A stretch of 64,000 bases of DNA from Paracoccaceae bacterium. Lineage in GTDB: Bacteria > Pseudomonadota > Alphaproteobacteria > Rhodobacterales > Rhodobacteraceae. Shown piece by piece: positions 1 through 64,000 of the stretch. Location of the stretch: contig JACVZW010000007.1 of NCBI GenBank assembly GCA_014654775.1, forward strand, positions 124,001 through 188,000, read 5' to 3'. The translations under genes were made by a program, and so were the position numbers. Position 1 is the first letter of the stretch, and each line of letters opens with the position of its first letter. The notes under the pieces were generated by a model. It was not told where the DNA came from, did not search any database, and saw only the letters and a list, made by a program, of their open reading frames with translations.

Positions 1-531
1 CAGAACGCATGGGATTCGATCATCCCGAACCTGCAGTCGGGCAACTACGACCTGATCATGGCGGGCATGTCGATCACCGACGAGCGCGAAGAGGTGATCG
101 ACTTCTCGCAGAACTACATCCCCCCGGCCTCGTCGGACTATCTGGCGCTGACGGCGGATGTGGCCATCGGCGAGGGCGCGGTGATCGCGGCGCAGACCGG
201 CACGATTCAGGCGGGCTATGTGGCGGAGTCGGGCGCGACCCTGCTGGAGTTTGCGACGCCGGATGAAACCGTGGCCGCCGTGCGCAATGGCGAGGCGGAT
301 GCCGTCTTTGCCGACAAGGACTATCTGGCCCCGATCGCGGCGGATTCGAATGGCGAGCTGGTCCTGCTGGCCGAAGAAGTGCAGCTGGGCGGCGGCGTGG
401 GTATCGGCCTGCGCGAGACCGACACCGAGCTGAAGGACAAGCTGAACGCCGCCATCCAGACGATGAAGGATGACGGGTCGCTGAACGCGATGATCACCAA
501 GTGGTTCGGCCCCGAAGCCGTGACGTTCTGA
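1..531 (+). CDS. Amino-acid-type ABC transporter substrate-binding protein (5' truncated)
   Basis: The frame is open from base 1 and stops at TGA 529-531, so the signal peptide and first lobe lie outside the window; 176 residues are visible. The sequence is typical of the SBP_bac_3 (family 3) periplasmic binding proteins for polar amino acids or opines: MAGMSITDEREEVIDFS hinge region, a GTIQAGY segment of the second lobe, and the terminal ITKWFG helix. It is the periplasmic receptor of the importer whose two permeases follow at 572 and 1458. The ligand cannot be read from sequence; the polyamine-type genes downstream suggest an amine or amino acid. The in-frame ATG at 58 is internal. Confidence 0.9.
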   Translation, partial: QNAWDSIIPNLQSGNYDLIMAGMSITDEREEVIDFSQNYIPPASSDYLALTADVAIGEGAVIAAQTGTIQAGYVAESGATLLEFATPDETVAAVRNGEADAVFADKDYLAPIAADSNGELVLLAEEVQLGGGVGIGLRETDTELKDKLNAAIQTMKDDGSLNAMITKWFGPEAVTF

Positions 532-538
532 TCCAAGG

Positions 539-560
539 GGGGCGGCCTTAGGGCCGCCCC
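539..560 (+). terminator. Intercistronic GC hairpin after the binding-protein gene
   Basis: A perfect 9-bp stem GGGGCGGCC (539-547) and GGCCGCCCC (552-560) with a TTAG loop begins 8 bases after the stop codon and ends 12 bases before the next start. No long T-run follows. In ABC operons such hairpins often stabilise the upstream binding-protein message or attenuate permease expression; that role is inferred. Confidence 0.6.
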
Positions 561-571
561 GTTCCTTTACC

Positions 572-1456
572 ATGTTCGAATTCTGCGCCGATCCAAGCCA
601 ACTGTCCGGCCTGACCTGGCTGAGTTGCTACCTGACCACAGGGACGCATTTCAATTTCTACTGGTCCTTCCTGACGGTGCTGATGCTGCTGGCCGTGACC
701 GCCCCGGTCGCGCTGGCCTTCGGCTTTGGCGGCGCGATGGCGGCGCGGTCGCCGCTTCTGCCCGTGTCGTGGATCGGCAAGGGCTATATCGCCGCCGTGC
801 GCGGCGTGCCCGACATCGTCTATTTCCTGTTCTTCGTGATCGCGCTGGATCAGGGGATCGAATGGACGAAGCATCTTTTCGTCTGCGAGGACCTGTCGCA
901 GCCTGTCTGGAACGGGACGGAATTCCGGGTCTGCCCCGAGGCGAAGGTGCCGCTGGCGGCGTCCTCGGCCATTTGGCATTCGGCCTATGCCTTTGCGACA
1001 GCGGTCTTTACCTTCGCCTTGGTTTTCGGGGCCTTTGCGGCCAACGTGCTTTACGGTGCGATGCAGGCGGTGCCCCGGGCGCAGTTGGAAACGGCCGAGG
1101 CCTATGGCATGACCCCGCGGCAGGTGTTCCGCCGCGTGCTGGTGCCGCAGATGTGGGTCTTTGCGCTGCCGGGGCTGTCAAACCTGTGGCTGATCCTGAT
1201 CAAGGCGACGCCGCTGCTGTTCCTTTTGGGCATTCAGGACATCGTCTATTGGGCGCGCGAATTGGGCAGTGCCAAGACAAGCGGGAACAACCCCTATCCG
1301 CATGGTGACTGGCGGGTGTTCTATTTCCTTGCGCTGCTGGTCTTCTACCTTGCCTTCACGCGGGTGTCGGAGGTGTTTCTGGCCCGGCTGACGCGGCGGC
1401 TGTCGCATGGGCAGGCCACGCTGGGCGGCGAGCAATTGCGCAAGGCGGGGGCCTAA
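572..1456 (+). CDS. Amino-acid ABC transporter permease (HisMQ family), first subunit
   Basis: A 294-residue inner-membrane protein with several hydrophobic segments (about 34-52, 78-92, 137-162, 198-218, 254-270). The EAA loop that contacts the ATPase is clear at about 161-193, with YGAMQAVPRA...ETAEAYG...VPQ. A periplasmic insert with three Cys lies at about 95-125. It would form a heterodimeric channel with the product of the next gene, which starts one base after this stop. Family BPD_transp_1 assignment is secure; the transported substrate is not. Confidence 0.88.
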   Translation: MFEFCADPSQLSGLTWLSCYLTTGTHFNFYWSFLTVLMLLAVTAPVALAFGFGGAMAARSPLLPVSWIGKGYIAAVRGVPDIVYFLFFVIALDQGIEWTKHLFVCEDLSQPVWNGTEFRVCPEAKVPLAASSAIWHSAYAFATAVFTFALVFGAFAANVLYGAMQAVPRAQLETAEAYGMTPRQVFRRVLVPQMWVFALPGLSNLWLILIKATPLLFLLGIQDIVYWARELGSAKTSGNNPYPHGDWRVFYFLALLVFYLAFTRVSEVFLARLTRRLSHGQATLGGEQLRKAGA

Positions 1457-1457
1457 G

Positions 1458-2294
1458 ATGGAGCCGATGACCTGCCTTGAAACGATACAGGCTTACGGCC
1501 TGCGGTCCCTCGGGATCGGCGAGCGGCTCTTGCCCCGTTCGGATTTTACCCTGTGCCAGCATTTCACGCTGATCGGGTCGGGGCTGATCTGGAACATCTA
1601 TTTCGGCGTGCTGGCGCTGTTCTTTGGGTTCTTCCTTGCCAATGCTTTGGCGCTGGCCAAGGCGGCGCAGACGCCATGGCTGCGCAAGCCCGCCGAGTGG
1701 TTCATCTTCGTCTTCCGGGGATCGCCCCTCTTCATCCAGTTCTTTCTGGCCTACGAGCTTTTGGTGCTGCTGCCCAAGGCCGGGATCAACGTGCTGGGCA
1801 TCACGATTGAAACGTCTTGGACGACGCGGGCTTGGGCCGGGGCGCTGTTCGTGCTGTTCCTGAATACGGCGGCCTATTCGGCCGAGATTTTCTACGGCGC
1901 GCTGAAATCCGTGCCCAAGGGGGATGTGGAGGCGGCGGATGCCTATGGCATCACCGGCTGGTCGCGGTTCCGTCGGGTGCTGTGGCCCACCATGCTGCGG
2001 CTGGGCTGGCCCGCCTACACGAACGAGGCGATCTTCCTGTTTCACGCGACGACGCTGGTTTTCTTTTCGGGCTTTCCGGCCTTTCAGCAGAAGGGCGACG
2101 CGCTCTATTACGCGAACTATTTCGCTGACAAGACCTTCAACCCCTTCATCCCCTACCCCATCGTGGGCTTTTACTTCATCTGCCTAACGCTTCTCTTGAT
2201 CTGGGTCTTCGGGCTGATCAACCGCCGCCTGAACCGGCATCTTCCGTCAAACATGCGCGGTAGAATCCGCTTGCGTCCGCAGGTGATCCGATAG
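1458..2294 (+). CDS. Amino-acid ABC transporter permease (HisMQ family), second subunit
   Basis: A 278-residue permease. The ATG at 1458 was chosen because it sits one base after the stop of the preceding permease; an in-frame upstream ATG at 1407 would add 17 residues overlapping that gene. An EAA loop is visible at about 147-178 (FYGALKSVPKGDVEAADAYG), with hydrophobic spans before and after it. It pairs with the product of 572-1456. No ATP-binding subunit is encoded in the following genes, so the ATPase is probably upstream of the window or shared. Confidence 0.87.
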   Translation: MEPMTCLETIQAYGLRSLGIGERLLPRSDFTLCQHFTLIGSGLIWNIYFGVLALFFGFFLANALALAKAAQTPWLRKPAEWFIFVFRGSPLFIQFFLAYELLVLLPKAGINVLGITIETSWTTRAWAGALFVLFLNTAAYSAEIFYGALKSVPKGDVEAADAYGITGWSRFRRVLWPTMLRLGWPAYTNEAIFLFHATTLVFFSGFPAFQQKGDALYYANYFADKTFNPFIPYPIVGFYFICLTLLLIWVFGLINRRLNRHLPSNMRGRIRLRPQVIR

Positions 2295-2438
2295 TAGCCT
2301 ACATTTGATCAAATTCTCCGGGCACCGATCGCCCGGGTCCGCCGAAGATGCGGCACCGGACATGGGGTCTGGATGGAAGGGGATCGAACACAGGGGAAAG
2401 ACCGGGGCCGGGCCTATGCTCCCCCGTCTGGAAAAACG

Positions 2439-3779
2439 ATGATGAAGGATTGGCTGAGGAAGCATCCGGACGTGCGGACCATCCGCGTGGCCGCGGTTGA
2501 CCTGAACGGACAGGCGCGCGGCAAGCGCATTCCGGCGCGTTTCGCGGAGAATGTGGTGAAGAACGGGACGCGGTTCCCGTTCTCGGTCCTGAACCTCGAC
2601 ATCTGGGGCGAGGACATCGACGAAAGCCCGCTGGTGTTTGAACAGGGCGATCAGGACGGGGTGCTGAAACCGACCGAGCGGGGCTTTATGCCCATGCCGT
2701 GGCTGGAGGCGCCGACGGCGCTGCTGCCGATCTGGATGTTCCGCGAGAACGGCACGCCCTATGAGGGCGACCCCCGCCACGCCCTGCGCGCGGTGGTGGA
2801 GAAGTTCAAGGAGCGCGGCCTGACGCCCGTCGTTGCGATGGAGCTTGAGTTTTTCCTGATCGACGACAGCGGCAAGACGCTGCAGGTGCCGCCCTCGCCG
2901 CGATCCGGCAAGCGGCGGAAGGCGGCAGAGACGCTGTCTATCCGGGCGCTGGATGCCTTTGACAGCTTTTTCACCGATCTCTACGACGCCTGCGAGGCGA
3001 TGGACATTCCCGCCGACACGACCACGTCGGAAACGGGCCTTGGCCAGTTCGAAGTGAACCTGATGCATTGCGACGATCCGCTGCGCGCGGCGGATGATGC
3101 ATGGCTGTTCAAGATGCTGGTGAAGGGTCTGGCGCGGCGCCACGGCTTTGCGGCGTCCTTCATGGCGAAACCCTATCCGGAGTATTCCGGGTCTGGCCTT
3201 CACACGCATTTTTCCCTGATCGACGAGGATGGGCGGAACGTCTTTGATTCCGGCGGTCCGAAGGGCACGGCGACGCTGCGGTCGGCTGTGGCGGGCTGCC
3301 TGAATGCGATGCATGACAGCACGCTGATCTTCGCGCCGCATCAGAACAGCTATGAACGGTTGGTGCCGGGCAAACATGCCCCCACGGCGATCTGCTGGGG
3401 GTACGAGAACCGCACGGGCGCGATCCGTATTCCGGCGGGCAACCCCTCGGCGCGGCGGATCGAGCATCGCGTGGCGGGCGGCGACGTGAACCCCTATCTG
3501 ATGCTGGCCGCGATCCTTGGGGCGGCGCTGGATGGGATCACGCAGGCGATGGAACCGCCGCCGCCGATCACCGGGAATGCCTATGCAATGGAGGATCTGC
3601 CGCAGATCCCCGCGACATGGGACGGGGCGATCGAGGCGTTGGAACACAGCCCCATCGTGTCACGCTTCATCCATCCCGAGCTGATCAAGAACCTGATCCA
3701 GACCAAGCGGCAGGAATTGCATTACATCGGCGAGTTGAGCGAGAGCGAGCAGGTGGAACTGTACCTCGACACGGTCTGA
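2439..3779 (+). CDS. Glutamine synthetase-like ligase, probable gamma-glutamylpolyamine synthetase
   Basis: A 446-residue glutamine-synthetase superfamily protein. Metal/ATP-binding signatures are visible: MELEFFLI near residue 133, KPYPEYSGSGLHTHFSL near 243, NRTGAIRIP near 324 and a Gly-Asp-Val-Asn-Pro-Tyr segment near 348. The N-terminal DLNGQARGKRIP stretch resembles PuuA-type gamma-glutamylputrescine synthetases rather than housekeeping GlnA. The start at ATG 2439 matches family N-termini; an upstream ATG at 2373 would add 22 Arg/Gly-rich residues. With the amidotransferase, a second ligase and a PuuB-like oxidase downstream it suggests ATP-dependent glutamylation of an amine. The exact amine is unknown. 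Confidence 0.8.
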   Translation: MMKDWLRKHPDVRTIRVAAVDLNGQARGKRIPARFAENVVKNGTRFPFSVLNLDIWGEDIDESPLVFEQGDQDGVLKPTERGFMPMPWLEAPTALLPIWMFRENGTPYEGDPRHALRAVVEKFKERGLTPVVAMELEFFLIDDSGKTLQVPPSPRSGKRRKAAETLSIRALDAFDSFFTDLYDACEAMDIPADTTTSETGLGQFEVNLMHCDDPLRAADDAWLFKMLVKGLARRHGFAASFMAKPYPEYSGSGLHTHFSLIDEDGRNVFDSGGPKGTATLRSAVAGCLNAMHDSTLIFAPHQNSYERLVPGKHAPTAICWGYENRTGAIRIPAGNPSARRIEHRVAGGDVNPYLMLAAILGAALDGITQAMEPPPPITGNAYAMEDLPQIPATWDGAIEALEHSPIVSRFIHPELIKNLIQTKRQELHYIGELSESEQVELYLDTV

Positions 3780-3785
3780 GCGGGG

Positions 3786-3815
3786 GCGAAGAATTTTCGG
3801 ACGAAAATTCTTCGC
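3786..3815. repeat. 14-bp perfect inverted repeat of the GAAGAATTTTC family
   Basis: GCGAAGAATTTTCG (3786-3799) and its complement (3802-3815) are separated by GA. It lies directly after the first ligase gene, so it may terminate transcription. The same core recurs at 8596-8706 and 45723-45748, marking a dispersed hairpin family. Confidence 0.75.
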
Positions 3816-3890
3816 GTCACGCCGGCGGCGCGGGCCTTGCCAGCGGGTGGGGCGCGCGCCTAGCTTGAACGAAACGGTGGATGGAACCAG

Positions 3891-4571
3891 ATGCGGATCG
3901 GCATTCTGCAAACCGGCCTCGCGCCCGAGGCGCTTGCCCCCGAGATGGGGGATTATCCTGACATGTTCGCCCGCCTGCTGGACGGGCATGGCTTCACCTT
4001 CCGCACATGGAAGGTGGTGGAGGGGGAGTTTCCCGCCTCGGTCCGTGACGCCGATGGCTGGCTGATCACCGGGTCGCGGCACGGGGTCTATGAGGATCAT
4101 CCGTGGATCCCGCCGCTGGAGCAGTTCATCCGCGATGCCTTTGCCCTGCGGGTGCCGGTGGTGGGCATCTGCTTTGGCCATCAGATCGTGGCACAGGCGA
4201 TGGGCGGCAAGGTGGAGCGTTATGCCGGCGGCTGGGCCGTCGGCGCGACGGACTACGATTTCGGGGGCGAGACGTTGCGCCTGAACGCGTGGCATCGCGA
4301 TCAGGTGGTGCAGGCCCCGGCCGGGGCAACGGTGATTGCTACGAACGATTTCTGCGCCAATGCGGCGCTTTTGTACGATGACCGCGCCTTGACGGTGCAG
4401 GCCCATCCCGAATTCCGCCCCGAATTCGTCGATGGGTTGATGCGCACGCGGGGCAAGGGTCTGGTGCCCGATGAGGTGATGGCCGAGGCCGCCGCCAAGC
4501 TGGACCTGCCGATTCAAGACAAGACCATGGCGGGACGCATTGCCGCCTTCTTCAAGGAACCGCGCGCCTGA
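3891..4571 (+). CDS. Class I glutamine amidotransferase-like protein
   Basis: A 226-residue GATase1 protein with the complete triad: nucleophile Cys94 in GICFGHQ, His172 and Glu174 in AHPEF. It stands alone without a synthetase domain, as in GMP-synthase-like amidotransferases and PuuD-type gamma-glutamyl hydrolases. Sitting between two gamma-glutamyl ligase genes it could hydrolyse a gamma-glutamyl intermediate such as gamma-glutamyl-GABA, but PuuD belongs to a different peptidase C26 subgroup, so this role is inferred. The start is the first ATG after a hairpin-containing gap; the gene ends 41 bases before the next ligase. Confidence 0.8.
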   Translation: MRIGILQTGLAPEALAPEMGDYPDMFARLLDGHGFTFRTWKVVEGEFPASVRDADGWLITGSRHGVYEDHPWIPPLEQFIRDAFALRVPVVGICFGHQIVAQAMGGKVERYAGGWAVGATDYDFGGETLRLNAWHRDQVVQAPAGATVIATNDFCANAALLYDDRALTVQAHPEFRPEFVDGLMRTRGKGLVPDEVMAEAAAKLDLPIQDKTMAGRIAAFFKEPRA

Positions 4572-4612
4572 TCCCGGGCGGCGCGGGCAACCACAAAACG
4601 ATAGTGTGACAC

Positions 4613-5968
4613 ATGTCCAAATGGACCGAGAAACTGCCCGAAGCAGCACGCGACTGGATTGCAGGCCGCCGCGTCGATGAAGTGGAATGCATCATCGGCG
4701 ATATCGCCGGGGTGGCGCGGGGCAAGGCGATGCCCGCCTCGAAATTCGCCAAGCAGACCAGCTATTTCCTGCCCAACTCGATCTTCCTACAAACGATCAC
4801 GGGGGAATGGGCGGACAATCCAACCGGGTCCTTCACAGAACCCGACATGATCCTCGTGCCCGATTTCGCCACGGCCACCGCCGCGCCTTGGACGGCGGAT
4901 GTCACGCTGCAGGTGATCCACGATGCGCAGGATCAGGCGGGCAATCCCGTGCCCACCGCACCGCGCAACGTGCTGAAGCGGATCGTGCAGCTTTACAACG
5001 CCGAAGGCTGGCAGCCCATCGTCGCGCCCGAGATGGAGTTCTTCCTCGTCGCGCGCAACATCGACCCGAACATGCCGATCATCCCGCCGATGGGCCGGTC
5101 GGGCCGCCGCGCGGCGGGCAAGCAGGCCTATTCGATGAGCGCGGTGGATGAATATGGCAAGGTCATCGACGACATCTATGATTTCGCCGAGGCGCAGGGC
5201 TTCGAGATCGACGGCATCCTGCAGGAAGGCGGGGCGGGGCAGATTGAGATCAACCTTGCCCATGGCGATCCGGTCGCTCTGGCCGACGAGATCTTCTTCT
5301 TCAAGCGGCTGATCCGCGAGGCGGCGTTGCGGCATGATTGCTTTGCCACCTTCATGGCAAAACCGATCGAGGGTGAACCGGGCAGCGCCATGCATATCCA
5401 CCATTCGGTGGTGGATATGAAAACGGGCAAGAACATCTTTTCCGACAAGAAGGGCGGCGAGACGCCGGAATTCCTGCATTTCGTCGCGGGGATGCAGACG
5501 CACCTGCCCGCCGCCGTGGCCCTGCTGGCGCCTTATGTGAACAGCTATCGCCGCTATGTTCCCGACTTTGCCGCGCCCATCAACCTGGAATGGGGACGCG
5601 ACAACCGCACCACCGGGCTGCGCGTGCCGATTTCGGGGCCCGAGGCGCGGCGGTTGGAAAACCGCCTCGCCGGGATGGATTGCAACCCCTATCTGGGGAT
5701 CGCGGCGAGCCTTGCCTGCGGCTATCTTGGCCTGAAGGCGGGCAAGATGCCGCGCGCGGAATGCACCGAAGATGCCTACAATATGGAATCCGACCTGCCC
5801 TACAACCTTGGCGACGCGCTCGACCTGCTGGAAGAGGATGCCGCCCTGCGCGAGGCGCTGGGGGTGGAGTTCTGCAACGTCTATGACAGCGTGAAGCGGA
5901 ACGAATACAAAGAGTTCTTGCAGGTCATCAGCCCGTGGGAGCGTGAGCATCTGCTGCTGAACGTCTGA
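4613..5968 (+). CDS. Second glutamine synthetase-like ligase (PuuA-like)
   Basis: A 451-residue glutamine-synthetase superfamily member, clearly a distant paralogue of the protein at 2439. Signatures include MEFFLVARNIDPN, EINLAHGDP, MAKPIEGEPGSAMHIHHS, NRTTGLRVP and MDCNPYLGIAA. The N-terminal segment (DIAGVARGKAMPASKF) is that of gamma-glutamylputrescine synthetases. Its stop TGA overlaps the ATG of the PuuB-like gene (TGATG at 5966-5970), so the two are translationally coupled. Glutamylation of putrescine or another amine before oxidation by the partner is the likely role. Confidence 0.82.
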   Translation: MSKWTEKLPEAARDWIAGRRVDEVECIIGDIAGVARGKAMPASKFAKQTSYFLPNSIFLQTITGEWADNPTGSFTEPDMILVPDFATATAAPWTADVTLQVIHDAQDQAGNPVPTAPRNVLKRIVQLYNAEGWQPIVAPEMEFFLVARNIDPNMPIIPPMGRSGRRAAGKQAYSMSAVDEYGKVIDDIYDFAEAQGFEIDGILQEGGAGQIEINLAHGDPVALADEIFFFKRLIREAALRHDCFATFMAKPIEGEPGSAMHIHHSVVDMKTGKNIFSDKKGGETPEFLHFVAGMQTHLPAAVALLAPYVNSYRRYVPDFAAPINLEWGRDNRTTGLRVPISGPEARRLENRLAGMDCNPYLGIAASLACGYLGLKAGKMPRAECTEDAYNMESDLPYNLGDALDLLEEDAALREALGVEFCNVYDSVKRNEYKEFLQVISPWEREHLLLNV

Positions 5969-7275
5969 TGCCGATGAATCTTCTGCATGCCAATGACCGG
6001 GCGGGGGAATATCCCCCGTCCTATTATGCCGCGACGCGGGCCGAATTCGCCCCCCTGCCCGCCTTGCAGGGTGCCTTGCGCGCCGATGTCTGCATCGTGG
6101 GGGGCGGGTACACGGGCCTCTCCGCCGCGCTGCATCTGGCCCAGCGGGGCATGAAGGTCGTCGTGTTGGAGGCGCACCGCGTGGGCTTCGGCGCATCGGG
6201 CCGCAATGGCGGGCAGGTGGGCAGCGGACAGCGGCTGGATCAGGACGCGCTGGAGGCGGCTGTCGGGCTGGCGGATGCGAAGAAGCTGTGGGATTTCGCG
6301 CAAGAGGCGAAGGACATGGTGCGCGGGCTGATCGCGGCGCATGACATGCCCGTGCGGTTTCATCCCGGCATCGCCCATGCCTGCTGGTCGGAGGGCGAGG
6401 TGCGGAGTGCTCAGGCCTATGCCGACAAGTTGCGCCGGGATTACGGCTATGACCAGGTGGAGCCGCTGTCGCGCGAGGCGATTGGGCGGCTGATCCCGTC
6501 GGGCGTCTTTGCGGGGGGCGAGATGGACCGGGGTGCGGGTCATGTGCATCCGCTGAACTATGCCATCGGGCTGGCGCGGGCGGCGCAGGCGGCGGGGGCG
6601 GTGATCCATGAACGGTCCGAGGTGACGGCGATCACGCAGGGCGCGACGCCCGTGGTGACGACGGCAGGGGGCCAAGTGACCTGCGATCACCTGATCCTTG
6701 CCTGCAACGGATATCTGGGCGGGCTGGAGCCGCAAGTAGCCGCCCGAGTGATGCCGATCAACAATTTCATCGTGGCGACCGAACCCTTGGGCGACCGCGC
6801 GGCCGAAGTTCTGGCCGAACCCGTGGCCGTGGCCGATACAAAATTCGTGGTGAACTATTGGCGGCTGTCCGAGGATGGGCGACTTCTGTTCGGGGGCGGA
6901 GAAAGCTATGGCTACCGCTTCCCTGACATCGTGAAGACCGTGCGCAAGCCGATGCTGGAGGTCTATCCCGCACTCCGCGACGTGAGGATTGATCACGCCT
7001 GGGGTGGAACGCTGGCCATCACCATGACGCGCAACCCTTGCTTCCTGCGGGTCGCGCCGAATGTGCTGTCGGCCTCGGGCTATTCGGGGCATGGCGTGGC
7101 GCTGGCCACGCTGGCCGGACGCATCCTTGCCGAGGCCGTGGCCGGACAGGCGGAACGCTTCGACCTGATGGCGCGCCTGCCGACGCCGCGCTTTCCCGGC
7201 GGGGTGGCGCTGCGCTGGCCGCTGCTAGTGCTTGCGATGACATGGTATTCCATGCGCGACAGGTTGGGGCTGTAG
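5968..7275 (+). CDS. puuB: FAD-dependent oxidoreductase, probable gamma-glutamylputrescine oxidase
   Basis: A 435-residue DAO-family flavoprotein. The ADP-binding motif VCIVGGGYTGLSAALHL is at about 41-57, followed by an acidic VVVLEA strand end and a GASGRNGGQ segment typical of PuuB/OrdL-type amine oxidases. The N-terminal LHANDRAGEYPPSYYAAT stretch is characteristic of that subgroup. It overlaps the upstream ligase by one base. In the Puu pathway this enzyme oxidises the gamma-glutamylated amine to an aldehyde. No PuuC-like aldehyde dehydrogenase follows, so the pathway is not complete here. Confidence 0.8.
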   Translation: MPMNLLHANDRAGEYPPSYYAATRAEFAPLPALQGALRADVCIVGGGYTGLSAALHLAQRGMKVVVLEAHRVGFGASGRNGGQVGSGQRLDQDALEAAVGLADAKKLWDFAQEAKDMVRGLIAAHDMPVRFHPGIAHACWSEGEVRSAQAYADKLRRDYGYDQVEPLSREAIGRLIPSGVFAGGEMDRGAGHVHPLNYAIGLARAAQAAGAVIHERSEVTAITQGATPVVTTAGGQVTCDHLILACNGYLGGLEPQVAARVMPINNFIVATEPLGDRAAEVLAEPVAVADTKFVVNYWRLSEDGRLLFGGGESYGYRFPDIVKTVRKPMLEVYPALRDVRIDHAWGGTLAITMTRNPCFLRVAPNVLSASGYSGHGVALATLAGRILAEAVAGQAERFDLMARLPTPRFPGGVALRWPLLVLAMTWYSMRDRLGL

Positions 7276-7335
7276 CCGCGGCCTTAGGCGGTTTCCCGCC
7301 CCGTTACAGGGGGAAAAACCCTCTGTCGTGAACTT

Positions 7336-7352
7336 GTCACTGGAAATGTGAC
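7336..7352. promoter_or_regulatory. Candidate operator GTCAC-N7-GTGAC
   Basis: An interrupted palindrome lies about 50 bases upstream of the DegT-family aminotransferase start, flanked by a poly-purine leader. Nothing identifies the binding protein. Confidence 0.3.
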
Positions 7353-7403
7353 GACTGTCCCTTTACAGAAAACAGAAAGAAGAGTTTCAGAAAAGGTGCA
7401 GGG

Positions 7404-8591
7404 ATGGCTCCGGACGGACAGACGATCGCCCCCAATGTCTATGATTCCGAACCGATCCCCGAAGCCGCACGGGCCGAGATCGACCGGCTGATCGCGACGG
7501 GCGACCTGTTCCGCTACACGGCGCCCGAGAATGCGCCCGTTGCCCTGCTGGAGGCGGAGTTCGCGGCGCTGATGGGGGCGCGTTACGCGCTGGCCGTCTC
7601 GTCCTGTTCGGCGGCGTTGTTCCTGTCGCTCAAGGCGCTGGACCTGCCGCGGGGCGCGAAGGTCCTCATCCCGGCCTTCACCTTTGCCGCCGTTCCCTCG
7701 TCGATCGTGCATGCCGATTGCGTACCGGTTTTGGTGGAAGTGGGCGAGAATTACCGCGTGGACATGGCCGATTTCGAAGCCAAGCTGGACGATGCAGCGG
7801 CGGTGATGATCAGCCATATGCGGGGGCATACTTCGGACATGGACGCGATCATGGCGCTCTGCGATGCGCGCGGAATCCCGGTGGTGGAGGATGCGGCGCA
7901 TTCACTTGGCACGCTGTGGAACGGGCGCAAGATCGGGACCATCGGCAAGGTGGGCTGCTTCAGCTTTCAGTCCTACAAGCTGGTGAATGCGGGTGAGGGC
8001 GGTATCCTTGTGACGGATGACCCGGAACTTGCGGCCCGCGCCATCATCATGTCGGGCGCCTATGAGGAGAACTGGAAGAAGCATCCGGGCCTGTCGAACA
8101 GCTGCGCGCATTGGCAAAACAAGCTGCCTCTCTATAACCTGCGGATGCAGAACCTGTCGGCGGCGGTGATCCGGCCGCAATTGCCCGAAGTGGCCCGCCG
8201 CGTGGCGCAGGGCCGCGCCAACCACGACTGGGTGGCGGATCGGCTGAATGCCTGCGGGCTTTTGGACGTGCCCCCTGCACTGCCGCAGGAAGAGCGCGCG
8301 CCGGACTCCATCCAGTTCAACCTGAAGGGCGACTGGTCGGATGACTCGGCGCGGGCCTTCCAGAAGGCCGCCAAGCGGCGCGGCGTGTCGGTGCAGGTCT
8401 TCGGCCTGTCCGAGGGCAATGCGCGGGCCTATTGGAACTGGCAGTTTCTGGGCGAGCTGCCTGATCTGCCGCGCACGCGGGCCATGCTGATGCGCGCCTG
8501 CGATGTGCGCCTGCCCGCCCGCCTGACGGAAGCAGAGCTGGACTACATCGCCAGCGCCCTGACCGAGGCAGCGCGCGAGGTGAAGGGCTGA
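7404..8591 (+). CDS. DegT/DnrJ/EryC1/StrS-family PLP aminotransferase
   Basis: A 395-residue fold-type I aminotransferase. Visible features are the GARYALAVSSCSAAL cofactor phosphate region (about 58-72), VEDAAHSLG with the PLP-nitrogen Asp163, and the Schiff-base Lys192 in SFQSYKLVNAGEGG. Family members transaminate keto-sugars for glycan or antibiotic synthesis, but no sugar genes adjoin it here, so the substrate is unknown. The ATG has a GGTGCAGGG ribosome-binding region. It is followed by four tandem hairpins and a convergent LysR gene. Confidence 0.82.
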   Translation: MAPDGQTIAPNVYDSEPIPEAARAEIDRLIATGDLFRYTAPENAPVALLEAEFAALMGARYALAVSSCSAALFLSLKALDLPRGAKVLIPAFTFAAVPSSIVHADCVPVLVEVGENYRVDMADFEAKLDDAAAVMISHMRGHTSDMDAIMALCDARGIPVVEDAAHSLGTLWNGRKIGTIGKVGCFSFQSYKLVNAGEGGILVTDDPELAARAIIMSGAYEENWKKHPGLSNSCAHWQNKLPLYNLRMQNLSAAVIRPQLPEVARRVAQGRANHDWVADRLNACGLLDVPPALPQEERAPDSIQFNLKGDWSDDSARAFQKAAKRRGVSVQVFGLSEGNARAYWNWQFLGELPDLPRTRAMLMRACDVRLPARLTEAELDYIASALTEAAREVKG

Positions 8592-8595
8592 GGGC

Positions 8596-8706
8596 GAAGA
8601 ATTTTCATCCGAAAATTCTTCTGGGGCGATCTTCCTTCGGAAGATAGTGAAAATTCTTCGGAGAAGAATTTTCGGGGGGTGAAGATTTTTCGGATGAAAA
8701 ATCTTC
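8596..8706. repeat. Four tandem AT-rich hairpins between convergent genes
   Basis: Four inverted repeats lie in 111 bases: GAAGAATTTTC/GAAAATTCTTC (8596-8621), ATCTTCC/GGAAGAT (8629-8645), GAAAATTCTTC/GAAGAATTTTC (8649-8673) and GAAGATTTTTC/GAAAAATCTTC (8681-8706). They separate the stop codons of the aminotransferase and the LysR gene and could act as a bidirectional terminator. Confidence 0.75.
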
Positions 8707-8710
8707 GCGC

Positions 8711-9655
8711 TCACAAGGTCCGCAGCGTGTCGCCCAGCCAGGGCCAAAGCGCGCGGGTCGGCTGCACCACCTGACGGTCGAGCAGCCGCCGCAGGCGCAC
8801 CGCCACATCCCCCGGCATGTCGCGCAGCACGCCTGCCCGCGCTTGCAGCGACAGCGTGCGCCCCAGCGGTTCAAAGGGCAGCGGCTTCAGGTCCACCGCC
8901 TCGCGGAACCGCGCGGCATGGTGGAGCGCAAGCGGCGTGAGGATCGTCCAGCCCGCCCCGGCCGCGACCATGGCAAGGATCGGTGTATAGCTGTCCAGTT
9001 CGAACCGTGCGCCGATGCGCAGGTTCTGCCGGGCGAGATGGGCGGCGATCTGGCGTCCCATCAGATGCCGGGTCGTATACTGGATCAGGGGCAAGCTGGC
9101 CGGATCGCCGCCCTTTGGTGCGACGGCAAGGAAGGGTTCGGCGAGCAGCGGATGCACCTCGCGCCCCCCTTCCGGCACTTCCAGCGGCGCATCGGCAGCG
9201 ACGACCATGTCCAACGCGCGGTTGGACAACTGTTCCTGCAGGTGATGGCTCGCCCCCGTCTCCAAGAGGAAGCGGCAGCCCTTCAGCTCTGTCGCCAATT
9301 CCGTCAGCAGTTGCGGCGTCACTTCGGCATCCAGATCTTCGATCATGCCCAACCGCAGCGTGGTCAGACCTGACAGGTCGGAGAGGGCGAGTTCAGCCCG
9401 CGCCTCGGCCTCGGCATTCAGGATGACCTGAGCGTGGCGGCGGAACATCGTCCCTGCCGGGGTCATCCGCAGCGGCCTTGCGCTGCGGTCCATCAGAACT
9501 GTGCCCAGCGCCGCCTCAAGCGAGGACAATTGCTGGCTGACCGCCGACGGGCTGACCCCCAGACGCCGCGCGGCGGCGGAGATCGCGCCTTCCTCGGCGG
9601 CGGCGAGAAAGACCTCGATCCCCCAGAGGGTGACGCGCCCCTGGCCTTCGGTCAT
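8711..9655 (-). CDS. LysR-family transcriptional regulator
   Basis: A 314-residue protein with an N-terminal winged helix at about 8-66 (FLAAAEEGAISAAARRLGVSPSAVSQQLSSLE) and a C-terminal LysR substrate-binding domain. The ligand is unknown. The start is 21 bases after the phaR stop on the same strand, with a GGGGGC ribosome-binding region, so it may be read from phaR messages. Its 3' end faces the DegT-type aminotransferase across the hairpin cluster. Both genes are possible targets; this is context only. Confidence 0.85.
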   Translation of the reverse strand: MTEGQGRVTLWGIEVFLAAAEEGAISAAARRLGVSPSAVSQQLSSLEAALGTVLMDRSARPLRMTPAGTMFRRHAQVILNAEAEARAELALSDLSGLTTLRLGMIEDLDAEVTPQLLTELATELKGCRFLLETGASHHLQEQLSNRALDMVVAADAPLEVPEGGREVHPLLAEPFLAVAPKGGDPASLPLIQYTTRHLMGRQIAAHLARQNLRIGARFELDSYTPILAMVAAGAGWTILTPLALHHAARFREAVDLKPLPFEPLGRTLSLQARAGVLRDMPGDVAVRLRRLLDRQVVQPTRALWPWLGDTLRTL

Positions 9656-9676
9656 GGGACGCCCCCTTTCGTCGGG

Positions 9677-10243
9677 TCAGAGCTTGGACAGCTTCTTCTG
9701 CAGTTCGGCCAGCTGCCGCTTGATCTGGGCGAGTTCGTCGTCCTTGGACGCGGACTCGCCGCCGGCCGCCTCGTCCTTGGCGGGGCCCGATCCGCCCCAT
9801 CCGGGAAGGCCACCCATGAAGGCCTGCATGAAGACTTCCTGCTGCTTGCGCATCGCCTCGAAGCCGGGCATCGCCGCCATCGGGTTGGGGAAGGCCGACA
9901 GGTTCTCCATCATCTTGGACTGGCCTTCGCGCAGCATCTCGAATGAGGCGGCAAGGAATTGCGGCACGACCGACTGCATCTCGGTCGTGTAGGAGCGGAC
10001 AAGATCGGTCAGCACATTGATGGGAAGGACATTCTCGCCCTTCGCCTCATGCTCGGCCACGATCTGCAGAAGGTATTGGCGGGTCAGGTCATCACCGGAT
10101 TTCAGATCGACGATCTGCACTTCGCGGCCTGCCCGGATGAAGCCTGCGATATCCTCGAGCGTGACGTAATCCGAGGTTTCGGTGTTGTACAGCCGGCGGC
10201 TGGCATAGCGCTTGATCAGAAGCGGCTTGTCGGTGTCGGCCAT
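9677..10243 (-). CDS. phaR: Polyhydroxyalkanoate synthesis repressor PhaR
   Basis: A 188-residue protein. The N-terminal PHB/PHA accumulation regulator DNA-binding domain covers about 6-66 (KRYASRRLYNTETSDYVTLEDIA) and a second PHB-accumulation domain follows (VLPINVLTDLVRSYTTEMQSVVPQFL), ending in a short Lys/Leu coiled tail. In Paracoccus and Rhodobacter PhaR senses PHB granules and represses the phasin gene and itself. The ATG at 10243 was chosen for its GGGGAGG ribosome-binding site; the longer open frame adds 24 unlikely residues. A CTGC-N3-GCAG operator lies at 10280. Confidence 0.93.
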   Translation of the reverse strand: MADTDKPLLIKRYASRRLYNTETSDYVTLEDIAGFIRAGREVQIVDLKSGDDLTRQYLLQIVAEHEAKGENVLPINVLTDLVRSYTTEMQSVVPQFLAASFEMLREGQSKMMENLSAFPNPMAAMPGFEAMRKQQEVFMQAFMGGLPGWGGSGPAKDEAAGGESASKDDELAQIKRQLAELQKKLSKL

Positions 10244-10279
10244 CGGCCACCCTCCCCATTCGTTGTGCAGGTGCAATGG

Positions 10280-10290
10280 CTGCACTGCAG
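10280..10290. promoter_or_regulatory. Probable PhaR operator upstream of phaR
   Basis: The sequence CTGCACTGCAG fits the CTGC-N3-GCAG site reported for PhaR of Rhodobacter. It lies 37 bases before the phaR start, next to a second TGCA-rich half (TGCAGGTGCA), consistent with autoregulation. Confidence 0.65.
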
Positions 10291-10313
10291 AGAAGCTTAG
10301 GGCAGGGATTTTC

Positions 10314-10343
10314 AAAAAGAAAGGGCGGGCACGAGGCCCGCCC
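10314..10343 (-). terminator. Rho-independent terminator downstream of the phasin gene
   Basis: On the minus strand an 8-bp GC stem (GGGCGGGC at 10323-10330 pairing with 10336-10343) is followed by a T-rich run (complement of 10314-10322). It should end most phasin transcripts before phaR. Confidence 0.75.
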
Positions 10344-10394
10344 GAAGCGCGTCCATCCGACGGGGAGGAGGATACGGGGACGCGATAGGCTAAC

Positions 10395-10844
10395 TTACTT
10401 CGCAGCCGCAGCGGCCTTCTTGGCCACCGAGGTGACTTCGGCGGTCGCCTTCTTCACGGCGGCGGTCGCGTCTTCCGAGAAGTCCTTGCCGGCGGCGAGC
10501 ATCAGTTCGACCGTTTCCATCTGGACCTTCTTCGCCACTTCCGCGAAGGCGGCCATGTTTTCGGCGGCCATTTCGGCATAGGCCGAAGCGAAATCGGTCA
10601 CCGACTTGGTGTACTCGGTCGGCTCGGTCTTGGCCTTGGACACGTCGCTCAGCTTCGCCAGCGTGTCCTTGGTCCACTTGGCGGTGATCTCGGTCGACTT
10701 TTCAGCGGCTTCCAGAGCCACTTTCGACAGCTTCTCGCCCATCGCGGCCTGCGTCTTGAACGCGTTCTGCATGGCCGAAGCGTCGACCGGGAAGGAAGCC
10801 ATCATGTCCTGCATGACTTTGGTGAAATCGGTGGTCTTGGTCAT
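10395..10844 (-). CDS. phaP: Phasin, PHB granule surface protein
   Basis: A 149-residue, Ala/Lys/Glu-rich, almost entirely helical protein of the Phasin_2 type. It begins MTKTTDFTKVMQDMMASFPV and ends in an Ala/Lys tail. Phasins coat polyhydroxyalkanoate granules and limit their coalescence. The ATG at 10844 is preceded by CAGGAGTT; the longer open frame would run through the regulatory region. Two PhaR operators lie 72-109 bases upstream, so the gene should be derepressed when PHB forms. The synthase gene is immediately upstream on the same strand. Confidence 0.92.
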   Translation of the reverse strand: MTKTTDFTKVMQDMMASFPVDASAMQNAFKTQAAMGEKLSKVALEAAEKSTEITAKWTKDTLAKLSDVSKAKTEPTEYTKSVTDFASAYAEMAAENMAAFAEVAKKVQMETVELMLAAGKDFSEDATAAVKKATAEVTSVAKKAAAAAK

Positions 10845-10912
10845 TTGTCTAACTCCTGGCGTGCCGGTGTGACGGGCGGGTGTGCGGGTGTTTCCTGATG
10901 ACCAATACATAC

Positions 10913-10929
10913 ATGCTGCAGCGCAGCAT
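10913..10929. promoter_or_regulatory. Probable PhaR operator 1 upstream of phaP
   Basis: ATGCTGCAGCGCAGCAT is a 17-base perfect palindrome about a 3-base centre and contains CTGC-N3-GCAG. It sits between the phaP start and the phaC stop, so it controls phaP. Confidence 0.72.
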
Positions 10930-10942
10930 TTCAAGCTTTTTT

Positions 10943-10953
10943 CTGCATTGCAG
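10943..10953. promoter_or_regulatory. Probable PhaR operator 2 upstream of phaP
   Basis: CTGCATTGCAG is a second CTGC-N3-GCAG site whose centre is 27 bases from the first. Paired sites are consistent with cooperative binding. Confidence 0.7.
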
Positions 10954-11000
10954 CATTGCGTCCGCGGAATGTGTCCGGCAACCTGGAATTGCAGGCAGGT

Positions 11001-12797
11001 TCAGGGACTTGGCGTCGCCGTCACATAGGTGCCCGGCGCCGGGGCCAGAACCTCGGCCCCCGAATCGCCGGGGATACGCGCCTTGATCTTCTTGCCAGAC
11101 CGCGCCGCCAGCCAGTCGCCCCAGCGCGGCCACCAGCTGCCCGGGGTGTAGGTCGCAGCGGCCTTCCAATCTTCCGGCGCGCCGGCCACCGGGCCGTCAT
11201 TGGTGTAATGGCCGTATTTGCCTTTGGCGGGCGGGTTGATGATCCCTGCGATATGGCCGCTTTCGGACAGGATGAAGGTTTTGTCCTTGGACCCCATCTG
11301 CTTCACCCCGTTGAAGCTGCCGCGCCAGTGGGCGATGTGGTCCGTCTCGCAGGCGATGGCGCAAAGCGGCAGCTTCACATCGGCCAGCGTGACGGGCTTG
11401 CCGAAGACGGGAAAACCGGTCGTGGCGAACTGGTCGCGCTGGCACAGGCCGCGCAGATATTCCACCGCCATCTTGCAGGGCAGGTTGGTGCCGTCGCCGT
11501 TCCAGTAGAGCAGGTCGAAGGCGGGCGGGGCCTCGCCCATCATGTAGCTTTTGATCGCGGGCTGATAGATCAGGTCGTTCGATCGCAGGAAGCTGAAGGT
11601 CCGGCTCATGAAGAACTTGGACAGGATGCCGTCCTGCGCCGATTGCCGTTCGATGCCGTCGACGAAATCGTCGTTGAGGAAGACCCCCACTTCGCCCGGA
11701 TCGGAGAAATCCGTGAGCGTGGTGAAAAGCGTGGCGGATTTCACGGATGTGTCGCCCGCCTTTTCCAGATGCGCGAGGGTGAGCGACAGTGTCGTCCCGG
11801 CGATGCAATAGCCCACGCAGTTGATCTGCTTTTCGCCGGTGATGCGGCGTGTCTCGGCCATCGCGCGGAGATATCCGTCGCGGATGTAGTCATCGAGGCC
11901 GATGTCGCGATAGCTGCTATCCGGGTTGACCCAAGACACGACAAAGACAGTAAAGCCCTGATCCACAACCCATTTGATCAGGCTGTTGGCGGGTTTCATG
12001 TCGAGGATGTAGAACTTGTTGATCCATGGCGGGAAGATCAGAAGGGGCGTGGCATGCACCTTCTCGGTCGTGGGCCTGTACTGGATAAGTTCGAACATCT
12101 TGTTGCGATAGACCACCGCGCCGGGGGTGGTGGCGAGGTTCTGGCCCACATGAAAGGCCTCGCGGTCGGCCAGCGTGACGACCAGATCGCCGGAATTCGC
12201 CTCGATATCGGCGACGAGGTTCTCCAGCCCTTTCACGAGGCTTTCGCCATCGGTTTCCACCGCACGTTCCAGCGCATCGGGGTTCGTGCCGAGAAAGTTG
12301 GTGGGCGAGAACATGTCGACGATCTGGCGGGTGAAGTATTCCACGCGGCGCTTGTCGGCGGGATCAAGGGTGGACATGTCATCGACCGCCGAAGAGATCG
12401 CTTCGGCGTTCATCAGGTACTGCTGTTTGAGGTAGTTGAAGAAGGGATGCGTTTCCCACAGCGGATTGGCAAAGCGGCGGTCCTTGGGGGTGGCATCCGG
12501 TGGGGCCTTCAACTCGCCCTTGGCCAGGGTCTGCTGCGCCTCGACGTAATGCTTCAGGCTTTTGCCCCAGTAGTTGATCTGATGTTCCAGGATCTTGGCC
12601 GGGTTGTGCATCATCTCGGCCAGATAGGCGGCGGCGGCCTTCATGTAGACATCGGGGGCGGGGCCGTGCAGGGAATTGTCGACAGCCCGGCGTCTGCCGA
12701 GCGCGGCGACAAGGCGTTGCGACAACGCTTCGACCTTGGCGAGATTCTCGTTCAATCTAACGAGTCGTTCGCCTGCGTCGTTGTCTTCCGTTGTCAT
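11001..12797 (-). CDS. phaC: Class I poly(3-hydroxyalkanoate) synthase
   Basis: A 598-residue PhaC with an N-terminal PhaC_N domain and an alpha/beta-hydrolase core. The lipase-like box GYCIAG carries the catalytic Cys331; the Asp (CETDHIAHW) and His (SESGHIAGI) of the triad are further on. Length and box match class I synthases, which polymerise short-chain 3-hydroxyacyl-CoA, mainly 3-hydroxybutyryl-CoA, on granules. The ATG is preceded by a GGGGGG ribosome-binding stretch. It is divergent from phaZ across 106 bases and precedes phaP and phaR. Confidence 0.96.
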   Translation of the reverse strand: MTTEDNDAGERLVRLNENLAKVEALSQRLVAALGRRRAVDNSLHGPAPDVYMKAAAAYLAEMMHNPAKILEHQINYWGKSLKHYVEAQQTLAKGELKAPPDATPKDRRFANPLWETHPFFNYLKQQYLMNAEAISSAVDDMSTLDPADKRRVEYFTRQIVDMFSPTNFLGTNPDALERAVETDGESLVKGLENLVADIEANSGDLVVTLADREAFHVGQNLATTPGAVVYRNKMFELIQYRPTTEKVHATPLLIFPPWINKFYILDMKPANSLIKWVVDQGFTVFVVSWVNPDSSYRDIGLDDYIRDGYLRAMAETRRITGEKQINCVGYCIAGTTLSLTLAHLEKAGDTSVKSATLFTTLTDFSDPGEVGVFLNDDFVDGIERQSAQDGILSKFFMSRTFSFLRSNDLIYQPAIKSYMMGEAPPAFDLLYWNGDGTNLPCKMAVEYLRGLCQRDQFATTGFPVFGKPVTLADVKLPLCAIACETDHIAHWRGSFNGVKQMGSKDKTFILSESGHIAGIINPPAKGKYGHYTNDGPVAGAPEDWKAAATYTPGSWWPRWGDWLAARSGKKIKARIPGDSGAEVLAPAPGTYVTATPSP

Positions 12798-12903
12798 GCG
12801 AATATTTCCCCCCTATCCTCGCCGCTGTGCAGCATACCGCCACCGGTCCGGAGGGGAAAGCTGTGAATGCCGGTGATGGCCCACCCGGACAAGGAGACGC
12901 AGG

Positions 12904-14181
12904 TTGCGGTATATGTTCACCTACGACATGATGGAAACGGCACGCAACACGAATGAGTGGCTTGGTGCCACCGCGCGCGCCATGGCCTCATATCCCGCCT
13001 TCGCGATGTCGATGAACCCGGTCCTGCCCTTGATGGCTGCGTGGGGTGAGGTGACGGAACGCACCTTCGGCCGCATGGTGGCCAAGCCCGACTGGGGCAT
13101 CCGGTCCATCGTGGGGCCCGATGGCACCGACCATCTGGTCGATGTGAAGACGGTGGTGGAGCGGCCCTTCGGCAACCTTGTGCAGTTCTTCGTCCGCCGC
13201 CGCCCGCCGATGGCGCGCAAGATCATGCTGGTGGCGCCGATGTCGGGGCATTACGCGACGCTGCTGCGGTCCACCGTCGCCTCGCTGTTGCCCGATGCGG
13301 ATGTCTACGTCACCGACTGGCACAATGCGCGCGATATCCCTGTGTCGGCGGGCAAGTTCGATGTCGAGGATTACACCCTCTACCTTGTCGACTTCATGCG
13401 GGCGCTGGGACCGGACACCCATATCATCGCCGTCTGCCAGCCCGCCCCCCTGACGCTGGCCGCCACCGCCTATCTGGCGGGCGAGGATCCGGAGGCGCAG
13501 CCGCGCTCGCTCACGCTGATCGGCGGGCCGATCGACCCGGATGCCGCCGCGACGGATGTGACGGATTTCGGTCGCCGCGTGACGATGGGCCAGCTGGAGC
13601 AGACCGTCATCCAGCGCGTGGGGTTCAAGTACAAGGGTGCCGGGCGGCTGGTCTATCCCGGCCTGATGCAGCTGCAAAGCTTCATGTCGATGAACGCGGA
13701 ACGTCATTCCAAGGCCTTTGCGGAACAGATCATGCGCGTGGCGCGCGGCGAGGCATCGGATCACGATGCGCATAACCGCTTTTACGACGAATACCTTGCG
13801 GTCATGGACATGACGGCGGAATTCTATCTGTCCACCGTGGAACGCATCTTCAAGAACCGCGAGATTGCGACGAACGAATTCACCGTGGCGGGCAAGCGGG
13901 TGGATATCGGCGCGATCACGCAGGTGGCCGTGAAGACAGTGGAAGGCGCGAATGACGACATTTCCGCCCCCGGCCAATGCGTGGCGGCGCTGAAACTGCT
14001 GACCGGGCTGCCGGAGGAGAAGAAGGCCAGCCATCTGGAACCCGGCGCGGGCCACTATGGCATCTTCGCAGGCAAGAGCTGGCGCCTGAACATCCGCCCG
14101 CTGGTGTTGAACTTCATCGATGCCAATTCGGGCGAGCCGAAGTCGAAGAAGGCGAAGATCAGCCTCGCGGCTTCGCAGTAG
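12904..14181 (+). CDS. phaZ: Intracellular polyhydroxyalkanoate depolymerase
   Basis: A 425-residue PHB_depo_C-family protein. The lipase-like box VCQP with likely nucleophile Cys178 (IIAVCQPAPL) resembles the intracellular depolymerase of Cupriavidus PhaZ1. A near C-terminal GAGHYGIFAGKSWR carries the probable catalytic His. TTG at 12904 has AAGGAG 7 bases upstream and fits best; ATG at 12913 would be 16 bases away. It mobilises stored PHB. Its last 23 bases overlap the 3' end of the convergent hydrolase gene. Confidence 0.92.
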   Translation: MRYMFTYDMMETARNTNEWLGATARAMASYPAFAMSMNPVLPLMAAWGEVTERTFGRMVAKPDWGIRSIVGPDGTDHLVDVKTVVERPFGNLVQFFVRRRPPMARKIMLVAPMSGHYATLLRSTVASLLPDADVYVTDWHNARDIPVSAGKFDVEDYTLYLVDFMRALGPDTHIIAVCQPAPLTLAATAYLAGEDPEAQPRSLTLIGGPIDPDAAATDVTDFGRRVTMGQLEQTVIQRVGFKYKGAGRLVYPGLMQLQSFMSMNAERHSKAFAEQIMRVARGEASDHDAHNRFYDEYLAVMDMTAEFYLSTVERIFKNREIATNEFTVAGKRVDIGAITQVAVKTVEGANDDISAPGQCVAALKLLTGLPEEKKASHLEPGAGHYGIFAGKSWRLNIRPLVLNFIDANSGEPKSKKAKISLAASQ

Positions 14182-14890
14182 GGCGCAGCATCATCGGGCC
14201 GTTCAGGAAGGCCGTGATCCGGTCGGTGACAGCTTCCGGCTGTTCCAGCATGGGCAGGTGGCCCGCGCCTTCGATCACCGCAAGTTGGGCATGGGGCGCC
14301 AGTTGGGCCGCGAAATCCTGACGGCGGACGGGGACCAGCGGGTCCTCTGCACCGGCGATCATCAGCAGGGGCAGGTTGGCGCGGCGCAGCGTCTTTTGCT
14401 GATCCGGGCGGCGCTGCAGGGCGCGGGTCTGGCGGAGGAAAACCCCTTCGCCAAGGGTCAGGCCCATGTCGCGCATCAGCGCCATGATCTCGGCCCGCCA
14501 TTCAGAGGGGGCGAAGGCGGTTTCGGGGTATTCCTGCGCCACCACTTCTTTCAGGCGCCCGGCCTTGGCCGCGACGATGCGGGCCTCGCGGGCCGCCGCG
14601 GTGGCGGGCGGTTCGGCCAGCGGGTCGGTGGAGATCAGGATGGCGCGGCTGGCCCGGCCATTGTCACGCCGCAGGATATCCAGCGCGACGTCTCCACCCA
14701 GCCCGTGACCCATCAGGATGAACTTCGGCGGGGCCGTGGCAAGGATGGCCTCGGACATCTGTTCGACCGTCTCACCCTGCAGGGGCAGCGCGATGTGCAG
14801 CGGATGCCGGAACCCCAGATGCACGATCTGGGGCAGAAAGACGCGCGCATCACAAAGCAGGCCGGGGATCAGGAGGATGGGTTCGTTCAC
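14159..14890 (-). CDS. Alpha/beta-hydrolase-fold protein with Gly in place of nucleophilic Ser
   Basis: A 243-residue alpha/beta-hydrolase-fold protein with oxyanion region LLIPGLLCDARVF, nucleophile elbow LMGHGLGGDVAL, acid loop AGAEDPLVP and GAGHLPMLEQPEAV. The elbow normally reads GHSLGG; residue 63 is encoded by GGG (Gly), so classical Ser hydrolase activity is not expected even though Asp and His are kept. The start overlaps the stop of the upstream hydrolase by 4 bases (ATGA). It may be a non-hydrolytic or cofactor-free member of the family. The function is unknown. Confidence 0.8.
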   Translation of the reverse strand: MNEPILLIPGLLCDARVFLPQIVHLGFRHPLHIALPLQGETVEQMSEAILATAPPKFILMGHGLGGDVALDILRRDNGRASRAILISTDPLAEPPATAAAREARIVAAKAGRLKEVVAQEYPETAFAPSEWRAEIMALMRDMGLTLGEGVFLRQTRALQRRPDQQKTLRRANLPLLMIAGAEDPLVPVRRQDFAAQLAPHAQLAVIEGAGHLPMLEQPEAVTDRITAFLNGPMMLRPTAKPRG

Positions 14891-15867
14891 AATCCGCGCG
14901 CCCAGTCGGTGATGATCTGGATGACGGGTTCCGTCTGGCCGGGCGACAGGATGTCGCCGGCGATCACGTGGGCATAGGGATCGTCATCCCCCTGCATCTC
15001 GCGCTGTTCGACCTGCGTCTGGCCGCCCCAAGCGGCGATGACAGGCGGGATCAGGCTGGGGTCGACCACCTGATCGGCAGGGGCGTAAAGGAAAAGCGCG
15101 GGCGTCCGGGCCTGCGACCAGTCAGTCGCGCGCGCCGCGCGGATCAGGCGGGCCATGGGATAAAGCGCCTCGGTCGGGTATTCCGTTGTCCAGTGCCGCC
15201 CCTGTTCGGGATTGAGCGGCGTGAAGGACCGCGTTTCCCCCGCGACGAGCGTTCCCCAGTGTTCGATAAAGGGCGCGTCCAGCAACCATTGCGCGGGCGG
15301 GTGGATGCCGAAATTGGGCGAGATCAGCACCGTCCCCGCCAGCCCCGCATTCAACTGCGGGTCGGTCGCGGCCAAGGATGCCAGCGTGCCGCCGGTCGAG
15401 GTGCCCATCACGATGACACGATCGCCCAGACGGCGGCCCACCGCCATCGCCTCGGCCATGTCGAAAAGCCAGTCTTCGGCGCTGGCCCCGGCCATCGCCG
15501 CGCCGTCGCGGCCATGCCCGGCAAGACGGGTGAAGAAGAGGTTGGCATCCAAGGCGCGGGCCACCTCTTCCGGCACGGGGCGGATCTCGGCGGGGCCTGC
15601 GGAAAAGCCGTGGATATAGACGATGGCAAGCGGCGTCTTTGCCCCTTTTGCCCCGGCCCAGAGGATGCGCTTTTCATCCCCCGCGCGAATGTCTGAAAAT
15701 GCCCGCTCGCGCTGGTTGATATAGCCTTCGACATCGGCCGGGATGTTCGTTTCGGAAAAGGCGATCTGGCGGTCCACACCACTGCGCGGCGCAAGGAACC
15801 ACAGGGCAAGGCCCATGATGACCAAAGCCGCCAGCAGACGACCGAGTGCTTTTCCGACTGCACGCAT
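14887..15867 (-). CDS. Membrane-anchored alpha/beta hydrolase
   Basis: A 326-residue protein beginning with an uncleaved hydrophobic segment (about 8-27, LGRLLAALVIMGLALWFLAP), so the hydrolase domain probably faces the periplasm. The domain has IVYIHGFSAG, an intact nucleophile elbow GTSTGG with Ser157, an acid (APADQVVDP) and a His (DPYAHVI). It resembles lysophospholipase or carboxylesterase-type enzymes; the substrate is unknown. ATG at 15867 overlaps the upstream TGA as TGATG; a GTG at 15870 is the alternative. It is translationally coupled on both sides. Confidence 0.8.
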   Translation of the reverse strand: MRAVGKALGRLLAALVIMGLALWFLAPRSGVDRQIAFSETNIPADVEGYINQRERAFSDIRAGDEKRILWAGAKGAKTPLAIVYIHGFSAGPAEIRPVPEEVARALDANLFFTRLAGHGRDGAAMAGASAEDWLFDMAEAMAVGRRLGDRVIVMGTSTGGTLASLAATDPQLNAGLAGTVLISPNFGIHPPAQWLLDAPFIEHWGTLVAGETRSFTPLNPEQGRHWTTEYPTEALYPMARLIRAARATDWSQARTPALFLYAPADQVVDPSLIPPVIAAWGGQTQVEQREMQGDDDPYAHVIAGDILSPGQTEPVIQIITDWARGL

Positions 15868-16607
15868 CACGCACTCACCTCAATCACCGCGCTGGCGATC
15901 ATGGCAAGGCATTCGGGCGTTGAAAAGCGGTGATCGGCCCCTTTGACGAGAGTCAGCCGCAAGTCCGGGCTTTCGGCATGGTCCATCAGCCGCAGTGCGA
16001 CGGAGACGGGCACATCCGTATCCGCCGTACCCTGCAGGATGCGCACCGGGAAAGGCAGGTGAAGGGGCGCGCGCAGGACAAGGCGCTCGCGGCCATCCTC
16101 GATCAGGCGGCGGGTGATGGGATAGCCATCCTCGGAATAGTCCGACGGGATCACGATGCGCCCCGTCTCCATCAGTTCCGCCCGCTGCGCCGCCGAGAAG
16201 CCCGCCCACATGCTGTCTTCGGTGAAATCGGGCGCGGGCGCGATGCCGACCAGCGCCTTCACCCGGTCCGGCATCGCCCGCGCGATCTGCAGGGCGATCC
16301 AACCGCCCATCGACGAGCCGACCAGAACCTGCGGCCCCGTCGTCAGAGCCGCAATCGCCGCCATCGCGTCCTCGGCCCAGTCGCCGATGCAGCCCTCTTC
16401 AAAGGTACCAGAGGATTGGCCGTGGCCGGAATAATCGAACCGCAGGAAGGCCCGCCCCACCCGTTCGGCCCAATCCTGCAGGAACAACGCCTTGCTGCCC
16501 GTCATGTCGGACATGAAGCCACCAAGGAAGACGACGCCCGGCCCCTGCCCCGGCGTTCGGTGATGGGCGATGCGGCGGCCCTGTGCCGTGGTCAGATATT
16601 CGGTCAT
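15867..16607 (-). CDS. Cytosolic alpha/beta hydrolase
   Basis: A 246-residue alpha/beta hydrolase with VVFLGGFMSDMTG oxyanion loop, FDYSGHGQS, intact nucleophile elbow VGSSMGGW (Ser99), Asp in GTADTDVPV and His in KGADHRFS. This pattern is close to the BDLF2-like or palmitoyl-thioesterase (ABHD10-like) hydrolases of alphaproteobacteria. ATG 16607 has GGAGG at a 7-base spacing; the open frame to 17063 is antisense to thrS and is ignored. It is the first gene of a three-hydrolase operon. Confidence 0.82.
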   Translation of the reverse strand: MTEYLTTAQGRRIAHHRTPGQGPGVVFLGGFMSDMTGSKALFLQDWAERVGRAFLRFDYSGHGQSSGTFEEGCIGDWAEDAMAAIAALTTGPQVLVGSSMGGWIALQIARAMPDRVKALVGIAPAPDFTEDSMWAGFSAAQRAELMETGRIVIPSDYSEDGYPITRRLIEDGRERLVLRAPLHLPFPVRILQGTADTDVPVSVALRLMDHAESPDLRLTLVKGADHRFSTPECLAMIASAVIEVSA

Positions 16608-16773
16608 CGCGCCCTCCTTCATCGCCTTGGACATAGCGAAGCCCGGGCCGGGATGCCACAGGGCGTGCCCACGTATCACCCACCGTTGACAATCGCCTCT
16701 GCCCCGCGCAGGAAGGCGACACATAACCCGCAGCCGGGCGTTCCGTGGGCGCCAAACCGACGAGGAGCAGGCC

Positions 16774-18720
16774 ATGAGCCAGATTTCCCTGACATTCCCC
16801 GATGGCAACATCCGCCACTTCGACGCGGGCGTGACGCCTGCGCAGGTGGCACAGGCCATCGCGCCCTCGCTGGCCAAGGCGGCCATTTCGGCCATGGTGG
16901 ATGGCCAGCACTGGGATCTGCAATGGCCCCTCCACGCCGATGCCCGCATCTCGATCAACACGATGAAGGATGACGTGCCCGCGCTGGAACTGATCCGGCA
17001 CGATCTGGCGCATATCATGGCGCGTGCCGTGCAAGAGATCTGGCCCGATGTGAAAGTCACCATCGGCCCGGTGCGCGATTACGGCTGGTTCTACGATTTC
17101 GACCGGGCGGAGCCCTTCACCCCCGATGACCTTGGCCAGATCGAGGCCAAGATGAAGCAGATCATCAACGCCCGCGACCCAGTGCGTACGGAAATCTGGA
17201 GCCGCGCCGATGCGCTGGCCTATTACGAAAGCCGGGGCGAACCCTATAAGGTGGAACTGGTCCACAAGATCCCCGAAGATCAGGACCTGCGCATGTATTG
17301 GCACGGGAACTGGCAGGATCTCTGCCGTGGCCCGCATTTCCAGCACACGGGGCAGGTTCCGGCGGATGCGTTCAAGCTGACGCATGTGGCGGGGGCCTAT
17401 TGGCTCGGCGATGCCAGCCGCCCGATGCTGCAGCGCATCTATGGCGTGGCCTTCAAGAACCGCGACGATCTGAAGGCCCATATGACGATGCTGGAGGAAG
17501 CGGCAAAGCGCGACCACCGCAAGCTGGGCCGCGAGATGAACCTATTCCACATGCAGGAAGAGGCGCCGGGCCAAATCTTCTGGCACCCCAATGGCTGGAC
17601 GATCTACACCACACTGCAGGACTATATGCGCCGCCAGCAGCGCCGCGACGGCTATGTCGAGGTGAACACCCCGCAGGTCGTGAACCGCAAGCTGTGGGAG
17701 GCGTCGGGCCACTGGGAAAACTACCGCGAGAACATGTTCATCGTGGAAGTGGACGAGGAAGGCGCGCGGGAAAAGGTTGTCAACGCGCTCAAGCCCATGA
17801 ACTGCCCCTGCCATGTGCAGATCTTCAACGTTGGCTTGAAATCCTACCGCGACCTGCCGATCCGCATGGCCGAATTCGGGTCCTGCGCGCGCTATGAACC
17901 TTCGGGCGCGCTGCATGGGATCATGCGGGTGCGCGGCTTCACGCAGGATGACGCGCATATCTTCTGCACGCTGGATCAGGTGGAGTCGGAATCGAAGAAA
18001 TTCATCGAGTTTCTGGCGAAAATCTATTCCGACCTCGGCTTTGACAAATGGCGCGTGAAGCTGTCCACCCGCCCGGAAAAGCGCGTCGGGTCGGATGAGA
18101 TCTGGGACAAGATGGAAGCGGCGCTGGCCAATGCCTGCATGGCCGCCGGATACCCGTATGAACTGTTCCCCGGCGAGGGGGCCTTCTATGCGCCGAAGCT
18201 GGAATTCGTGCTGACCGATGCCATCGGGCGCGACTGGCAGTGCGGCACGCTGCAGCTTGATCCCAACCTGCCAGAGCGTCTGGATGCGTCCTATATCGGC
18301 GAAGACGGGGCCAAGCACCGCCCCTTCATGCTGCACCGCGCCTGCCTTGGGTCGTTCGAGCGGTTCATCGGCATCCTGATCGAGAACCATGCCGGCAAGC
18401 TGCCCTTCTGGCTGGCCCCGCGTCAGGTGGTGGTGGCCTCTATCGTGTCGGATGCCGATCCTTTCGTGGAAGAAGTGGTGACCGCCCTGACCCTTGCCGG
18501 GGTGCGGGCCGAGGCGGACATGCGCAACGAAAAGATCAACTACAAGGTCCGCGAACATTCTGTGGGCAAGGTGCCCGTCATCCTTGCCATCGGGATGAAA
18601 GAGGTGGAGGAGCGCACGGTTTCCGTCCGCCGTCTGGGCGAAACGCGGACCGAAACCATGTCGCTTGATGCCATCGTGGCGGAACTGGCGGCGGCGGCGC
18701 TGCCTCCCGACCAGCGCTGA
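16774..18720 (+). CDS. thrS: Threonyl-tRNA synthetase
   Basis: A 648-residue class II aminoacyl-tRNA synthetase that charges tRNA-Thr. An N-terminal TGS domain (about 1-62), an editing tRNA_SAD domain, a catalytic core with [10 protein letters not shown] (zinc Cys), [20 protein letters not shown] (motif 2), and a C-terminal anticodon-binding domain ending [14 protein letters not shown] are all in order. The length is standard. The ATG has a GAGGAGCAG ribosome-binding site. A strong terminator follows at 18731, so it is probably monocistronic. Confidence 0.98.
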
Positions 18721-18730
18721 ACACCACGGG

Positions 18731-18757
18731 AAAGGGGGCCGCGCGCCCCTTTTTTTC
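18731..18757 (+). terminator. Rho-independent terminator of thrS
   Basis: AAAGGGGGC paired with GCGCCCCTTT and a run of T immediately after forms a canonical intrinsic terminator 10 bases past the stop. Confidence 0.85.
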
Positions 18758-19012
18758 CTTGTTGCATGTGATTCGCAATTTGCCCGGAAAACCGGCAAAC
18801 TGACGATTTCCCCCTTGTTTCATTGGGTTGCAGGCCGATTCCCGGCCCCTTAATCGGGCTTGATTTTCATCCGCGCTTTGGCATGATTTTCAAAGTGACG
18901 ACAGACTTCTACCGCCTCTCCTGCGACGCACAGGCAGCTGGACAAAGGAAGACCTGGCTTGCACGGCCTGACGGCAATCTCGCCGCAGGGGGGTAGTTGA
19001 AGGAGAAGCGGC
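18758..19012 (+). promoter_or_regulatory. Long leader of the cold-shock gene
   Basis: About 255 bases without a gene precede the csp start. The stretch holds an imperfect hairpin (TTTGCC..GG/CC.GGCAAA around 18779-18799) and AT-richer sequence. Long 5' leaders that refold at low temperature are known for cspA-type genes; a structure here is possible but not demonstrated. A strong AAGGAG lies just before ATG 19013. Confidence 0.35.
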
Positions 19013-19219
19013 ATGCCGACCGGCACCGTGAAATGGTTCAATACGACGAAAGGCTACGGGTTCATCGCGCCCGATGATGGGGGCAAGGATGTGTTCGTGC
19101 ATATCTCGGCGGTGGAGCGGGCGGGTCTGAAAGGCCTGAACGACAACCAGAAGATCGCCTATGAACTGCAATCGGGCCGCGACGGGCGTGCTTCGGCGAG
19201 CGACCTGAAGCTCCTCTAG
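19013..19219 (+). CDS. Cold-shock DNA/RNA-binding protein
   Basis: A 68-residue CspA-family single OB-fold protein. RNP1 (KGYGFI) and RNP2 (DVFVHIS) RNA-binding motifs are intact, preceded by the typical TGTVKWFN start. Such proteins melt RNA structure during cold or growth transitions. The GAAGGAGAAG ribosome-binding region is strong. A long leader precedes and an intrinsic terminator follows, so it is a stand-alone unit. Cold-regulation itself cannot be read from sequence. Confidence 0.95.
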   Translation: MPTGTVKWFNTTKGYGFIAPDDGGKDVFVHISAVERAGLKGLNDNQKIAYELQSGRDGRASASDLKLL

Positions 19220-19241
19220 ACCCCCGCAACCCATTGATAGG

Positions 19242-19271
19242 AAAGGCCCGCCCCTGTGGCGGGCCTTTTCG
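19242..19271. terminator. Bidirectional intrinsic terminator between csp and the ArsC-like gene
   Basis: GGCCCGCC and GGCGGGCC form a stem with A-run and T-run on either side (AAAGG...CCTTTT), between convergent genes, so it can serve both. Confidence 0.85.
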
Positions 19272-19595
19272 TTACAGGAGTTTGGCCTGCACCTTTTCGT
19301 CCCAGCCGAGATGCCAGTCGGCCCCCTGACGGATCACCGGGCGCTTCATCACCGTCGGTTGGGCGGCGATCTGCGCCTCGGGCTCTGACGCCTTGAGGAA
19401 ATCGCTGAAGGCCCGGTAGGTGGTGGAGGATTTGTTGATCACCAGATCGCCGAATTCCTGAACGATTTCAGTGATTTCCGCCTCAGACAGCGGGGCCGCC
19501 CGCACATCGCGGAAGGCCACGTCATGGCCTGCCGCCTGCAGCGCCTTGAGCGCCTTCTTGCAGGTGTCGCAGGTCGGAATGCCGTAAAGGATCAT
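19272..19595 (-). CDS. ArsC/Spx-family (YffB-like) thioredoxin-fold protein
   Basis: A 107-residue ArsC-superfamily protein starting MILYGIPTCDTCKKAL with Cys9-x-x-Cys12, and with the C-terminal KRPVIRQG segment of this group. The family includes glutaredoxin-dependent arsenate reductases and YffB/Spx-like proteins; no ars genes are nearby, so a YffB-like thiol role is more likely than arsenate detoxification. ATG 19595 is preferred because it starts at the first beta strand; ATG 19613 adds 6 residues. Confidence 0.78.
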   Translation of the reverse strand: MILYGIPTCDTCKKALKALQAAGHDVAFRDVRAAPLSEAEITEIVQEFGDLVINKSSTTYRAFSDFLKASEPEAQIAAQPTVMKRPVIRQGADWHLGWDEKVQAKLL

Positions 19596-19688
19596 CGCTT
19601 TCGCCCCCGTCATCGGCTGTGCCGGATGTTGTGCCGCATTCTGTGCAGCAAACTGTGCATACGCAACGAACGGTCGCTTCGCCAGTGG

Positions 19689-20084
19689 TTAACCCAGCAC
19701 CGCCCGCGTGATCGCCACCCCCGCCCAAGCCGAAAGCGCGGTCAGCACTGTGCCCCAGATCGTGTCGGTCGCCACCATCTGCCAATGCCAATCTTTCATG
19801 ATGGCATAGGAGGTGAATTCATAGGTGCCGTAGGCCATCGCCCCGATGATCGCCGCAGGGATCAGCACCGGCGCGCCGGTCTTCAGCGCAGGCAGCGAGA
19901 TAAGGTACAAAAGCCCCGCCACATAGGCAAGGTAGAAGGCCGCTGCCGGGACCACGCGGATATTCTCCAGCATCAGCGCGCCGATATGTCGGTCAAAGAG
20001 CGGCTTCATCACGAAGGTCAGCATGATCGCGTCGAGGATCAGGAAGACGGCGGCGGTGGAAAAAAAGAGGACGGCGATTTGCAT
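19689..20084 (-). CDS. DUF2177-type inner-membrane protein
   Basis: A 131-residue protein with four hydrophobic spans (about 4-25, 44-63, 72-86, 107-129) and the family-typical FLILDAIML start and YGTYEFTSYAIMKDW segment. The function is unknown. It is transcribed with or just before the ArsC-like gene, 93 bases away. Family recognition is by memory of DUF2177 members and is fairly safe. Confidence 0.75.
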   Translation of the reverse strand: MQIAVLFFSTAAVFLILDAIMLTFVMKPLFDRHIGALMLENIRVVPAAAFYLAYVAGLLYLISLPALKTGAPVLIPAAIIGAMAYGTYEFTSYAIMKDWHWQMVATDTIWGTVLTALSAWAGVAITRAVLG

Positions 20085-20146
20085 GGGGCACTCCTGTCAC
20101 CGCCGACAGGTAGCACGGGGGCGGATGGGGGAAAGCCCCTGCCCCC

Positions 20147-21175
20147 CTAGCCTGCCACCTCATCCGTCTGCCGCCCGGCCAGCTGCGCCCGGAGCCAGTG
20201 CAGCCGCGCGGCATTCTCGGGCGTCGCGGTCGCCTGTCGTTCCACCTCTTGCAGCAGGCGGGGGGGGAGGGTGTCCAAGCGGCGCAACTTAAAGAGACAG
20301 TCGAGCATCGCCCCAGCCTCCAGCAGGGTCAGATCGGGCGGGGGGGCGGACAGCTTTTGCTGGATCATCCCGACGGGGCCAATGCCGAAGCGCGCCTTCA
20401 GCACGGAAAGCGGTTTCTCCGCCGTCAGCAGGTCCAGAAGAAAGGGCCGGAATGGGGGAAGATCGACAAGATCGCTGACCGGTGCGGCGGGATCGGGCTG
20501 ATAGCCGAAGGCCGCATAATCTGCCTGATAGAGATGATCGATCATCTCGTAATCCTCGGCATCGAAAAGCGACAGGTCGGTCTTGCCTTGTGTGCTGTGC
20601 AGCGACTTGTCGACCATGGGCAGGTGGAACCCGTCGAAGATCAGCGGGTCCGCCTTGCCCTTCAGGGTTTCCAGCCGGAAGACACGGTCATAGGGAATGC
20701 TGCCCCAGAAGAGGTTGACGACCTGCGGCGCGACATGGCCGTTGATATCCTGTGTCGGCAGGTTCAACAGACCCTTCAGCACGGCCTTGGGCGGATGCGA
20801 CCGCTTGGGATGCAGACCGATGCTTTCAAGGATGCGCGGGCCTGTGGGGTGCTGCGGGCCGTGGATCTTGTTGAAATAGGCCGAGACGAAGCGCCGCCGT
20901 GGATGCCGCACCATGGAAAAGACGGTGAAGGACCGATCCCGCAGCGCCTGCGCCAGGCCGGGGCCTTTGGCGAAGGGGGTTTCCGCCCGCCGATGGATGG
21001 CACCATAACTCGTCATGCCGGGGGCCGCCTCGGGGGCGAAAGCCTCGACCATCGCCCATTTCACATTGGTGCAGGCGACCTTGGGGTTGTTGATGTAGAG
21101 AAGCCTCGACCCCGGAATGTAATGGATCGCCGCACTTAGGCGCTGGATCGCGGGGGAATGGATCGGTTCGGCCAT
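20147..21175 (-). CDS. Sulfotransferase-family protein (Sulfotransfer_2 type)
   Basis: A 342-residue protein. The 5'-phosphosulfate loop is NNPKVACTNVKWAM (about 29-42) and the 3'-phosphate motif VRHPRRRFVSAYFNKI (about 89-104), as in carbohydrate sulfotransferases using PAPS. It has no signal peptide or membrane span. The acceptor, possibly an exported glycan, is unknown and no glycan genes adjoin it. ATG 21175 is chosen; a GTG at 21190 would add 5 residues. Strong similarity in motifs, weak in function. Confidence 0.7.
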   Translation of the reverse strand: MAEPIHSPAIQRLSAAIHYIPGSRLLYINNPKVACTNVKWAMVEAFAPEAAPGMTSYGAIHRRAETPFAKGPGLAQALRDRSFTVFSMVRHPRRRFVSAYFNKIHGPQHPTGPRILESIGLHPKRSHPPKAVLKGLLNLPTQDINGHVAPQVVNLFWGSIPYDRVFRLETLKGKADPLIFDGFHLPMVDKSLHSTQGKTDLSLFDAEDYEMIDHLYQADYAAFGYQPDPAAPVSDLVDLPPFRPFLLDLLTAEKPLSVLKARFGIGPVGMIQQKLSAPPPDLTLLEAGAMLDCLFKLRRLDTLPPRLLQEVERQATATPENAARLHWLRAQLAGRQTDEVAG

Positions 21176-21190
21176 GACAGGACCCTGCAC

Positions 21191-21624
21191 TCGTTACACA
21201 TGACAGAAGGGATGGCATCCGGGCCGGGGCGTCAAGGGGGTTGGGGCGATCCGCGGCGACAGGGCGCTGCTGTTGGCGGCAGCCTTCTGGAGGGCGCCGG
21301 AGGTCGGGATGGGGTTGAAGATGCGCTGGGACTTAGCGTAGCGGCGCGGCGGGGGGAAATTGTGATGGCTTAGAAACTAGGGTGTGCAATATGCATAGAC
21401 CCAGCGTCTGTGGAAAAAGCAGACGTCTCTTGAGGCGCCATCGGACACATTGATCGGCACCCACTCGGGGCGGCGCCCTATAACATCCGAGAAAAATAGG
21501 TACAACAAATTTTGTAATGTAATGTGCTTTTTTGTTGACCTTTACGGCCTGTCGTGCAAATGATCCCCTCAACGAAGAGCCGAAAACGGTCATCGCCAGC
21601 CCGGAAACAAGCAGGAAAACAAAG
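21191..21624. other. Non-coding stretch at the start of an AT-rich islet
   Basis: The first 180 bases are GC-rich with no convincing coding frame. From about 21370 the sequence turns AT-rich. A near-palindrome ACAAATTTTGT (21504-21514 region) followed by TTGACC at 21535 may form the promoter/operator of the ribbon-helix-helix gene. No tRNA, IS end or attachment repeat is visible. Confidence 0.4.
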
Positions 21625-21876
21625 ATGGACAGCAAGCGGGTGACACTCGTCCTGCCTGAGAGAACTGTTGCTCGGCTTGAGGAGCTCAAAAACCTAACCT
21701 CGACCACGTCAGTTACCGACGTAGTCAAGCAAGCAATCATGACCTATGAGTCCATCGCAAAACACTTATCGAATGGCGTAACATTCTATGCTGTAAGGCC
21801 AAATGGAGAGCGCATTGAGGTTGAGTTCATGATTGACGTGCCTCGCCAGAGTCCCTCCCTGAAGGTCGTATCTTGA
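21625..21876 (+). CDS. Small ribbon-helix-helix-like protein
   Basis: An 83-residue protein. The first 45 residues (KRVTLVLPERTVARLEELKN then SVTDVVKQAIMTYESIAKHL) have the beta-strand, helix, helix pattern of ribbon-helix-helix DNA-binding proteins such as antitoxin-type repressors. A 35-residue tail (GVTFYAVRPNGERIEVEFMIDVP) looks like a short beta hairpin. The ATG at 21625 follows GCAGGAAAAC; the longer frame has no support. Codon use is much richer in A and T than in its neighbours, pointing to transfer. No toxin-like partner is evident apart from the small membrane protein that follows on the other strand. Confidence 0.6.
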   Translation: MDSKRVTLVLPERTVARLEELKNLTSTTSVTDVVKQAIMTYESIAKHLSNGVTFYAVRPNGERIEVEFMIDVPRQSPSLKVVS

Positions 21877-21907
21877 CATTATATTGGGGCGTCGTGATTG
21901 CGACACC

Positions 21908-22105
21908 CTAAATGCGCGCAAAGATGATTGCGCCCACCGCTACAATTGCACTGCCAACAACGGCAGCTAGCACCTGCCAGCCGAACGACTCTAGCTTTTC
22001 TCGCCACGTTTGGTGAACCCGCACAGGAACTGGTTCGATCTCAATTTCCTGCTGATCAGCACCGATCGTCAGGCGAGTTCTTCTTTTTTCTTCTTCTCGT
22101 TCCAC
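21908..22105 (-). CDS. Small single-span membrane protein
   Basis: A 65-residue protein with a charged N-terminus (EREEEKRRTRL), an amphipathic middle and a C-terminal hydrophobic segment (about 43-64, WQVLAAVVGSAIVAVGAIIFARI without a tail), the layout of a tail-anchored or holin-like small protein. GTG at 22105 has AAGAGGAG 9 bases upstream. It converges on the ribbon-helix-helix gene with a 31-base gap and shares its AT-rich composition. I recognise no family; it could be phage- or toxin-related, or a chance frame. Confidence 0.45.
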   Translation of the reverse strand: MEREEEKRRTRLTIGADQQEIEIEPVPVRVHQTWREKLESFGWQVLAAVVGSAIVAVGAIIFARI

Positions 22106-22241
22106 TGGGAGTAACTCCTCTTGGGGTTGTCTTGACTCTTACTCATGGATCTACTCCCCGTGGACTGCTTCTTGTGGTTGTTTACATGGCGTACACCAAG
22201 AGTCCACCGTTGTCAATTTTTTGAGAACAGAAGACATATTT

Positions 22242-22715
22242 TTACCTCACAAATTCCCTCAATACACATCCCGGGCCGTCCTCGCGCAGCCGACGTTCCC
22301 AGATCACGCGCCACTCGCTTTCGTCGAAGGCGGGGAAGAAGGCATCTGCGCCCTCTACCTCTGTCTCCACTTCGGTGATCAGCAGGCGGTGGGCCAGCGG
22401 CAGGAGGGCCTGATAGATCGCGCTGCCGCCGATGCCGTAGAGGCGGGCATGGCCTGCGGCCTGCGCCATTTCGACCGCCGCCTGAGGGCTAGGGGCGGTG
22501 GTGTCCCAGACCGAAGGATCGCGGGTCACGACGATGTTCAGCCGGTTCTTGAGCGGGCGGAAGGGCAGGCTTTCCCATGTGCGCCGCCCCATGATGACCG
22601 CGCCCCCGGTCGTTTCACGCTGAAACGCGGCGAGGTCTTCGGGCGCGTGCCACGGGATGGTGTTGCCCTTGCCGATGGCCCCGTTGCGGGCGCGGGCGAC
22701 GATGAGGGTCAGCAT
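22242..22715 (-). CDS. folA: Dihydrofolate reductase
   Basis: A 157-residue DHFR that regenerates tetrahydrofolate. Motifs are LIVARARNGAIGKGNTIPWH (substrate and Met20-type loop), MGRRTWESLPFRPL and GIGGSAIYQALLP (NADPH site). The start at ATG 22715 lies 13 bases after the thyA stop on the same strand, the usual thyA-folA pair. The stop TAA lies right at the border of the AT-rich islet, and the last codons (VLREFVR) are AT-rich, so the islet joined at or near this 3' end. Confidence 0.95.
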   Translation of the reverse strand: MLTLIVARARNGAIGKGNTIPWHAPEDLAAFQRETTGGAVIMGRRTWESLPFRPLKNRLNIVVTRDPSVWDTTAPSPQAAVEMAQAAGHARLYGIGGSAIYQALLPLAHRLLITEVETEVEGADAFFPAFDESEWRVIWERRLREDGPGCVLREFVR

Positions 22716-22728
22716 CAGACGGCCACTT

Positions 22729-23508
22729 TCATACCGCCACCGGGGCCTTGATGGCGGGATGGGGGTCATAGCCCGTGATCTCGAAATCCTCATACCGGAA
22801 GTCGAAAAGCGAGGGGACGGCACGGGTGATCCGAAGGGTGGGCAGGGACCGGATGTCGCGGGAAAGCTGGGTCTGCACCTGATCCATATGGTTGGAATAG
22901 ATATGCGCGTCGCCGATGGAATGGACGAAATCTCCGGGCTCGTACCCCGTGACATGGGCGAGCATGACGAGGAGCAGCGCATAGGAGGCGATGTTGAAGG
23001 GCACGCCGAGGAACATGTCGGCGCTGCGCTGGTAAAGCTGCAGGTGCAGCTTGCCGCCAAGGATGCGGACCTGCCACATCGTGTGGCAGGGCGGCAGCGC
23101 CATCTGGGGCACGTCTGGCGGGTTCCATGCCGAGACGATCAGGCGGCGCGAGTCGGGGCTGCGGCGGATCATGTCGAGCAGCGTTTCGATCTGGTCCACC
23201 CCGCCGAAATCGCGCCATTGGCGACCATAGACGGGGCCGAGATCGCCGCTCTCATCCGCCCATTCGTCCCAGATCGTCACCCCGTTGTCGTTGAGGTAGC
23301 GGATGTTGGTGTCGCCCTTCAGGAACCACAGAAGTTCGTGGATGATCGACTTGAGGTGGAGTTTTTTGGTGGTCACGAGGGGGAAGCCGTCGGCCAGCGG
23401 GTAGCGGGACTGCAGGCCGAAATGGCTGATCGTGCCCGTTCCCGTGCGGTCGGTGGAGGGGATGCCGTGGGCAAGGACGGTGCGAAGCGCGTCGTGATAC
23501 TGCTGCAT
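22729..23508 (-). CDS. thyA: Thymidylate synthase
   Basis: A 259-residue ThyA making dTMP from dUMP with methylenetetrahydrofolate. [25 protein letters not shown], the catalytic Cys in [28 protein letters not shown] and the C-terminal IKAPVAV are all intact. It is the first gene of the thyA-folA unit, divergent from gloA over about 100 bases. Confidence 0.97.
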
Positions 23509-23607
23509 GGGCCTGATCGTGGTTCATGAGTCGCGGGACACTATATCTTGCGGTGGCGTCCGGGGCGACGGGCTGATTAATGTGGCGCAAGGAAAAGGAG
23601 GGATGCG

Positions 23608-24036
23608 ATGGGCATTCGGTATCTGCATACGATGGTGAGGGTTCTGGACCTTGAGAAGTCGATCGCCTTCTACAAGCTTCTGGGGCTGGAGGAGACGCGG
23701 CGCTATGACAATGAGGGAGGCCGCTTCACGCTGGTCTTCATGGCGCCTCCTGGCCAGCCCGAGTGCCCGGTGGAACTGACCTATAACTGGGACGGGGATG
23801 AGGGGCTGCCCTCCGACAGCCGCCATTTCGGGCATTTGGCCTATGAGGTGGACGACATCCACGCGACCTGCGCGCATCTGCAGGCCAATGGCGTGGTGAT
23901 CAACCGCCCGCCGCGCGACGGGCGGATGGCCTTTGTCCGCAGCCCCGACAACATCTCGATCGAGTTGTTGCAGAAGGGCGGCGCGAAGGAGCCGGTGGAG
24001 CCGTGGAAGAGCATGCCGAGCGTTGGGCATTGGTAA
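23608..24036 (+). CDS. gloA: Lactoylglutathione lyase (glyoxalase I)
   Basis: A 142-residue VOC-fold enzyme that isomerises the methylglyoxal-glutathione hemithioacetal. The four metal ligands are visible: His7 (RYLHTMVRV), Glu57-region (VELTYNW), His in SRHFGHLAYEV and Glu in NISIELLQ. It has the short bacterial form. A very good ribosome-binding site (AAGGAGG, 6-base spacing) precedes ATG 23608, and a hairpin terminator follows. Confidence 0.93.
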   Translation: MGIRYLHTMVRVLDLEKSIAFYKLLGLEETRRYDNEGGRFTLVFMAPPGQPECPVELTYNWDGDEGLPSDSRHFGHLAYEVDDIHATCAHLQANGVVINRPPRDGRMAFVRSPDNISIELLQKGGAKEPVEPWKSMPSVGHW

Positions 24037-24042
24037 GCGGAG

Positions 24043-24066
24043 GCGGGGGGACAGCCGTCCCCCCGC
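24043..24066 (+). terminator. Terminator-like hairpin after gloA
   Basis: GCGGGGGGAC (24043-24052) and its complement (24057-24066) flank AGCC; C-rich then TTTT sequence follows. Confidence 0.65.
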
Positions 24067-24118
24067 ACCCCCCTTTTGCGCGACTGCCATGGGCCTGCGC
24101 CTGTGGCAGGCGTGCTAT

Positions 24119-24139
24119 GAGTATTTGGGCCAAGATGAA
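24119..24139 (+). repeat. GAGTATTT-CCAAGATGAA dispersed element, single copy
   Basis: GAGTATTTGGGCCAAGATGAA lies between the convergent gloA and ribD genes. The same element appears at 30704, 34597 and 54185, here without its inverted partner. Confidence 0.7.
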
Positions 24140-24147
24140 TGGCTGGA

Positions 24148-25236
24148 TCAGAAGGCCCAGCGGGTGAGGGTGTCGGGGCCGCAGAGCCCTGCCTCGATCA
24201 GCCGAGGGCGTGGGGCGTCCTTCAGGGCGGCAAGGCCGAGGGGGCCGAGGACGGGTGTGCCGTCGGCCCCGATCAGGCAGCCCGCCTGAAAGAGGGCGAG
24301 TTCATCGACGAGCGCGGCGCGGATGAGGGCGGCGGCGAATTGGCCGCCCGCTTCGATCAGCACGCGGGTCAGGCCTTCGGCGGCGAGGAGGCGGAACGTC
24401 TCGGTCAGGTTGAGGTGGGGGCCCTCGGTCGGGGCTTTGATCAGCCGCGCGCCAGTGGCGGCCCAGGCGGTGCGTGCGGCCTCGGGTGCCGTGGGGCCGT
24501 GGAGCACCCAGACAGGGTGATCCTTGGCGCTGCGGCCGAGGCGGCTGTCGGGCGGGGTTTTCAGGGCGCTGTCGGCCAGCAGGCGCAGGGGGTGGTGGGT
24601 GGCCCCCATGTCGCGGGCCGTCAAGTCGGGGTCATCAGTGATCGCCGTGGCGGAAGAGGTGAGCACCGCGTCATGGGTCATGCGCATCACATGGACGCGG
24701 GCCCGCGCCTGTGGCCCGGTGATCCAGCGGCTTTCGCCCGTCGCCGTGGCGATGCGGCCATCCAGCGTGGTGGCGAGTTTCAGCGTGACGAAGGGCAGGC
24801 CTTGGGTGACACGCTTGAGGAAGCCCGCCTGAAGCTGCCGCGCGCGGCCCTGGCAGACCCCTTCGGTGACCGCCACGCCGCCCGCCCGCAAGATGGCATG
24901 GCCCCGGCCCGAGACGCGGGGATCGGGGTCGGTGAGGGCGGTGACGACGCGGGCAAGGCCCGCTGCGACCAGCGCCTCGGCGCAGGGCGGCGTCTTCCCG
25001 TGATGCGCGCAGGGTTCCAGAGTGACATAGGCGGTGGCGCCGCGCGCGCCCTGCCCCGCCTGATCCAGCGCCATGCGTTCGGCATGGGGCCGCCCGCCGG
25101 GCTGTGTCCAGCCGCGCCCGATGACGCGGCCATCTTTCACGATCACACAGCCCACCGCCGGATTGGGCCATGTCCGCCCCAGCCCCCGCGCGGCCAGCGC
25201 GAGGGCGTGGGACATATGGACCTCGTCCTCGGTCAC
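24148..25236 (-). CDS. ribD: Riboflavin biosynthesis deaminase/reductase
   Basis: A 362-residue bifunctional RibD. The N-terminal deaminase has zinc ligands in PHAERMAL and PCAHHGKTPPC; the C-terminal reductase begins at LPFVTLKLATTLDGRIA and includes VLIEAGGQFAAALI. It performs the second and third steps of riboflavin synthesis from GTP. GTG 25236, 10 bases after the nrdR stop, gives the usual family N-terminus; ATG 25215 is possible. The nrdR-ribD order is common in alphaproteobacteria. Confidence 0.93.
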   Translation of the reverse strand: MTEDEVHMSHALALAARGLGRTWPNPAVGCVIVKDGRVIGRGWTQPGGRPHAERMALDQAGQGARGATAYVTLEPCAHHGKTPPCAEALVAAGLARVVTALTDPDPRVSGRGHAILRAGGVAVTEGVCQGRARQLQAGFLKRVTQGLPFVTLKLATTLDGRIATATGESRWITGPQARARVHVMRMTHDAVLTSSATAITDDPDLTARDMGATHHPLRLLADSALKTPPDSRLGRSAKDHPVWVLHGPTAPEAARTAWAATGARLIKAPTEGPHLNLTETFRLLAAEGLTRVLIEAGGQFAAALIRAALVDELALFQAGCLIGADGTPVLGPLGLAALKDAPRPRLIEAGLCGPDTLTRWAF

Positions 25237-25246
25237 ATGCCGCCCG

Positions 25247-25714
25247 TCACTCGTCCGGCGTGGCGCCGGGGCGCAGTTCGCTGACGAATTTGTCGAAATC
25301 GTCGGCGGCCTGGAAGTTCTTGTAGACGCTGGCAAAGCGCACATAGGCCACGGTGTCGATCCGGGCGAGGCTTTCCATCACGATCTCGCCGATCACCTTG
25401 GACTGGATATCCGTCTCGCCAAGGCTTTCCAACCGCCGCACGATGCCAGAGATCATCTGGTCGATGCGTTCGGGATCAATGGGCCGCTTCTGCATCGCGA
25501 TGCGGATGGAACGTTCGAGTTTCGAACGGTCGAAATCCTCGCGCTTGCCGGAGGATTTGATGACCACAAGGTCGCGCAGCTGCACGCGTTCATAGGTCGT
25601 GAAACGCCCCCCGCAGGCCGGGCAGAAACGCCGACGGCGGATGGAGACGTGGTCTTCGGCGGGACGGCTGTCCTTCACCTGAGTGTCGATATTTCCGCAG
25701 AATGGGCAGCGCAT
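25247..25714 (-). CDS. nrdR: Transcriptional repressor NrdR
   Basis: A 155-residue NrdR. The N-terminal zinc ribbon is [12 protein letters not shown] with CPAC about 30 residues later, and the ATP-cone spans about 49-139 ([21 protein letters not shown]). It represses ribonucleotide reductase genes in response to ATP/dATP levels. Its targets are not in the window. It is followed after 10 bases by ribD. Confidence 0.96.
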
Positions 25715-25865
25715 GGCCCCCTCCTTGCTTGTTGTTGGTTACGCCTGCCTCATGCCGGGGTGTTTCCCCCGGTTCGCCCCAAACTATAGGGGTGCGGGCG
25801 AGGTTTCGGCTAGGGGGGATTTCGCGGCCCCATATGCGGGGGGTGCGATGTGTGGCGGCGGGGAC

Positions 25866-26444
25866 TCAGGGGGGTGGGGCTGCGCCGGGTTGCGCGGACC
25901 AATAGAGGATCGCCCGGTCGCTTCCCCATCCCGACAAGGCCACCCATGCGCGCGGTCGCTGCTGCGCAACACTGTCCCGTGTTTCGGCGGATTGGAAGCA
26001 GATGCGACGGCCCAATCCGTCCCTGTCCGCCAGATACAGATAGTTCCGACAATTCCACCTTGTCCGCTGGCCGCCGTAATTGACGTTTGTTTGAACCTCA
26101 ACCAGCACGGGCGTCCTGCCACCGAAGATCAGCCCATGCCCCAAGGGGATCAGCAAGCCCGAGGACAGGGTCGTCACAAAGGTGCTGGCGGCGAAGGCGG
26201 CTGCCACCAGCAGAAGGGGCACCCCGACCCAGCGGTTCGCGATGTTGGCGGGGCGGGCCTCAGCAGGCCGCCGAAGAAACCAGATGATCGCGATGGCGGC
26301 CAAGATCGTGCCCAGCACCGACAGGACAACCGGGTTCGGCTGCCAGCTGGCGCGGAAGATGACCAGATGGAACGGCGCAAATTTTGCCGCCAACAGAAGC
26401 AGCAGGGCAACCCACAAGAACCATCGCAAACGGCGCGAAATCAC
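25866..26444 (-). CDS. Uncharacterised membrane protein coupled to rpoD
   Basis: A 192-residue protein with three hydrophobic spans (about 7-26, 39-56, 71-95) followed by a soluble domain of about 95 residues ([32 protein letters not shown]). That domain carries two Cys. Start GTG 26444 overlaps the rpoD stop (GTGA), so it is translated from rpoD messages. I do not recognise a family. The C-terminal part resembles a small secreted beta domain; no catalytic motif stands out. Confidence 0.65.
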
Positions 26445-28432
26445 TGGTCTAGGAAACTCCGCAGCTTCCTACTCCTTGACGGATGCTTCAGCTTCCGCAG
26501 CGCCTTCGCCTCGATCTGCCGGATGCGTTCCCGCGTCACGCTGAACTGCTGGCCCACTTCTTCCAGCGTGTGGTCGGTGTTCATCCCGATGCCGAAGCGC
26601 ATGCGAAGCACGCGTTCCTCGCGCGGGGTGAGGGAGGCCAGAACCCGCGTCGTGGTTTCCTTCAGGTTTTCCTGAATGGCGCTGTCCAGCGGCAGGATCG
26701 CATTCTTGTCTTCGATGAAGTCGCCAAGCTGGCTGTCTTCCTCGTCGCCGATGGGCGTCTCCAAGGAAATCGGTTCCTTGGCGATCTTCATCACCTTGCG
26801 GACCTTTTCCAGCGGCATCTGCAGCTTTTCGGCCAGTTCCTCGGGCGTCGGCTCACGCCCGATTTCGTGCAGCATCTGGCGGCCGGTGCGCACCAGCTTG
26901 TTGATCGTTTCGATCATGTGCACCGGGATACGGATCGTGCGCGCCTGATCGGCGATGGAGCGTGTGATGGCCTGCCGGATCCACCATGTCGCGTAGGTGG
27001 AGAATTTGTAGCCCCGGCGGTATTCGAACTTATCCACCGCCTTCATCAGGCCGATATTGCCTTCCTGAATCAGGTCGAGGAATTGCAAGCCCCGGTTGGT
27101 GTATTTCTTGGCGATGGAGATGACGAGGCGAAGGTTCGCCTCCACCATTTCCTTCTTGGCCTGCCGCGCCTCTTTCTCGCCCTTCTGGACTTGGTTCACG
27201 ATGCGGCGGAATTCGGAAATGTCGACGCCGATATATTGGCCGACCTGCGCCATCTCGGCGCGCAGTTCTTCGACCTTGTCGCGCGACTTTTCCATCAGCG
27301 CCTGCCAGCCGCGGCCCGATTTGGCGGCCATGCGGTCCAGCCATGTCGGGTCAAGCTCGTAGCCCTGATATTCGTCGATAAATTCGCGGCGGTTGATGCG
27401 GGCGGCATCGGCCAGCTTCACCATGCCGGAATTGATCGACATGATGCGCTTGTTGATGCCGTAAAGCTGATCGATCAGCGCCTCAATACGGTTGTTGTGC
27501 AGATGCAGCGCGTTGACCAGCGTGACGATTTCAGAGCGCAGCTTCTGATAGGCGGCCTCGTCGGCGGCGGAATAGGACGCGGTTTCCGACAGGGTGGCCG
27601 ACATGCGGCGGTCCTGCATCTGCGCCAGTTTCGCGTAATCGCGGGCGATGATTTCCAGCGTTTCAAGGACCTTGGGCTTTAGCGCGGCTTCCATCGCGGC
27701 GAGCGACATGTTGGAAGCCTCGTCATCCTCATCCTCTTCTTCGGCGCGCAGGATGGGGTTGCCGTCGGCGTCAAGTTCCGGCTCGGCGGACCCGCCCGCA
27801 CTGCGGCGTGGGGCGGCGGACATGTCCACCTCTTCCAGCGCCGGGCCTTCCATATCCTCTTCCCCGTCAAGCGACCGCCCGAAGGTGGCTTCGAGGTCGA
27901 TGACGTCGCGCAGAAGGATGTCTTCGTTCAGAAGTTCGTCGCGCCAGATGGTGATGGCTTGAAAGGTGAGCGGGCTTTCACAAAGCCCCGCGATCATCGT
28001 GTTGCGCCCGGCCTCGATCCGCTTGGCGATGGCGATCTCGCCCTCGCGCGACAGAAGCTCCACCGACCCCATTTCGCGCAGATACATGCGGACCGGGTCA
28101 TCGGTGCGGTCGAGCGTTTCGGTCGTGGCACCGACCAGCGCCACTTCGCGCGAGGTGGAGGTTTCCACCAGCTCGCCGCCGGGTTCGCCTTCTTCAGCCT
28201 CTTCATCCTCGATGACGTTGATGCCCATCTCGGACAGCATCGACATCACATCTTCGATCTGCTCGGAGGACGCCTGATCGGGCGGCAGCACGGAGTTGAG
28301 CTGGTCGTAGGTGATGTAGCCGCGCTCGCGCGCGTCGGCGATCATCTTCTTTACGGCGGCCTGGCTCATGTCGAGCGAGACATCGGCCTCCTGCTCGTCG
28401 GGCTTCGCGTCGTCAGTGTCTTTCAGAGCCAT
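26441..28432 (-). CDS. rpoD: RNA polymerase primary sigma factor (sigma 70)
   Basis: A 663-residue RpoD with acidic region 1.1 at the N-terminus, a large acidic non-conserved insert, regions 2.1-2.4 ([37 protein letters not shown]), region 3 and region 4.2 ([20 protein letters not shown]). It directs transcription of housekeeping genes. It follows dnaG on the same strand, the conserved macromolecular-synthesis order. A membrane-protein gene overlaps its stop. Confidence 0.98.
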
Positions 28433-28551
28433 GTGTCCTCCTCGGGCGCGGGGGCGGATGGGCGGCGAATCGACTCGCGCTGTTTCGAATCAATAACGCG
28501 AATCACGTCGGGCGAAAGGGTGCGGGCGGTGATTCTTTTGTCTCGTAAGGG

Positions 28552-30543
28552 TTAATGGCGGCGGTTGGGCCGTTCAAAACGGATGCTTTCGAACACCTTG
28601 CGCGCCTCAGCAAGTTCCTCCTTGTCCAGCGCGACCCCGTTGGGAGAGATCACCGCTTCGCCGGTTTTGTCCTGCGGGCCGCGCTGCGCCTCGGCCCGGG
28701 CTTCGTTGGCCTTGGCGATTCGCCATGTCAGGCCTTCATCGGCCACGCCTTCGATATCCTGCGTGGCCTCTTCGATCTCGCGCCGCATGCCGCGTTCGGC
28801 CTGAAGGATGAACAGGTCCTGCGCGACAGCGAATTCTGCCTTTTCGGCATCGGACAGGTTCAGGAGCGCGGGCGCATTCCGGACATGGGGATGGGACAGG
28901 AGCGCGTCAAGCGGCGCAGGCGCGGCGGCGGCGATTTCGGCGCGCGGATCGGGCGCATCGACATGGGCGAGAAGGAGGTCGCGGATCAGCACGTGATCCT
29001 CGCCCGTGCAATCCAGCCGTTCCAGTGCGGACTCGAAACGGCGGATCAGGCCGGGATGGGCAATCAGCGTGGCAAGGATGACCGCCTCGCGCAGCCGTTC
29101 CTCCACCGGGGTGGTGGCCGAGCCGAGGAGCGAGGCCCGCGTCGTGGGCAGAGGCGCCACGGGCTGCAAGGGAAAGCGCGCGCCCCCCCTGCCCTGCCCG
29201 CGAGGGACGTAGGGACGGAAGGGCTGGGCGTTCTGGCCGAAGAGGTCCAGCCGCAGACGTTTGATATCCTCGCCGTAATGGGCGCGGATGGATGGATCGG
29301 CGATCTTCTTCAAGGCTGCGCGGAGGATCTTGTCGAGGGCCGCCTTGCGTTCGGGGCTGTCGAAGACCTTGCCTTCCGTCTCGCGCCGCCAGAGCAGGTT
29401 GACCATGGGTTGGGCCGCATCCAGCACCTTTTGCATCGCGGGGGCGCCTTGCGCCTTGATCAGATCGTCGGGGTCCATCCCCTGCGGCAAGAGCGCGAAG
29501 CGCAGGCCCTTTCCGGCCTCCAGAAGCGGCAGGGCAAGGTCGATCACCCGCAGCGCGGCGCGGAACCCCGCCGTATCGCCATCCAGCGCGATGATCGGCT
29601 CGTCGCTGATGCGCCACAGAAGGCGCAGTTGGTCTTCAGTGACGGCGGTGCCCAAAGGGGCGACGGTGGCGCGGAACCCGGCCTCGGACAGGGCGATGAC
29701 GTCCATATAGCCTTCGGCCACGATCAGGGGCAGGCCCTTGCCCGCCGCCTCGCGCGCGGGGCCGTGGTTGAAGAGGTTGCGGCCCTTGTCGAACAGCTCT
29801 GTCTCGGGACCGTTGAGGTATTTGGCCCGCGCATTCGGGTCCATCGCCCTGCCACCGAGAGAGATGGCCCGTCCCCGCGCATCGCGGATGGGAAAGATGA
29901 TGCGGCCACGGAAGCGGTCATAGGGCGCGCCGCCCCCGCGCGCATCGCGCGCAGATGGATCGGCGTCGGGCTTGGCGCAAAGGCCCGCATCGACGATCAG
30001 GTCGGGCGCGATGCCCTTTTGGGTGAGGGCCTGGAACAGGCCCTGCCTCTGGTCAGGGGCGAAGCCGATCTCCCAGCGGTCCTGCGCGGCGGGCGACATG
30101 CGGCGCTTGTCCAGATAGGCGCGCGCCTCGGCGGCGGCAGAGGTCTTGAGTTGCAGGCGGAACCATTTCACCGCCTCTTCCATCACCTGCGTGAGTTGCG
30201 TCCGTCGGTCGGCCTTTTCGGCGGCCTTGGGGTCGCGGGCGGGCATCTGCATCCCGGCCTCGCGCGCGAGGATTTCGACCGCTTCCATGAAGGAGACATT
30301 GTCGTTCTCCTTGATGAAGGTGACCGCGTCGCCCTTCGCATGGCAGCCGAAGCAGTAGTAGAAGCCCTTCCTGTCATCGACATGGAAGCTTGCCGATTTC
30401 TCCTGATGGAAGGGACAGGGCGCCCACCAATCGCCCTTGGCCATGTTGGACTTGCGCATGTCCCATGTGACCTTGCGCCCCACGACCTGGCTGAGGGACA
30501 CACGGGTGCGGAGTTCGTCAAGGAATCCGGGCGGCAGGGACAT
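28552..30543 (-). CDS. dnaG: DNA primase
   Basis: A 663-residue DnaG that makes replication primers. The CHC2 zinc finger uses Cys43, His46, Cys64 and Cys67 (CPFHQ...CFGC). The TOPRIM core has LIVAEGYMDVIAL and IALDGDTAG, and a C-terminal DnaB-interaction region follows. It lies upstream of rpoD with 119 bases between, where an rpoD promoter could lie. Confidence 0.97.
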   Translation of the reverse strand: MSLPPGFLDELRTRVSLSQVVGRKVTWDMRKSNMAKGDWWAPCPFHQEKSASFHVDDRKGFYYCFGCHAKGDAVTFIKENDNVSFMEAVEILAREAGMQMPARDPKAAEKADRRTQLTQVMEEAVKWFRLQLKTSAAAEARAYLDKRRMSPAAQDRWEIGFAPDQRQGLFQALTQKGIAPDLIVDAGLCAKPDADPSARDARGGGAPYDRFRGRIIFPIRDARGRAISLGGRAMDPNARAKYLNGPETELFDKGRNLFNHGPAREAAGKGLPLIVAEGYMDVIALSEAGFRATVAPLGTAVTEDQLRLLWRISDEPIIALDGDTAGFRAALRVIDLALPLLEAGKGLRFALLPQGMDPDDLIKAQGAPAMQKVLDAAQPMVNLLWRRETEGKVFDSPERKAALDKILRAALKKIADPSIRAHYGEDIKRLRLDLFGQNAQPFRPYVPRGQGRGGARFPLQPVAPLPTTRASLLGSATTPVEERLREAVILATLIAHPGLIRRFESALERLDCTGEDHVLIRDLLLAHVDAPDPRAEIAAAAPAPLDALLSHPHVRNAPALLNLSDAEKAEFAVAQDLFILQAERGMRREIEEATQDIEGVADEGLTWRIAKANEARAEAQRGPQDKTGEAVISPNGVALDKEELAEARKVFESIRFERPNRRH

Positions 30544-30703
30544 GGTCCCTATATCGGGCGCGGGGGGGCGGCTGTCCAGTGATCATGCGGACGGCGCATG
30601 CGCGCCGAAGCCTGTTCTCCCCACCCCCGGCTGCGCCGGGTGCGGGGCCCGTTGAAGGGACGTTCCGTCCCCTCTTGGCGCTGCGCGCCAATTCACCCCT
30701 TGA

Positions 30704-30756
30704 GAGTATTTTTCGCCAAGATGAAGGGGATGGTCTTCATCTTGGCCCAAATACTC
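30704..30756. repeat. Inverted pair of the GAGTATTT-CCAAGATGAAG element
   Basis: GAGTATTTTTCGCCAAGATGAAG (30704-30726) faces CTTCATCTTGGCCCAAATACTC (30735-30756), with an 8-base loop, forming a long hairpin downstream of soxG (minus strand) and upstream of dnaG's divergent side. It may serve as a terminator for the sox operon. Confidence 0.75.
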
Positions 30757-30785
30757 ATCTTGCGACGCCGCTTGCGGGCGCGCCG

Positions 30786-31337
30786 TCAGATGGCCTTGGC
30801 GCGGGCCTCCAGCACCTCCAGCGCCTCGGCCAGTTCGGCCCATGCGGTGCGGGCCATGGAGCGGAAGACCATCACCTCGAAAGCATCGGGGGCGGTGCGC
30901 GTCAGAATCGCCTGCATGTGGTTGAGCGGCGTGCGAGTGGTGCGCCCCACCGGAAAGGCGGACAGGCGCAGGTCCAGCGGCACGGGGCGCATCAGCGCCG
31001 CCTCGGCCATCGGGCCGGAGAGGGTTAGGAGCGCCCAACCATCGGTCTGATCCGTCAGCGCGGCATGGTCGGCCAGCGCGAGCGGGGCCTCGGCCCCGAT
31101 CAGGAAGGCCATCTCGCGGCCCGTCCAGAGAAGCCGGGCCGCGCCCTGGGTGACCACAGTGTTCGGTTCGGGAAAGGAAAGCCCCAGCGACGCGAGAGCC
31201 GCGTCGACCTGGGGCTTTCGGCCCGGATAGGGGGCGATGGAGGTGATCGGCCCGGCCGCGCCTTCGGCCAGCGTTGTGCCCGCACGGGCCAGGGGCGCAT
31301 GGCCCGCAAGGGGCGATTTCGCGATGAGGTCAGGCAC
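30786..31337 (-). CDS. soxG: Sarcosine oxidase gamma subunit
   Basis: A 183-residue SoxG-family protein (GVTQGAARLLWTGREMAFLIG-like core). It is the smallest structural subunit with a GcvT-related fold in the heterotetrameric sarcosine oxidase. It overlaps the soxA stop by 8 bases and is the last gene of the soxBDAG operon. Assignment rests on position and weak family features. Confidence 0.85.
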   Translation of the reverse strand: MPDLIAKSPLAGHAPLARAGTTLAEGAAGPITSIAPYPGRKPQVDAALASLGLSFPEPNTVVTQGAARLLWTGREMAFLIGAEAPLALADHAALTDQTDGWALLTLSGPMAEAALMRPVPLDLRLSAFPVGRTTRTPLNHMQAILTRTAPDAFEVMVFRSMARTAWAELAEALEVLEARAKAI

Positions 31338-34245
31338 GGAGCTTCACTCCTTCCTTGTCGTGGAAGACGGGGTCGGTGACTTCGGCCACGATGTCGATCT
31401 TGCGCAGATGGTCCACCACCCGGATCTTTTCGCCATGCCGGGCGCGGCCGTTTCGCAGAAAGGCCAAGGCCAGATGGGCGTCGAGCGTGGGGGAATAGCA
31501 GACGGAGGTGATATAGCCCTGATCCGTCTCGCGGTGGACACGGTCACCGGGGATGAAGAGATGCGCCCCCGCCCCCATCGCCGCCGTGGCTTTCAGGCCG
31601 ACCAGTTGATCGCGGTCCGCCCCCACCATGCCGGGGCGGGCAGCGGCGGCCTTGCCGATGCAGTCCTTCTTGGCACTCACCATCTTTTCCATGCCGATGT
31701 CGAAGGCGGTGGTGCGGCCGTGGATCTCGGCATGGGTGATGAAGCCCTTCTCGATCCTGAGGACGTTGAGCGCCTCCATCCCGTAGGGGCCGCCGCCCAT
31801 GGTTTCGGCCCGCGCGACGAGGTCGCGGAACAGCGCCTCGCCATATCGGGTGGGGACCGCAATCTCATACCCCTCTTCGCCAGAGAAGGAGATGCGGAAA
31901 AGCCGCGCCTTCACCTTGCCCAAGGTGACATCGGTCACGCCCATGAAGGGGAGGTCGGGCATGTCGCCCAAAAGCGTGGCGAGCAGTGCCTTCGCCTTAG
32001 GTCCCGCGACGGCGAATTGGGCCCAAGCCTCGGTGACCGAGGCAAAGCGAACATCCCAGCCCGCACAGAAGGCCTGATGGACGAAATCGAGATGCCGCAT
32101 CACAAGCCCCGCCGCGGCGGTGGTGGTTGTCATCAGATAGCGATGGTCCCCCAGCCGCGCCGTGGTGCCGTCATCCAGCACATGCCCATCCTCGCGCAGC
32201 ATCAGGCCATAGCGGACGCGCCCCACCGGCAGGGTAGAGAAGGTGTTGGTGTAGACGAGGTCGAGGAAACGCGCGGCATCCTTCCCCTGCAGGTCGATCT
32301 TGCCCAGCGTCGACACATCGGCCACGCCGACGCTGTCGCGCACCATGCGAGTCTCGCGGTTGCAGGCCTCCAGCCATGTCGTCTCGCCCGGCTTGGGGAA
32401 ATAGGAAGGCCGATACCACAGCCCCGCCTCGATCATCGGCGCGGCGCGGTCGCGGCTGGCCTGATCCGAGGTGAGAAAGCGCTGCGGCGCAAAGCCCGCG
32501 CCCCGCCCACCCGCGCCCATCGCGGCGATGGAGGTGGGCACGTAAGGCGGACGGAAGGTCGTGGTCCCGGTCTGCGGAATGCCCCGCCCCGTGGCATCGG
32601 CCAGCACGGCCAGCGCGCCCACATTGGAATTCTTGCCCTGATCCGGGGCCATGCCTTGCGTCGTGTAGCGCTTCATATGCTCGACGGAACGGAAGTTCTC
32701 TTGCGCCGACAGCTTCACATCCTTCGTGGTCACGTCATTGGCAAAGTCGAGCCATTGCCGCCCCTCTACCCCCGGGGTTTCCCAGAAGGGGGTGATGGCA
32801 TAGGGCGCATCCTCGGCCTGCGGCAGCGTCATCTCGGGCGCAGCGCGGCCCAGCGCGGCAAGCGCCTTGCGCGCCGCTTCATGTCCGTCGCGGAAGGCGC
32901 CTGCGGTCGAGAAGGTGCCGGTGCAGGCCCCGGCCGGCGTCAGGCGCGGCACGGCATCCGGGGCGGGAACGAAGGCCGCGATATCCTCGCGCCACAAAGG
33001 CCGCCCGTTCATGTGGCAGGTCAGGTGGACGGTCGGGTTCCAGCCGCCCGAAACGGCGAGCGTGTCCACCTCCAGCGTCGCCGTCCCACCCGCATGGCGG
33101 CAGGTGAGGGAGGTCAGGCCAAGACGGCCCGCCGTGCCGGTGATCTGGGCATTCATATAGACGGGGCAATCCTCCACCACGCTGGCATCGGGCCGGGTGT
33201 CGAGGATGGCCACCACCTTCACCCCCGCCGCCATCAGGTCGCGCGCGGTGGCGCGGGCGGCGTCATTATTGGCGATCAGCGCCACGCGCTTGCCCGGCAC
33301 AACGCCATAGCGGTGCAAATAGGTGCGCAGCGCAGAGGCCAGCATGATGCCCGGGCGATCATTGTCGGGGAAGGCGATGGGGCGTTCCAGCGCGCCCGCC
33401 GCCAGCACCGTCTGCCCCGCCACGATCCGCCAGAAACATTCGCGCGGCAGATGCGGCGCGGGGGCGCGGTGCAGGCCCACCCGCTCCAGCGCGCCGAAAG
33501 TGCCGTCGTCATAGGCCCCGGTCACGGTGGTGCGGGTCATCAGGCGCACATTCGGCATCGCCTTCAACTCGGCCAGAAGGCCATCCACCCATTCCACCCC
33601 CGGCTGGCCGTCGACGCGCAGATTGTCAGACACCAGCCGCCCGCCCATCCGCGCCTCTTCTTCGGCGAGGATCACATCGGCCCCGGCCTGCGCTGCCGTC
33701 CACGCGGCCATCAGGCCCGCAGGCCCCGACCCGATCACCAGCACATCGCAGAAGGCCCAGGCCTTTTCATACTGCGCCTCGTCATGCTTGCCCGACAGGC
33801 TGCCCAGACCCGCGGCGCGGCGGATGAGAGGCTCATAGAGCTTTTCCCACAGGGGGCGCGGCCACATGAAGGTCTTGTAGTAGAACCCCGCCGACAGGAA
33901 GGGCGACAGCCGATCATTGATCCCCAAGAGATCGAATTTCAGCGAGGGAAAGCGGTTCTGGCTGCGTGCGGCGAGGCCTTCGAACACCTCTTGCACCGTG
34001 GCGCGGACATTGGGGGTCTGCTGGTTGCCCTCGACGATCTCCACCATGCCGTTGGGTTCTTCAGACCCGGCGGTCAGGACGCCGCGCGGGCGGTGATACT
34101 TGAAGCTGCGGCCCACCAGCCGCACGTCATTGGCCAAAAGCGCCGAGGCGAGCGTGTCGCCCCGGAACCCCTGATAGGTCGTGCCGTCGAAGGTGAAGGT
34201 GACGGGCTGGCTACGGTCGATCAGCCCCTTTCCGGCAAGCCTCAT
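31330..34245 (-). CDS. soxA: Sarcosine oxidase alpha subunit
   Basis: A 971-residue protein. An N-terminal 2Fe-2S-like (Fer2_4) domain (about 1-100) is followed by a NAD-binding FAD/NAD domain (VIGSGPAGLMAAWTAAQAG near 170) and a C-terminal aminomethyltransferase-like domain (about 580-960) that receives the one-carbon unit on tetrahydrofolate. Together with beta, gamma and delta it oxidises sarcosine to glycine, hydrogen peroxide and methylenetetrahydrofolate. Its ATG overlaps the soxD stop (ATGA). The length matches the family. Confidence 0.96.
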   Translation of the reverse strand: MRLAGKGLIDRSQPVTFTFDGTTYQGFRGDTLASALLANDVRLVGRSFKYHRPRGVLTAGSEEPNGMVEIVEGNQQTPNVRATVQEVFEGLAARSQNRFPSLKFDLLGINDRLSPFLSAGFYYKTFMWPRPLWEKLYEPLIRRAAGLGSLSGKHDEAQYEKAWAFCDVLVIGSGPAGLMAAWTAAQAGADVILAEEEARMGGRLVSDNLRVDGQPGVEWVDGLLAELKAMPNVRLMTRTTVTGAYDDGTFGALERVGLHRAPAPHLPRECFWRIVAGQTVLAAGALERPIAFPDNDRPGIMLASALRTYLHRYGVVPGKRVALIANNDAARATARDLMAAGVKVVAILDTRPDASVVEDCPVYMNAQITGTAGRLGLTSLTCRHAGGTATLEVDTLAVSGGWNPTVHLTCHMNGRPLWREDIAAFVPAPDAVPRLTPAGACTGTFSTAGAFRDGHEAARKALAALGRAAPEMTLPQAEDAPYAITPFWETPGVEGRQWLDFANDVTTKDVKLSAQENFRSVEHMKRYTTQGMAPDQGKNSNVGALAVLADATGRGIPQTGTTTFRPPYVPTSIAAMGAGGRGAGFAPQRFLTSDQASRDRAAPMIEAGLWYRPSYFPKPGETTWLEACNRETRMVRDSVGVADVSTLGKIDLQGKDAARFLDLVYTNTFSTLPVGRVRYGLMLREDGHVLDDGTTARLGDHRYLMTTTTAAAGLVMRHLDFVHQAFCAGWDVRFASVTEAWAQFAVAGPKAKALLATLLGDMPDLPFMGVTDVTLGKVKARLFRISFSGEEGYEIAVPTRYGEALFRDLVARAETMGGGPYGMEALNVLRIEKGFITHAEIHGRTTAFDIGMEKMVSAKKDCIGKAAAARPGMVGADRDQLVGLKATAAMGAGAHLFIPGDRVHRETDQGYITSVCYSPTLDAHLALAFLRNGRARHGEKIRVVDHLRKIDIVAEVTDPVFHDKEGVKLRA

Positions 34246-34514
34246 GCGGCACCGCCTTTCCGGTCGGCGACAAGTTCCACCGCGTGAATCTCATGCGTCA
34301 CCGTGTTGCGGGTGACGACCAGCCAAGAGGAACAGCCCATGTCGTGATACCAGAGGTCGCGCGTCACCCCGGCGGGGTTGTCGCGGTTGTGAAGATGATC
34401 GTCCCATGCCTGCGGCGGGGCGTCGGGCGCGGGGCGGTTCAGATAATCCTCGGACCCGTAGTAGTAGAATTCGCGGCGGTCACGCTCGCCGCAGAGCGGG
34501 CAGGTCAGGCGCAT
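34242..34514 (-). CDS. soxD: Sarcosine oxidase delta subunit
   Basis: A 90-residue SoxD, starting MRLTCPLCGERDRREFYYYG. The paired cysteines near the N-terminus belong to the zinc site of this subunit, and the HDMGCSSWLVVTRNT segment is family-typical. It overlaps soxA by 4 bases. A repeat pair separates it from soxB upstream. Confidence 0.93.
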   Translation of the reverse strand: MRLTCPLCGERDRREFYYYGSEDYLNRPAPDAPPQAWDDHLHNRDNPAGVTRDLWYHDMGCSSWLVVTRNTVTHEIHAVELVADRKGGAA

Positions 34515-34596
34515 GGGCGGGTCTTTCCTTGCAGGCGTTGGGTCCTCTGGCGGAGGGGGCGAAGGGGCGCTGCCCCTCGGCCTTCGGCCTCACCCC

Positions 34597-34650
34597 GGAG
34601 TATTTGGGCCAAGATGAAGGGGCCGGGCTTCATCTTGGAAGAAATACTCC
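34597..34650. repeat. Inverted pair of the GAGTATTT-CCAAGATGAAG element inside the sox operon
   Basis: GGAGTATTTGGGCCAAGATGAAG (34597-34619) faces CTTCATCTTGGAAGAAATACTCC (34628-34650). It lies between soxB and soxD, whose transcripts it could attenuate or process. Confidence 0.75.
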
Positions 34651-34701
34651 CGCCGGAGGCGCAGGTGGATTCGGGGCGCAGGGGACGAAGATATGTCATG
34701 A

Positions 34702-35952
34702 TCAATGCAGGTTGTGCTGGCTGCCCGTGCCTTCCTCATCGAGGATATGGCCCGTCGCGAAACGGTTGAGCTTGAAGCGGGCGGCGACAGGGTGGCTTTC
34801 ACCCGTGGCCATCAGATGCGCCATGCAGAAGCCCGAGGCGGGGACCGCCTTGAACCCCCCGTAGTTCCAGCCGCAATCCAAGAAGAGGCCGTCCACATGC
34901 GTCTTGTCGATGATGGGCGATCCGTCGGGCGACATGTCCATGATCCCGCCCCAAGACCGCAGAACCTTGGCCCGCCCGATCATCGGCATCAGCGTCATGC
35001 CCGCCTCCATCACATGCTCCACCATGGGCAGGTTCCCGCGGCTGGCGTAGGAGGCATAGAAATCAAGGTCACCCCCGAAGACCAGACCGCCCTTGTCGGA
35101 TTGGCTGATGTAGAAATGGCCCATGCCGAAGCTGACGACATGGTCGATGACGGGTTTCAGCCCCTCGGTCACGAAGGCCTGCAGGATGTGGGATTCGATG
35201 GGCAGGCGCATGCCCGCCATCGCGGCCACCTGCGAAGAGCGGCCTGCGACCACGATGCCCACCTTCTTGGCCTTGATCGCGCCGCGCGTCGTCTGCACGC
35301 CGACCACCTTGCCGTTCTGAATGTCGATCCCCGTGACTTCGCAATTCTGGATCAGGTCCACGCCGCGCCGGTCGGCCCCGCGCGCATAGCCCCAGGCCAC
35401 CGCGTCATGCCGCGCCGTGCCGCCGCGCGGATGGTAAAGGCCGCCATAGATGGGAAAGCGCGTCTGTTCGAAATCGAGATAGGGCAGCATCTCGCGAACG
35501 CCTTCGCGATCCAGCAGGATGGCGTCATCGCCCTGATTGATCATCGAATTGCCGCGCCGGACGAAGGCATCGCGCTGGCCATCGGAATGGAACAGGTTGA
35601 TGAGGCCCCGCTGCGAATGCATCACGTTGTAGTTGAGGTCGATCTCCAGCCCTTCCCACAGCTTCATGGAATGGCTGTAGAATTCCGAATTTCCCGGCAG
35701 GAAGTAGTTGGCACGCACGATGGTCGTGTTGCGCCCGATGTTGCCCGACCCGAGATAGCCCTTCTCCAGCACGGCGATGTTGGTAAGGCCATGGTTCTTG
35801 GCAAGGTAATAGGCGGTGGACAGCCCATGCCCACCACCGCCGATGATGATGGCATCATATTCGGCCTTGGGCGCCGGATCGCGCCATGCGGGTTTCCAGC
35901 CCTTATTGCCGAAAAGCCCTTCCTTGATGACCTGCAAGCCCGAATAGCGCAT
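34702..35952 (-). CDS. soxB: Sarcosine oxidase beta subunit
   Basis: A 416-residue DAO-family flavoprotein with the dinucleotide motif IIIGGGGHGLSTAYYL (about 35-50). In the tetrameric enzyme the beta subunit carries the sarcosine oxidation site and covalent FMN. ATG 35952 (or the adjacent ATG 35955) is preferred after GGGACGG; the longer frame to 36078 starts in a repeat region. It heads the soxBDAG operon, typical of methylamine, choline or creatine degradation. Confidence 0.95.
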   Translation of the reverse strand: MRYSGLQVIKEGLFGNKGWKPAWRDPAPKAEYDAIIIGGGGHGLSTAYYLAKNHGLTNIAVLEKGYLGSGNIGRNTTIVRANYFLPGNSEFYSHSMKLWEGLEIDLNYNVMHSQRGLINLFHSDGQRDAFVRRGNSMINQGDDAILLDREGVREMLPYLDFEQTRFPIYGGLYHPRGGTARHDAVAWGYARGADRRGVDLIQNCEVTGIDIQNGKVVGVQTTRGAIKAKKVGIVVAGRSSQVAAMAGMRLPIESHILQAFVTEGLKPVIDHVVSFGMGHFYISQSDKGGLVFGGDLDFYASYASRGNLPMVEHVMEAGMTLMPMIGRAKVLRSWGGIMDMSPDGSPIIDKTHVDGLFLDCGWNYGGFKAVPASGFCMAHLMATGESHPVAARFKLNRFATGHILDEEGTGSQHNLH

Positions 35953-36094
35953 CATATCCGTCCCGTTCCGCCGCACTGATACAAGAGCGCGGCGGGGCGG
36001 AGGATGCAACCCCTGCCCCCCGAAGCCATTGCCAGACGCGACAGGAACATGTCGCTTTTCGGGCGGCCTCCGCCCCATGCCGGGGCGGGCGTAG

Positions 36095-36135
36095 GGTGGG
36101 TGGTTCCGCGCCGCTTCGGCGCGGGTTCACCCACC
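36095..36135. repeat. GGTGGGTG...CACCCACC compound hairpin
   Basis: Two nested perfect stems, GGTGGGTG/CACCCACC outside and CCGCGCCG/CGGCGCGG inside, are joined by symmetric GTT bulges with a CTT loop. It lies between the soxB start and the glutamate dehydrogenase stop (both minus strand), so it may terminate the latter. Confidence 0.7.
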
Positions 36136-36155
36136 GCCCGTGCCGGAGTGCCTGA

Positions 36156-37586
36156 TCAAAGCCCCTTCGACCGGTAGGTCTGCGCCACGCGCCCGATGGA
36201 CACGATATAGGCCGCCGTGCGCAGGTCATCGACATCGCCGCGGCCGTGCCAAACCTCGCGCATCGCGGCATAGGCGCCACGCATTGTGTCATCGAGGCCC
36301 GAGCGGACCAGTTCCAACTCGCCCGCCCCGCGCAGGTAATTCTCCTTGAAGCCCGCGCTGAGAGTCCATCCTAGCCCGCGATCGGCCGAAAGCCGTTCCA
36401 ACTCGTTCACCAGCAATTCGTGGCGGTATTCCTCGGCCCGGCGCTGCATCCGGCCAAAGCGGATATGCGACAGGTTCTTGACCCATTCGAAATAGCTGAC
36501 GGTCACGCCGCCCGCATTGGCATACATGTCGGGGATGATGACCGCGCCCTTCTGGCGCAGGATCTCATCCGCGCCAAAGGTGATGGGGCCATTGGCCGCC
36601 TCGATGATCAGGGGGGCCGAGATGAGGGCCGCATTGCCCTGATGGATCACGCCTTCCATCGCGGCGGGGATCAGGATGTCGCAGTCCTTTTCCAGAACCT
36701 TCGCCCCCTCGGCCACGTATTCGGCCCCCGGATAGCCTTTCAGCCCGCCCGTCGCGACCATGTGCGCGCGCACGGCCTCCACCTCCAGCCCAGCGTCGCT
36801 GATCAGCGCGCCGTCGCGTTCGATGATGGCGGTGATGATCACCCCATCCTCTTCCGACAGGAACTTGGCGGCATGATAGCCCACATTGCCAAGGCCCTGC
36901 ACCACGGCGCGCTTGCCCTCCAGCCCGCCGGAGAGGCCCGCCTTGGCGGTATCCTCGGGGTGGCGGAAGAATTCGCGCAGGGCGAACTGCACGCCCCGCC
37001 CCGTCGCCTCCACCCGCCCCTGTATCCCCCCGGCATGGGGCGGCTTGCCGGTGACGCAGGCTTTGGCGTTGATGTCGGTGGTGTTCATCCGTGCGTATTG
37101 GTCCGCGATCCACGCCATTTCGCGTTCGCCCGTGCCCATGTCGGGGGCGGGCACGTTCTGCGCCGGGTGGATCAGGTCGCGCTTGATCAACTCATAGGCG
37201 AAGCGGCGGGTGATCTGTTCCAGCTCATGTTCGTCCCACTGGCGGGGATCGATGCAAAGGCCCCCCTTCGATCCGCCGAAGGGCGTTTCAACCAGCGCGC
37301 ATTTGTAGGTCATCAGCGCCGCCAGCGCTTCCACCTCATCCTGGCTGACCGACAGCGCATAGCGGATGCCGCCCTTCACCGGTTCCATATGTTCGGAATG
37401 CACGGAGCGATACCCTGTGAAGGTCTCGATCTTCCCTCGCAGCCGCACGCCGAAGCGGACGGTATAGGTGGAGTTGCAGACGCGGATCTTGTTCTCAAGC
37501 CCCGGCGAAAGATCCATCAGCCGCACCGCGCGGTTGAACATCAGATCGACGGAATCGCGAAAGCTCGGCTCGCCGGCGTGTTTCAT
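36156..37586 (-). CDS. Glutamate dehydrogenase (Glu/Leu/Phe/Val family)
   Basis: A 476-residue NAD(P)-dependent dehydrogenase. The substrate lysine region is ETPFGGSKGGLCIDP, followed by NVPAPDMGTGEREMAW and a Rossmann motif VVQGLGNVGYHAA. It interconverts glutamate and 2-oxoglutarate plus ammonia; coenzyme preference is uncertain. ATG 37586 has a near-perfect AGGAGG 5 bases upstream and was chosen over ATG 37628. It stands just upstream of the sox operon, consistent with amine nitrogen handling, but a hairpin separates them. Confidence 0.92.
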   Translation of the reverse strand: MKHAGEPSFRDSVDLMFNRAVRLMDLSPGLENKIRVCNSTYTVRFGVRLRGKIETFTGYRSVHSEHMEPVKGGIRYALSVSQDEVEALAALMTYKCALVETPFGGSKGGLCIDPRQWDEHELEQITRRFAYELIKRDLIHPAQNVPAPDMGTGEREMAWIADQYARMNTTDINAKACVTGKPPHAGGIQGRVEATGRGVQFALREFFRHPEDTAKAGLSGGLEGKRAVVQGLGNVGYHAAKFLSEEDGVIITAIIERDGALISDAGLEVEAVRAHMVATGGLKGYPGAEYVAEGAKVLEKDCDILIPAAMEGVIHQGNAALISAPLIIEAANGPITFGADEILRQKGAVIIPDMYANAGGVTVSYFEWVKNLSHIRFGRMQRRAEEYRHELLVNELERLSADRGLGWTLSAGFKENYLRGAGELELVRSGLDDTMRGAYAAMREVWHGRGDVDDLRTAAYIVSIGRVAQTYRSKGL

Positions 37587-37817
37587 CTCATCCTCCTCGG
37601 AGGCGGCTGGACTGTCCGCCGCCATCACCCCGCAGTCTAAGACGGTTATGAAAACGGCATGTTAAGTTTCACGGGGTCGGGTGATTGCGGGCAGCCCGGC
37701 CCGGCCGGGCGCGGCATGGCCCCGGATTCACCTAATTCTTTCCTTTTCCTGACAAGATTCGGGGGTAGTTCGCACAACGGTAACGAGTGCGGGCCTAAGG
37801 GCCCAAGGGTGCATGTC

Positions 37818-39596
37818 ATGAGTGAAGGTCACGTCCATGCGCAGGGCGACTGCCTGCGCGAATCGGATCGCCCGGCCCACCCGGCCGCGCCGCCGCGCCC
37901 GATCGGTCACCGCGCAGCCCCATCGAAACGTCGCTGCGCCCTCGGTCGGTTCCGCCGCGACGAACAGGGATCGTTGATCGTTTTCGGCCTGTTTCTTATG
38001 GCCACAGCGATTTTGATCATCGGCATGGCCGTCGACCTCATGCGGGTCGAGAATAGGCGGGCCAAGCTCTCCTACACGCTGGACCGCTGCACGCTGAGCG
38101 CCGCGTCGCTGCGCCAGACGCTGGACCCCGAAACGGTGCTGCGCGACTGCATGGCGCGTGAGGATCTGCTGCAATACCTGACCAAGGTCGAGGTCACCAG
38201 CAACAGCACCGAACGCGTCGTCAGCGCCGCGGGCCTGATCCCAGTCGACACCTTCTTCATGCATATGATGGACATCGACACCATCCGCGTCGGCGCGCAG
38301 TCTCGGGCAGAACAGCGCGGCAACCGCTTTGAGATCGTGCTTGCGCTGGATGTGTCAGGGTCGATGAACAGCCGACAGCGTATCCAAGGCCTGCGGGTTG
38401 CCGCGAAAAACTTCGTGGACCGGGTGCTCGCCGAAAGCGGCGGCATGATCTCGATCGCGATCGTGCCCTATGCTGCGCAGGTCAACCTGCCTCCGGCGCT
38501 GGCCGAACAGTACAACATCACCCACAGGTCCGGGCTTGGCGTCACCGCCAACGGGGACATGCGTCGGGTAAACTGCGTGGATTTCCCGACCGAGGTTTAT
38601 GACCAGACCAGCCTGCCGCCAACCATGCCGATCCCCGCATCGGGCTGGGCGGAACTGACCCTGCGGCTCTCCTTCCCCACCAACCACCTTGACCAACACC
38701 GTCTGCCGTTGGGGGCGTTTGTCGATTGCCCGCCCTCGACGACCAATCTGGTGCGCCTGCCCGATACCGATCCGGCGGCGCTGAACGCCTATATCGACCA
38801 GCTTGCTGCCAACGGGGGCACCGCCATCAACACCGGCATGAAATGGGCGGTCGCGCTGCTGGACCCGCAGACACGGCCCGTGATCGACACCTTTATCGAG
38901 CGGGGCGACGTGCCGCAAAGCGTTCGTGGGACGCCCGTCGACTTTTCCGATCCGGTCACGACCAAGGTCATCATCCTGATGACGGATGGCAGGAACGAGG
39001 GGGACATCCGGCTGAACGATCCCTATCGTGCCGGGCCGTCGCCCATCTTCCGCGGCACGGATGGCAATTTCTCGATTCACCTGCCGACCGGGCGCCCTGC
39101 TGCTGCGGGCAGCAACCAATACTGGGTGCCGCATCTGCCCGGGAACCCGGCCACCCCGGAGAACGAGGGCGAATGGCGCCCGACCTCCTGGGGCGGAACC
39201 GCGCCGGAGGGGACCCGTCTGACATGGGCCGAGGTTTGGCAGCATTCCACGGCCAGTTGGGTCGCGTGGCATCTCTACGCGCGCGCCCTGTCCCCACTGC
39301 GTGACGAGCGTCTGGCCATCTTCAACACTTGGCGGGCGAATTTCATCACCCAGCGCGGAAGCGGCACCAACGTGCCCTTCAAGGACGATGAATTGCAGCG
39401 CATCTGTGCGGCGGCCAAGGCGCAGCGGGTGGTGATCTATGGCATCGCCTTCTCGGCCCCCGAACATGGGGAACGGATGATCCAGCAATGTTCAAGCGGC
39501 CCGGGCTTTAGCTTCCGGTCCGAGAACAATGCAGAGCTGAACGCCATCTTCCAATCCATCGCCCTGAACGTCAGCCAACTGCGCCTGACGAACTGA
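37818..39596 (+). CDS. TadG-like VWA-domain protein, copy 1
   Basis: A 592-residue protein. After an Arg-rich cytoplasmic tail, a membrane span (SLIVFGLFLMATAILIIGMAVDLMR, about 51-75) leads into a periplasmic region with a von Willebrand A domain whose MIDAS begins VLALDVSGSMNS. TadG-type proteins anchor or assemble Flp/Tad pili. It is a tandem paralogue of the gene at 40085, sharing RQTLDPETV, VPYxxQVNL, ATSWGG-like and SVAWHxYARAL blocks. The start at 37818 is uncertain; ATG 37659 is the longest option. Confidence 0.8.
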   Translation: MSEGHVHAQGDCLRESDRPAHPAAPPRPIGHRAAPSKRRCALGRFRRDEQGSLIVFGLFLMATAILIIGMAVDLMRVENRRAKLSYTLDRCTLSAASLRQTLDPETVLRDCMAREDLLQYLTKVEVTSNSTERVVSAAGLIPVDTFFMHMMDIDTIRVGAQSRAEQRGNRFEIVLALDVSGSMNSRQRIQGLRVAAKNFVDRVLAESGGMISIAIVPYAAQVNLPPALAEQYNITHRSGLGVTANGDMRRVNCVDFPTEVYDQTSLPPTMPIPASGWAELTLRLSFPTNHLDQHRLPLGAFVDCPPSTTNLVRLPDTDPAALNAYIDQLAANGGTAINTGMKWAVALLDPQTRPVIDTFIERGDVPQSVRGTPVDFSDPVTTKVIILMTDGRNEGDIRLNDPYRAGPSPIFRGTDGNFSIHLPTGRPAAAGSNQYWVPHLPGNPATPENEGEWRPTSWGGTAPEGTRLTWAEVWQHSTASWVAWHLYARALSPLRDERLAIFNTWRANFITQRGSGTNVPFKDDELQRICAAAKAQRVVIYGIAFSAPEHGERMIQQCSSGPGFSFRSENNAELNAIFQSIALNVSQLRLTN

Positions 39597-40084
39597 CACG
39601 CGGCCGCCTCGGCGCGGCCTGCCCCCCATCATGACCCCCTGCCCCGCCCTGCCCCGCAGGGGCGGGGCGCAGCCCGTTCAGCCCTAGGCAGGGCGCGCGC
39701 GGGGCTGCCCCATTGATGCCCAAAGAATGAATTAACCATTGTTACGCGGCGGAGCGGTTTCCGGCGCCGGCGGCTGCGCCGAATGTACGGGAACGGTGAC
39801 GAAAGCTATGATTTACCAACAAAGGAATGGGTTGCCACGCCACGACTGTCGGCGCGAATCACTTTTGGTCAGGTCGCGGCAAAGCCGCAAAGCACTGTCG
39901 TCGCCCCCCGGACAATTGCGGCAGAACCTCGCCGACCGTTTCCCTGCTTTTGCCGAATTCATTAATGTTTCCAGCTCAGACTTGCCCAAGGCGCCCGTCA
40001 CAGGCACCGTCCTTCGTCGGGGGCAACACGTTATGGCAGACCGGGAGTCCGGGCTGCGATCCATTTGGAATGGGACAGACCGTC
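39597..40084. other. 488-base gap between the TadG-like copies
   Basis: The first part holds a GC-rich hairpin GCCCCGCCC/GGGCGGGGC (about 39641-39670). Then comes an AT-richer stretch with TTAACCAT at 39732-39739 (a CtrA-type half-site). The rest has no convincing gene; the overlapping frames of 60-120 codons lack ribosome-binding sites and family features. The second TadG-like gene therefore probably has its own promoter. Confidence 0.5.
39732..39739 (+). promoter_or_regulatory. Candidate CtrA half-site TTAACCAT
   Basis: The exact TTAACCAT octamer bound by CtrA in alphaproteobacteria lies in the upstream gap of the second TadG-like gene. Only one half-site is visible and it is 346 bases from the start, so this is a candidate only. 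Confidence 0.35.
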
Positions 40085-41788
40085 ATGCCTAAGTTCGCTC
40101 TCCGGCTTTCCGGCCATCCGTTCCGCCGCTTCCTCATCCGCGAGGACGGCTCGCTTCTCGTGTTCGGATTGTTCCTCTTCGCCAGCTTCTTCCTGATGGG
40201 CGGCATCGCGGTCGACGTGATGCGCGCCGAGAATAAGCGCACCGCCATGTCGCAGGCGCTGGACCGCTGCGCCCTGAACGCCGCCGCCCTGCGCCAGACG
40301 CTGGACCCCGAAACGGTGGTCCGCGATTGCGTGGATCGGGTGGGCCTGCTGCCGCAACTCACCGATGTCAACGTCACCAACAGCGCCGGTCAGCGGTCGG
40401 TCGAAGCCATCGGCGACTACGAGTTGGAAACCTTCTTCATGGGCGCTTCGGGCGTCGAAGAGATCGAGCTGAACGCCCGCTCCGTCGCCGAACAGCGCGC
40501 CACGAACATCGAAATCGCCATGGTCCTCGACGTGTCGGGGTCGATGAACAGCAACAACCGCCTGAGCGGCCTGAAAACCGCCGCGCGGAACTTCGTCTCG
40601 ACGGTGCTGGCCAACAACACCAACAAGATCTCGATCACGATGGTGCCCTATAACGGGCAGGTGAACCTCGGCTCGGCCTTGGCGGCGAAGTACAATATCG
40701 CAAACCAGCACGGCCTTGCCGTGACGCCCAATGGCGATATGCGGCAGGTCCATTGCGTCGACATGCCGTCAAGCGTCTACAATAACACGGGGATTTCCCG
40801 CACCCTCCAGATGCAGGCGACGGGCTGGGCGGATGCCTTCTCGACCATGGCTTTCGAATACGGAAGCAACATGTCGGACTGGCCCACCACCTATTCCTCG
40901 ACCAGCCGTGCACCCAATGCGGCCAACGTCTGGTGCCCGCCGTCGAACGCCAACATCGTGCGCATGCCCGATGACAACATCACCAACCTGCACACCTACA
41001 TCAACAACCTGACGGCCATCGGGGCAACCTCGATCAACGCGGGGATGAAGTGGGGGGGCGCGCTGCTCGATCCGCAGGCGCGGTCGGTGATCAACGAATT
41101 CGAGGATGCAGGTATCGTCCCCGAAGAGTTCCGCGATCGCCCCTTCGACTATACCAAGCGCGATGCGCTGAAGATCATCCTGCTGCTGTCGGACGGCGAG
41201 AATTTCGGCGACGTGCGCATCAACGACAGCTATCGCACCGGCCTGTCGCCTATCTTCAAGGGCACGGACAACAACTATTCGATCCAGCACACCACCGGGC
41301 GGCCCACCGCCGCGGGCACCAACCAGTTCTGGGTTCCACACCGCAACAGCAACGCGGGCGAATGGCGCGCCACCTCTTGGGGCGGCAGCACCTCGACGCA
41401 GGGCACTCAGATGACGTGGCAGCAGGTCTGGCAGGAAATGCGCGTCTCCTACGTCGCCTGGCACTTCTATGCCCGCGCTCTGGGCACGAACTCCACCACC
41501 CGCAACAGCACCTATACAACGTGGTGGAACAACTTCCGCACCCAGCGCGGCGACAGCGCCTCGACCCCGGCAATGGATGCCGAACTGACCAGCATCTGCA
41601 ACCAGACCAAGCAGCAGGGCGTTCTGGTCTATTCCGTGGCCTTCTCGGCCCCCACGCGCGGCGTGACCGCCCTGCGCAGCTGCGCCTCGTCGGACGGGCA
41701 CTTCTTCCATTCGACCAACAACACAGCGCTGAACGCGGCCTTCCAGGCCATCGCCACCAACATCACGCAACTGAGGCTGGTGAACTAA
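40085..41788 (+). CDS. TadG-like VWA-domain protein, copy 2
   Basis: A 567-residue paralogue of the preceding gene. The membrane span is about 20-42 (LLVFGLFLFASFFLMGGIAVDVMR) and the MIDAS reads MVLDVSGSMNS at about 144. The domain ends with NITQLRLVN as in copy 1 (NVSQLRLTN). Like copy 1 it lacks the E+5 residue of pseudopilins. ATG 40085 was chosen by alignment with copy 1; the longer frame is unsupported. It overlaps none but is followed after one base by the TadE-like gene, suggesting an operon. Confidence 0.82.
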   Translation: MPKFALRLSGHPFRRFLIREDGSLLVFGLFLFASFFLMGGIAVDVMRAENKRTAMSQALDRCALNAAALRQTLDPETVVRDCVDRVGLLPQLTDVNVTNSAGQRSVEAIGDYELETFFMGASGVEEIELNARSVAEQRATNIEIAMVLDVSGSMNSNNRLSGLKTAARNFVSTVLANNTNKISITMVPYNGQVNLGSALAAKYNIANQHGLAVTPNGDMRQVHCVDMPSSVYNNTGISRTLQMQATGWADAFSTMAFEYGSNMSDWPTTYSSTSRAPNAANVWCPPSNANIVRMPDDNITNLHTYINNLTAIGATSINAGMKWGGALLDPQARSVINEFEDAGIVPEEFRDRPFDYTKRDALKIILLLSDGENFGDVRINDSYRTGLSPIFKGTDNNYSIQHTTGRPTAAGTNQFWVPHRNSNAGEWRATSWGGSTSTQGTQMTWQQVWQEMRVSYVAWHFYARALGTNSTTRNSTYTTWWNNFRTQRGDSASTPAMDAELTSICNQTKQQGVLVYSVAFSAPTRGVTALRSCASSDGHFFHSTNNTALNAAFQAIATNITQLRLVN

Positions 41789-41789
41789 G

Positions 41790-42323
41790 ATGGGTCTGTC
41801 ACGGCTGATCAAGCGCTTTCGGCGCGACGAGAGCGGCAATTCGACGATCGAATTCGTCATCCTCATGCCGCTGGTTTTCACGATCTTTGCCGCCGCGCTG
41901 GAAAGCGGGCTGATGATGGTCCGCTGGACCAGCATCGACCGCGCCTCGGATATGGTGATCCGGTCGCTGCGGCTGGGCCAGTACAACAACCCGGACGCGC
42001 TTCTTCTGCGTCAGGAAATCTGCGACCGCACCTTCATGATCGAGAACTGCTTCGAGAACACGGTCGTCGAGATCCGCGAGATCAACCGCGCCAACTTCCT
42101 GATGCCCGCCTTCGACGCGCCCTGCGTGACCCGCGACGGAACGATCATCCAGCCGGTGACCCAGATCACGCCGGGCCAGCAGAACGACCTGATGCTGATC
42201 CGCGTCTGCGTCACGGTGGATGCGCTCTTTGCCGGGTCCACCTTTGCCGTGCCCATCACCTATGACGCGCAGGGCGGCTATGCGATCTCGGTCGCCTCCG
42301 TCTACGTCAACGAACCGAGCTGA
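41790..42323 (+). CDS. TadE-like pseudopilin 1
   Basis: A 177-residue protein with a short basic leader, the GNSTIEFVIL processing site (Gly then Glu at +5, followed by Phe) and a hydrophobic stem to about residue 50, then a soluble domain. This is the TadE/TadF pseudopilin pattern cleaved by the TadV peptidase. It starts one base after the second TadG-like stop and is followed by another TadE-like gene. Two Cys pairs (CDR, CFEN, CVT) may form disulfides. Confidence 0.8.
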   Translation: MGLSRLIKRFRRDESGNSTIEFVILMPLVFTIFAAALESGLMMVRWTSIDRASDMVIRSLRLGQYNNPDALLLRQEICDRTFMIENCFENTVVEIREINRANFLMPAFDAPCVTRDGTIIQPVTQITPGQQNDLMLIRVCVTVDALFAGSTFAVPITYDAQGGYAISVASVYVNEPS

Positions 42324-42335
42324 GGGAGGCACGCG

Positions 42336-42899
42336 ATGACCCGATTGATCCGCCGCCTGTTCCGCCGCTTCGGCAACGGCACCTCCGGTTCGGTCAGCGT
42401 GGAGGCCGTGTTCGTCGTCCCGATGATGATGCTGGGCCTGTTCGGCTTCTACGCCTTTTGGGATGTCTACCGGACCCAGAACATGGTCCAGAAGGCGTCC
42501 TACGCCGTGGCCGACATGCTGTCGCGCGAGATGATCCCGGCGACCCTGCCCTTAATCGACGGGCTAGAGGACACGCTGGAATTCCTCATCCAGCGCGAGG
42601 CGCGCATCCGCGTCACCAGCGTGCGCCGCGTCTCGGACGGGCCAACCGGGACGACGGGCCTCGACGTGCTGTGGTCCTATTCGCCGGGCAACGTCATGCT
42701 GCCGCTGACCGACCAGACACTGATCCAGATCGAACCCGATATCCCGATGATGGCCGTCGGCTCCAACATGGTGATCTTCGAGGTGGTGGTGCCCTACACG
42801 GCCATGACCGACATGCTGGAGATCGACACCCTGAACGAGGTGGTGTCGATGCGCCCCCGCTTCCTACCCACGCTCTGCCTGCAGGGCACGATCTGCTGA
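42336..42899 (+). CDS. TadE-like pseudopilin 2
   Basis: A 187-residue protein with a basic leader, the site GSVSVEAVFVVPMMMLGLFGF (Gly, then Glu at +5) and a hydrophobic stem to about residue 48, followed by a soluble domain that ends in LCLQGTIC. It fits the TadE/TadF group. The gap to the upstream gene is 12 bases with a GAGGGAGG ribosome-binding site. It closes the small pilus-related operon. The main tad ATPase and secretin genes are not in the window. Confidence 0.78.
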   Translation: MTRLIRRLFRRFGNGTSGSVSVEAVFVVPMMMLGLFGFYAFWDVYRTQNMVQKASYAVADMLSREMIPATLPLIDGLEDTLEFLIQREARIRVTSVRRVSDGPTGTTGLDVLWSYSPGNVMLPLTDQTLIQIEPDIPMMAVGSNMVIFEVVVPYTAMTDMLEIDTLNEVVSMRPRFLPTLCLQGTIC

Positions 42900-42908
42900 T
42901 CCCGGCAG

Positions 42909-42931
42909 GGGGCCGCCCGGATGGCGGCCCC
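42909..42931 (+). terminator. GC hairpin after the TadE-like genes
   Basis: GGGGCCGCC (42909-42917) and GGCGGCCCC (42923-42931) flank CGGAT about 10 bases after the stop. There is no clear T-run. Confidence 0.5.
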
Positions 42932-43039
42932 GCCCGGCGGGCTGTGCACAAGGGCACGCTCACCCTGCATCGCCCCGCCTTGTCGTGACGGGCGCACAGG
43001 CCTAGCTTTCCGGTCGACGCCAGCCCGGAGCCAAGCCAG

Positions 43040-43951
43040 ATGTCCATTCGCCCCGTCGTTCAGGAAAACCGCGCCCAACCCACCTATGAAGGGGCGGGCG
43101 TGCATCTGCACCGCGCCTTTGGCTTCGGCGACCCCGAGCGGATGGATCCCTTCCTTCTCTTCGACGATTTCCGCAACGAAGACCCGCGCGACTATCTGCG
43201 CGGCTTCCCGTGGCATCCCCATCGCGGGATCGAAACGATCACCTATGTGCTCGCCGGTGCCGTGGAACATGGCGACAGCCTTGGCAATCACGGGCTGCTC
43301 AAGGGGGGCGACGTGCAATGGATGACCGCCGGATCGGGCATCCTGCATCAGGAAATGCCGCGCGGGAATGCCAAGGGGCAGATGCATGGCTTCCAGCTTT
43401 GGGCAAACCTGCCCTCGTCGCTGAAGATGACCGCGCCGCGCTATCAGGACGTGAAGGGCAAAGAAATCCCCGAGATCATGGATGATGACGGCACCGTGGT
43501 GAAAGTGATCGTCGGGTCGTTCTGGGGCAAGACCGGCCCGGTGGACGGCATCGCCGCCGATCCCCAGTATCTGGACATCTACGTTCCCCCGACCCGGAAG
43601 AAGACCTTCAAGGTCGATACCTATCGCCGCGCCTTCGCCTATGTCTTCGAAGGCAAAGGCAGCTTCCGCGACGCCGCCCCGCCCAAAGGCGTGCTGCTGG
43701 AGAAAGAGGTGCGCGGTCAGGAGGTGAACATCCGCGACATGTCGGGCGACCGCACGCTGATTCAGTTCGGCACGGGCGACGAGGTGACGGTGACGGCCGG
43801 TCCGGACGGCATCCGCTTCCTTCTGATCTCCGGCGCGCCGATACAGGAACCGGTGGCATGGCACGGTCCCATCGTAATGAACACGGATGCGGAAATCCGG
43901 CAGGCGATGGCCGAGTTGAAAAACGGCACCTTCATCCGCCCGGCGCATTGA
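43040..43951 (+). CDS. Pirin-family protein
   Basis: A 303-residue bicupin pirin. The N-terminal cupin has the metal-binding HPHRGIET, GDVQWMTAGSGILHQE and H.F motifs; the C-terminal Pirin_C domain follows about residue 170. Some bacterial pirins have quercetinase activity or bind partner enzymes; the role here is unknown. It is a single gene with its own ribosome-binding site. Confidence 0.9.
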   Translation: MSIRPVVQENRAQPTYEGAGVHLHRAFGFGDPERMDPFLLFDDFRNEDPRDYLRGFPWHPHRGIETITYVLAGAVEHGDSLGNHGLLKGGDVQWMTAGSGILHQEMPRGNAKGQMHGFQLWANLPSSLKMTAPRYQDVKGKEIPEIMDDDGTVVKVIVGSFWGKTGPVDGIAADPQYLDIYVPPTRKKTFKVDTYRRAFAYVFEGKGSFRDAAPPKGVLLEKEVRGQEVNIRDMSGDRTLIQFGTGDEVTVTAGPDGIRFLLISGAPIQEPVAWHGPIVMNTDAEIRQAMAELKNGTFIRPAH

Positions 43952-44025
43952 GGGGACACGAAGCGGCGTTCCCTTCCCCGGCCCGGGCGGCTAGGATGGC
44001 CGCGACACCGCCTCCGGAACCCCGC

Positions 44026-44271
44026 ATGATCCGCTTGCTCCCTGCCTTGTCGGCCCTGATCCTGATCGCGGGATGCAGCCAGCCCGGCTTTATCGAGACG
44101 CAGGGAGTCGGGGCCGCACCGCCTCTCCTGCCGCTGGAGCAGATACTGGCCACGGACAGCCCCCAGCTTGACGCCGAGGCCTCAGCGGCCCTCGCCGCAC
44201 GTGCCGCGGCGCTGCGCGACCGGGCGGGGCTGCCCCCCGGGCCGACGGGCAGCACGCAAACAGACGGCTAG
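44026..44271 (+). CDS. Small secreted lipoprotein
   Basis: An 81-residue protein with a type II signal peptide (MIRLLPALSALILIAGC; lipobox LIAGC, lipidated Cys17). The mature part is short, acidic and Ala/Leu-rich, with no recognised domain. ATG 44026 gives a proper signal; an upstream in-frame ATG at 43996 would add 10 residues. It sits between the pirin and hom. Function unknown. Confidence 0.6.
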   Translation: MIRLLPALSALILIAGCSQPGFIETQGVGAAPPLLPLEQILATDSPQLDAEASAALAARAAALRDRAGLPPGPTGSTQTDG

Positions 44272-44337
44272 CCTCGCGTTGCAAGGCCCGCGCCGACGGG
44301 ATAACAGGGCGGGGTCGCCCTGAAGATGGAGTCTCCC

Positions 44338-45633
44338 ATGCCCGCGCCCCTTCGCCTCGGTCTTGCCGGTCTGGGAACCGTGGGCATCGGCGTGGTCAAG
44401 ATCGTGCAGAAGCACGCCGACCTGATCGCCGCCCGGTCTGGCCGCCCGGTGACGATCACCGCCGTCTCGGCCCGCGATCGCGCAAAGAACCGCGATGCGG
44501 ACCTGTCGGGCTACGCTTGGGAGACGGACCCGGTCGCGCTGGCCAAGCGCGACGATGTGGATGTCTTCGTCGAGGTGATGGGCGGCCATGAAGGCGCGGC
44601 CCGCGCCGCGACCGAGGCCGCGATTGCCGCCGGCAAGGATGTGGTTACCGCCAACAAGGCGCTTCTCGCCCATCACGGACAGGCCTTGGCCGAGGCCGCC
44701 GAAGCCGCAGGCCGCGTGATCCGCTTCGAGGCCGCCGTGGCGGGCGGCATTCCTGTGATTAAGGCGCTGACCGAAGGGCTTGCCGCCAACCAGATGCGCC
44801 GAGTGATGGGCGTGATGAACGGCACCTGCAACTATATCCTGACGCGGATGCAGACTGCGGGCCTGCCCTATGAGACGGTCTTCGAAGAGGCCCGCCAACT
44901 GGGCTATCTGGAGGCCGACCCCAATCTCGACGTGGGCGGCATCGATGCGGGCCACAAGCTGTCGCTGCTCGCCGCCATCGCCTTCGGTACGAAGGTGAGC
45001 TTCGACAAGGTCGAGTTGGAAGGCATCGGCAATGTGTCCATCGAGGACATCCGCATGGCCGACGACATGGGCTATCATATCAAGCTGCTGGGCGTGGCCC
45101 AGATGACCGGGCGCGGGCTGGAACAGCGCATGACCCCCTGCCTCGTTCCGGCCGAAAGCCCGCTGGGCCAGTTGCAGGGCGGCACCAATATGGTGGTGCT
45201 GGAAGGCGACAGCGTCGGCCAGATCGTGCTGCGCGGCCCCGGCGCGGGCGAAGGCCCGACCGCCAGCGCCGTGATGGCCGATGTGATCGACATCGCACGC
45301 GGATTCCGGCTGTCGACCTTCGGGCGGCCAGCGGCCTCGCTCAGCGCGGCGATCCCGGCGCGCTCTGCCACCCCTGCGCCCTATTACTTGCGCATGACGC
45401 TTCTGGACAAACCCGGCGCGCTGGCCAAAGTCGCCACCTGCATCGGCGAGGCGGGCATCTCCATCGACCAGATGCGCCAGATCAATCAGCCGGGCGAGGC
45501 CGATGACAATGCCATCGTCCTGATCGTCACCCACAAGGCCGCTCCTGCCGATATCGTCCATGCCCTCGCCAGCTTTCCGGCAACCGGCGTGGTTGTGGGC
45601 AGCCCCGTCGCCATCCGCATCGAAGAGGTCTGA
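44338..45633 (+). CDS. hom: Homoserine dehydrogenase
   Basis: A 431-residue enzyme that reduces aspartate semialdehyde to homoserine on the threonine and methionine pathway. The N-terminal NAD(P) motif is LAGLGTVGIGVVKI, then the catalytic VMNGTCNYILTRM and EADPNLDVGGIDAGHK, and a C-terminal ACT domain (YYLRMTLLDKPGALAKVAT) probably senses threonine. ATG 44338 has GGAG 6 bases upstream; ATG 44326 would add 4 residues. A cluster of hairpins follows. Confidence 0.95.
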   Translation: MPAPLRLGLAGLGTVGIGVVKIVQKHADLIAARSGRPVTITAVSARDRAKNRDADLSGYAWETDPVALAKRDDVDVFVEVMGGHEGAARAATEAAIAAGKDVVTANKALLAHHGQALAEAAEAAGRVIRFEAAVAGGIPVIKALTEGLAANQMRRVMGVMNGTCNYILTRMQTAGLPYETVFEEARQLGYLEADPNLDVGGIDAGHKLSLLAAIAFGTKVSFDKVELEGIGNVSIEDIRMADDMGYHIKLLGVAQMTGRGLEQRMTPCLVPAESPLGQLQGGTNMVVLEGDSVGQIVLRGPGAGEGPTASAVMADVIDIARGFRLSTFGRPAASLSAAIPARSATPAPYYLRMTLLDKPGALAKVATCIGEAGISIDQMRQINQPGEADDNAIVLIVTHKAAPADIVHALASFPATGVVVGSPVAIRIEEV

Positions 45634-45641
45634 GCGAGGCC

Positions 45642-45748
45642 GAAAACTTTTCTCCGAAAAGTTTTCCAAGACGCAAATTTTTCATACGAAAAATTTGCAC
45701 CCCGCCCTGCGGGCGGGGAGGTGAAAATTCTTCGGATGAAGAATTTTC
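45642..45748. repeat. Cluster of four hairpins after hom
   Basis: GAAAACTTTTC/GAAAAGTTTTC (45642-45666), GCAAATTTTTC/GAAAAATTTGC (45673-45698), CCCCGCCC/GGGCGGGG (45700-45718) and GAAAATTCTTC/GAAGAATTTTC (45723-45748). The layout repeats the four-hairpin cluster at 8596. It separates hom from glpX and probably terminates transcription. Confidence 0.75.
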
Positions 45749-45845
45749 GTCCTTCGCGCCCCAGCAGCGGACCGTTAGCGTCACCATGCTTGCCGCCCGC
45801 CGCGGCGGGCGCTAAGCGGGCGCAAATGCCATGGGAGAGGGACGA

Positions 45846-46811
45846 ATGGCCGATAAGGACGAATTCCAGGACCGCCTGCTTTCGCTGGGCCTAGCCCGCG
45901 TGTCGGAAGCCGCAGCCCTCGCCTCGGCGCAGTTGATCGGGCGCGGCGACGAAAAGGCCGCCGATCAGGCTGCCGTCAACGCCATGCGCGACCAGCTCAA
46001 CCTGCTCGACATCGCCGGTGTGGTGGTGATCGGCGAGGGCGAGCGGGACGAGGCGCCGATGCTCTATATCGGCGAAGAGGTGGGCACCGGCAACGGCCCC
46101 GCCGTGGACATCGCGCTTGACCCTCTGGAAGGCACGACGCTGACGGCGAAGGACATGCCGAACGCGCTCACCGTCATCGCCATGGCACCGCGCGGCACGC
46201 TCTTGCACGCGCCCGATGTCTATATGGACAAGCTCGCCATCGGCCCCGGTTTCCGCCCCGGCACGGTGACCATGAGCATGAGCCCCTCGGAACGCGTCTC
46301 GGCACTGGCCGCCGCCAAGGGCTGTTCGACCGAGGATATCACCGTCTGCGTTCTGGAACGGCCCCGGCATGAAGAGATGATCGCAGAGATCCGCTCCACC
46401 GGCGCGGCGATCCGGCTGATCACCGATGGCGATGTGGCGGGCGTCATGCATTGCGCCGAACCCGAGGTGACCGGGATCGACATGTATATGGGATCGGGCG
46501 GCGCGCCAGAGGGGGTGCTGGCGGCGGCGGCGCTGAAATGCATGGGCGGGCAGTTCTTCGGCAAGCTGCTGTTCCGCAATGAGGATGAGCGCGCCCGCGC
46601 CCGCAAGGCAGGCATCACGAATTTCGACCGCGTCTACACGCGCGACGATCTGGTGCGCGGCGACGTGATCTTTGCGGCGACCGGGGTGACGAACGGGTCG
46701 CTCCTGTCGGGGATCAAGCGCGAACCAAAGATGGTGACGACCGAGACGATCCTGATGCGGTCCAAGACCGGATCGGTGCGCCGGGTGACCTATCGCAGCC
46801 CGATCCGCTGA
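45846..46811 (+). CDS. glpX: Class II fructose-1,6-bisphosphatase (GlpX type)
   Basis: A 321-residue GlpX enzyme for gluconeogenesis, or fructose/sedoheptulose bisphosphatase. The lithium-sensitive phosphatase motif DPLEGT (with DIALDPLEGTTL) and GEGERDEAPML are visible. ATG 45846 has GAGAGGGAC upstream; the frame from 45831 adds 5 residues. It follows the hom hairpin cluster. Confidence 0.95.
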   Translation: MADKDEFQDRLLSLGLARVSEAAALASAQLIGRGDEKAADQAAVNAMRDQLNLLDIAGVVVIGEGERDEAPMLYIGEEVGTGNGPAVDIALDPLEGTTLTAKDMPNALTVIAMAPRGTLLHAPDVYMDKLAIGPGFRPGTVTMSMSPSERVSALAAAKGCSTEDITVCVLERPRHEEMIAEIRSTGAAIRLITDGDVAGVMHCAEPEVTGIDMYMGSGGAPEGVLAAAALKCMGGQFFGKLLFRNEDERARARKAGITNFDRVYTRDDLVRGDVIFAATGVTNGSLLSGIKREPKMVTTETILMRSKTGSVRRVTYRSPIR

Positions 46812-46817
46812 TCGCAT

Positions 46818-46834
46818 TTACGTATTTTACGTAA
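46818..46834. promoter_or_regulatory. AT-rich palindrome TTACGTA-TTT-TACGTAA
   Basis: A perfect 7-bp inverted repeat lies 6 bases after the glpX stop and about 70 bases before recJ. It may be an operator for recJ or a weak terminator of glpX. Confidence 0.4.
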
Positions 46835-46904
46835 TTCTGCGCGCCGACGCCCTGCCTTCCGCAGGGCTTGCGGCGCGCGCTGCTTTGCGGCACTTCCCTC
46901 AGGC

Positions 46905-48656
46905 ATGACAGGTCGCGCCTTCCTTGATGTTGATGCCTCGCTGACGGGCCGCCGCTGGATCGGCCCGACGGCCGAAGAGGACCGTCTGGCCGAGGCGATG
47001 GCCCAGCAGACGCGCCTGCCGCTGGCGCTCTGTCACACGCTGGTGCGCCGTGGGGTTGCACCACAGGATGCGGCGGCCTTCCTTGCCCCCGCCCTGCGCG
47101 ATCTGCTGCCCGACCCGCTCTCGCTGCGAGACATGGGGCCGGCTGCCGCCCGCTTCCTGCATGCGCTGAAGGCCCGCGAACCCATCGCCGTCTTTGCCGA
47201 TTATGACGTGGATGGTGGCACCTCTGCTGCCCTCCTTATCGTTTGGCTGCGCGCCATGGGGCATGCCGCCACGCTCTACATCCCCGACCGGATCGATGAG
47301 GGCTATGGCCCCAACGTCCCGGCGATGGAGGCCTTGGCCGACAGTCACCGCCTGATCCTTTGCGTCGATTGCGGCACGCTGTCCCATGAACCCATCGCCG
47401 CCGCTGTGGCCAAGGGGGCGGATGTCGTGGTGCTGGATCACCACTTGGGGGCCGAGACGCTGCCCCCCGCGCTGGCCGTGGTGAACCCCAACCGGCAGGA
47501 CGAGGATGGGAGCCTCGGCCATCTCTGCGCGGCCTCGGTCGTCTTTCTGATGCTGGTCGAGGCGAACCGCCAATTGCGCGCCGAAGGGGTGCAGGGGCCC
47601 GACCTGATGGCGCTGCTTGATCTGGTGGCGCTGGCCACGGTGGCCGATGTGGCCCCGCTGATCGGGGTCAACCGGGCATTGGTGCGGCAGGGGCTGAAGG
47701 TCATGGCGCGGCGCGAACGGGTGGGTCTGCGCGCGCTGGCCGATGTGGCGCGGATGGATCAGGCCCCGAACAGCTATGCGCTGGGCTTTCTGCTCGGCCC
47801 GCGCGTCAATGCGGGCGGGCGGATCGGCGCGGCGGATCTGGGCGCGCGGCTTTTGTGCTGCGAGAGCGAGGTTGAGGCGCAGGCGCTCGCCGCCCGGCTG
47901 GACGAGTTGAACACCGAACGGCGCGAAATCGAGATGCGCGTGCGCGACGCCGCCATGGCGCAGGCCGAGGCGCGGGGTCTGGATGCCCCGCTCGTCTGGG
48001 CGGCGGGCGAGGGCTGGCATCCCGGCGTGGTGGGGATCGTCGCCAGCCGGTTGAAGGAGGCCACCAACCGCCCGGCTGTGGTGATCGGGCTGGAGGGCGG
48101 GATGGGCAAGGGATCGGGCCGCTCCGTCAGCGGTGTCGATCTGGGGGCGTCGGTCCATCGCTTGGCCGCCGAAGGGCTGCTGGTCAAGGGCGGTGGGCAT
48201 CGCATGGCCGCCGGCCTGACGGTGGAGGAAGGCAAGCTGGAGGCCGCCATGGCGCGGCTGTCCGACCTGCTCGCCCGGCAGGGCGCGGGCGCAGGCGGAC
48301 CTGCCGATCTAAAGCTCGACGGTCTTCTCATGCCCTCTGCCGCCGACCGCGCGCTGGTCGAACGGCTGGAGGAGGCGGGGCCCTTCGGCGCCTCGGCCCC
48401 TGCGCCGCGCTTTGCCTTTGCCGCCATGGCGGTGCGCGCCCGCCGCGTGGGCGAAACCCATCTGCGCCTTAGCTTTGGCGATGGCGCAGGCCCGATGCTC
48501 GAGGCGATGGCTTTCGGCGCTTTCGACGGCCTGCTCGGCCCCGCGCTGATGGAGGCGGGGCATCAACGGTTCCATCTGGCGGGCAGGCTGGAACTGAACA
48601 CATGGAACGGCAGCACGAAGGTGCAGTTGCGTCTGGAAGACGCCGCCCGCGCCTGA
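46905..48656 (+). CDS. recJ: Single-stranded-DNA-specific exonuclease RecJ
   Basis: A 583-residue DHH/DHHA1 exonuclease that degrades single-stranded DNA 5' to 3' in recombination and repair. Motifs are FADYDVDGGTSAALL, LCVDCGT, LDHHLGAE (the DHH triad) and VNAGGRIGAADLG. The length is typical. It stands alone between glpX and the tRNA-Glu gene. Confidence 0.95.
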   Translation: MTGRAFLDVDASLTGRRWIGPTAEEDRLAEAMAQQTRLPLALCHTLVRRGVAPQDAAAFLAPALRDLLPDPLSLRDMGPAAARFLHALKAREPIAVFADYDVDGGTSAALLIVWLRAMGHAATLYIPDRIDEGYGPNVPAMEALADSHRLILCVDCGTLSHEPIAAAVAKGADVVVLDHHLGAETLPPALAVVNPNRQDEDGSLGHLCAASVVFLMLVEANRQLRAEGVQGPDLMALLDLVALATVADVAPLIGVNRALVRQGLKVMARRERVGLRALADVARMDQAPNSYALGFLLGPRVNAGGRIGAADLGARLLCCESEVEAQALAARLDELNTERREIEMRVRDAAMAQAEARGLDAPLVWAAGEGWHPGVVGIVASRLKEATNRPAVVIGLEGGMGKGSGRSVSGVDLGASVHRLAAEGLLVKGGGHRMAAGLTVEEGKLEAAMARLSDLLARQGAGAGGPADLKLDGLLMPSAADRALVERLEEAGPFGASAPAPRFAFAAMAVRARRVGETHLRLSFGDGAGPMLEAMAFGAFDGLLGPALMEAGHQRFHLAGRLELNTWNGSTKVQLRLEDAARA

Positions 48657-48681
48657 CACGGCGGCGGCTTCATTTTCCCTC

Positions 48682-48710
48682 TTGCACCCGCCCCGCCCCG
48701 CCATTAGACA
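48682..48710 (+). promoter_or_regulatory. Probable sigma-70 promoter of tRNA-Glu
   Basis: TTGCAC (48682-48687) and TAGACA (48705-48710) are spaced by 17 bases; a start near 48717 would sit 10 bases before the mature tRNA. Confidence 0.5.
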
Positions 48711-48726
48711 CCCCCGCACTGACTGC

Positions 48727-48801
48727 GGCCCGTTCGTCTATCGGTTAGGACACCAGGTTTTCAACCTGGGAAGAGGGGTTCGACTCCCCTACGGGCTGCC
48801 A
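48727..48801 (+). tRNA. tRNA-Glu (anticodon TTC)
   Basis: A cloverleaf is visible. The acceptor stem pairs GGCCCGT with ACGGGCT (one G-T pair), the anticodon stem pairs CCAGG with CCTGG around TTTTCAA (anticodon TTC), and the T arm reads GGGGTTCGACTCCCC. The discriminator is G and CCA is encoded. The accessory region begins within 50 bases of its 3' end, a common integration position. Confidence 0.95.
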
Positions 48802-48842
48802 CTTCCCCTCTTGCCTTCGGATTTTTCCTTCAACACGCCGCA

Positions 48843-49061
48843 TCAAGGTGACGCGGCCTTGGGTTTGGAACAACCCGTTTGAAGCCCAAGGGGCAAGCCG
48901 TGCCGGTCCAGATAGGCAAAGAACTGTACGAAGTCCCCGGGATACAGCCTGTGAAAGGCCGAGGTATCCCGGTGCTCTTCAACCAGCCGTGCAAAGGACT
49001 TGCCGGATTGCAGTTCCCTGAGTCGCAAGTTCGGCATGGCCTGCCACTGACATTTCATCAA
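48843..49061 (-). pseudogene. Probable C-terminal remnant of a polysaccharide pyruvyl transferase
   Basis: A 72-codon frame on the minus strand with GC-rich, coding-like codon use. Its last 45 residues (VEEHRDTSAFHRLYPGDFVQFFAYLDRHGLPLG) resemble the C-terminal helices of polysaccharide pyruvyl transferase-family proteins. There is no ribosome-binding site at its ATG. The N-terminal part of such a gene lies at 51293-52144 in the same direction, so this is probably the far end of that gene, separated by the AT-rich cassette. The family match is my reading of a short stretch. Confidence 0.45.
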
Positions 49062-49366
49062 GCAGCAACAAGAGCCGATTGTTGACCTACGACCTTCGGC
49101 GCAGGCTCAACAAGCGCACGGCCCGCGGAATTTTTATTGCGTGCTGCCGGACGTTCGATTGCGGTGGAAAGAAAAGCAAATGCACCGTCACAAGATAACG
49201 ATCAATTCGGTCGCCCAAAGGACTGGCAAAGCACCGCCACAAGCTACGATTAACTCACAAAGGTAGTCCTGTCCAAAGTTGCCCTCACAACAACCCTCAT
49301 GTGCTGACAAAAATCTAGAACGAAGCCTGACCCTACGCCCCCCGGGGATCACTCTACTTTTTCGCT
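49062..49366. other. Non-coding left border of the AT-rich cassette
   Basis: No convincing gene. Two imperfect direct copies of GCACCG.CACAAG..ACGAT.AA lie at 49182-49205 and 49231-49253. Composition changes from GC-rich to AT-rich here. Confidence 0.45.
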
Positions 49367-50788
49367 CTAACTCTGACTCAACACCCAAGGCCACTCATGA
49401 AATCTATTGGAAGTACTCCAATCCCTGCCATAACGCTCTTCAAGGAAGCGAGTCGGCTCTGCCGGCGCTTTTAATATCCTTCCGTAAAACTCCACCGCAG
49501 AAGGTGGATAGACAATTGAGTGATCGATCTGGCGGTAGCAAGAATTATTCTCCATCATCAAGACGAGCTTGTCCGCCTCTCTCCAGCAGATAAAGAAGTC
49601 CAAATGTCGACTGCCGAACTTGATATGAAAATTTGTCCTCGAAGGGCTGCTCCGCGTCACGTAGCCTCGCTCAGCAAGTACCGTGATAAGCGCTTGTCTC
49701 CGCGCCATTGCCTCTTCTCGTCCAAAGGAACCGTCGTAGATCAGAAAGTCAACGTCATCGTCATGAGGAATAAATCCACCATCTCGGACAGCGCCAAGGA
49801 GTGAACCGTAGCACAGCATGATTGTCAGCTCCAACTCATCGAATAGTTTGACGGCCTTGTCGATAGCCTCCAAATACTCCTCCTTTCTATCGAGTATACT
49901 GGATTTTTGAATGATGTGCTTCGAAACGACTATTGGTGCTTGGCTTCCGGTCTGCATCCGCATCAAGCGCGAAGCTTCTGCTTCGGTCCGTTCTATTGAA
50001 CTTGCAGAGGCCAGAACAGCCTTAATCGGCTTTAAGATTCTGGTTCCGACCGATGCGCGATCACCAAGAACTTTCAGAAAAATAGTGGCGCAAACTGTTA
50101 TGTGGAATTCCGTTAACTCAGGCAACTCGCCATGCAGAGGGAGAAATCTGCATAATTCAACAAAATCAAAGTCGTCGCAACTTACTTCGAACCTTCTGAT
50201 GAGCGCAGTACGAATCTGATCTGCTAGGTCCTGTGTGGCGAGCGAGGTCGACTGATCGGTCTCCACGCCTGAAATCATGACGATCTTCTGTAACGCCTCT
50301 AGCTTTCGTGTTATTGAAGTATTCTCAAAACAGAGAACTAGACTACCCTCCCACTCGACTTTACAGTTCAGAAATGCCAATCGGCTTCCATAGATATCTC
50401 TCTTACTCTTCTTTATGACTATACGGCTAATTTCACGTTCTCCGGCAAGCAAAAATCGGACGCTTGGTTCTATCTCTCGTTTGGTTTGAATGGCCTTGCC
50501 ATTGACTATCTGGCTGAGTATCTCTTCCCCGGATCTGCCTCCGAGTATACTTGATACCGAAACTGACTTTATCAAATTAGACCGATCATACTTCGTTCCA
50601 TTGGGGTCATAGAACTCTACCTCTTCGAAGCGTAGTGGCTCTTTCTGTGGAGCACGAACTGTGATTTCGATGCAGGTCGCCAACTTGTTAATCGGAATTT
50701 CGAGGCAAAAGGGATCAGACTCTCCAAAAAATCCGAAGCCGGGAAGAATTTCATCGGCAAGATCAAGAAGCATTTTCTGTGTGACCAT
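49367..50788 (-). CDS. LicD-domain protein with long unassigned N-terminal region
   Basis: A 473-residue protein. The C-terminal 170 residues are a LicD/fukutin-type nucleotidyltransferase-fold domain: LCYGSLLGAVRDGGFIPHDDDVDF at about 325-348, with the Gly-Ser and the Asp cluster (343-347) that binds metal and CDP-donor, and RFLEERYGRDWSTS near the end. Such enzymes transfer phosphocholine, glycerol phosphate or ribitol phosphate to glycans. The first 300 residues match nothing I know; residues 25-160 look beta-rich, perhaps carbohydrate-binding. Codons are AT-rich. It follows the TagD-like gene by 7 bases. Confidence 0.75.
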   Translation of the reverse strand: MVTQKMLLDLADEILPGFGFFGESDPFCLEIPINKLATCIEITVRAPQKEPLRFEEVEFYDPNGTKYDRSNLIKSVSVSSILGGRSGEEILSQIVNGKAIQTKREIEPSVRFLLAGEREISRIVIKKSKRDIYGSRLAFLNCKVEWEGSLVLCFENTSITRKLEALQKIVMISGVETDQSTSLATQDLADQIRTALIRRFEVSCDDFDFVELCRFLPLHGELPELTEFHITVCATIFLKVLGDRASVGTRILKPIKAVLASASSIERTEAEASRLMRMQTGSQAPIVVSKHIIQKSSILDRKEEYLEAIDKAVKLFDELELTIMLCYGSLLGAVRDGGFIPHDDDVDFLIYDGSFGREEAMARRQALITVLAERGYVTRSSPSRTNFHIKFGSRHLDFFICWREADKLVLMMENNSCYRQIDHSIVYPPSAVEFYGRILKAPAEPTRFLEERYGRDWSTSNRFHEWPWVLSQS

Positions 50789-50795
50789 GAATGCT

Positions 50796-51269
50796 CTACT
50801 TTCTTAAATCTTCAATGATGGACTTCACAAACTCTAGTCCATTCTGAATTTCAGATACTGTTCCAACGTTCCAGCTGCCTAGGAGCGACTTGATTTCGGT
50901 CGTCGATATTCCCTCAGTTCGCGGCAAGTAAACCACCTTGCAGCCAGTTATCTCAGTATCAAACTTTCCTTGCCAGTCATGCCCCATCACAAAGACACTT
51001 GCATTGAATCTCTCGATATCCTTGTTCTTTTGGCTCCAGTCAGTCTCCGGGAAAACTGCATCCACACACTTCATCGCCTCAACAATTCGAGCGCGGTGCT
51101 CATATGGGAAGATACTTCTCTTTCCCTTTACCGAGTTGAACTCATCTGTAGACACCCCGACGATTAACCGATCACCCAAAGCACGCGCGCGCTCTAAAAG
51201 ATTAACGTGACCAATGTGGAAAAGATCAAAAGTTCCGTAGGTTATAACGACTTGGCCTCTGCTTTTCAT
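50796..51269 (-). CDS. TagD-like CTP:glycerol-3-phosphate cytidylyltransferase
   Basis: A 157-residue cytidylyltransferase. TYGTFDLFHIGHVNLL (10-25) includes the HIGH motif and RTEGISTT (117-124) is the signature of the TagD group that makes CDP-glycerol. Close relatives make CDP-choline or CDP-ribitol, so the product is not certain. It lies just upstream of the LicD gene, which would use its product as donor. Composition is AT-rich, unlike the chromosome around it. A tail of about 25 residues follows the standard domain. Confidence 0.82.
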   Translation of the reverse strand: MKSRGQVVITYGTFDLFHIGHVNLLERARALGDRLIVGVSTDEFNSVKGKRSIFPYEHRARIVEAMKCVDAVFPETDWSQKNKDIERFNASVFVMGHDWQGKFDTEITGCKVVYLPRTEGISTTEIKSLLGSWNVGTVSEIQNGLEFVKSIIEDLRK

Positions 51270-51292
51270 CTGCGAGCCACCTCCATACCGAT

Positions 51293-52144
51293 TTAAGTAT
51301 TCAGCGACTTTGGCTGCTGCAACTCTGATGGCCCGCTTTGCGAAACCGGGCCTTGCCCTCGTTCTTCAATGCCGAAAGCGTGATCTGTTGTTCCGCCCAC
51401 AGGCGCAAAGGGCTTGGCGAGATCAGGGCGTGCTTGTCCGCGGGCAGGTCGTCGAGTTTGACGACGGGCTGAATGCTGCACGGGAGGTAATCGACGTGCG
51501 ATGATTGCCCGATTGCCGGGCGACGGAAGGGCATTGCCCCGTGCAGCCCCGGCGCCAAGCAGGAGTAAAGTGTACGAGTGACAATGCTGTGGCGAATATC
51601 CTGTATGGAAATCCGGCCGACAGCTCATATAGCAGGACTGGCAGCCGATCACTTCCACGTTGTGGATGCCCAGTTGGCGGCACAGATCGGCGGTGAAGGC
51701 CCCGCGCACGGCGATTGTCGATGTGTGGTCGGACAGCACCTTCAGAAGCCGAACCGTTGCGGGATGCACCGCAACCTCCTTCAGCGACTGGCCGATGGGC
51801 GCGCGCGATCCCAGCCCGAAGACAACGACAGGCAGGCCCAGCCGTTTGATGCGGTCGGCATGCTCTTCATGCGGTTCGATATGGCTGTTGTCCACGGCAA
51901 GGGTGGTGGCCGTCACAAAGGCCAGATGGGTCAGGCTTGCGCGGTACTCCTCGACCAACGCGTCGGTCAGCTTGCGCGGGCTGATATTGACATGTTCGCC
52001 AAGAATATGCCGCGCCGCATAGCCATGCACGTAGTTCCCGGTATTCCCGCGCGGGTTGCCCCGTCCCTCGGACGGGATACCGATGAAACCGACGCGTCCG
52101 CCTTCCGGCGGCAAGGGGCCATAAGCCGGCTGGTTCACTGACAC
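51293..52144 (-). pseudogene. Polysaccharide pyruvyl transferase-like gene with a frameshift
   Basis: The first 180 residues form a coherent Rossmann-like domain: VGFIGIPSEGRGNPRGNTGNY, LPVVVFGLGSRAPIG, IAVRGAFTADLCRQLGIHNVEVIGCQSCYMS. This fits the PS_pyruv_trans family (ketal pyruvate addition to exported glycans). After about base 51600 the nominal frame becomes Arg/Pro/Gly-rich, while the +1 frame down to 51301 has GC-rich third positions (LDDLPADKHALISPSPLRLW). A single indel between about 51590 and 51630 would join them. The 3' end stops where the AT-rich cassette begins. Confidence 0.6.
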
Positions 52145-52231
52145 GCGATCACTCCCACACTCGTTACAGGCGGCATAAAGGCACAGCGCTTCCGAAGCGT
52201 CAATTCGCCTCGATCCCGGCGCGCGCGGGGC

Positions 52232-52639
52232 TCAGGCGGGGATCACCGCCGTCGCCTCGATCTCCACTTTCGCGCGGTCCTCGACCAGCGCCACCACCTG
52301 CACCAGCGCCATAGCCGGGTAATGCCGCCCGATCACCACCTTGTAGGCGCGCCCAAGTTCCTTCAACGACCCCAGATACTCCCGCTTGTCGGTCACATAC
52401 CATGTCAGCCGCACCAGATGCTCTGGCCGCGCGCCCGCACAGGCCAGCACCTCGACGATCGACCGCAGCGCCTGTTCGGCCTGCCCTGTGAAATCATCCG
52501 TCTCAAAGACCTGATCGGCATTCCAGCCGATGATCCCCCCGGTGAACACCATCCGCCCCGTCGCCGCGACGCCATTGGAATAGCCGATGGCGGGTTTCCA
52601 ATGGGCGGGATGCAGGAATTCCAAGCCTGTCTCGGTCAT
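52232..52639 (-). CDS. RidA-family protein
   Basis: A 135-residue YjgF/YER057c/UK114 protein with FTGGIIGWNAD, ALRSIVEVLACAGARPEHLVRLTWYV and a conserved C-terminal VEIEATAVIPA. RidA proteins hydrolyse reactive enamines and imines. Its ATG overlaps the thioesterase stop by 4 bases. In this cluster it could clear the amino group of the intermediate from anthraniloyl-CoA, as an enamine; the link is inferred. Confidence 0.88.
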   Translation of the reverse strand: MTETGLEFLHPAHWKPAIGYSNGVAATGRMVFTGGIIGWNADQVFETDDFTGQAEQALRSIVEVLACAGARPEHLVRLTWYVTDKREYLGSLKELGRAYKVVIGRHYPAMALVQVVALVEDRAKVEIEATAVIPA

Positions 52640-53046
52640 GCGCCTCTCTCCTCCTGCGACACCAGCGCCGCCCGCACCCGGTCGGGCCAGCGCGCGGGCC
52701 GCCCCTCGGGTGACAGCCAAACCAGCACCAGCCTCGCCGTCACCCGCAACTCCTCGCCGCAGCGCGCCTCCTGCCGGATCGTCACCGAAGATCCGCCGAC
52801 CCGCTCGACCACCAGCGTCCAGTCCAGCACCTCGCCCAGACGCGACGGCGCGCGGAAATCTGTCTCCAGCCGTGCTGTGGGCACGCCGATCCCGTCGGCC
52901 ATCATGGCGTGGTAGGAATAGCCCACCACCTCGCGGAAGAAATTCTCGCAGACCGAATTGGTCATCTCGAAATAGCGGGGATAGAAGACGATCCCCGCCG
53001 GGTCGCAATGGTTGAACTCCACCCGGATGCTGCGGTGATAGCTCAT
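52636..53046 (-). CDS. Acyl-CoA thioesterase (4-hydroxybenzoyl-CoA type)
   Basis: A 136-residue hotdog-fold protein. [20 protein letters not shown] is the classic active-site segment with catalytic Asp of 4-hydroxybenzoyl-CoA-type thioesterases. It overlaps the acyl-CoA dehydrogenase stop and the RidA start by 4 bases each. It probably rescues CoA from dead-end aromatic thioesters of the pathway. Confidence 0.88.
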
Positions 53047-54179
53047 CCCAGCACGCTCCGCGCAATCACCACCCGCTGCACATCGGACGCACCTTCATAG
53101 ATGCGCAGGGCCCGGATCTCGCGATACAGGCTTTCCACCACAGACCCGTGGCGCACCCCGTCGCCACCGTGCAGTTGCACCGCCATGTCGATCACCTCCT
53201 GCGCGGCCTCGGTGGCGTAAAGCTTGGCCATCGCCGCCTCGCGCGTGACGCGCGCAGCGCCGTTGTCCTTCGTCCATGCCGCGCGATAGACCAGCAGCGC
53301 AGCCGCATCGATCTTCAGCGCCATGTCGGCCAGATGGCCCTGCACCATCTGCAATCCGGCCAAAGGCTCCCCCTGTATCCGCCGCGCCTTCACGCGCGCC
53401 AGCGCCTCGTCCAGCGCCCGCCGCGCAAAGCCCAGCGCCGCCGCACCGACGGTGGACCGGAACACGTCCAGCACCGACATAGCGATCTTGAACCCCTCGC
53501 CCGGTGCGCCGATCAGCGCAGCCTCCGGCAACACCATCCCCGTCATCCGCAACGTGGCCAAAGGATGCGGTGCGATCACCTCCAGCCGTTCCGCCACCTC
53601 CAGCCCCGCCACATCAGCAGGCATCAGGAAGGCCGACAGGCCTTTCGCGCCGGGTGCCTCGCCCGTCCGGGCGAACAGCACATGGATATCCGCGATCCCG
53701 CCATTGGAAATCCACGTCTTCTCCCCCTCGATCAGCCAACCACCCTGCACCCGCATCGCGGTTGTCGCCGTCGCCGCCACGTCGGACCCCGATCCCGGCT
53801 CGGTCAGGGCAAAGGCCGCAATGGCCTCGCCCGCCCGCGTCTTCTCCAGCCATGCTTTCTGCGCGGGCGTGCCGAACAGGCTCACCGCCCCCATGCCAAG
53901 GCCCTGCATGGCAAAGGCGAAATCGGCCAGCCCGTCATGCCGCGCCAGCGTCTCGCGGATCAGGCAGAGCGTGCGGACATCCAACCGCTCCCCTTCGCCC
54001 GCACCGCTGTGCCGCAGCCAGCCGCCGTCGCCCAGCATCTGCACCAAGGCGCGGCAGGCGGCATCCACATCCCCGTGATCCACCGGCAGATGGGCCACAC
54101 ACCACGCCTCCAGCGCCGCCGCCAGTTCGCGGTGACGCGCCTCGAAAAAGGGCCAGTCCAGAAAGCTTTGATCGCTCAT
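53043..54179 (-). CDS. Acyl-CoA dehydrogenase
   Basis: A 378-residue flavoprotein of the acyl-CoA dehydrogenase family. [16 protein letters not shown] and [14 protein letters not shown] bind FAD and substrate; the catalytic base is Glu in [13 protein letters not shown]. In this operon it could oxidise a ring-derived dicarboxyl or cyclic acyl-CoA. The start lies just after a GAGTATTT repeat at 54185-54206; no good ribosome-binding site is visible, so the start is less certain. The stop overlaps the thioesterase ATG. Confidence 0.9.
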
Positions 54180-54184
54180 GTCAT

Positions 54185-54206
54185 CTTCATCTTGGCAAAA
54201 ATACTC
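54185..54206 (-). repeat. GAGTATTT-CCAAGATGAAG element directly before the dehydrogenase start
   Basis: The minus-strand reading GAGTATTTTTGCCAAGATGAAG ends 5 bases before the acyl-CoA dehydrogenase ATG. It is a single copy and may form part of its translation leader. Confidence 0.7.
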
Positions 54207-54257
54207 TCAGGGGGTGAGGAGCGCAGCGACGAGGGGGCGCGAGCGCCCCCTGCGACG

Positions 54258-55070
54258 TCAGTCCCCCCGAAACACCGGCGTCTCCTTGGCGACAAAGGCC
54301 CGATAGGCCCGTTCGAAATCGCGGGTCTGCATGCAGATCGCCTGCGCCTGCGCCTCGGCCTCGATCGCTTGTTCCAGCCCCATGTTCCATTCCTGATTGA
54401 GCTGGGTCTTCGTCATCCCATGGGCGAAGGTCGGCCCCGCTGCCAAGGCCCGCGCAAGGTCCATCGCCGCCGCCTCCAGCGCCTCCGGGGCGTGCAGCGC
54501 GTTCCAAAAGCCCCAGCGTTCACCCTCTTCAGCCCGCATGACCCGACCGGTATAGAGGAGTTCCGCCGCCCGCCCTTGCCCGATGATCCGGGGCAGCATG
54601 GCGCAGGCCCCCATGTCGCAGCCCGCCAGCCCCACACGGGTAAACAGGAAGGCGCATTTCGCCCCCGGTGTGGCCAGCCGCAGGTCGGACGCCATCGCCA
54701 TGATCGCCCCCGCCCCCACACAGACACCATCCACCGCCGCAATCACGGGCTTGCCGCAGCCAATCATGGCCTTGACCAGGTCGCCGGTCATGCGGGTGAA
54801 GGCGAGAAGTTCCTTCATCTCCATCCCCACCAGCGGACCGATGATGTCATGCACATCGCCGCCCGAACAGAAATTCCCCCCGTTCGAGGCGATCACCGCC
54901 ACATCCACATCCGTGGCATAGGGCAGCGCGCGGAAGGTATCCCGCAACTCGGCATAGGACTCGCAGGTCAGCGGGTTCTTCCGCTCGGGCCGGTTCAGCC
55001 GGATCACGGCGACCCGGTCCACCACCTCCCACAGGAAATGTTCGGGCCGCAGCCCCGCCATCGCGCCCAT
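54258..55070 (-). CDS. Enoyl-CoA hydratase/isomerase family protein
   Basis: A 270-residue crotonase-fold protein: [26 protein letters not shown] (oxyanion loop) and [19 protein letters not shown]. Residues for hydration (Glu in the 110-140 region) are unclear. It is one of two paralogues in the cluster and may act as a hydratase or ring-cleaving hydrolase. ATG 55070 overlaps the MarR stop (TGATG); a GTG at 55073 is possible. Confidence 0.88.
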
Positions 55071-55516
55071 CACGCCCCCATCCGTTTCAAGATCTCGGTC
55101 AACGCCTCCAGATCGGCCTCCGACAGCCCGGCGAACATCCGCGCCACTTCCGCCTCATGCCCCGCCGCCAGCACTTCGAATTGCTGAAACCCCGCCGCCG
55201 TCAGCGCGACAAAGACCGTGCGCCGGTCCGTCTCTGATGGCGTGCGCCGCACCAGACCATCCGTCTCCAACCGATCCACCACCGTCGTCGCATTGCCGTT
55301 CGACACCAGCAGCATCCGGCTGAGCTCGCTCATCGTCACGCCCTCGCGCCGACGATAAAGCGCGGCCATCACGTCGAACCGCGGCAGGGTCGTGCCATGC
55401 TGCACCCGCAGGAATTCGCGCAACTCGCCCTCCGCCGCGCGGGTGACGCCCAGCAGCCGGATCCACATCTTCAACCGCCGCTTCGAAAGCGCGTCTTGGG
55501 TCACGGAACCACTCAC
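55070..55516 (-). CDS. MarR-family transcriptional regulator
   Basis: A 148-residue MarR-type winged-helix protein. The wing segment is [18 protein letters not shown] and the recognition helix [21 protein letters not shown]. It is translationally coupled to the SDR gene upstream (GTGA overlap at 55513-55516) and the enoyl-CoA hydratase downstream. It likely represses this aromatic-degradation cluster in the absence of an acyl-CoA ligand, with a possible operator at 58605. Confidence 0.88.
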
Positions 55517-56256
55517 ACCTCGCCCCCCGAAATCACGATCCCCTGCCCGTTCACACCTGCCGCCCCGTCCGCACACAGCCACAGCGCCGCCGAGGTCACC
55601 TCGTCAGGCCGGTAAAGCCGCCCCTGAGGCGACATCCCCTCCAACGTCGCCCGCGCCTCTGCCGCCGTCCGGCCCGTCTTTTCCGAAATCACCCGGATCG
55701 ACTGCTCCGTCATCTCAGTGTCCAGAAAACCGGGGCAGATCGCATTGGCGGTCACCGACCCCTTCGCCACCTCCAGCGCCACCGACCGCACCAAGCCCAT
55801 CACCCCATGCTTGGCCGCCGCATAGGGGGCCACCTTGGCATAGCCTTTCACCCCGGCGGTCGAGGCCACGGCGATCAGCCGCCCCCAACCATCGAACTGC
55901 CGCAGCCCTTCGCGGAAGGTCAGGAAGACCCCCGTCAGGTTCACCGCAATCATCGCGTTCCACTGCGCAAGGCTCGTCTTGGCCAGAACCCCGCTGTCCG
56001 CCGCGCCCGCATTGGCGATGACCACATCCACCCGCCCCGCCTGCGCGAACAGCGCCTGAACGGAGGCCTCTTCCGTCACATCACATGGCAGCGCGCGGAT
56101 GGCCGGATGCCCCGCCGCGACGGCCTCCAGCGCCGCGACCCGCCGCCCGCAGATCACCACCTCGGCCGCGCCCGCCCGGGCAAAACCCAGCGCAAGGTCC
56201 GCCCCCGCGCCCGACCCGCCGCCGGTGACCAGAACCCGCCGCCCCGCAACACTCAT
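55513..56256 (-). CDS. SDR-family oxidoreductase
   Basis: A 247-residue short-chain dehydrogenase. [18 protein letters not shown] binds the cofactor, NAGAADSG follows, and the catalytic residues lie in [22 protein letters not shown] (Ser, Tyr, Lys). It may oxidise a 3-hydroxyacyl-CoA. ATG 56256 overlaps the monooxygenase stop (ATGA). The upstream frame to 56376 is ignored. Confidence 0.9.
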
Positions 56257-58538
56257 GCCCGGATCACCTCGACCGCCCTCTGTTGCAACCGCCGCAACTG
56301 GTCGCGCCCTGCCAGATAGGGCAGCGGCCAGTCCGTCGCAGCATCCCCCATCGCCACCGCCGCATGCAATGTCCAATAGGGATTGGCCAGATGCGGCCGC
56401 GCCAGACAGACCAGATCGGCCCGCCCCGCCAGCAGGATGGAATTGACGTGATCGGGTTCCGTGATATTGCCCACCGCCATCGTGGCCAGCCCCGCCTCGT
56501 TGCGGATGCGGTCCGAAAACGGCGTCTGGAACATCCGCCCATAGACGGGCCGCGCCTCGACCGAGGTCTGCCCCGCGCTGACGTCGATGATATCCGCCCC
56601 CGCGCCTGCGAACATCCGCGCGATCTGCACCGCCTCATCCGGCGTCACGCCCTCATCCCCCACCCAGTCGGTGGCCGAGATGCGCACCGACAGCGGCTTC
56701 TCCTCGCCCCAAGCCGCGCGCATTGCCCGCAGCACCTCCAAGGGCCAGCGCATCCGGTTCTCCAGCGACCCGCCATACTCATCCGTCCGCCGGTTCGACA
56801 GCGGGCTGATGAAGGACGACACCAGATAGCCATGCGCCGCGTGCAATTCGACCATGTCGAACCCCACCCGCTTCGCCATCTCCGTCGCCTTGACGAACTC
56901 CCCCGTCACCGCCTCCATATCCGCCCGCGTCATCTCGCGCGGAACGGCATTGCGCGCCGACCATGGCAGGGCCGAGGGCGCGATGATTTCCCAATTCCCC
57001 GCAGGCAAAGGCGCGTCACCATCCTCCCAACCCACCTGCGTCGAAGCCTTCCGCCCCGCATGGCCGATCTGGCAGCAGATCTTCGCCGCCGTCTCGGCAT
57101 GGACGAAATCGACCACCCGCTTCCACGCCGCCTCATGTTCTGGCGCATAAAGCCCGGGGCAGCCCGGCGTGATCCGGCCCTGCGCCGAGGTGCAGGTCAT
57201 TTCGGTATAGACCAGCCCCGCGCCGCCCTTGGCACGTTCTCCGTAATGCACCAGATGCCAGTCGGTCGGGCAGCCCTCCACCGCCTTGTACTGCGCCATC
57301 GGCGACACCACGATCCGGTTCTGCAACACCATGTCGCGCAGCCGGAAGGGCGCGAACATCGGCGCGCGGCCCTCTTGCCCACCCGCCTGCGCCTGAAACC
57401 AATCCTCCGTCCGCCGCAGCCACGCCGGATCGCGCAGGCGCAGGTTCTCATGGCTGATCCGCTGGCTGCGCGTCAGCAGCGAATAGGCGAACTGCTCCGG
57501 CGGCAGGTCCAGATAGCGCTCCACCTGCTCGAACCATTCCAGACTGTTCCGCGCTGCCGATTGCAGGCGCAGCACCTCCACCCGCCGCTCGTCCTGATAG
57601 CGGGCAAAGGCCGCCTCCAGCGTCGGCTCCGAATGCAGATACTCGGCCAGCGCAATCGCGCTGTCGAAAGCCAGCCGCGTGCCCGACCCGATGGAGAAAT
57701 GCCCCGTCGCCGCCGCATCCCCCATCAGGACGACATTCTCATGATACCACGTCCCGCAGATGACCCGGGGGAAGTTCATCCACACCGCCGACCCGCGCAG
57801 ATGCGCGGCATTCGACATCAGATCATGCCCGCCCAGATGCGCGGCAAAGATCTTCCGGCAGGTTTCCACCGTGTCTTCCTTGGACATCTCGGCAAAGCCC
57901 CAAGCGTCCCATGTCTCCTGCGCGCATTCCACGATGAAGGTCGCGGTCTTGTCGTCGAACTGGTAGGCATGGGCCCAGACCCAGCCATGCGCCGTCTTCT
58001 CGAAGATGAATGTGAAGGCATCATCGAACTTCTGATGCGTGCCCAGCCAAACGAACTTGCACAGACGCATGTCGATATCGGGCTGGAACACCGTCTCATA
58101 TTCCCGCCGAACGGCCGAGTTGATCCCGTCCGAGGCAACGACGATGTCATACTCCGTCCGGTATTCCTCCGCCGTCTTGAACTCCGTCTCAAAGCGCAGA
58201 TCGACACCCAATTCGCGCGCCCGCGCCTGCAGCAGGATCAGCATCTGTTTCCTGCCGATCCCGGCAAAACCATGCCCGCCCGACACGGTGCGCACCCCGT
58301 CATGCACCACGGCGATGTCGTCCCAATAGGCAAAGTGGTCCCGGATCGCCTGCGTCGAAACAGGATCGTTCCGCGCCATCCGCCCCAGCGCATCATCCGA
58401 CAGAACCACGCCCCAACCAAAGGTGTCGTTGGCGCGGTTCCGCTCCAGCACCGTCACCTCGTGCCCCGGATCGCGCAGCTTCATCGAGATGGCGAAATAG
58501 AGTCCGGCAGGGCCACCCCCGAGGCAGAGAATCTTCAT
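56253..58538 (-). CDS. Bifunctional anthraniloyl/salicylyl-CoA monooxygenase-reductase
   Basis: A 761-residue fusion. The N-terminal flavin monooxygenase ([18 protein letters not shown], about 4-22; [20 protein letters not shown]) and the C-terminal OYE-family reductase (about 395-761, [47 protein letters not shown]) match 2-aminobenzoyl-CoA monooxygenase/reductase. That enzyme both hydroxylates and dearomatises the ring of anthraniloyl-CoA. It heads the minus-strand operon; its ATG has AGGGGAT upstream. Salicylyl-CoA is an alternative substrate. The CoA ligase is not in the window. Confidence 0.88.
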
Positions 58539-58604
58539 CGACCGTCATCCCCTATCCGGCGCGACACGCGCCCTTCGGCGGAAGGCTGGCACTCCCTCGC
58601 AACA

Positions 58605-58635
58605 ATTTCAAGTTTGAAATTTTCGGACTTGAAAT
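58605..58635. promoter_or_regulatory. Candidate operator with three TTGAAAT half-sites
   Basis: ATTTCAA/TTGAAAT around GT (58605-58620) is followed by a further ACTTGAAAT (58627-58635), which pairs with ATTTCAAGT. It lies in the 124-base divergent region between the monooxygenase and enoyl-CoA hydratase genes, a natural place for the MarR operator. Confidence 0.5.
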
Positions 58636-58662
58636 TTTTTCCCCTCCCGCGAAGATGGCCCC

Positions 58663-59430
58663 ATGGATCTCTTGACCGACCGCTTCGATGGATGGGTGCG
58701 GCTGACCCTGAACCGCCCCGCGCAGAAGAACGCGCTGAACACCGCGCTTCTGGGCGCGCTTGCGGCTGCGCTGTCCGACATCGCCGCCGATCCCGCCATC
58801 CGCGCCGTGGTGCTCATGGGGGCGGAGGGTAATTTCGCCGCTGGGGCCGATATCACCGAGATTGAGGGGAAGACCACCGCCCAAGGCGCGACTGACCCGC
58901 GCAAGGCCCATTGGGCCGCCATCCGCGCCTTTCCCAAACCGCTGATCGCCGCTGTGGACGGTTTCGCCCTTGGCGGGGGCTTCGAACTGGCGCTGATGGC
59001 CGACCTGATGATCCTGTCGCCACGGGCGCGGCTTGGCCTGCCCGAAACCAACCTAGGCCTCATCCCCGGTGCCGGGGGCGGGCAGCGCCTGATGGCGCTG
59101 GCGGGCCGGGCGCGAGCGATGCGGATGGTCCTCACGGGCGAGGTGATCGATGCCCGCACCGCCCATGACTGGGGCATCGCGTCTTACCTGATCCTTGACG
59201 AAGCGCCCGCTGCGTGCCCACAGTTTGCTGCACAACTTGCGGCACAACTCGCGGCACGGGCGCCGCTGGCCCTGATGGCCGCCAAATCCGCGCTGATTGC
59301 AGGCGAAGACCGCGCCCTCGCCTTGGCCGAAGAACGCCAAGCCTTTGAAAGGCTTCTTGATTCCGAAGATAAGGCCATCGGTATCACCGCCTTCCGGGCC
59401 CGCACAAAACCGGAGTTCAGGGGAAAATGA
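58663..59430 (+). CDS. Enoyl-CoA hydratase
   Basis: A 255-residue crotonase. VRLTLNRPAQKNALN, NFAAGADITEIEGKT (oxyanion loop), FALGGGFELALMAD and LPETNLGLIPGAGGGQRL are typical of hydratases with both catalytic Glu residues. It starts the plus-strand operon that overlaps the 3-hydroxyacyl-CoA dehydrogenase by 4 bases. It probably hydrates the ring-opened enoyl-CoA. Confidence 0.93.
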   Translation: MDLLTDRFDGWVRLTLNRPAQKNALNTALLGALAAALSDIAADPAIRAVVLMGAEGNFAAGADITEIEGKTTAQGATDPRKAHWAAIRAFPKPLIAAVDGFALGGGFELALMADLMILSPRARLGLPETNLGLIPGAGGGQRLMALAGRARAMRMVLTGEVIDARTAHDWGIASYLILDEAPAACPQFAAQLAAQLAARAPLALMAAKSALIAGEDRALALAEERQAFERLLDSEDKAIGITAFRARTKPEFRGK

Positions 59431-60539
59431 CCATAGGGATCATAGGCTTGGGTGCCATGGGCCTTGGCATCGCGCAGGTCTTCGCGCAGGCCGGACAGAC
59501 CGTCCGCGCCACCGATGCCAACCCGGAAACCCGCGCCACGGCCCCCGCCCGGCTGGCCGATGCCCTTCAGTCCCGCGTGGCCAAGGGCGCCATGACCGAA
59601 GCCGAAAAAACCGCGATCCTGCAACGGCTTGTGATCCTTGAGCGGGTCGAGGACATCCCCCCCACCCATCTGGTGATCGAGGCGGTGGTGGAACGGCTGG
59701 AGGTGAAGCGTCAGGTCTTTTCCCTTCTGGAACAGGGTCTTGCCCCCGATGCGGTGCTGGCGACCAACACCTCGTCCCTCTCTGTCGCGGCCATCGCCGA
59801 AGGCCTCCATCGCCCGGAGCGGCTGGTCGGTTTACACTTCTTCAACCCGGCCCCGGTAATGCGTCTGGTGGAACTGATCCCCCATGCCGGAACCGCCCCA
59901 GATGCCCTGACCATCGCCCGCCACTTGACCGAAGCCGCCGGGAAAACCGTCATCCCATGCGCCGACCGCCCCGGTTTCATCGTAAACCGCTGCGCCCGCC
60001 CCTTTTACGGCGAGGCGCTGGCGATGCTGGAAGAAGGGCGCAGCCCGGGCGAGATCGACGCCGCGATGATGGCGGCGGGCTATCGCCTCGGCCCCTTCGC
60101 GCTGATCGATCTGATCGGGGCCGACATCAACCTTGCCGCCACCGAAGGCCTGTCCGCCGCGATGGACGGGCATCCGCGCTATCACGTCTTTGGCGCGCTG
60201 AAACGGCAGGTTGCAAGCGGGCATATCGGTCGTAAGTCATTGAAAGGTTTCATATTTCCGGACAGCCCGCCACCCCCGCCCGATGATGCCGAAGCCATCG
60301 CCCTGCGCATCGAAGCCACGCTGGTGAACGAGGCGGCCTGGCTTCTGTCCGAAGGCGGCAGCACCGAAAGCGGGATCGACACGGCCCTCAAGCTCGGCCT
60401 CAACTTCCCGCGCGGCCCCTTTGAATGCCTTGCCCGCCACGGCCGCGCGACGATCCTGCAAACCATTGCAAAGCTTGCAGAAAACGCGCCCCCTCACCTG
60501 CAGACCCGATACACACCTGCGCCCGGATTGGCCCCATGA
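59427..60539 (+). CDS. 3-hydroxyacyl-CoA dehydrogenase
   Basis: A 370-residue NAD-dependent enzyme. GIIGLGAMGLGIAQVFAQAG binds NAD, ATNTSSLSV and GLHFFNPAPVMRLVELIPH carry the catalytic His, and GFIVNRCARPFYGEA begins the C-terminal dimerisation domains. It oxidises 3-hydroxyacyl-CoA in the beta-oxidation steps after ring cleavage (PaaH-like). It overlaps the upstream hydratase and downstream thiolase by 4 bases each (ATGA). Confidence 0.93.
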   Translation: MTIGIIGLGAMGLGIAQVFAQAGQTVRATDANPETRATAPARLADALQSRVAKGAMTEAEKTAILQRLVILERVEDIPPTHLVIEAVVERLEVKRQVFSLLEQGLAPDAVLATNTSSLSVAAIAEGLHRPERLVGLHFFNPAPVMRLVELIPHAGTAPDALTIARHLTEAAGKTVIPCADRPGFIVNRCARPFYGEALAMLEEGRSPGEIDAAMMAAGYRLGPFALIDLIGADINLAATEGLSAAMDGHPRYHVFGALKRQVASGHIGRKSLKGFIFPDSPPPPPDDAEAIALRIEATLVNEAAWLLSEGGSTESGIDTALKLGLNFPRGPFECLARHGRATILQTIAKLAENAPPHLQTRYTPAPGLAP

Positions 60540-61711
60540 CCGATGTCTTCCTCTGCGCCCATCGCCGCACCCCCATCGGCCGCCACGGCGGCGCGCTCGC
60601 CCTGGTCCGCCCTGACGACATGGCCGCCCATGTGATCGATGGCCTACTGGACCTGCATCCCGATCTGGCGGTGGACGAGGTCATCCTCGGCTGCGCCAAT
60701 CAGGCGGGCGAGGACAACCGCAACATCGCCCGCATGGCCGTCCTGCTGTCGCGCCTGCCCGAAACCGTGCCCGCGCTGACCGTGAACCGCCTCTGCGCCA
60801 GCGGACTCGACGCCGTGATCGCGGGCGCGCGGGCCATCCGCGACGGGGCGGATGTGGTGATCGCAGGCGGTGTGGAAAGCATGACCCGCGCGCCTTTCGT
60901 CTTGGCAAAGGCCGAGACGGCCTTCTCCCGGCAGACGGAAATCCACGACACAACAATAGGTTGGCGCTTCATCAACGACCGGATCGCCCGCGCCTACGGC
61001 ACCGACTCGATGCCCGAGACGGCCGAGACGGTGGCCGCCGAACAGGGCATCTCCCGCGCCGATCAGGACGCCTTCGCCCTGCGCTCGCAGTCCCGTTACG
61101 GCGCCGACTGGCATGCGGCGGACATCCTCCCCGTCACGATCCCCGGGCGCAAGGGCGACACGGTGGTCACGCAGGACGAACATCCCCGCCCGACCACGGC
61201 CGAGAAACTCGCCGCCCTCCCCACCCCGTTCCGCAGCGGGGGCACGGTCACCGCTGGCAATGCGGCGGGGATCAATGACGGGGCCTCAGCCTTGATCCTT
61301 GCCTCAGGCGCGGGGGTCAGACAGCACGGCCTCACCCCCCTCGCCCGCATCGGTGCGGCAGCCTCGGCAGGCGTCGCGCCGCGCATCATGGGCCTTGGGC
61401 CCGTCGCCGCTGCTGCTCGGCTCGCGGCCCGAACAGGGCGGGTTCCGGCGGACTGCGACATCATTGAACTCAACGAAGCCTTCGCCGCGCAGGTGCTGGC
61501 CTGCCTGCGCGTCTGGGGCATCGCCGACGACGCGCCCCATGTGAACGCACATGGCGGCGGGATCAGCATGGGTCATCCGCTGGGCATGTCCGGCGCACGC
61601 ATCGCGGGGACGGCGGCGCGGCGGCTGGCCGAAGGCGGTGGGCAATCGGCGCTTGTCACGCTTTGTGTGGGCGTGGGGCAAGGCGTGGCGTTGGAACTTC
61701 TCGCCCCTTAG
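60536..61711 (+). CDS. Thiolase (acetyl-CoA acetyltransferase family)
   Basis: A 391-residue thiolase that cleaves 3-ketoacyl-CoA. The acyl-binding Cys is in TVNRLCASGLDAVIAGA; ELNEAFAAQ and the HGGGISMGHPLGMSGAR and LCVGVGQG motifs complete the active site. The sequence resembles beta-ketoadipyl-CoA thiolases (PcaF/PaaJ). It ends the plus-strand operon. ATG 60536 overlaps the upstream stop; the frame from 60425 lies in the preceding gene. Confidence 0.93.
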   Translation: MTDVFLCAHRRTPIGRHGGALALVRPDDMAAHVIDGLLDLHPDLAVDEVILGCANQAGEDNRNIARMAVLLSRLPETVPALTVNRLCASGLDAVIAGARAIRDGADVVIAGGVESMTRAPFVLAKAETAFSRQTEIHDTTIGWRFINDRIARAYGTDSMPETAETVAAEQGISRADQDAFALRSQSRYGADWHAADILPVTIPGRKGDTVVTQDEHPRPTTAEKLAALPTPFRSGGTVTAGNAAGINDGASALILASGAGVRQHGLTPLARIGAAASAGVAPRIMGLGPVAAAARLAARTGRVPADCDIIELNEAFAAQVLACLRVWGIADDAPHVNAHGGGISMGHPLGMSGARIAGTAARRLAEGGGQSALVTLCVGVGQGVALELLAP

Positions 61712-61720
61712 GATGGGCCA

Positions 61721-62275
61721 TCAGCCCCGGCGGTGGGTCGCGGCGACGCGCGCGATTTCCTCATAGATCCCCGACAGAAGGTTCAGCGTCCGCGTCGCCT
61801 CGGCCAGACGGTCGCTAAACCCCGGGACATTCGCCACCGCCTGAATCAGCAGCCGCCGCCGCACCGCGCCGTAATCGTCGGTCACCCGCCGCCCTTCCTC
61901 TGTCACCTCATAGGTCACGCCCGAACGCCCCGCGCCCTTGCGCAGGACCAGACCCGCGCCAAGCAGTTTGCGCAGGGAATACTGGATGTTCGGCACGTCG
62001 TCGCGATTGGTCAGCCGGGCGAGATCCTTGATCGTCTTGGGCCGATCATTCATGCGGATGATGTGCAGCAGCGCGTTCTCCGGCCCCGTGGCCGCCAGAT
62101 CGCAGACCGAAGCAAGGCATTCCGACTGCCAGCGACCGAATCCCTCGAAGGTGCGCATCAGGGCGAATTCAAGCTCGGTCGTGTCCACCTCAACGGGACC
62201 CTCGGCCAAATGCCAGTGCCAGTCGAGGCCGCGCGTCACACCATCGTTTTGAGTTTGAACATTTTTCCTGGCCAT
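61721..62275 (-). CDS. MarR-like winged-helix regulator
   Basis: A 184-residue protein with a winged helix in the middle (TIKDLARLTNRDDVPNIQYSLRKLLGAGLVLRKGAGRSGVTYEVT, about 78-124). Flanking helices make it longer than a typical MarR. It converges on the thiolase with a 9-base gap and is divergent from the flavin monooxygenase gene, so it probably controls that gene and perhaps itself. The ligand is unknown. Confidence 0.8.
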   Translation of the reverse strand: MARKNVQTQNDGVTRGLDWHWHLAEGPVEVDTTELEFALMRTFEGFGRWQSECLASVCDLAATGPENALLHIIRMNDRPKTIKDLARLTNRDDVPNIQYSLRKLLGAGLVLRKGAGRSGVTYEVTEEGRRVTDDYGAVRRRLLIQAVANVPGFSDRLAEATRTLNLLSGIYEEIARVAATHRRG

Positions 62276-62319
62276 CGCCTTTATCCCCTTCCGGCCCTGA
62301 CCATCACCGCAGCGGACCG

Positions 62320-62355
62320 TTGACGCAATTGGAATTTACGATAGACTTTCAACTA
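62320..62355 (+). promoter_or_regulatory. Promoter and possible operator of the flavin monooxygenase gene
   Basis: TTGACG (62320-62325) and TAGACT (62342-62347) are spaced by 16 bases. The palindromic ATAG-N8-CTAT (62341-62356) overlaps the -10, a likely place for the divergent regulator. Confidence 0.45.
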
Positions 62356-62391
62356 TAAAATACCACCAAAACTCCAACAGGGACATCCGAC

Positions 62392-63483
62392 ATGCCGCAA
62401 CACCCGATGCTCTCGGGCGATCATTTTCGCCTTGGCACCTTTTCCACCAACTGCTCGTCTGGGATGACCCCAACGAAGGCGCCCGAACGGTGGAACAACT
62501 CTTGGGACAACAACCTGAAACTGGCCCAGATGCTGGATGAGGCGGGGATCGACTTCATGCTGCCCATCGCGCGGTGGATCGGTTACGGCGGCGAGACGGA
62601 TTTCCACGGCGGCGTGCTTGAGACGATGACATGGGCGGCAGGTCTGTTGGCCGCGACGAAGAACATCGCCGTCTTCGCCACCATCCACACCGCGGCCAAC
62701 CATCCCGTCGTCGTGGCCAAACAGATGGCCACCATCGACCAGATCGGCCATGGCCGCGCGGGGCTGAACGTCGTGGCAGGCTGGAACAAACCTGAATACG
62801 AAGCCTTGGGCCTGACCCTGCCCGATGATCACGAAACCCGCTACGCCTATGCGCAGGAATGGTTCGATCTTGTCCGCAAGCTTTGGACGTCGGACGATCA
62901 TTTCGACTGGGACGGCACCTATTTCAAGGCCAAGCGCGTGAAGGGCGACCCCAAGCCGATCCGCGGATCGGTCCCGATCATCAATGCCGCAGGCAGCCCG
63001 CAGGGCCGCGGCTTCGCCACAGACAATGCGAATTTCCTGTTCACCCCCGCCATCGACCTTGACCGATCGAAGGCCGAGATCGCGGATCTGAAGGCACAGG
63101 CAAGGGCCAAGGGGCGCGAGGTGAACGTGCTGACCTTCTCCCACGTCATCTGCCGCCCGACCGAGGCCGAGGCGCAGGCCTTCGCCGATTACACCGCCGT
63201 GCAGAATGCGGATACCGACGCGGTGGACAATCTGGTGCGGCTGCAATTCGCCCATGCTCACAGCTTCCCCCATGACCTCTTGGCGCAGATCAAGCACCTC
63301 TTCGCGCTGGGGCATGGCGGATTTCCCCTGATCGGGACGCCCGATCAAGTGGCGGAAGGAATCCTGAAACTGCATGCGACCGGCTTTGCGGGAACCACGC
63401 TTTCCTTTGTCGACTACGTGGAGGAATTCCCCTACTTCCGCGATACGGTTCTGCCGAAGCTTGCCGCAGCAGGGATCAGGTAA
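62392..63483 (+). CDS. LLM-class flavin-dependent monooxygenase
   Basis: A 363-residue bacterial-luciferase-type monooxygenase, close in layout to RutA and SsuD (FSTNCSSGM, MLPIARWIGYGG, VFATIHTA, GLNVVAGWNKPEYE, AAGSPQGR). These use FMNH2 and oxygen. The paired flavin reductase follows 10 bases downstream, a two-component system. Substrate unknown; the neighbouring aromatic-CoA cluster or a pyrimidine-like compound are options. Confidence 0.88.
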   Translation: MPQHPMLSGDHFRLGTFSTNCSSGMTPTKAPERWNNSWDNNLKLAQMLDEAGIDFMLPIARWIGYGGETDFHGGVLETMTWAAGLLAATKNIAVFATIHTAANHPVVVAKQMATIDQIGHGRAGLNVVAGWNKPEYEALGLTLPDDHETRYAYAQEWFDLVRKLWTSDDHFDWDGTYFKAKRVKGDPKPIRGSVPIINAAGSPQGRGFATDNANFLFTPAIDLDRSKAEIADLKAQARAKGREVNVLTFSHVICRPTEAEAQAFADYTAVQNADTDAVDNLVRLQFAHAHSFPHDLLAQIKHLFALGHGGFPLIGTPDQVAEGILKLHATGFAGTTLSFVDYVEEFPYFRDTVLPKLAAAGIR

Positions 63484-63493
63484 GGGGTTGACC

Positions 63494-63985
63494 ATGGCCG
63501 AAGAACCGACCGGGAAGGGCTTTCGCGACGCGATGCGCGCCTTCGTGGGCAATTGCAGCGTCATCACCGTGGGCGACGGCGAGGAAGCCTCGGGCCTTGT
63601 CGTGACTTCGGCCATTTCGTTGTCGGCGGACCCGCCGCTTCTTCTGGCCTGCGTGAACCGCACCGCCTCCAGCCATCCTCTTTTGGTGAAGTATGGCCGG
63701 TTCGGTTGGTCCTCGCTCGGGGCGGCGCATCAGGCCGTGGCAGAGCGGTTCTCGGGCTTCGGCGGGGTGAAGGGGGCGGCGCGCTATGAGGGGGCAGACT
63801 GGGAAACCGCCGTCACCGGCGCGCGGCTTCTGAAGGGCGCCCCGGCTGCCTTCGACTGCACGGTGGAGGAGATGATCGACCGCGCCACCCACTCGATCCT
63901 AATCGGCCGGGTGCGGGCCATCCGCACCACGCCCGATGCGGGCGCGCTGATCTACTGGAACGGCGGCTATCGCAGCCTGACGTGA
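63494..63985 (+). CDS. Flavin reductase (FMN) family protein
   Basis: A 163-residue Flavin_Reduct-domain protein (FRDAMRAFVGNCSVITVGDG, SGLVVTSAISLSADPPLLLACVNRTASSHPLL). It supplies reduced FMN to the monooxygenase encoded just upstream. The start at ATG 63494 has GGGGTTGACC; upstream in-frame codons belong to the preceding gene. The frame closes 15 bases before the window end. Confidence 0.9.
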   Translation: MAEEPTGKGFRDAMRAFVGNCSVITVGDGEEASGLVVTSAISLSADPPLLLACVNRTASSHPLLVKYGRFGWSSLGAAHQAVAERFSGFGGVKGAARYEGADWETAVTGARLLKGAPAAFDCTVEEMIDRATHSILIGRVRAIRTTPDAGALIYWNGGYRSLT

Positions 63986-64000
63986 AGGCAGGGGGCTGAC

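Follow-up and report, generated by a model that had tools for sequence, protein, structure and literature searches.

A disrupted, apparently mosaic polysaccharide pyruvyl transferase gene next to tRNA-Glu carries a tagD-licD pair in a Paracoccaceae genome

In the window (the whole 64,000-nucleotide stretch analysed, from contig JACVZW010000007.1 of the Paracoccaceae bacterium assembly GCA_014654775.1), the slot beside a tRNA-Glu gene holds a polysaccharide pyruvyl transferase (PPT) gene that is broken into three pieces, with the AT-rich genes tagD and licD lying between them. The reading that we prefer, to which we assign a probability of roughly 0.72, is that the gene of this slot is now a dead mosaic carrying a tagD-licD pair that would add glycerol-phosphate to a surface glycan.

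Results

The features of the locus are collected in Table 1. An earlier note on this DNA had placed tagD and licD between PPT pieces next to tRNA-Glu, with all frames in one direction, and the minus-strand frames that it named were found at 51293-52144 (283 aa), 50796-51269, 49367-50788 and 48843-49061 (72 aa). Its description of the two genes as AT-rich was likewise correct, the GC content dropping from ~0.65 to 0.45-0.50 over tagD and licD. The tagD gene lies 7 nt upstream of licD, and a GGAGG motif stands just 5' of its ATG. A scan of the locus for promoters and terminators yielded nothing informative, its site counts lying below the shuffle means.

Table 1. Coordinates (window positions) of features at the tRNA-Glu slot
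Feature	Position	Strand	Remarks
tRNA-Glu (ttc)	48727..48801	+	ARAGORN; marks the conserved left boundary of this variable slot
PPT C-terminal remnant, G002 residues ~325-390	48846..49052	-	tblastn 48%, E 6e-14; 0/2000 shuffles
Spacer, 314 bp, 3' of licD	49053..49366	-	GC ~0.53; single genomic copy
licD, 473-aa LicD-family transferase	49367..50788	-	PF04991; FKRP by sequence and fold
tagD-like glycerol-3-phosphate cytidylyltransferase, 157 aa	50796..51269	-	PDB matches; TIGR01518 just under cut-off
PPT middle remnant, G002 residues 189-276	51337..51600	-	Out of frame with respect to the N-terminal piece
Junction, 7 nt	51601..51607	-	27 nt in G002 (residues 180-188)
PPT N-terminal remnant, 179 codons	51608..52144	-	82% identical to G002

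When the intact PPT of a relative, G002, was used as the tblastn query, the PPT gene of the window was resolved into three pieces, each in a different frame, that are collinear and do not overlap; they correspond to residues 7-179 (82% identity), 189-276 (36%) and 325-390 (48%). The middle piece (~51600 to 51337) matched over 88 residues with an E value of 2e-11, and the frame at 48843-49061 matched over 67 aligned columns (E 6e-14) and was identical to the PPT of a second relative, G009, at 33 of 66 positions. Neither alignment score was reached by any of 2000 shuffles, confirming the proposal that 48843-49061 encodes a PPT C-terminus; a chance frame at this position was ruled out by the tblastn match and the shuffles. 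The N-terminal PPT coding had been proposed to run from 52144 to about 51300, and this stood only as far as about 51608. There is a frame shift near 51607, where blastn identity to both G002 and G009 stops, and from there the PPT similarity moves to another frame, so that the 283-aa frame closes with ~100 residues of out-of-frame readthrough. Residues 277-324 (~48 codons), within which the conserved GTRFHGN stretch falls, had no match in 48601-52300 by tblastn, and the missing codons were also sought in the spacer 3' of licD with no match. The possibility that this spacer is a repeated IS end was ruled out by its single copy in the genome. The longest PPT piece scored 21.8 bits against PF04230 (cut-off 25.3), compared with 58.0 and 66.8 bits for the intact proteins of G002 and G009, and by this score, its broken frame and the absence of residues 277-324, the PPT of the window fails as a functional PF04230 member. 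No intact or other PPT was detected elsewhere in its own genome in the genome search.

As the proposal of an interrupted gene had called for, there are relatives with an uninterrupted PPT: in G002 and G009, the closest members of the genus found, whose recJ genes are the most similar to that of the window (96% and 94%), an intact PPT gene lies directly after the same tRNA-Glu. The search covered 19 genomes of the genus, 17 of them at least 90% complete, and the other 16 had no PPT match. Since PPT was found only in the window genome, G002 and G009, a PPT gene would have occupied the slot between tRNA-Glu and ridA in the ancestor that these three share. Of the 18 genus relatives fetched, 17 carry the tRNA-Glu at their recJ locus, in one case cut by a contig end. 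When the 18 loci were queried for recJ, tRNA, TagD, LicD, thioesterase, ACAD, ECH and the G002 PPT, none showed the arrangement that the earlier note had named as counter-evidence, that is, the same gene order with intact separate genes.

The pieces were compared in an alignment with seven intact homologues, from G002, G009 and 5 of 23 non-window genomes with a match (G046 in this alignment has a long non-homologous readthrough, which plays no part in the counts used). At sites where G002 and G009 are the same, the window agreed with them at 96 of 101 in the N-terminal piece, 17 of 38 in the middle piece and 23 of 37 in the C-terminal piece. At sites where the two differ, the window followed G002 at 45 of 71 in the N-terminal piece and at 24 of 79 in the middle and C-terminal pieces together, a contrast with a permutation p of 6e-5; in a circular-shift control, it was reached by 5 of 149 shifts, a weaker result than that of the permutation test. 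The synonymous difference between the window and G002 was 0.53, 0.73 and 0.72 in the N-terminal, middle and C-terminal pieces, respectively (0.65, 0.58 and 0.67 between G002 and G009), and that between the window and G009 was 0.54 in the N-terminal and 0.64 in the middle piece. For the middle and C-terminal pieces against both relatives, the values were 0.72-0.75 in three of the four comparisons and 0.64 in the fourth (middle piece and G009). This fourth value is not far above that of the N-terminal piece, which weakens the case for a mosaic. The dN/dS of the N-terminal piece was 0.14 to G002 and 0.33 to G009. In essence, both pieces flanking the cassette are about equally distant from G002 and G009, the N-terminal piece is G002-like, and by these sequence comparisons the PPT locus looks like a recombination mosaic. 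Part of this signal could come from unequal decay or from a faster-evolving C-terminal half, because the identity of G002 and G009 to each other is itself uneven (59% in the N-terminal and 43% in the middle piece).

These data bear on the proposal that a glycan-phosphate cassette split the PPT gene. The cassette does lie within a disrupted gene whose pieces are collinear and complementary. A simple split was not supported, because the affinities of the pieces differ, 48 codons are lost and a frameshift is present, and for the same reasons recombination or decay was also involved. A clean one-step insertion into a single G002-like PPT, with later decay of the downstream pieces, would be the simplest history and would agree with collinear, complementary pieces at the site of the relatives' intact gene. 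We consider it unlikely: decay should have reached the N-terminal piece too, yet this piece retains its low dN/dS to G002 and its conserved residues, the middle and C-terminal pieces are also raised in synonymous difference, and ~20 nt are missing besides the 48 codons. In the reading that we prefer, the N-terminal 179 codons would represent a G002-like allele, followed by a frameshift and then by a segment of a third PPT allele, one that is more diverged and would have lost 48 codons, with tagD-licD in their place. The insertion into the third allele may have preceded the allelic recombination, or the reverse.

The best PDB matches of the first cassette protein were glycerol-3-phosphate cytidylyltransferases (2b7l, 5.1e-46; 1coz, 2.8e-45), followed by an ethanolamine-phosphate enzyme (9.8e-24), with choline-phosphate enzymes at 2.5e-7 or weaker. 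Its TIGR01518 score of 162.4 bits (162.6 when the whole genome was searched) lies 3 bits under the equivalog cut-off of 165.4, and it is therefore named TagD-like. Its most likely activity is the formation of CDP-glycerol from CTP and sn-glycerol-3-phosphate. The LicD protein scored 47.6 bits against PF04991 (gathering cut-off 22.6), with only profile positions 4-36 covered. Its structure model (pLDDT 88) has a beta-rich N-terminal part, which is possibly a galactose-binding-like domain, a helical middle and a C-terminal nucleotidyltransferase domain like that of human fukutin-related protein (FKRP). In the fold search, the top 13 PDB matches were FKRP chains (E 2.6e-8 to 1.9e-7), with alignments of 160-168 columns in 12 of the 13 and 255 columns with a poor rmsd in one; the match is to the catalytic domain only, the whole-chain TM being 0.26-0.30. 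All four catalytic Asp residues are kept, D343, D345, D347 and D397 aligning with FKRP Asp360, 362, 364 and 416 (numbered as chain position + 40, derived from the construct as described in PMC6965139). LicD most likely transfers glycerol-phosphate from CDP-glycerol to a hydroxyl of a surface glycan, in what would be a metal-dependent reaction of the FKRP/Cps7C type. The genome search gave one match each for TagD and LicD, with no second copy of either detected, and no match to TagB/TagF (PF04464).

That the cassette makes another decoration, for example ribitol-phosphate or phosphocholine/phosphoethanolamine, would fit the substrate of FKRP, described as CDP-ribitol (PMC6965139), and the best NCBIfam match of LicD, a cholinephosphotransferase model (51.3 bits, far under its cut-off of 225). 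Against this, the partner enzyme has its closest matches among glycerol-3-phosphate cytidylyltransferases (PDB E ~1e-45), and we regard such a product as quite unlikely. It is decidedly unlikely that the cassette is an inactive passenger remnant in a dying locus, as the dead host gene and the several broken frames of the homologous licD of Paracoccus cavernae (L114) might suggest, since both frames are open over their full length and keep their catalytic residues, and the GGAGG ahead of tagD resembles a ribosome-binding site. Very improbable is an arrangement PPT-tagD-licD-PPT of two flanking genes, each truncated, with no split gene: it would explain the differing affinity of the N-terminal and the other pieces, but the pieces do not overlap in protein, stand in the correct order in a slot that holds one gene in relatives, and the middle and C-terminal pieces, on opposite sides of the cassette, are both about equally far from G002 and G009.

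In a pattern-limited scan of genome contigs, tagD adjoined licD at all six loci with a protein-spanning LicD match (L110-L115), in Rhodobacteraceae GH2-2, Phaeobacter sp., Litoreibacter halocynthiae, Paracoccus cavernae, Pseudomonas ovata and Idiomarina sp. The LicD homologues showed 27-40% best-segment identity, and in each case the neighbouring tagD shares the strand of licD. The surroundings are unlike those of the window, and the fetched flanks had no match to the G002 PPT; the two gammaproteobacterial loci have the order licD-tagD, the Litoreibacter locus has a GDPD-domain fusion, and the licD of P. cavernae is in several broken frames, all unlike the window. LicD had no match among 72,556 plasmid and 50,697 phage records, and two stretches of viral contigs fitted the pattern, neither of which was confirmed; a cassette with close kin in these mobile-element collections was thus ruled out. 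None of 6 frames scanned against Pfam at the locus was a recombinase, and the edges of the cassette showed neither a target-site duplication nor a transposase or integrase. The best direct or inverted repeat there (11 of 13 nt) was reached by 26 of 500 shuffles and is not clearly beyond chance. The AT-rich tagD-licD unit was probably imported. Its genes run in the direction of the former PPT gene, whose promoter, or that of ridA, may drive their transcription.

Discussion

CDP-glycerol synthesis coupled to LicD-type transfer of glycerol-phosphate is known experimentally from Cps7B/Cps7C of Actinobacillus pleuropneumoniae serotype 7, where, as described in PMC11666461, a glycerol-3-phosphate cytidylyltransferase provides the CDP-glycerol for a member of the LicD family whose nucleotidyltransferase domain is FKRP-like and carries catalytic Asp residues; the pair in the window would work in the same way. 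Unlike the LicD of the window, Cps7C is described there as a glycerol-3-phosphate polymerase that extends existing glycerol-phosphate; it has an N-terminal TPR domain in place of the beta-rich part and lies in a capsule cluster with the polymerase Cps7D, whereas the window genome had no detected PF04464 enzyme. A Gram-positive cell-wall polysaccharide locus is also described as linking a cytidylyltransferase and LicD to glycerol-phosphate addition, whereas the window has a bare two-gene unit inside another gene of a Rhodobacterales genome. FKRP shares the related catalytic domain and its four catalytic Asp residues, and differs in its use of CDP-ribitol and its zinc finger loop, as described in PMC6965139. 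No report of tagD-licD inside a PPT gene was found in the open-access titles and abstract openings that were searched; one paper among them, on Weissella (PMC9257631), contains both PPT and LicD terms.

We infer that the surface decoration may have been swapped, pyruvylation for glycerol-phosphate. In its present state, the genome encodes a CDP-glycerol/LicD pair that looks complete, and an intact PPT was not detected in it. More speculatively, and in our view improbably, tagD-licD might be a self-contained, portable decoration module that spreads among Proteobacteria and is fixed where a rival glycan-modifying gene is destroyed; a single recombination at the tRNA-Glu slot would then swap pyruvylation for glycerol-phosphate and flip the surface or a phage receptor in one step. 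Such a module would combine donor synthesis and transfer, and might bring along a glycan-binding domain at the N-terminus of LicD.

All the components belong to familiar types and the mechanism itself is already known; the locus is a tidy case of surface-gene turnover and not a new system. Overall, one glycan-modification gene was lost and another gained at a tRNA-linked variable slot, documented here with intact relatives at the same site. In Rhodobacterales and some gammaproteobacteria, the CDP-glycerol synthetase travels together with a transferase of the LicD type, and this LicD group, whose N-terminal domain may be galactose-binding-like, offers a bacterial relative of FKRP that can be tested.

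A split pyruvyl transferase gene beside tRNA-Glu

The minus-strand frames named in the earlier note were all present and adjoined tRNA-Glu, and the two middle genes were AT-rich as it had claimed, with GC dropping from ~0.65 to 0.45-0.50 across them and third-position GC of 0.51 and 0.50 versus 0.83 in recJ. The 283-aa frame gave a weak Pfam match to polysaccharide pyruvyl transferase (PPT; 21.8 bits, below the cut-off of 25.3), and the 72-aa C-terminal frame on its own matched no Pfam family. Among 19 genomes of the genus, including the window's own (completeness 90% or more in 17), a PPT match was otherwise found only in G002 and G009, whose recJ genes are the most similar to that of the window (96% and 94%; next 90%). 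Both relatives carry an intact PPT gene directly after the same tRNA-Glu, and both proteins score above the Pfam cut-off. Aligned with the full-length G002 protein, the window copy fell into three pieces, and the scores of the two weaker ones (middle and C) were reached by 0 of 2000 shuffles. Residues 277-324 of the G002 protein, a stretch that includes GTRFHGN, are absent from the window; no other part is as well conserved between G002 and G009 (35 of 48 identical, against 59, 43 and 56% in the other three parts).

Locations of features in the window and in related loci
Feature	Sequence	Position	Strand	Details
tRNA-Glu	window	48727-48801
licD	window	49367-50788	-	Pfam LicD, 49370-50788
tagD	window	50796-51269	-	Pfam cytidylyltransferase domain, 50799-51269
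PPT piece N	window		-	G002 residues 7-179, 82% identity
PPT middle piece	window		-	G002 residues 189-276, 36%, different frame from N
PPT piece C	window		-	G002 residues 325-389, 48%, third frame
Cluster with RidA-like and FAD/FMN fusion genes	window	52232-58538
Phage-integrase gene	L080 (G010)	1943-3043
Different LicD gene	L075 (G011)	7251-8357		113.9 bits
LicD-GDPD fusion	L112	6929-9217		GDPD 35.1 bits, cut-off 23.6
licD in more than one frame	L114	7001-8393
Shared neighbour protein	L113	9110-9904
Shared neighbour protein	L114	8464-9417

Mosaic affinities of the PPT pieces

The blastn identity of the window with G002 and G009 stops at 51607, where the window has 7 nt versus 27 nt in G002 and the frame changes. 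Identity of the window to G002/G009 was 82/62% (N), 36/34% (middle) and 48/50% (C), and that between G002 and G009 was 59, 43 and 56%. At sites identical in G002 and G009, the window had the same residue in 96/101 (N), 17/38 (middle) and 23/37 (C) cases; where the two differ, it followed G002 at 45/71 sites in N versus 24/79 in the rest (permutation p 6e-5; weaker, 5/149, by circular shift, which keeps autocorrelation). Proportional synonymous differences for N, middle and C were 0.53, 0.73 and 0.72 (window to G002), 0.54, 0.64 and 0.75 (window to G009), and 0.65, 0.58 and 0.67 (G002 to G009). Since dS was 0.39-0.60 in flanking genes versus 0.92 and 0.97 in piece N, the PPT alleles diverge more than their surroundings. 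In our reading of these sequences, the broken PPT is probably a product of recombination between alleles; uneven decay keeps some residual probability as the source of the mosaic pattern. The split itself, proposed earlier as the work of a single insertion, is real, but the frame change and mosaic affinities indicate a more complicated history.

The tRNA-Glu slot across the genus

Among 18 relatives' loci fetched (2 + 16), a PPT of this kind was found in two and an AMP-binding ligase beyond the tRNA in four (Pfam-checked for one), while the fetched sequence of the other 12 contained neither, two of these being short (L078 stops inside the tRNA; L077, ~3.5 kb, lacks a match to the tRNA). The contents of the slot thus vary even if the cassette is disregarded, and the 3' flank of tRNA-Glu is apparently an integration site in the genus. 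The G010 integrase gene lies within a few nt of the same tRNA-Glu, on its 3' flank, and G007 (L066) has recombinase and DNA methylase genes between tRNA-Glu and the ligase; the different LicD gene of G011 lies ~5 kb downstream of the tRNA. In the window, genes for RidA-like, thioesterase, acyl-CoA dehydrogenase, enoyl-CoA hydratase, SDR and 761-aa FAD/FMN fusion proteins are clustered, presumably as an aminobenzoyl-CoA route. The ligase, which occupies the tRNA-ridA space beside that cluster in G018, G001 and G017, was absent from the 64-kb window and from the 17-19 kb fetched for G002 and G009.

Recurrence of the tagD-licD pair

A non-exhaustive genome_contigs scan with a two-member LicD alignment and two peptide patterns yielded 146 pattern-fitting stretches and 25 confirmed loci, 10 of which also had a match to TagD in the flanking sequence fetched. 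The LicD match spanned the protein in six loci (L110-L115), all with tagD adjacent on the same strand, the order being tagD-licD in four and licD-tagD in two (Pseudomonas, Idiomarina). In an order-level draw of 390 genomes, 36 had a LicD match (window's own included), but in only one of these besides the window's, G423, did it span the protein, with tagD beside it; G423 and L110 are probably the same genome. By ORF reading, we take the L112 and L113 pairs to sit among glycosyltransferase or sugar-nucleotide genes. The licD of Paracoccus cavernae (L114) is either broken or affected by sequencing error. Beside the otherwise distant L113 and L114 pairs lie related proteins (38% over 265 aa), which we assume to be acyltransferase-like; neither the window nor any of the remaining 23 loci gave a match to them. 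In Litoreibacter halocynthiae (L112), the homologue of LicD forms a fusion with a glycerophosphodiester phosphodiesterase (GDPD) domain, so that one protein may join a transferase and a possible eraser.

Predicted function of the pair

Own-genome searches found one TagD-like gene and one LicD, and no PF04464 enzyme or other PPT. The closest PDB entries to the TagD-like protein are the glycerol-3-phosphate cytidylyltransferases 2b7l and 1coz, and it falls 3 bits under the TIGR01518 cut-off. The N-terminal part of LicD is predicted to be beta-rich, and there the A3 profile weakly touches FBP32 (E 0.0025), presumably a lectin. The related L115 protein scores above the cut-off for a NedA-like galactose-binding domain (35.3 vs 27.8), the L113 protein is far under that cut-off, and the window LicD has no match to this domain; this leaves a glycan-binding N-terminus as a lead rather than an established result. 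LicD matched FKRP by sequence (2.4e-6 alone; 1.4e-12 with the A3 profile), and in its structure model (mean pLDDT 88) the 13 best PDB matches are FKRP chains, over the predicted catalytic domain. In the alignment it keeps the Asp residues that FKRP, according to PMC6965139, needs for metal binding and activity. The TagD-like enzyme would make CDP-glycerol, and LicD would transfer glycerol-phosphate to a glycan. PMC11666461 describes an established precedent to which we liken the window pair: Cps7B supplies CDP-glycerol to Cps7C, a glycerol-3-phosphate polymerase of the LicD family whose site resembles that of FKRP. In Lactococcus, TagD1-like/LicD proteins are associated with glycerol-phosphate (PMC8327497). 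A functional replacement in this organism, of pyruvylation by glycerol-phosphate decoration, is plausible but unproven.
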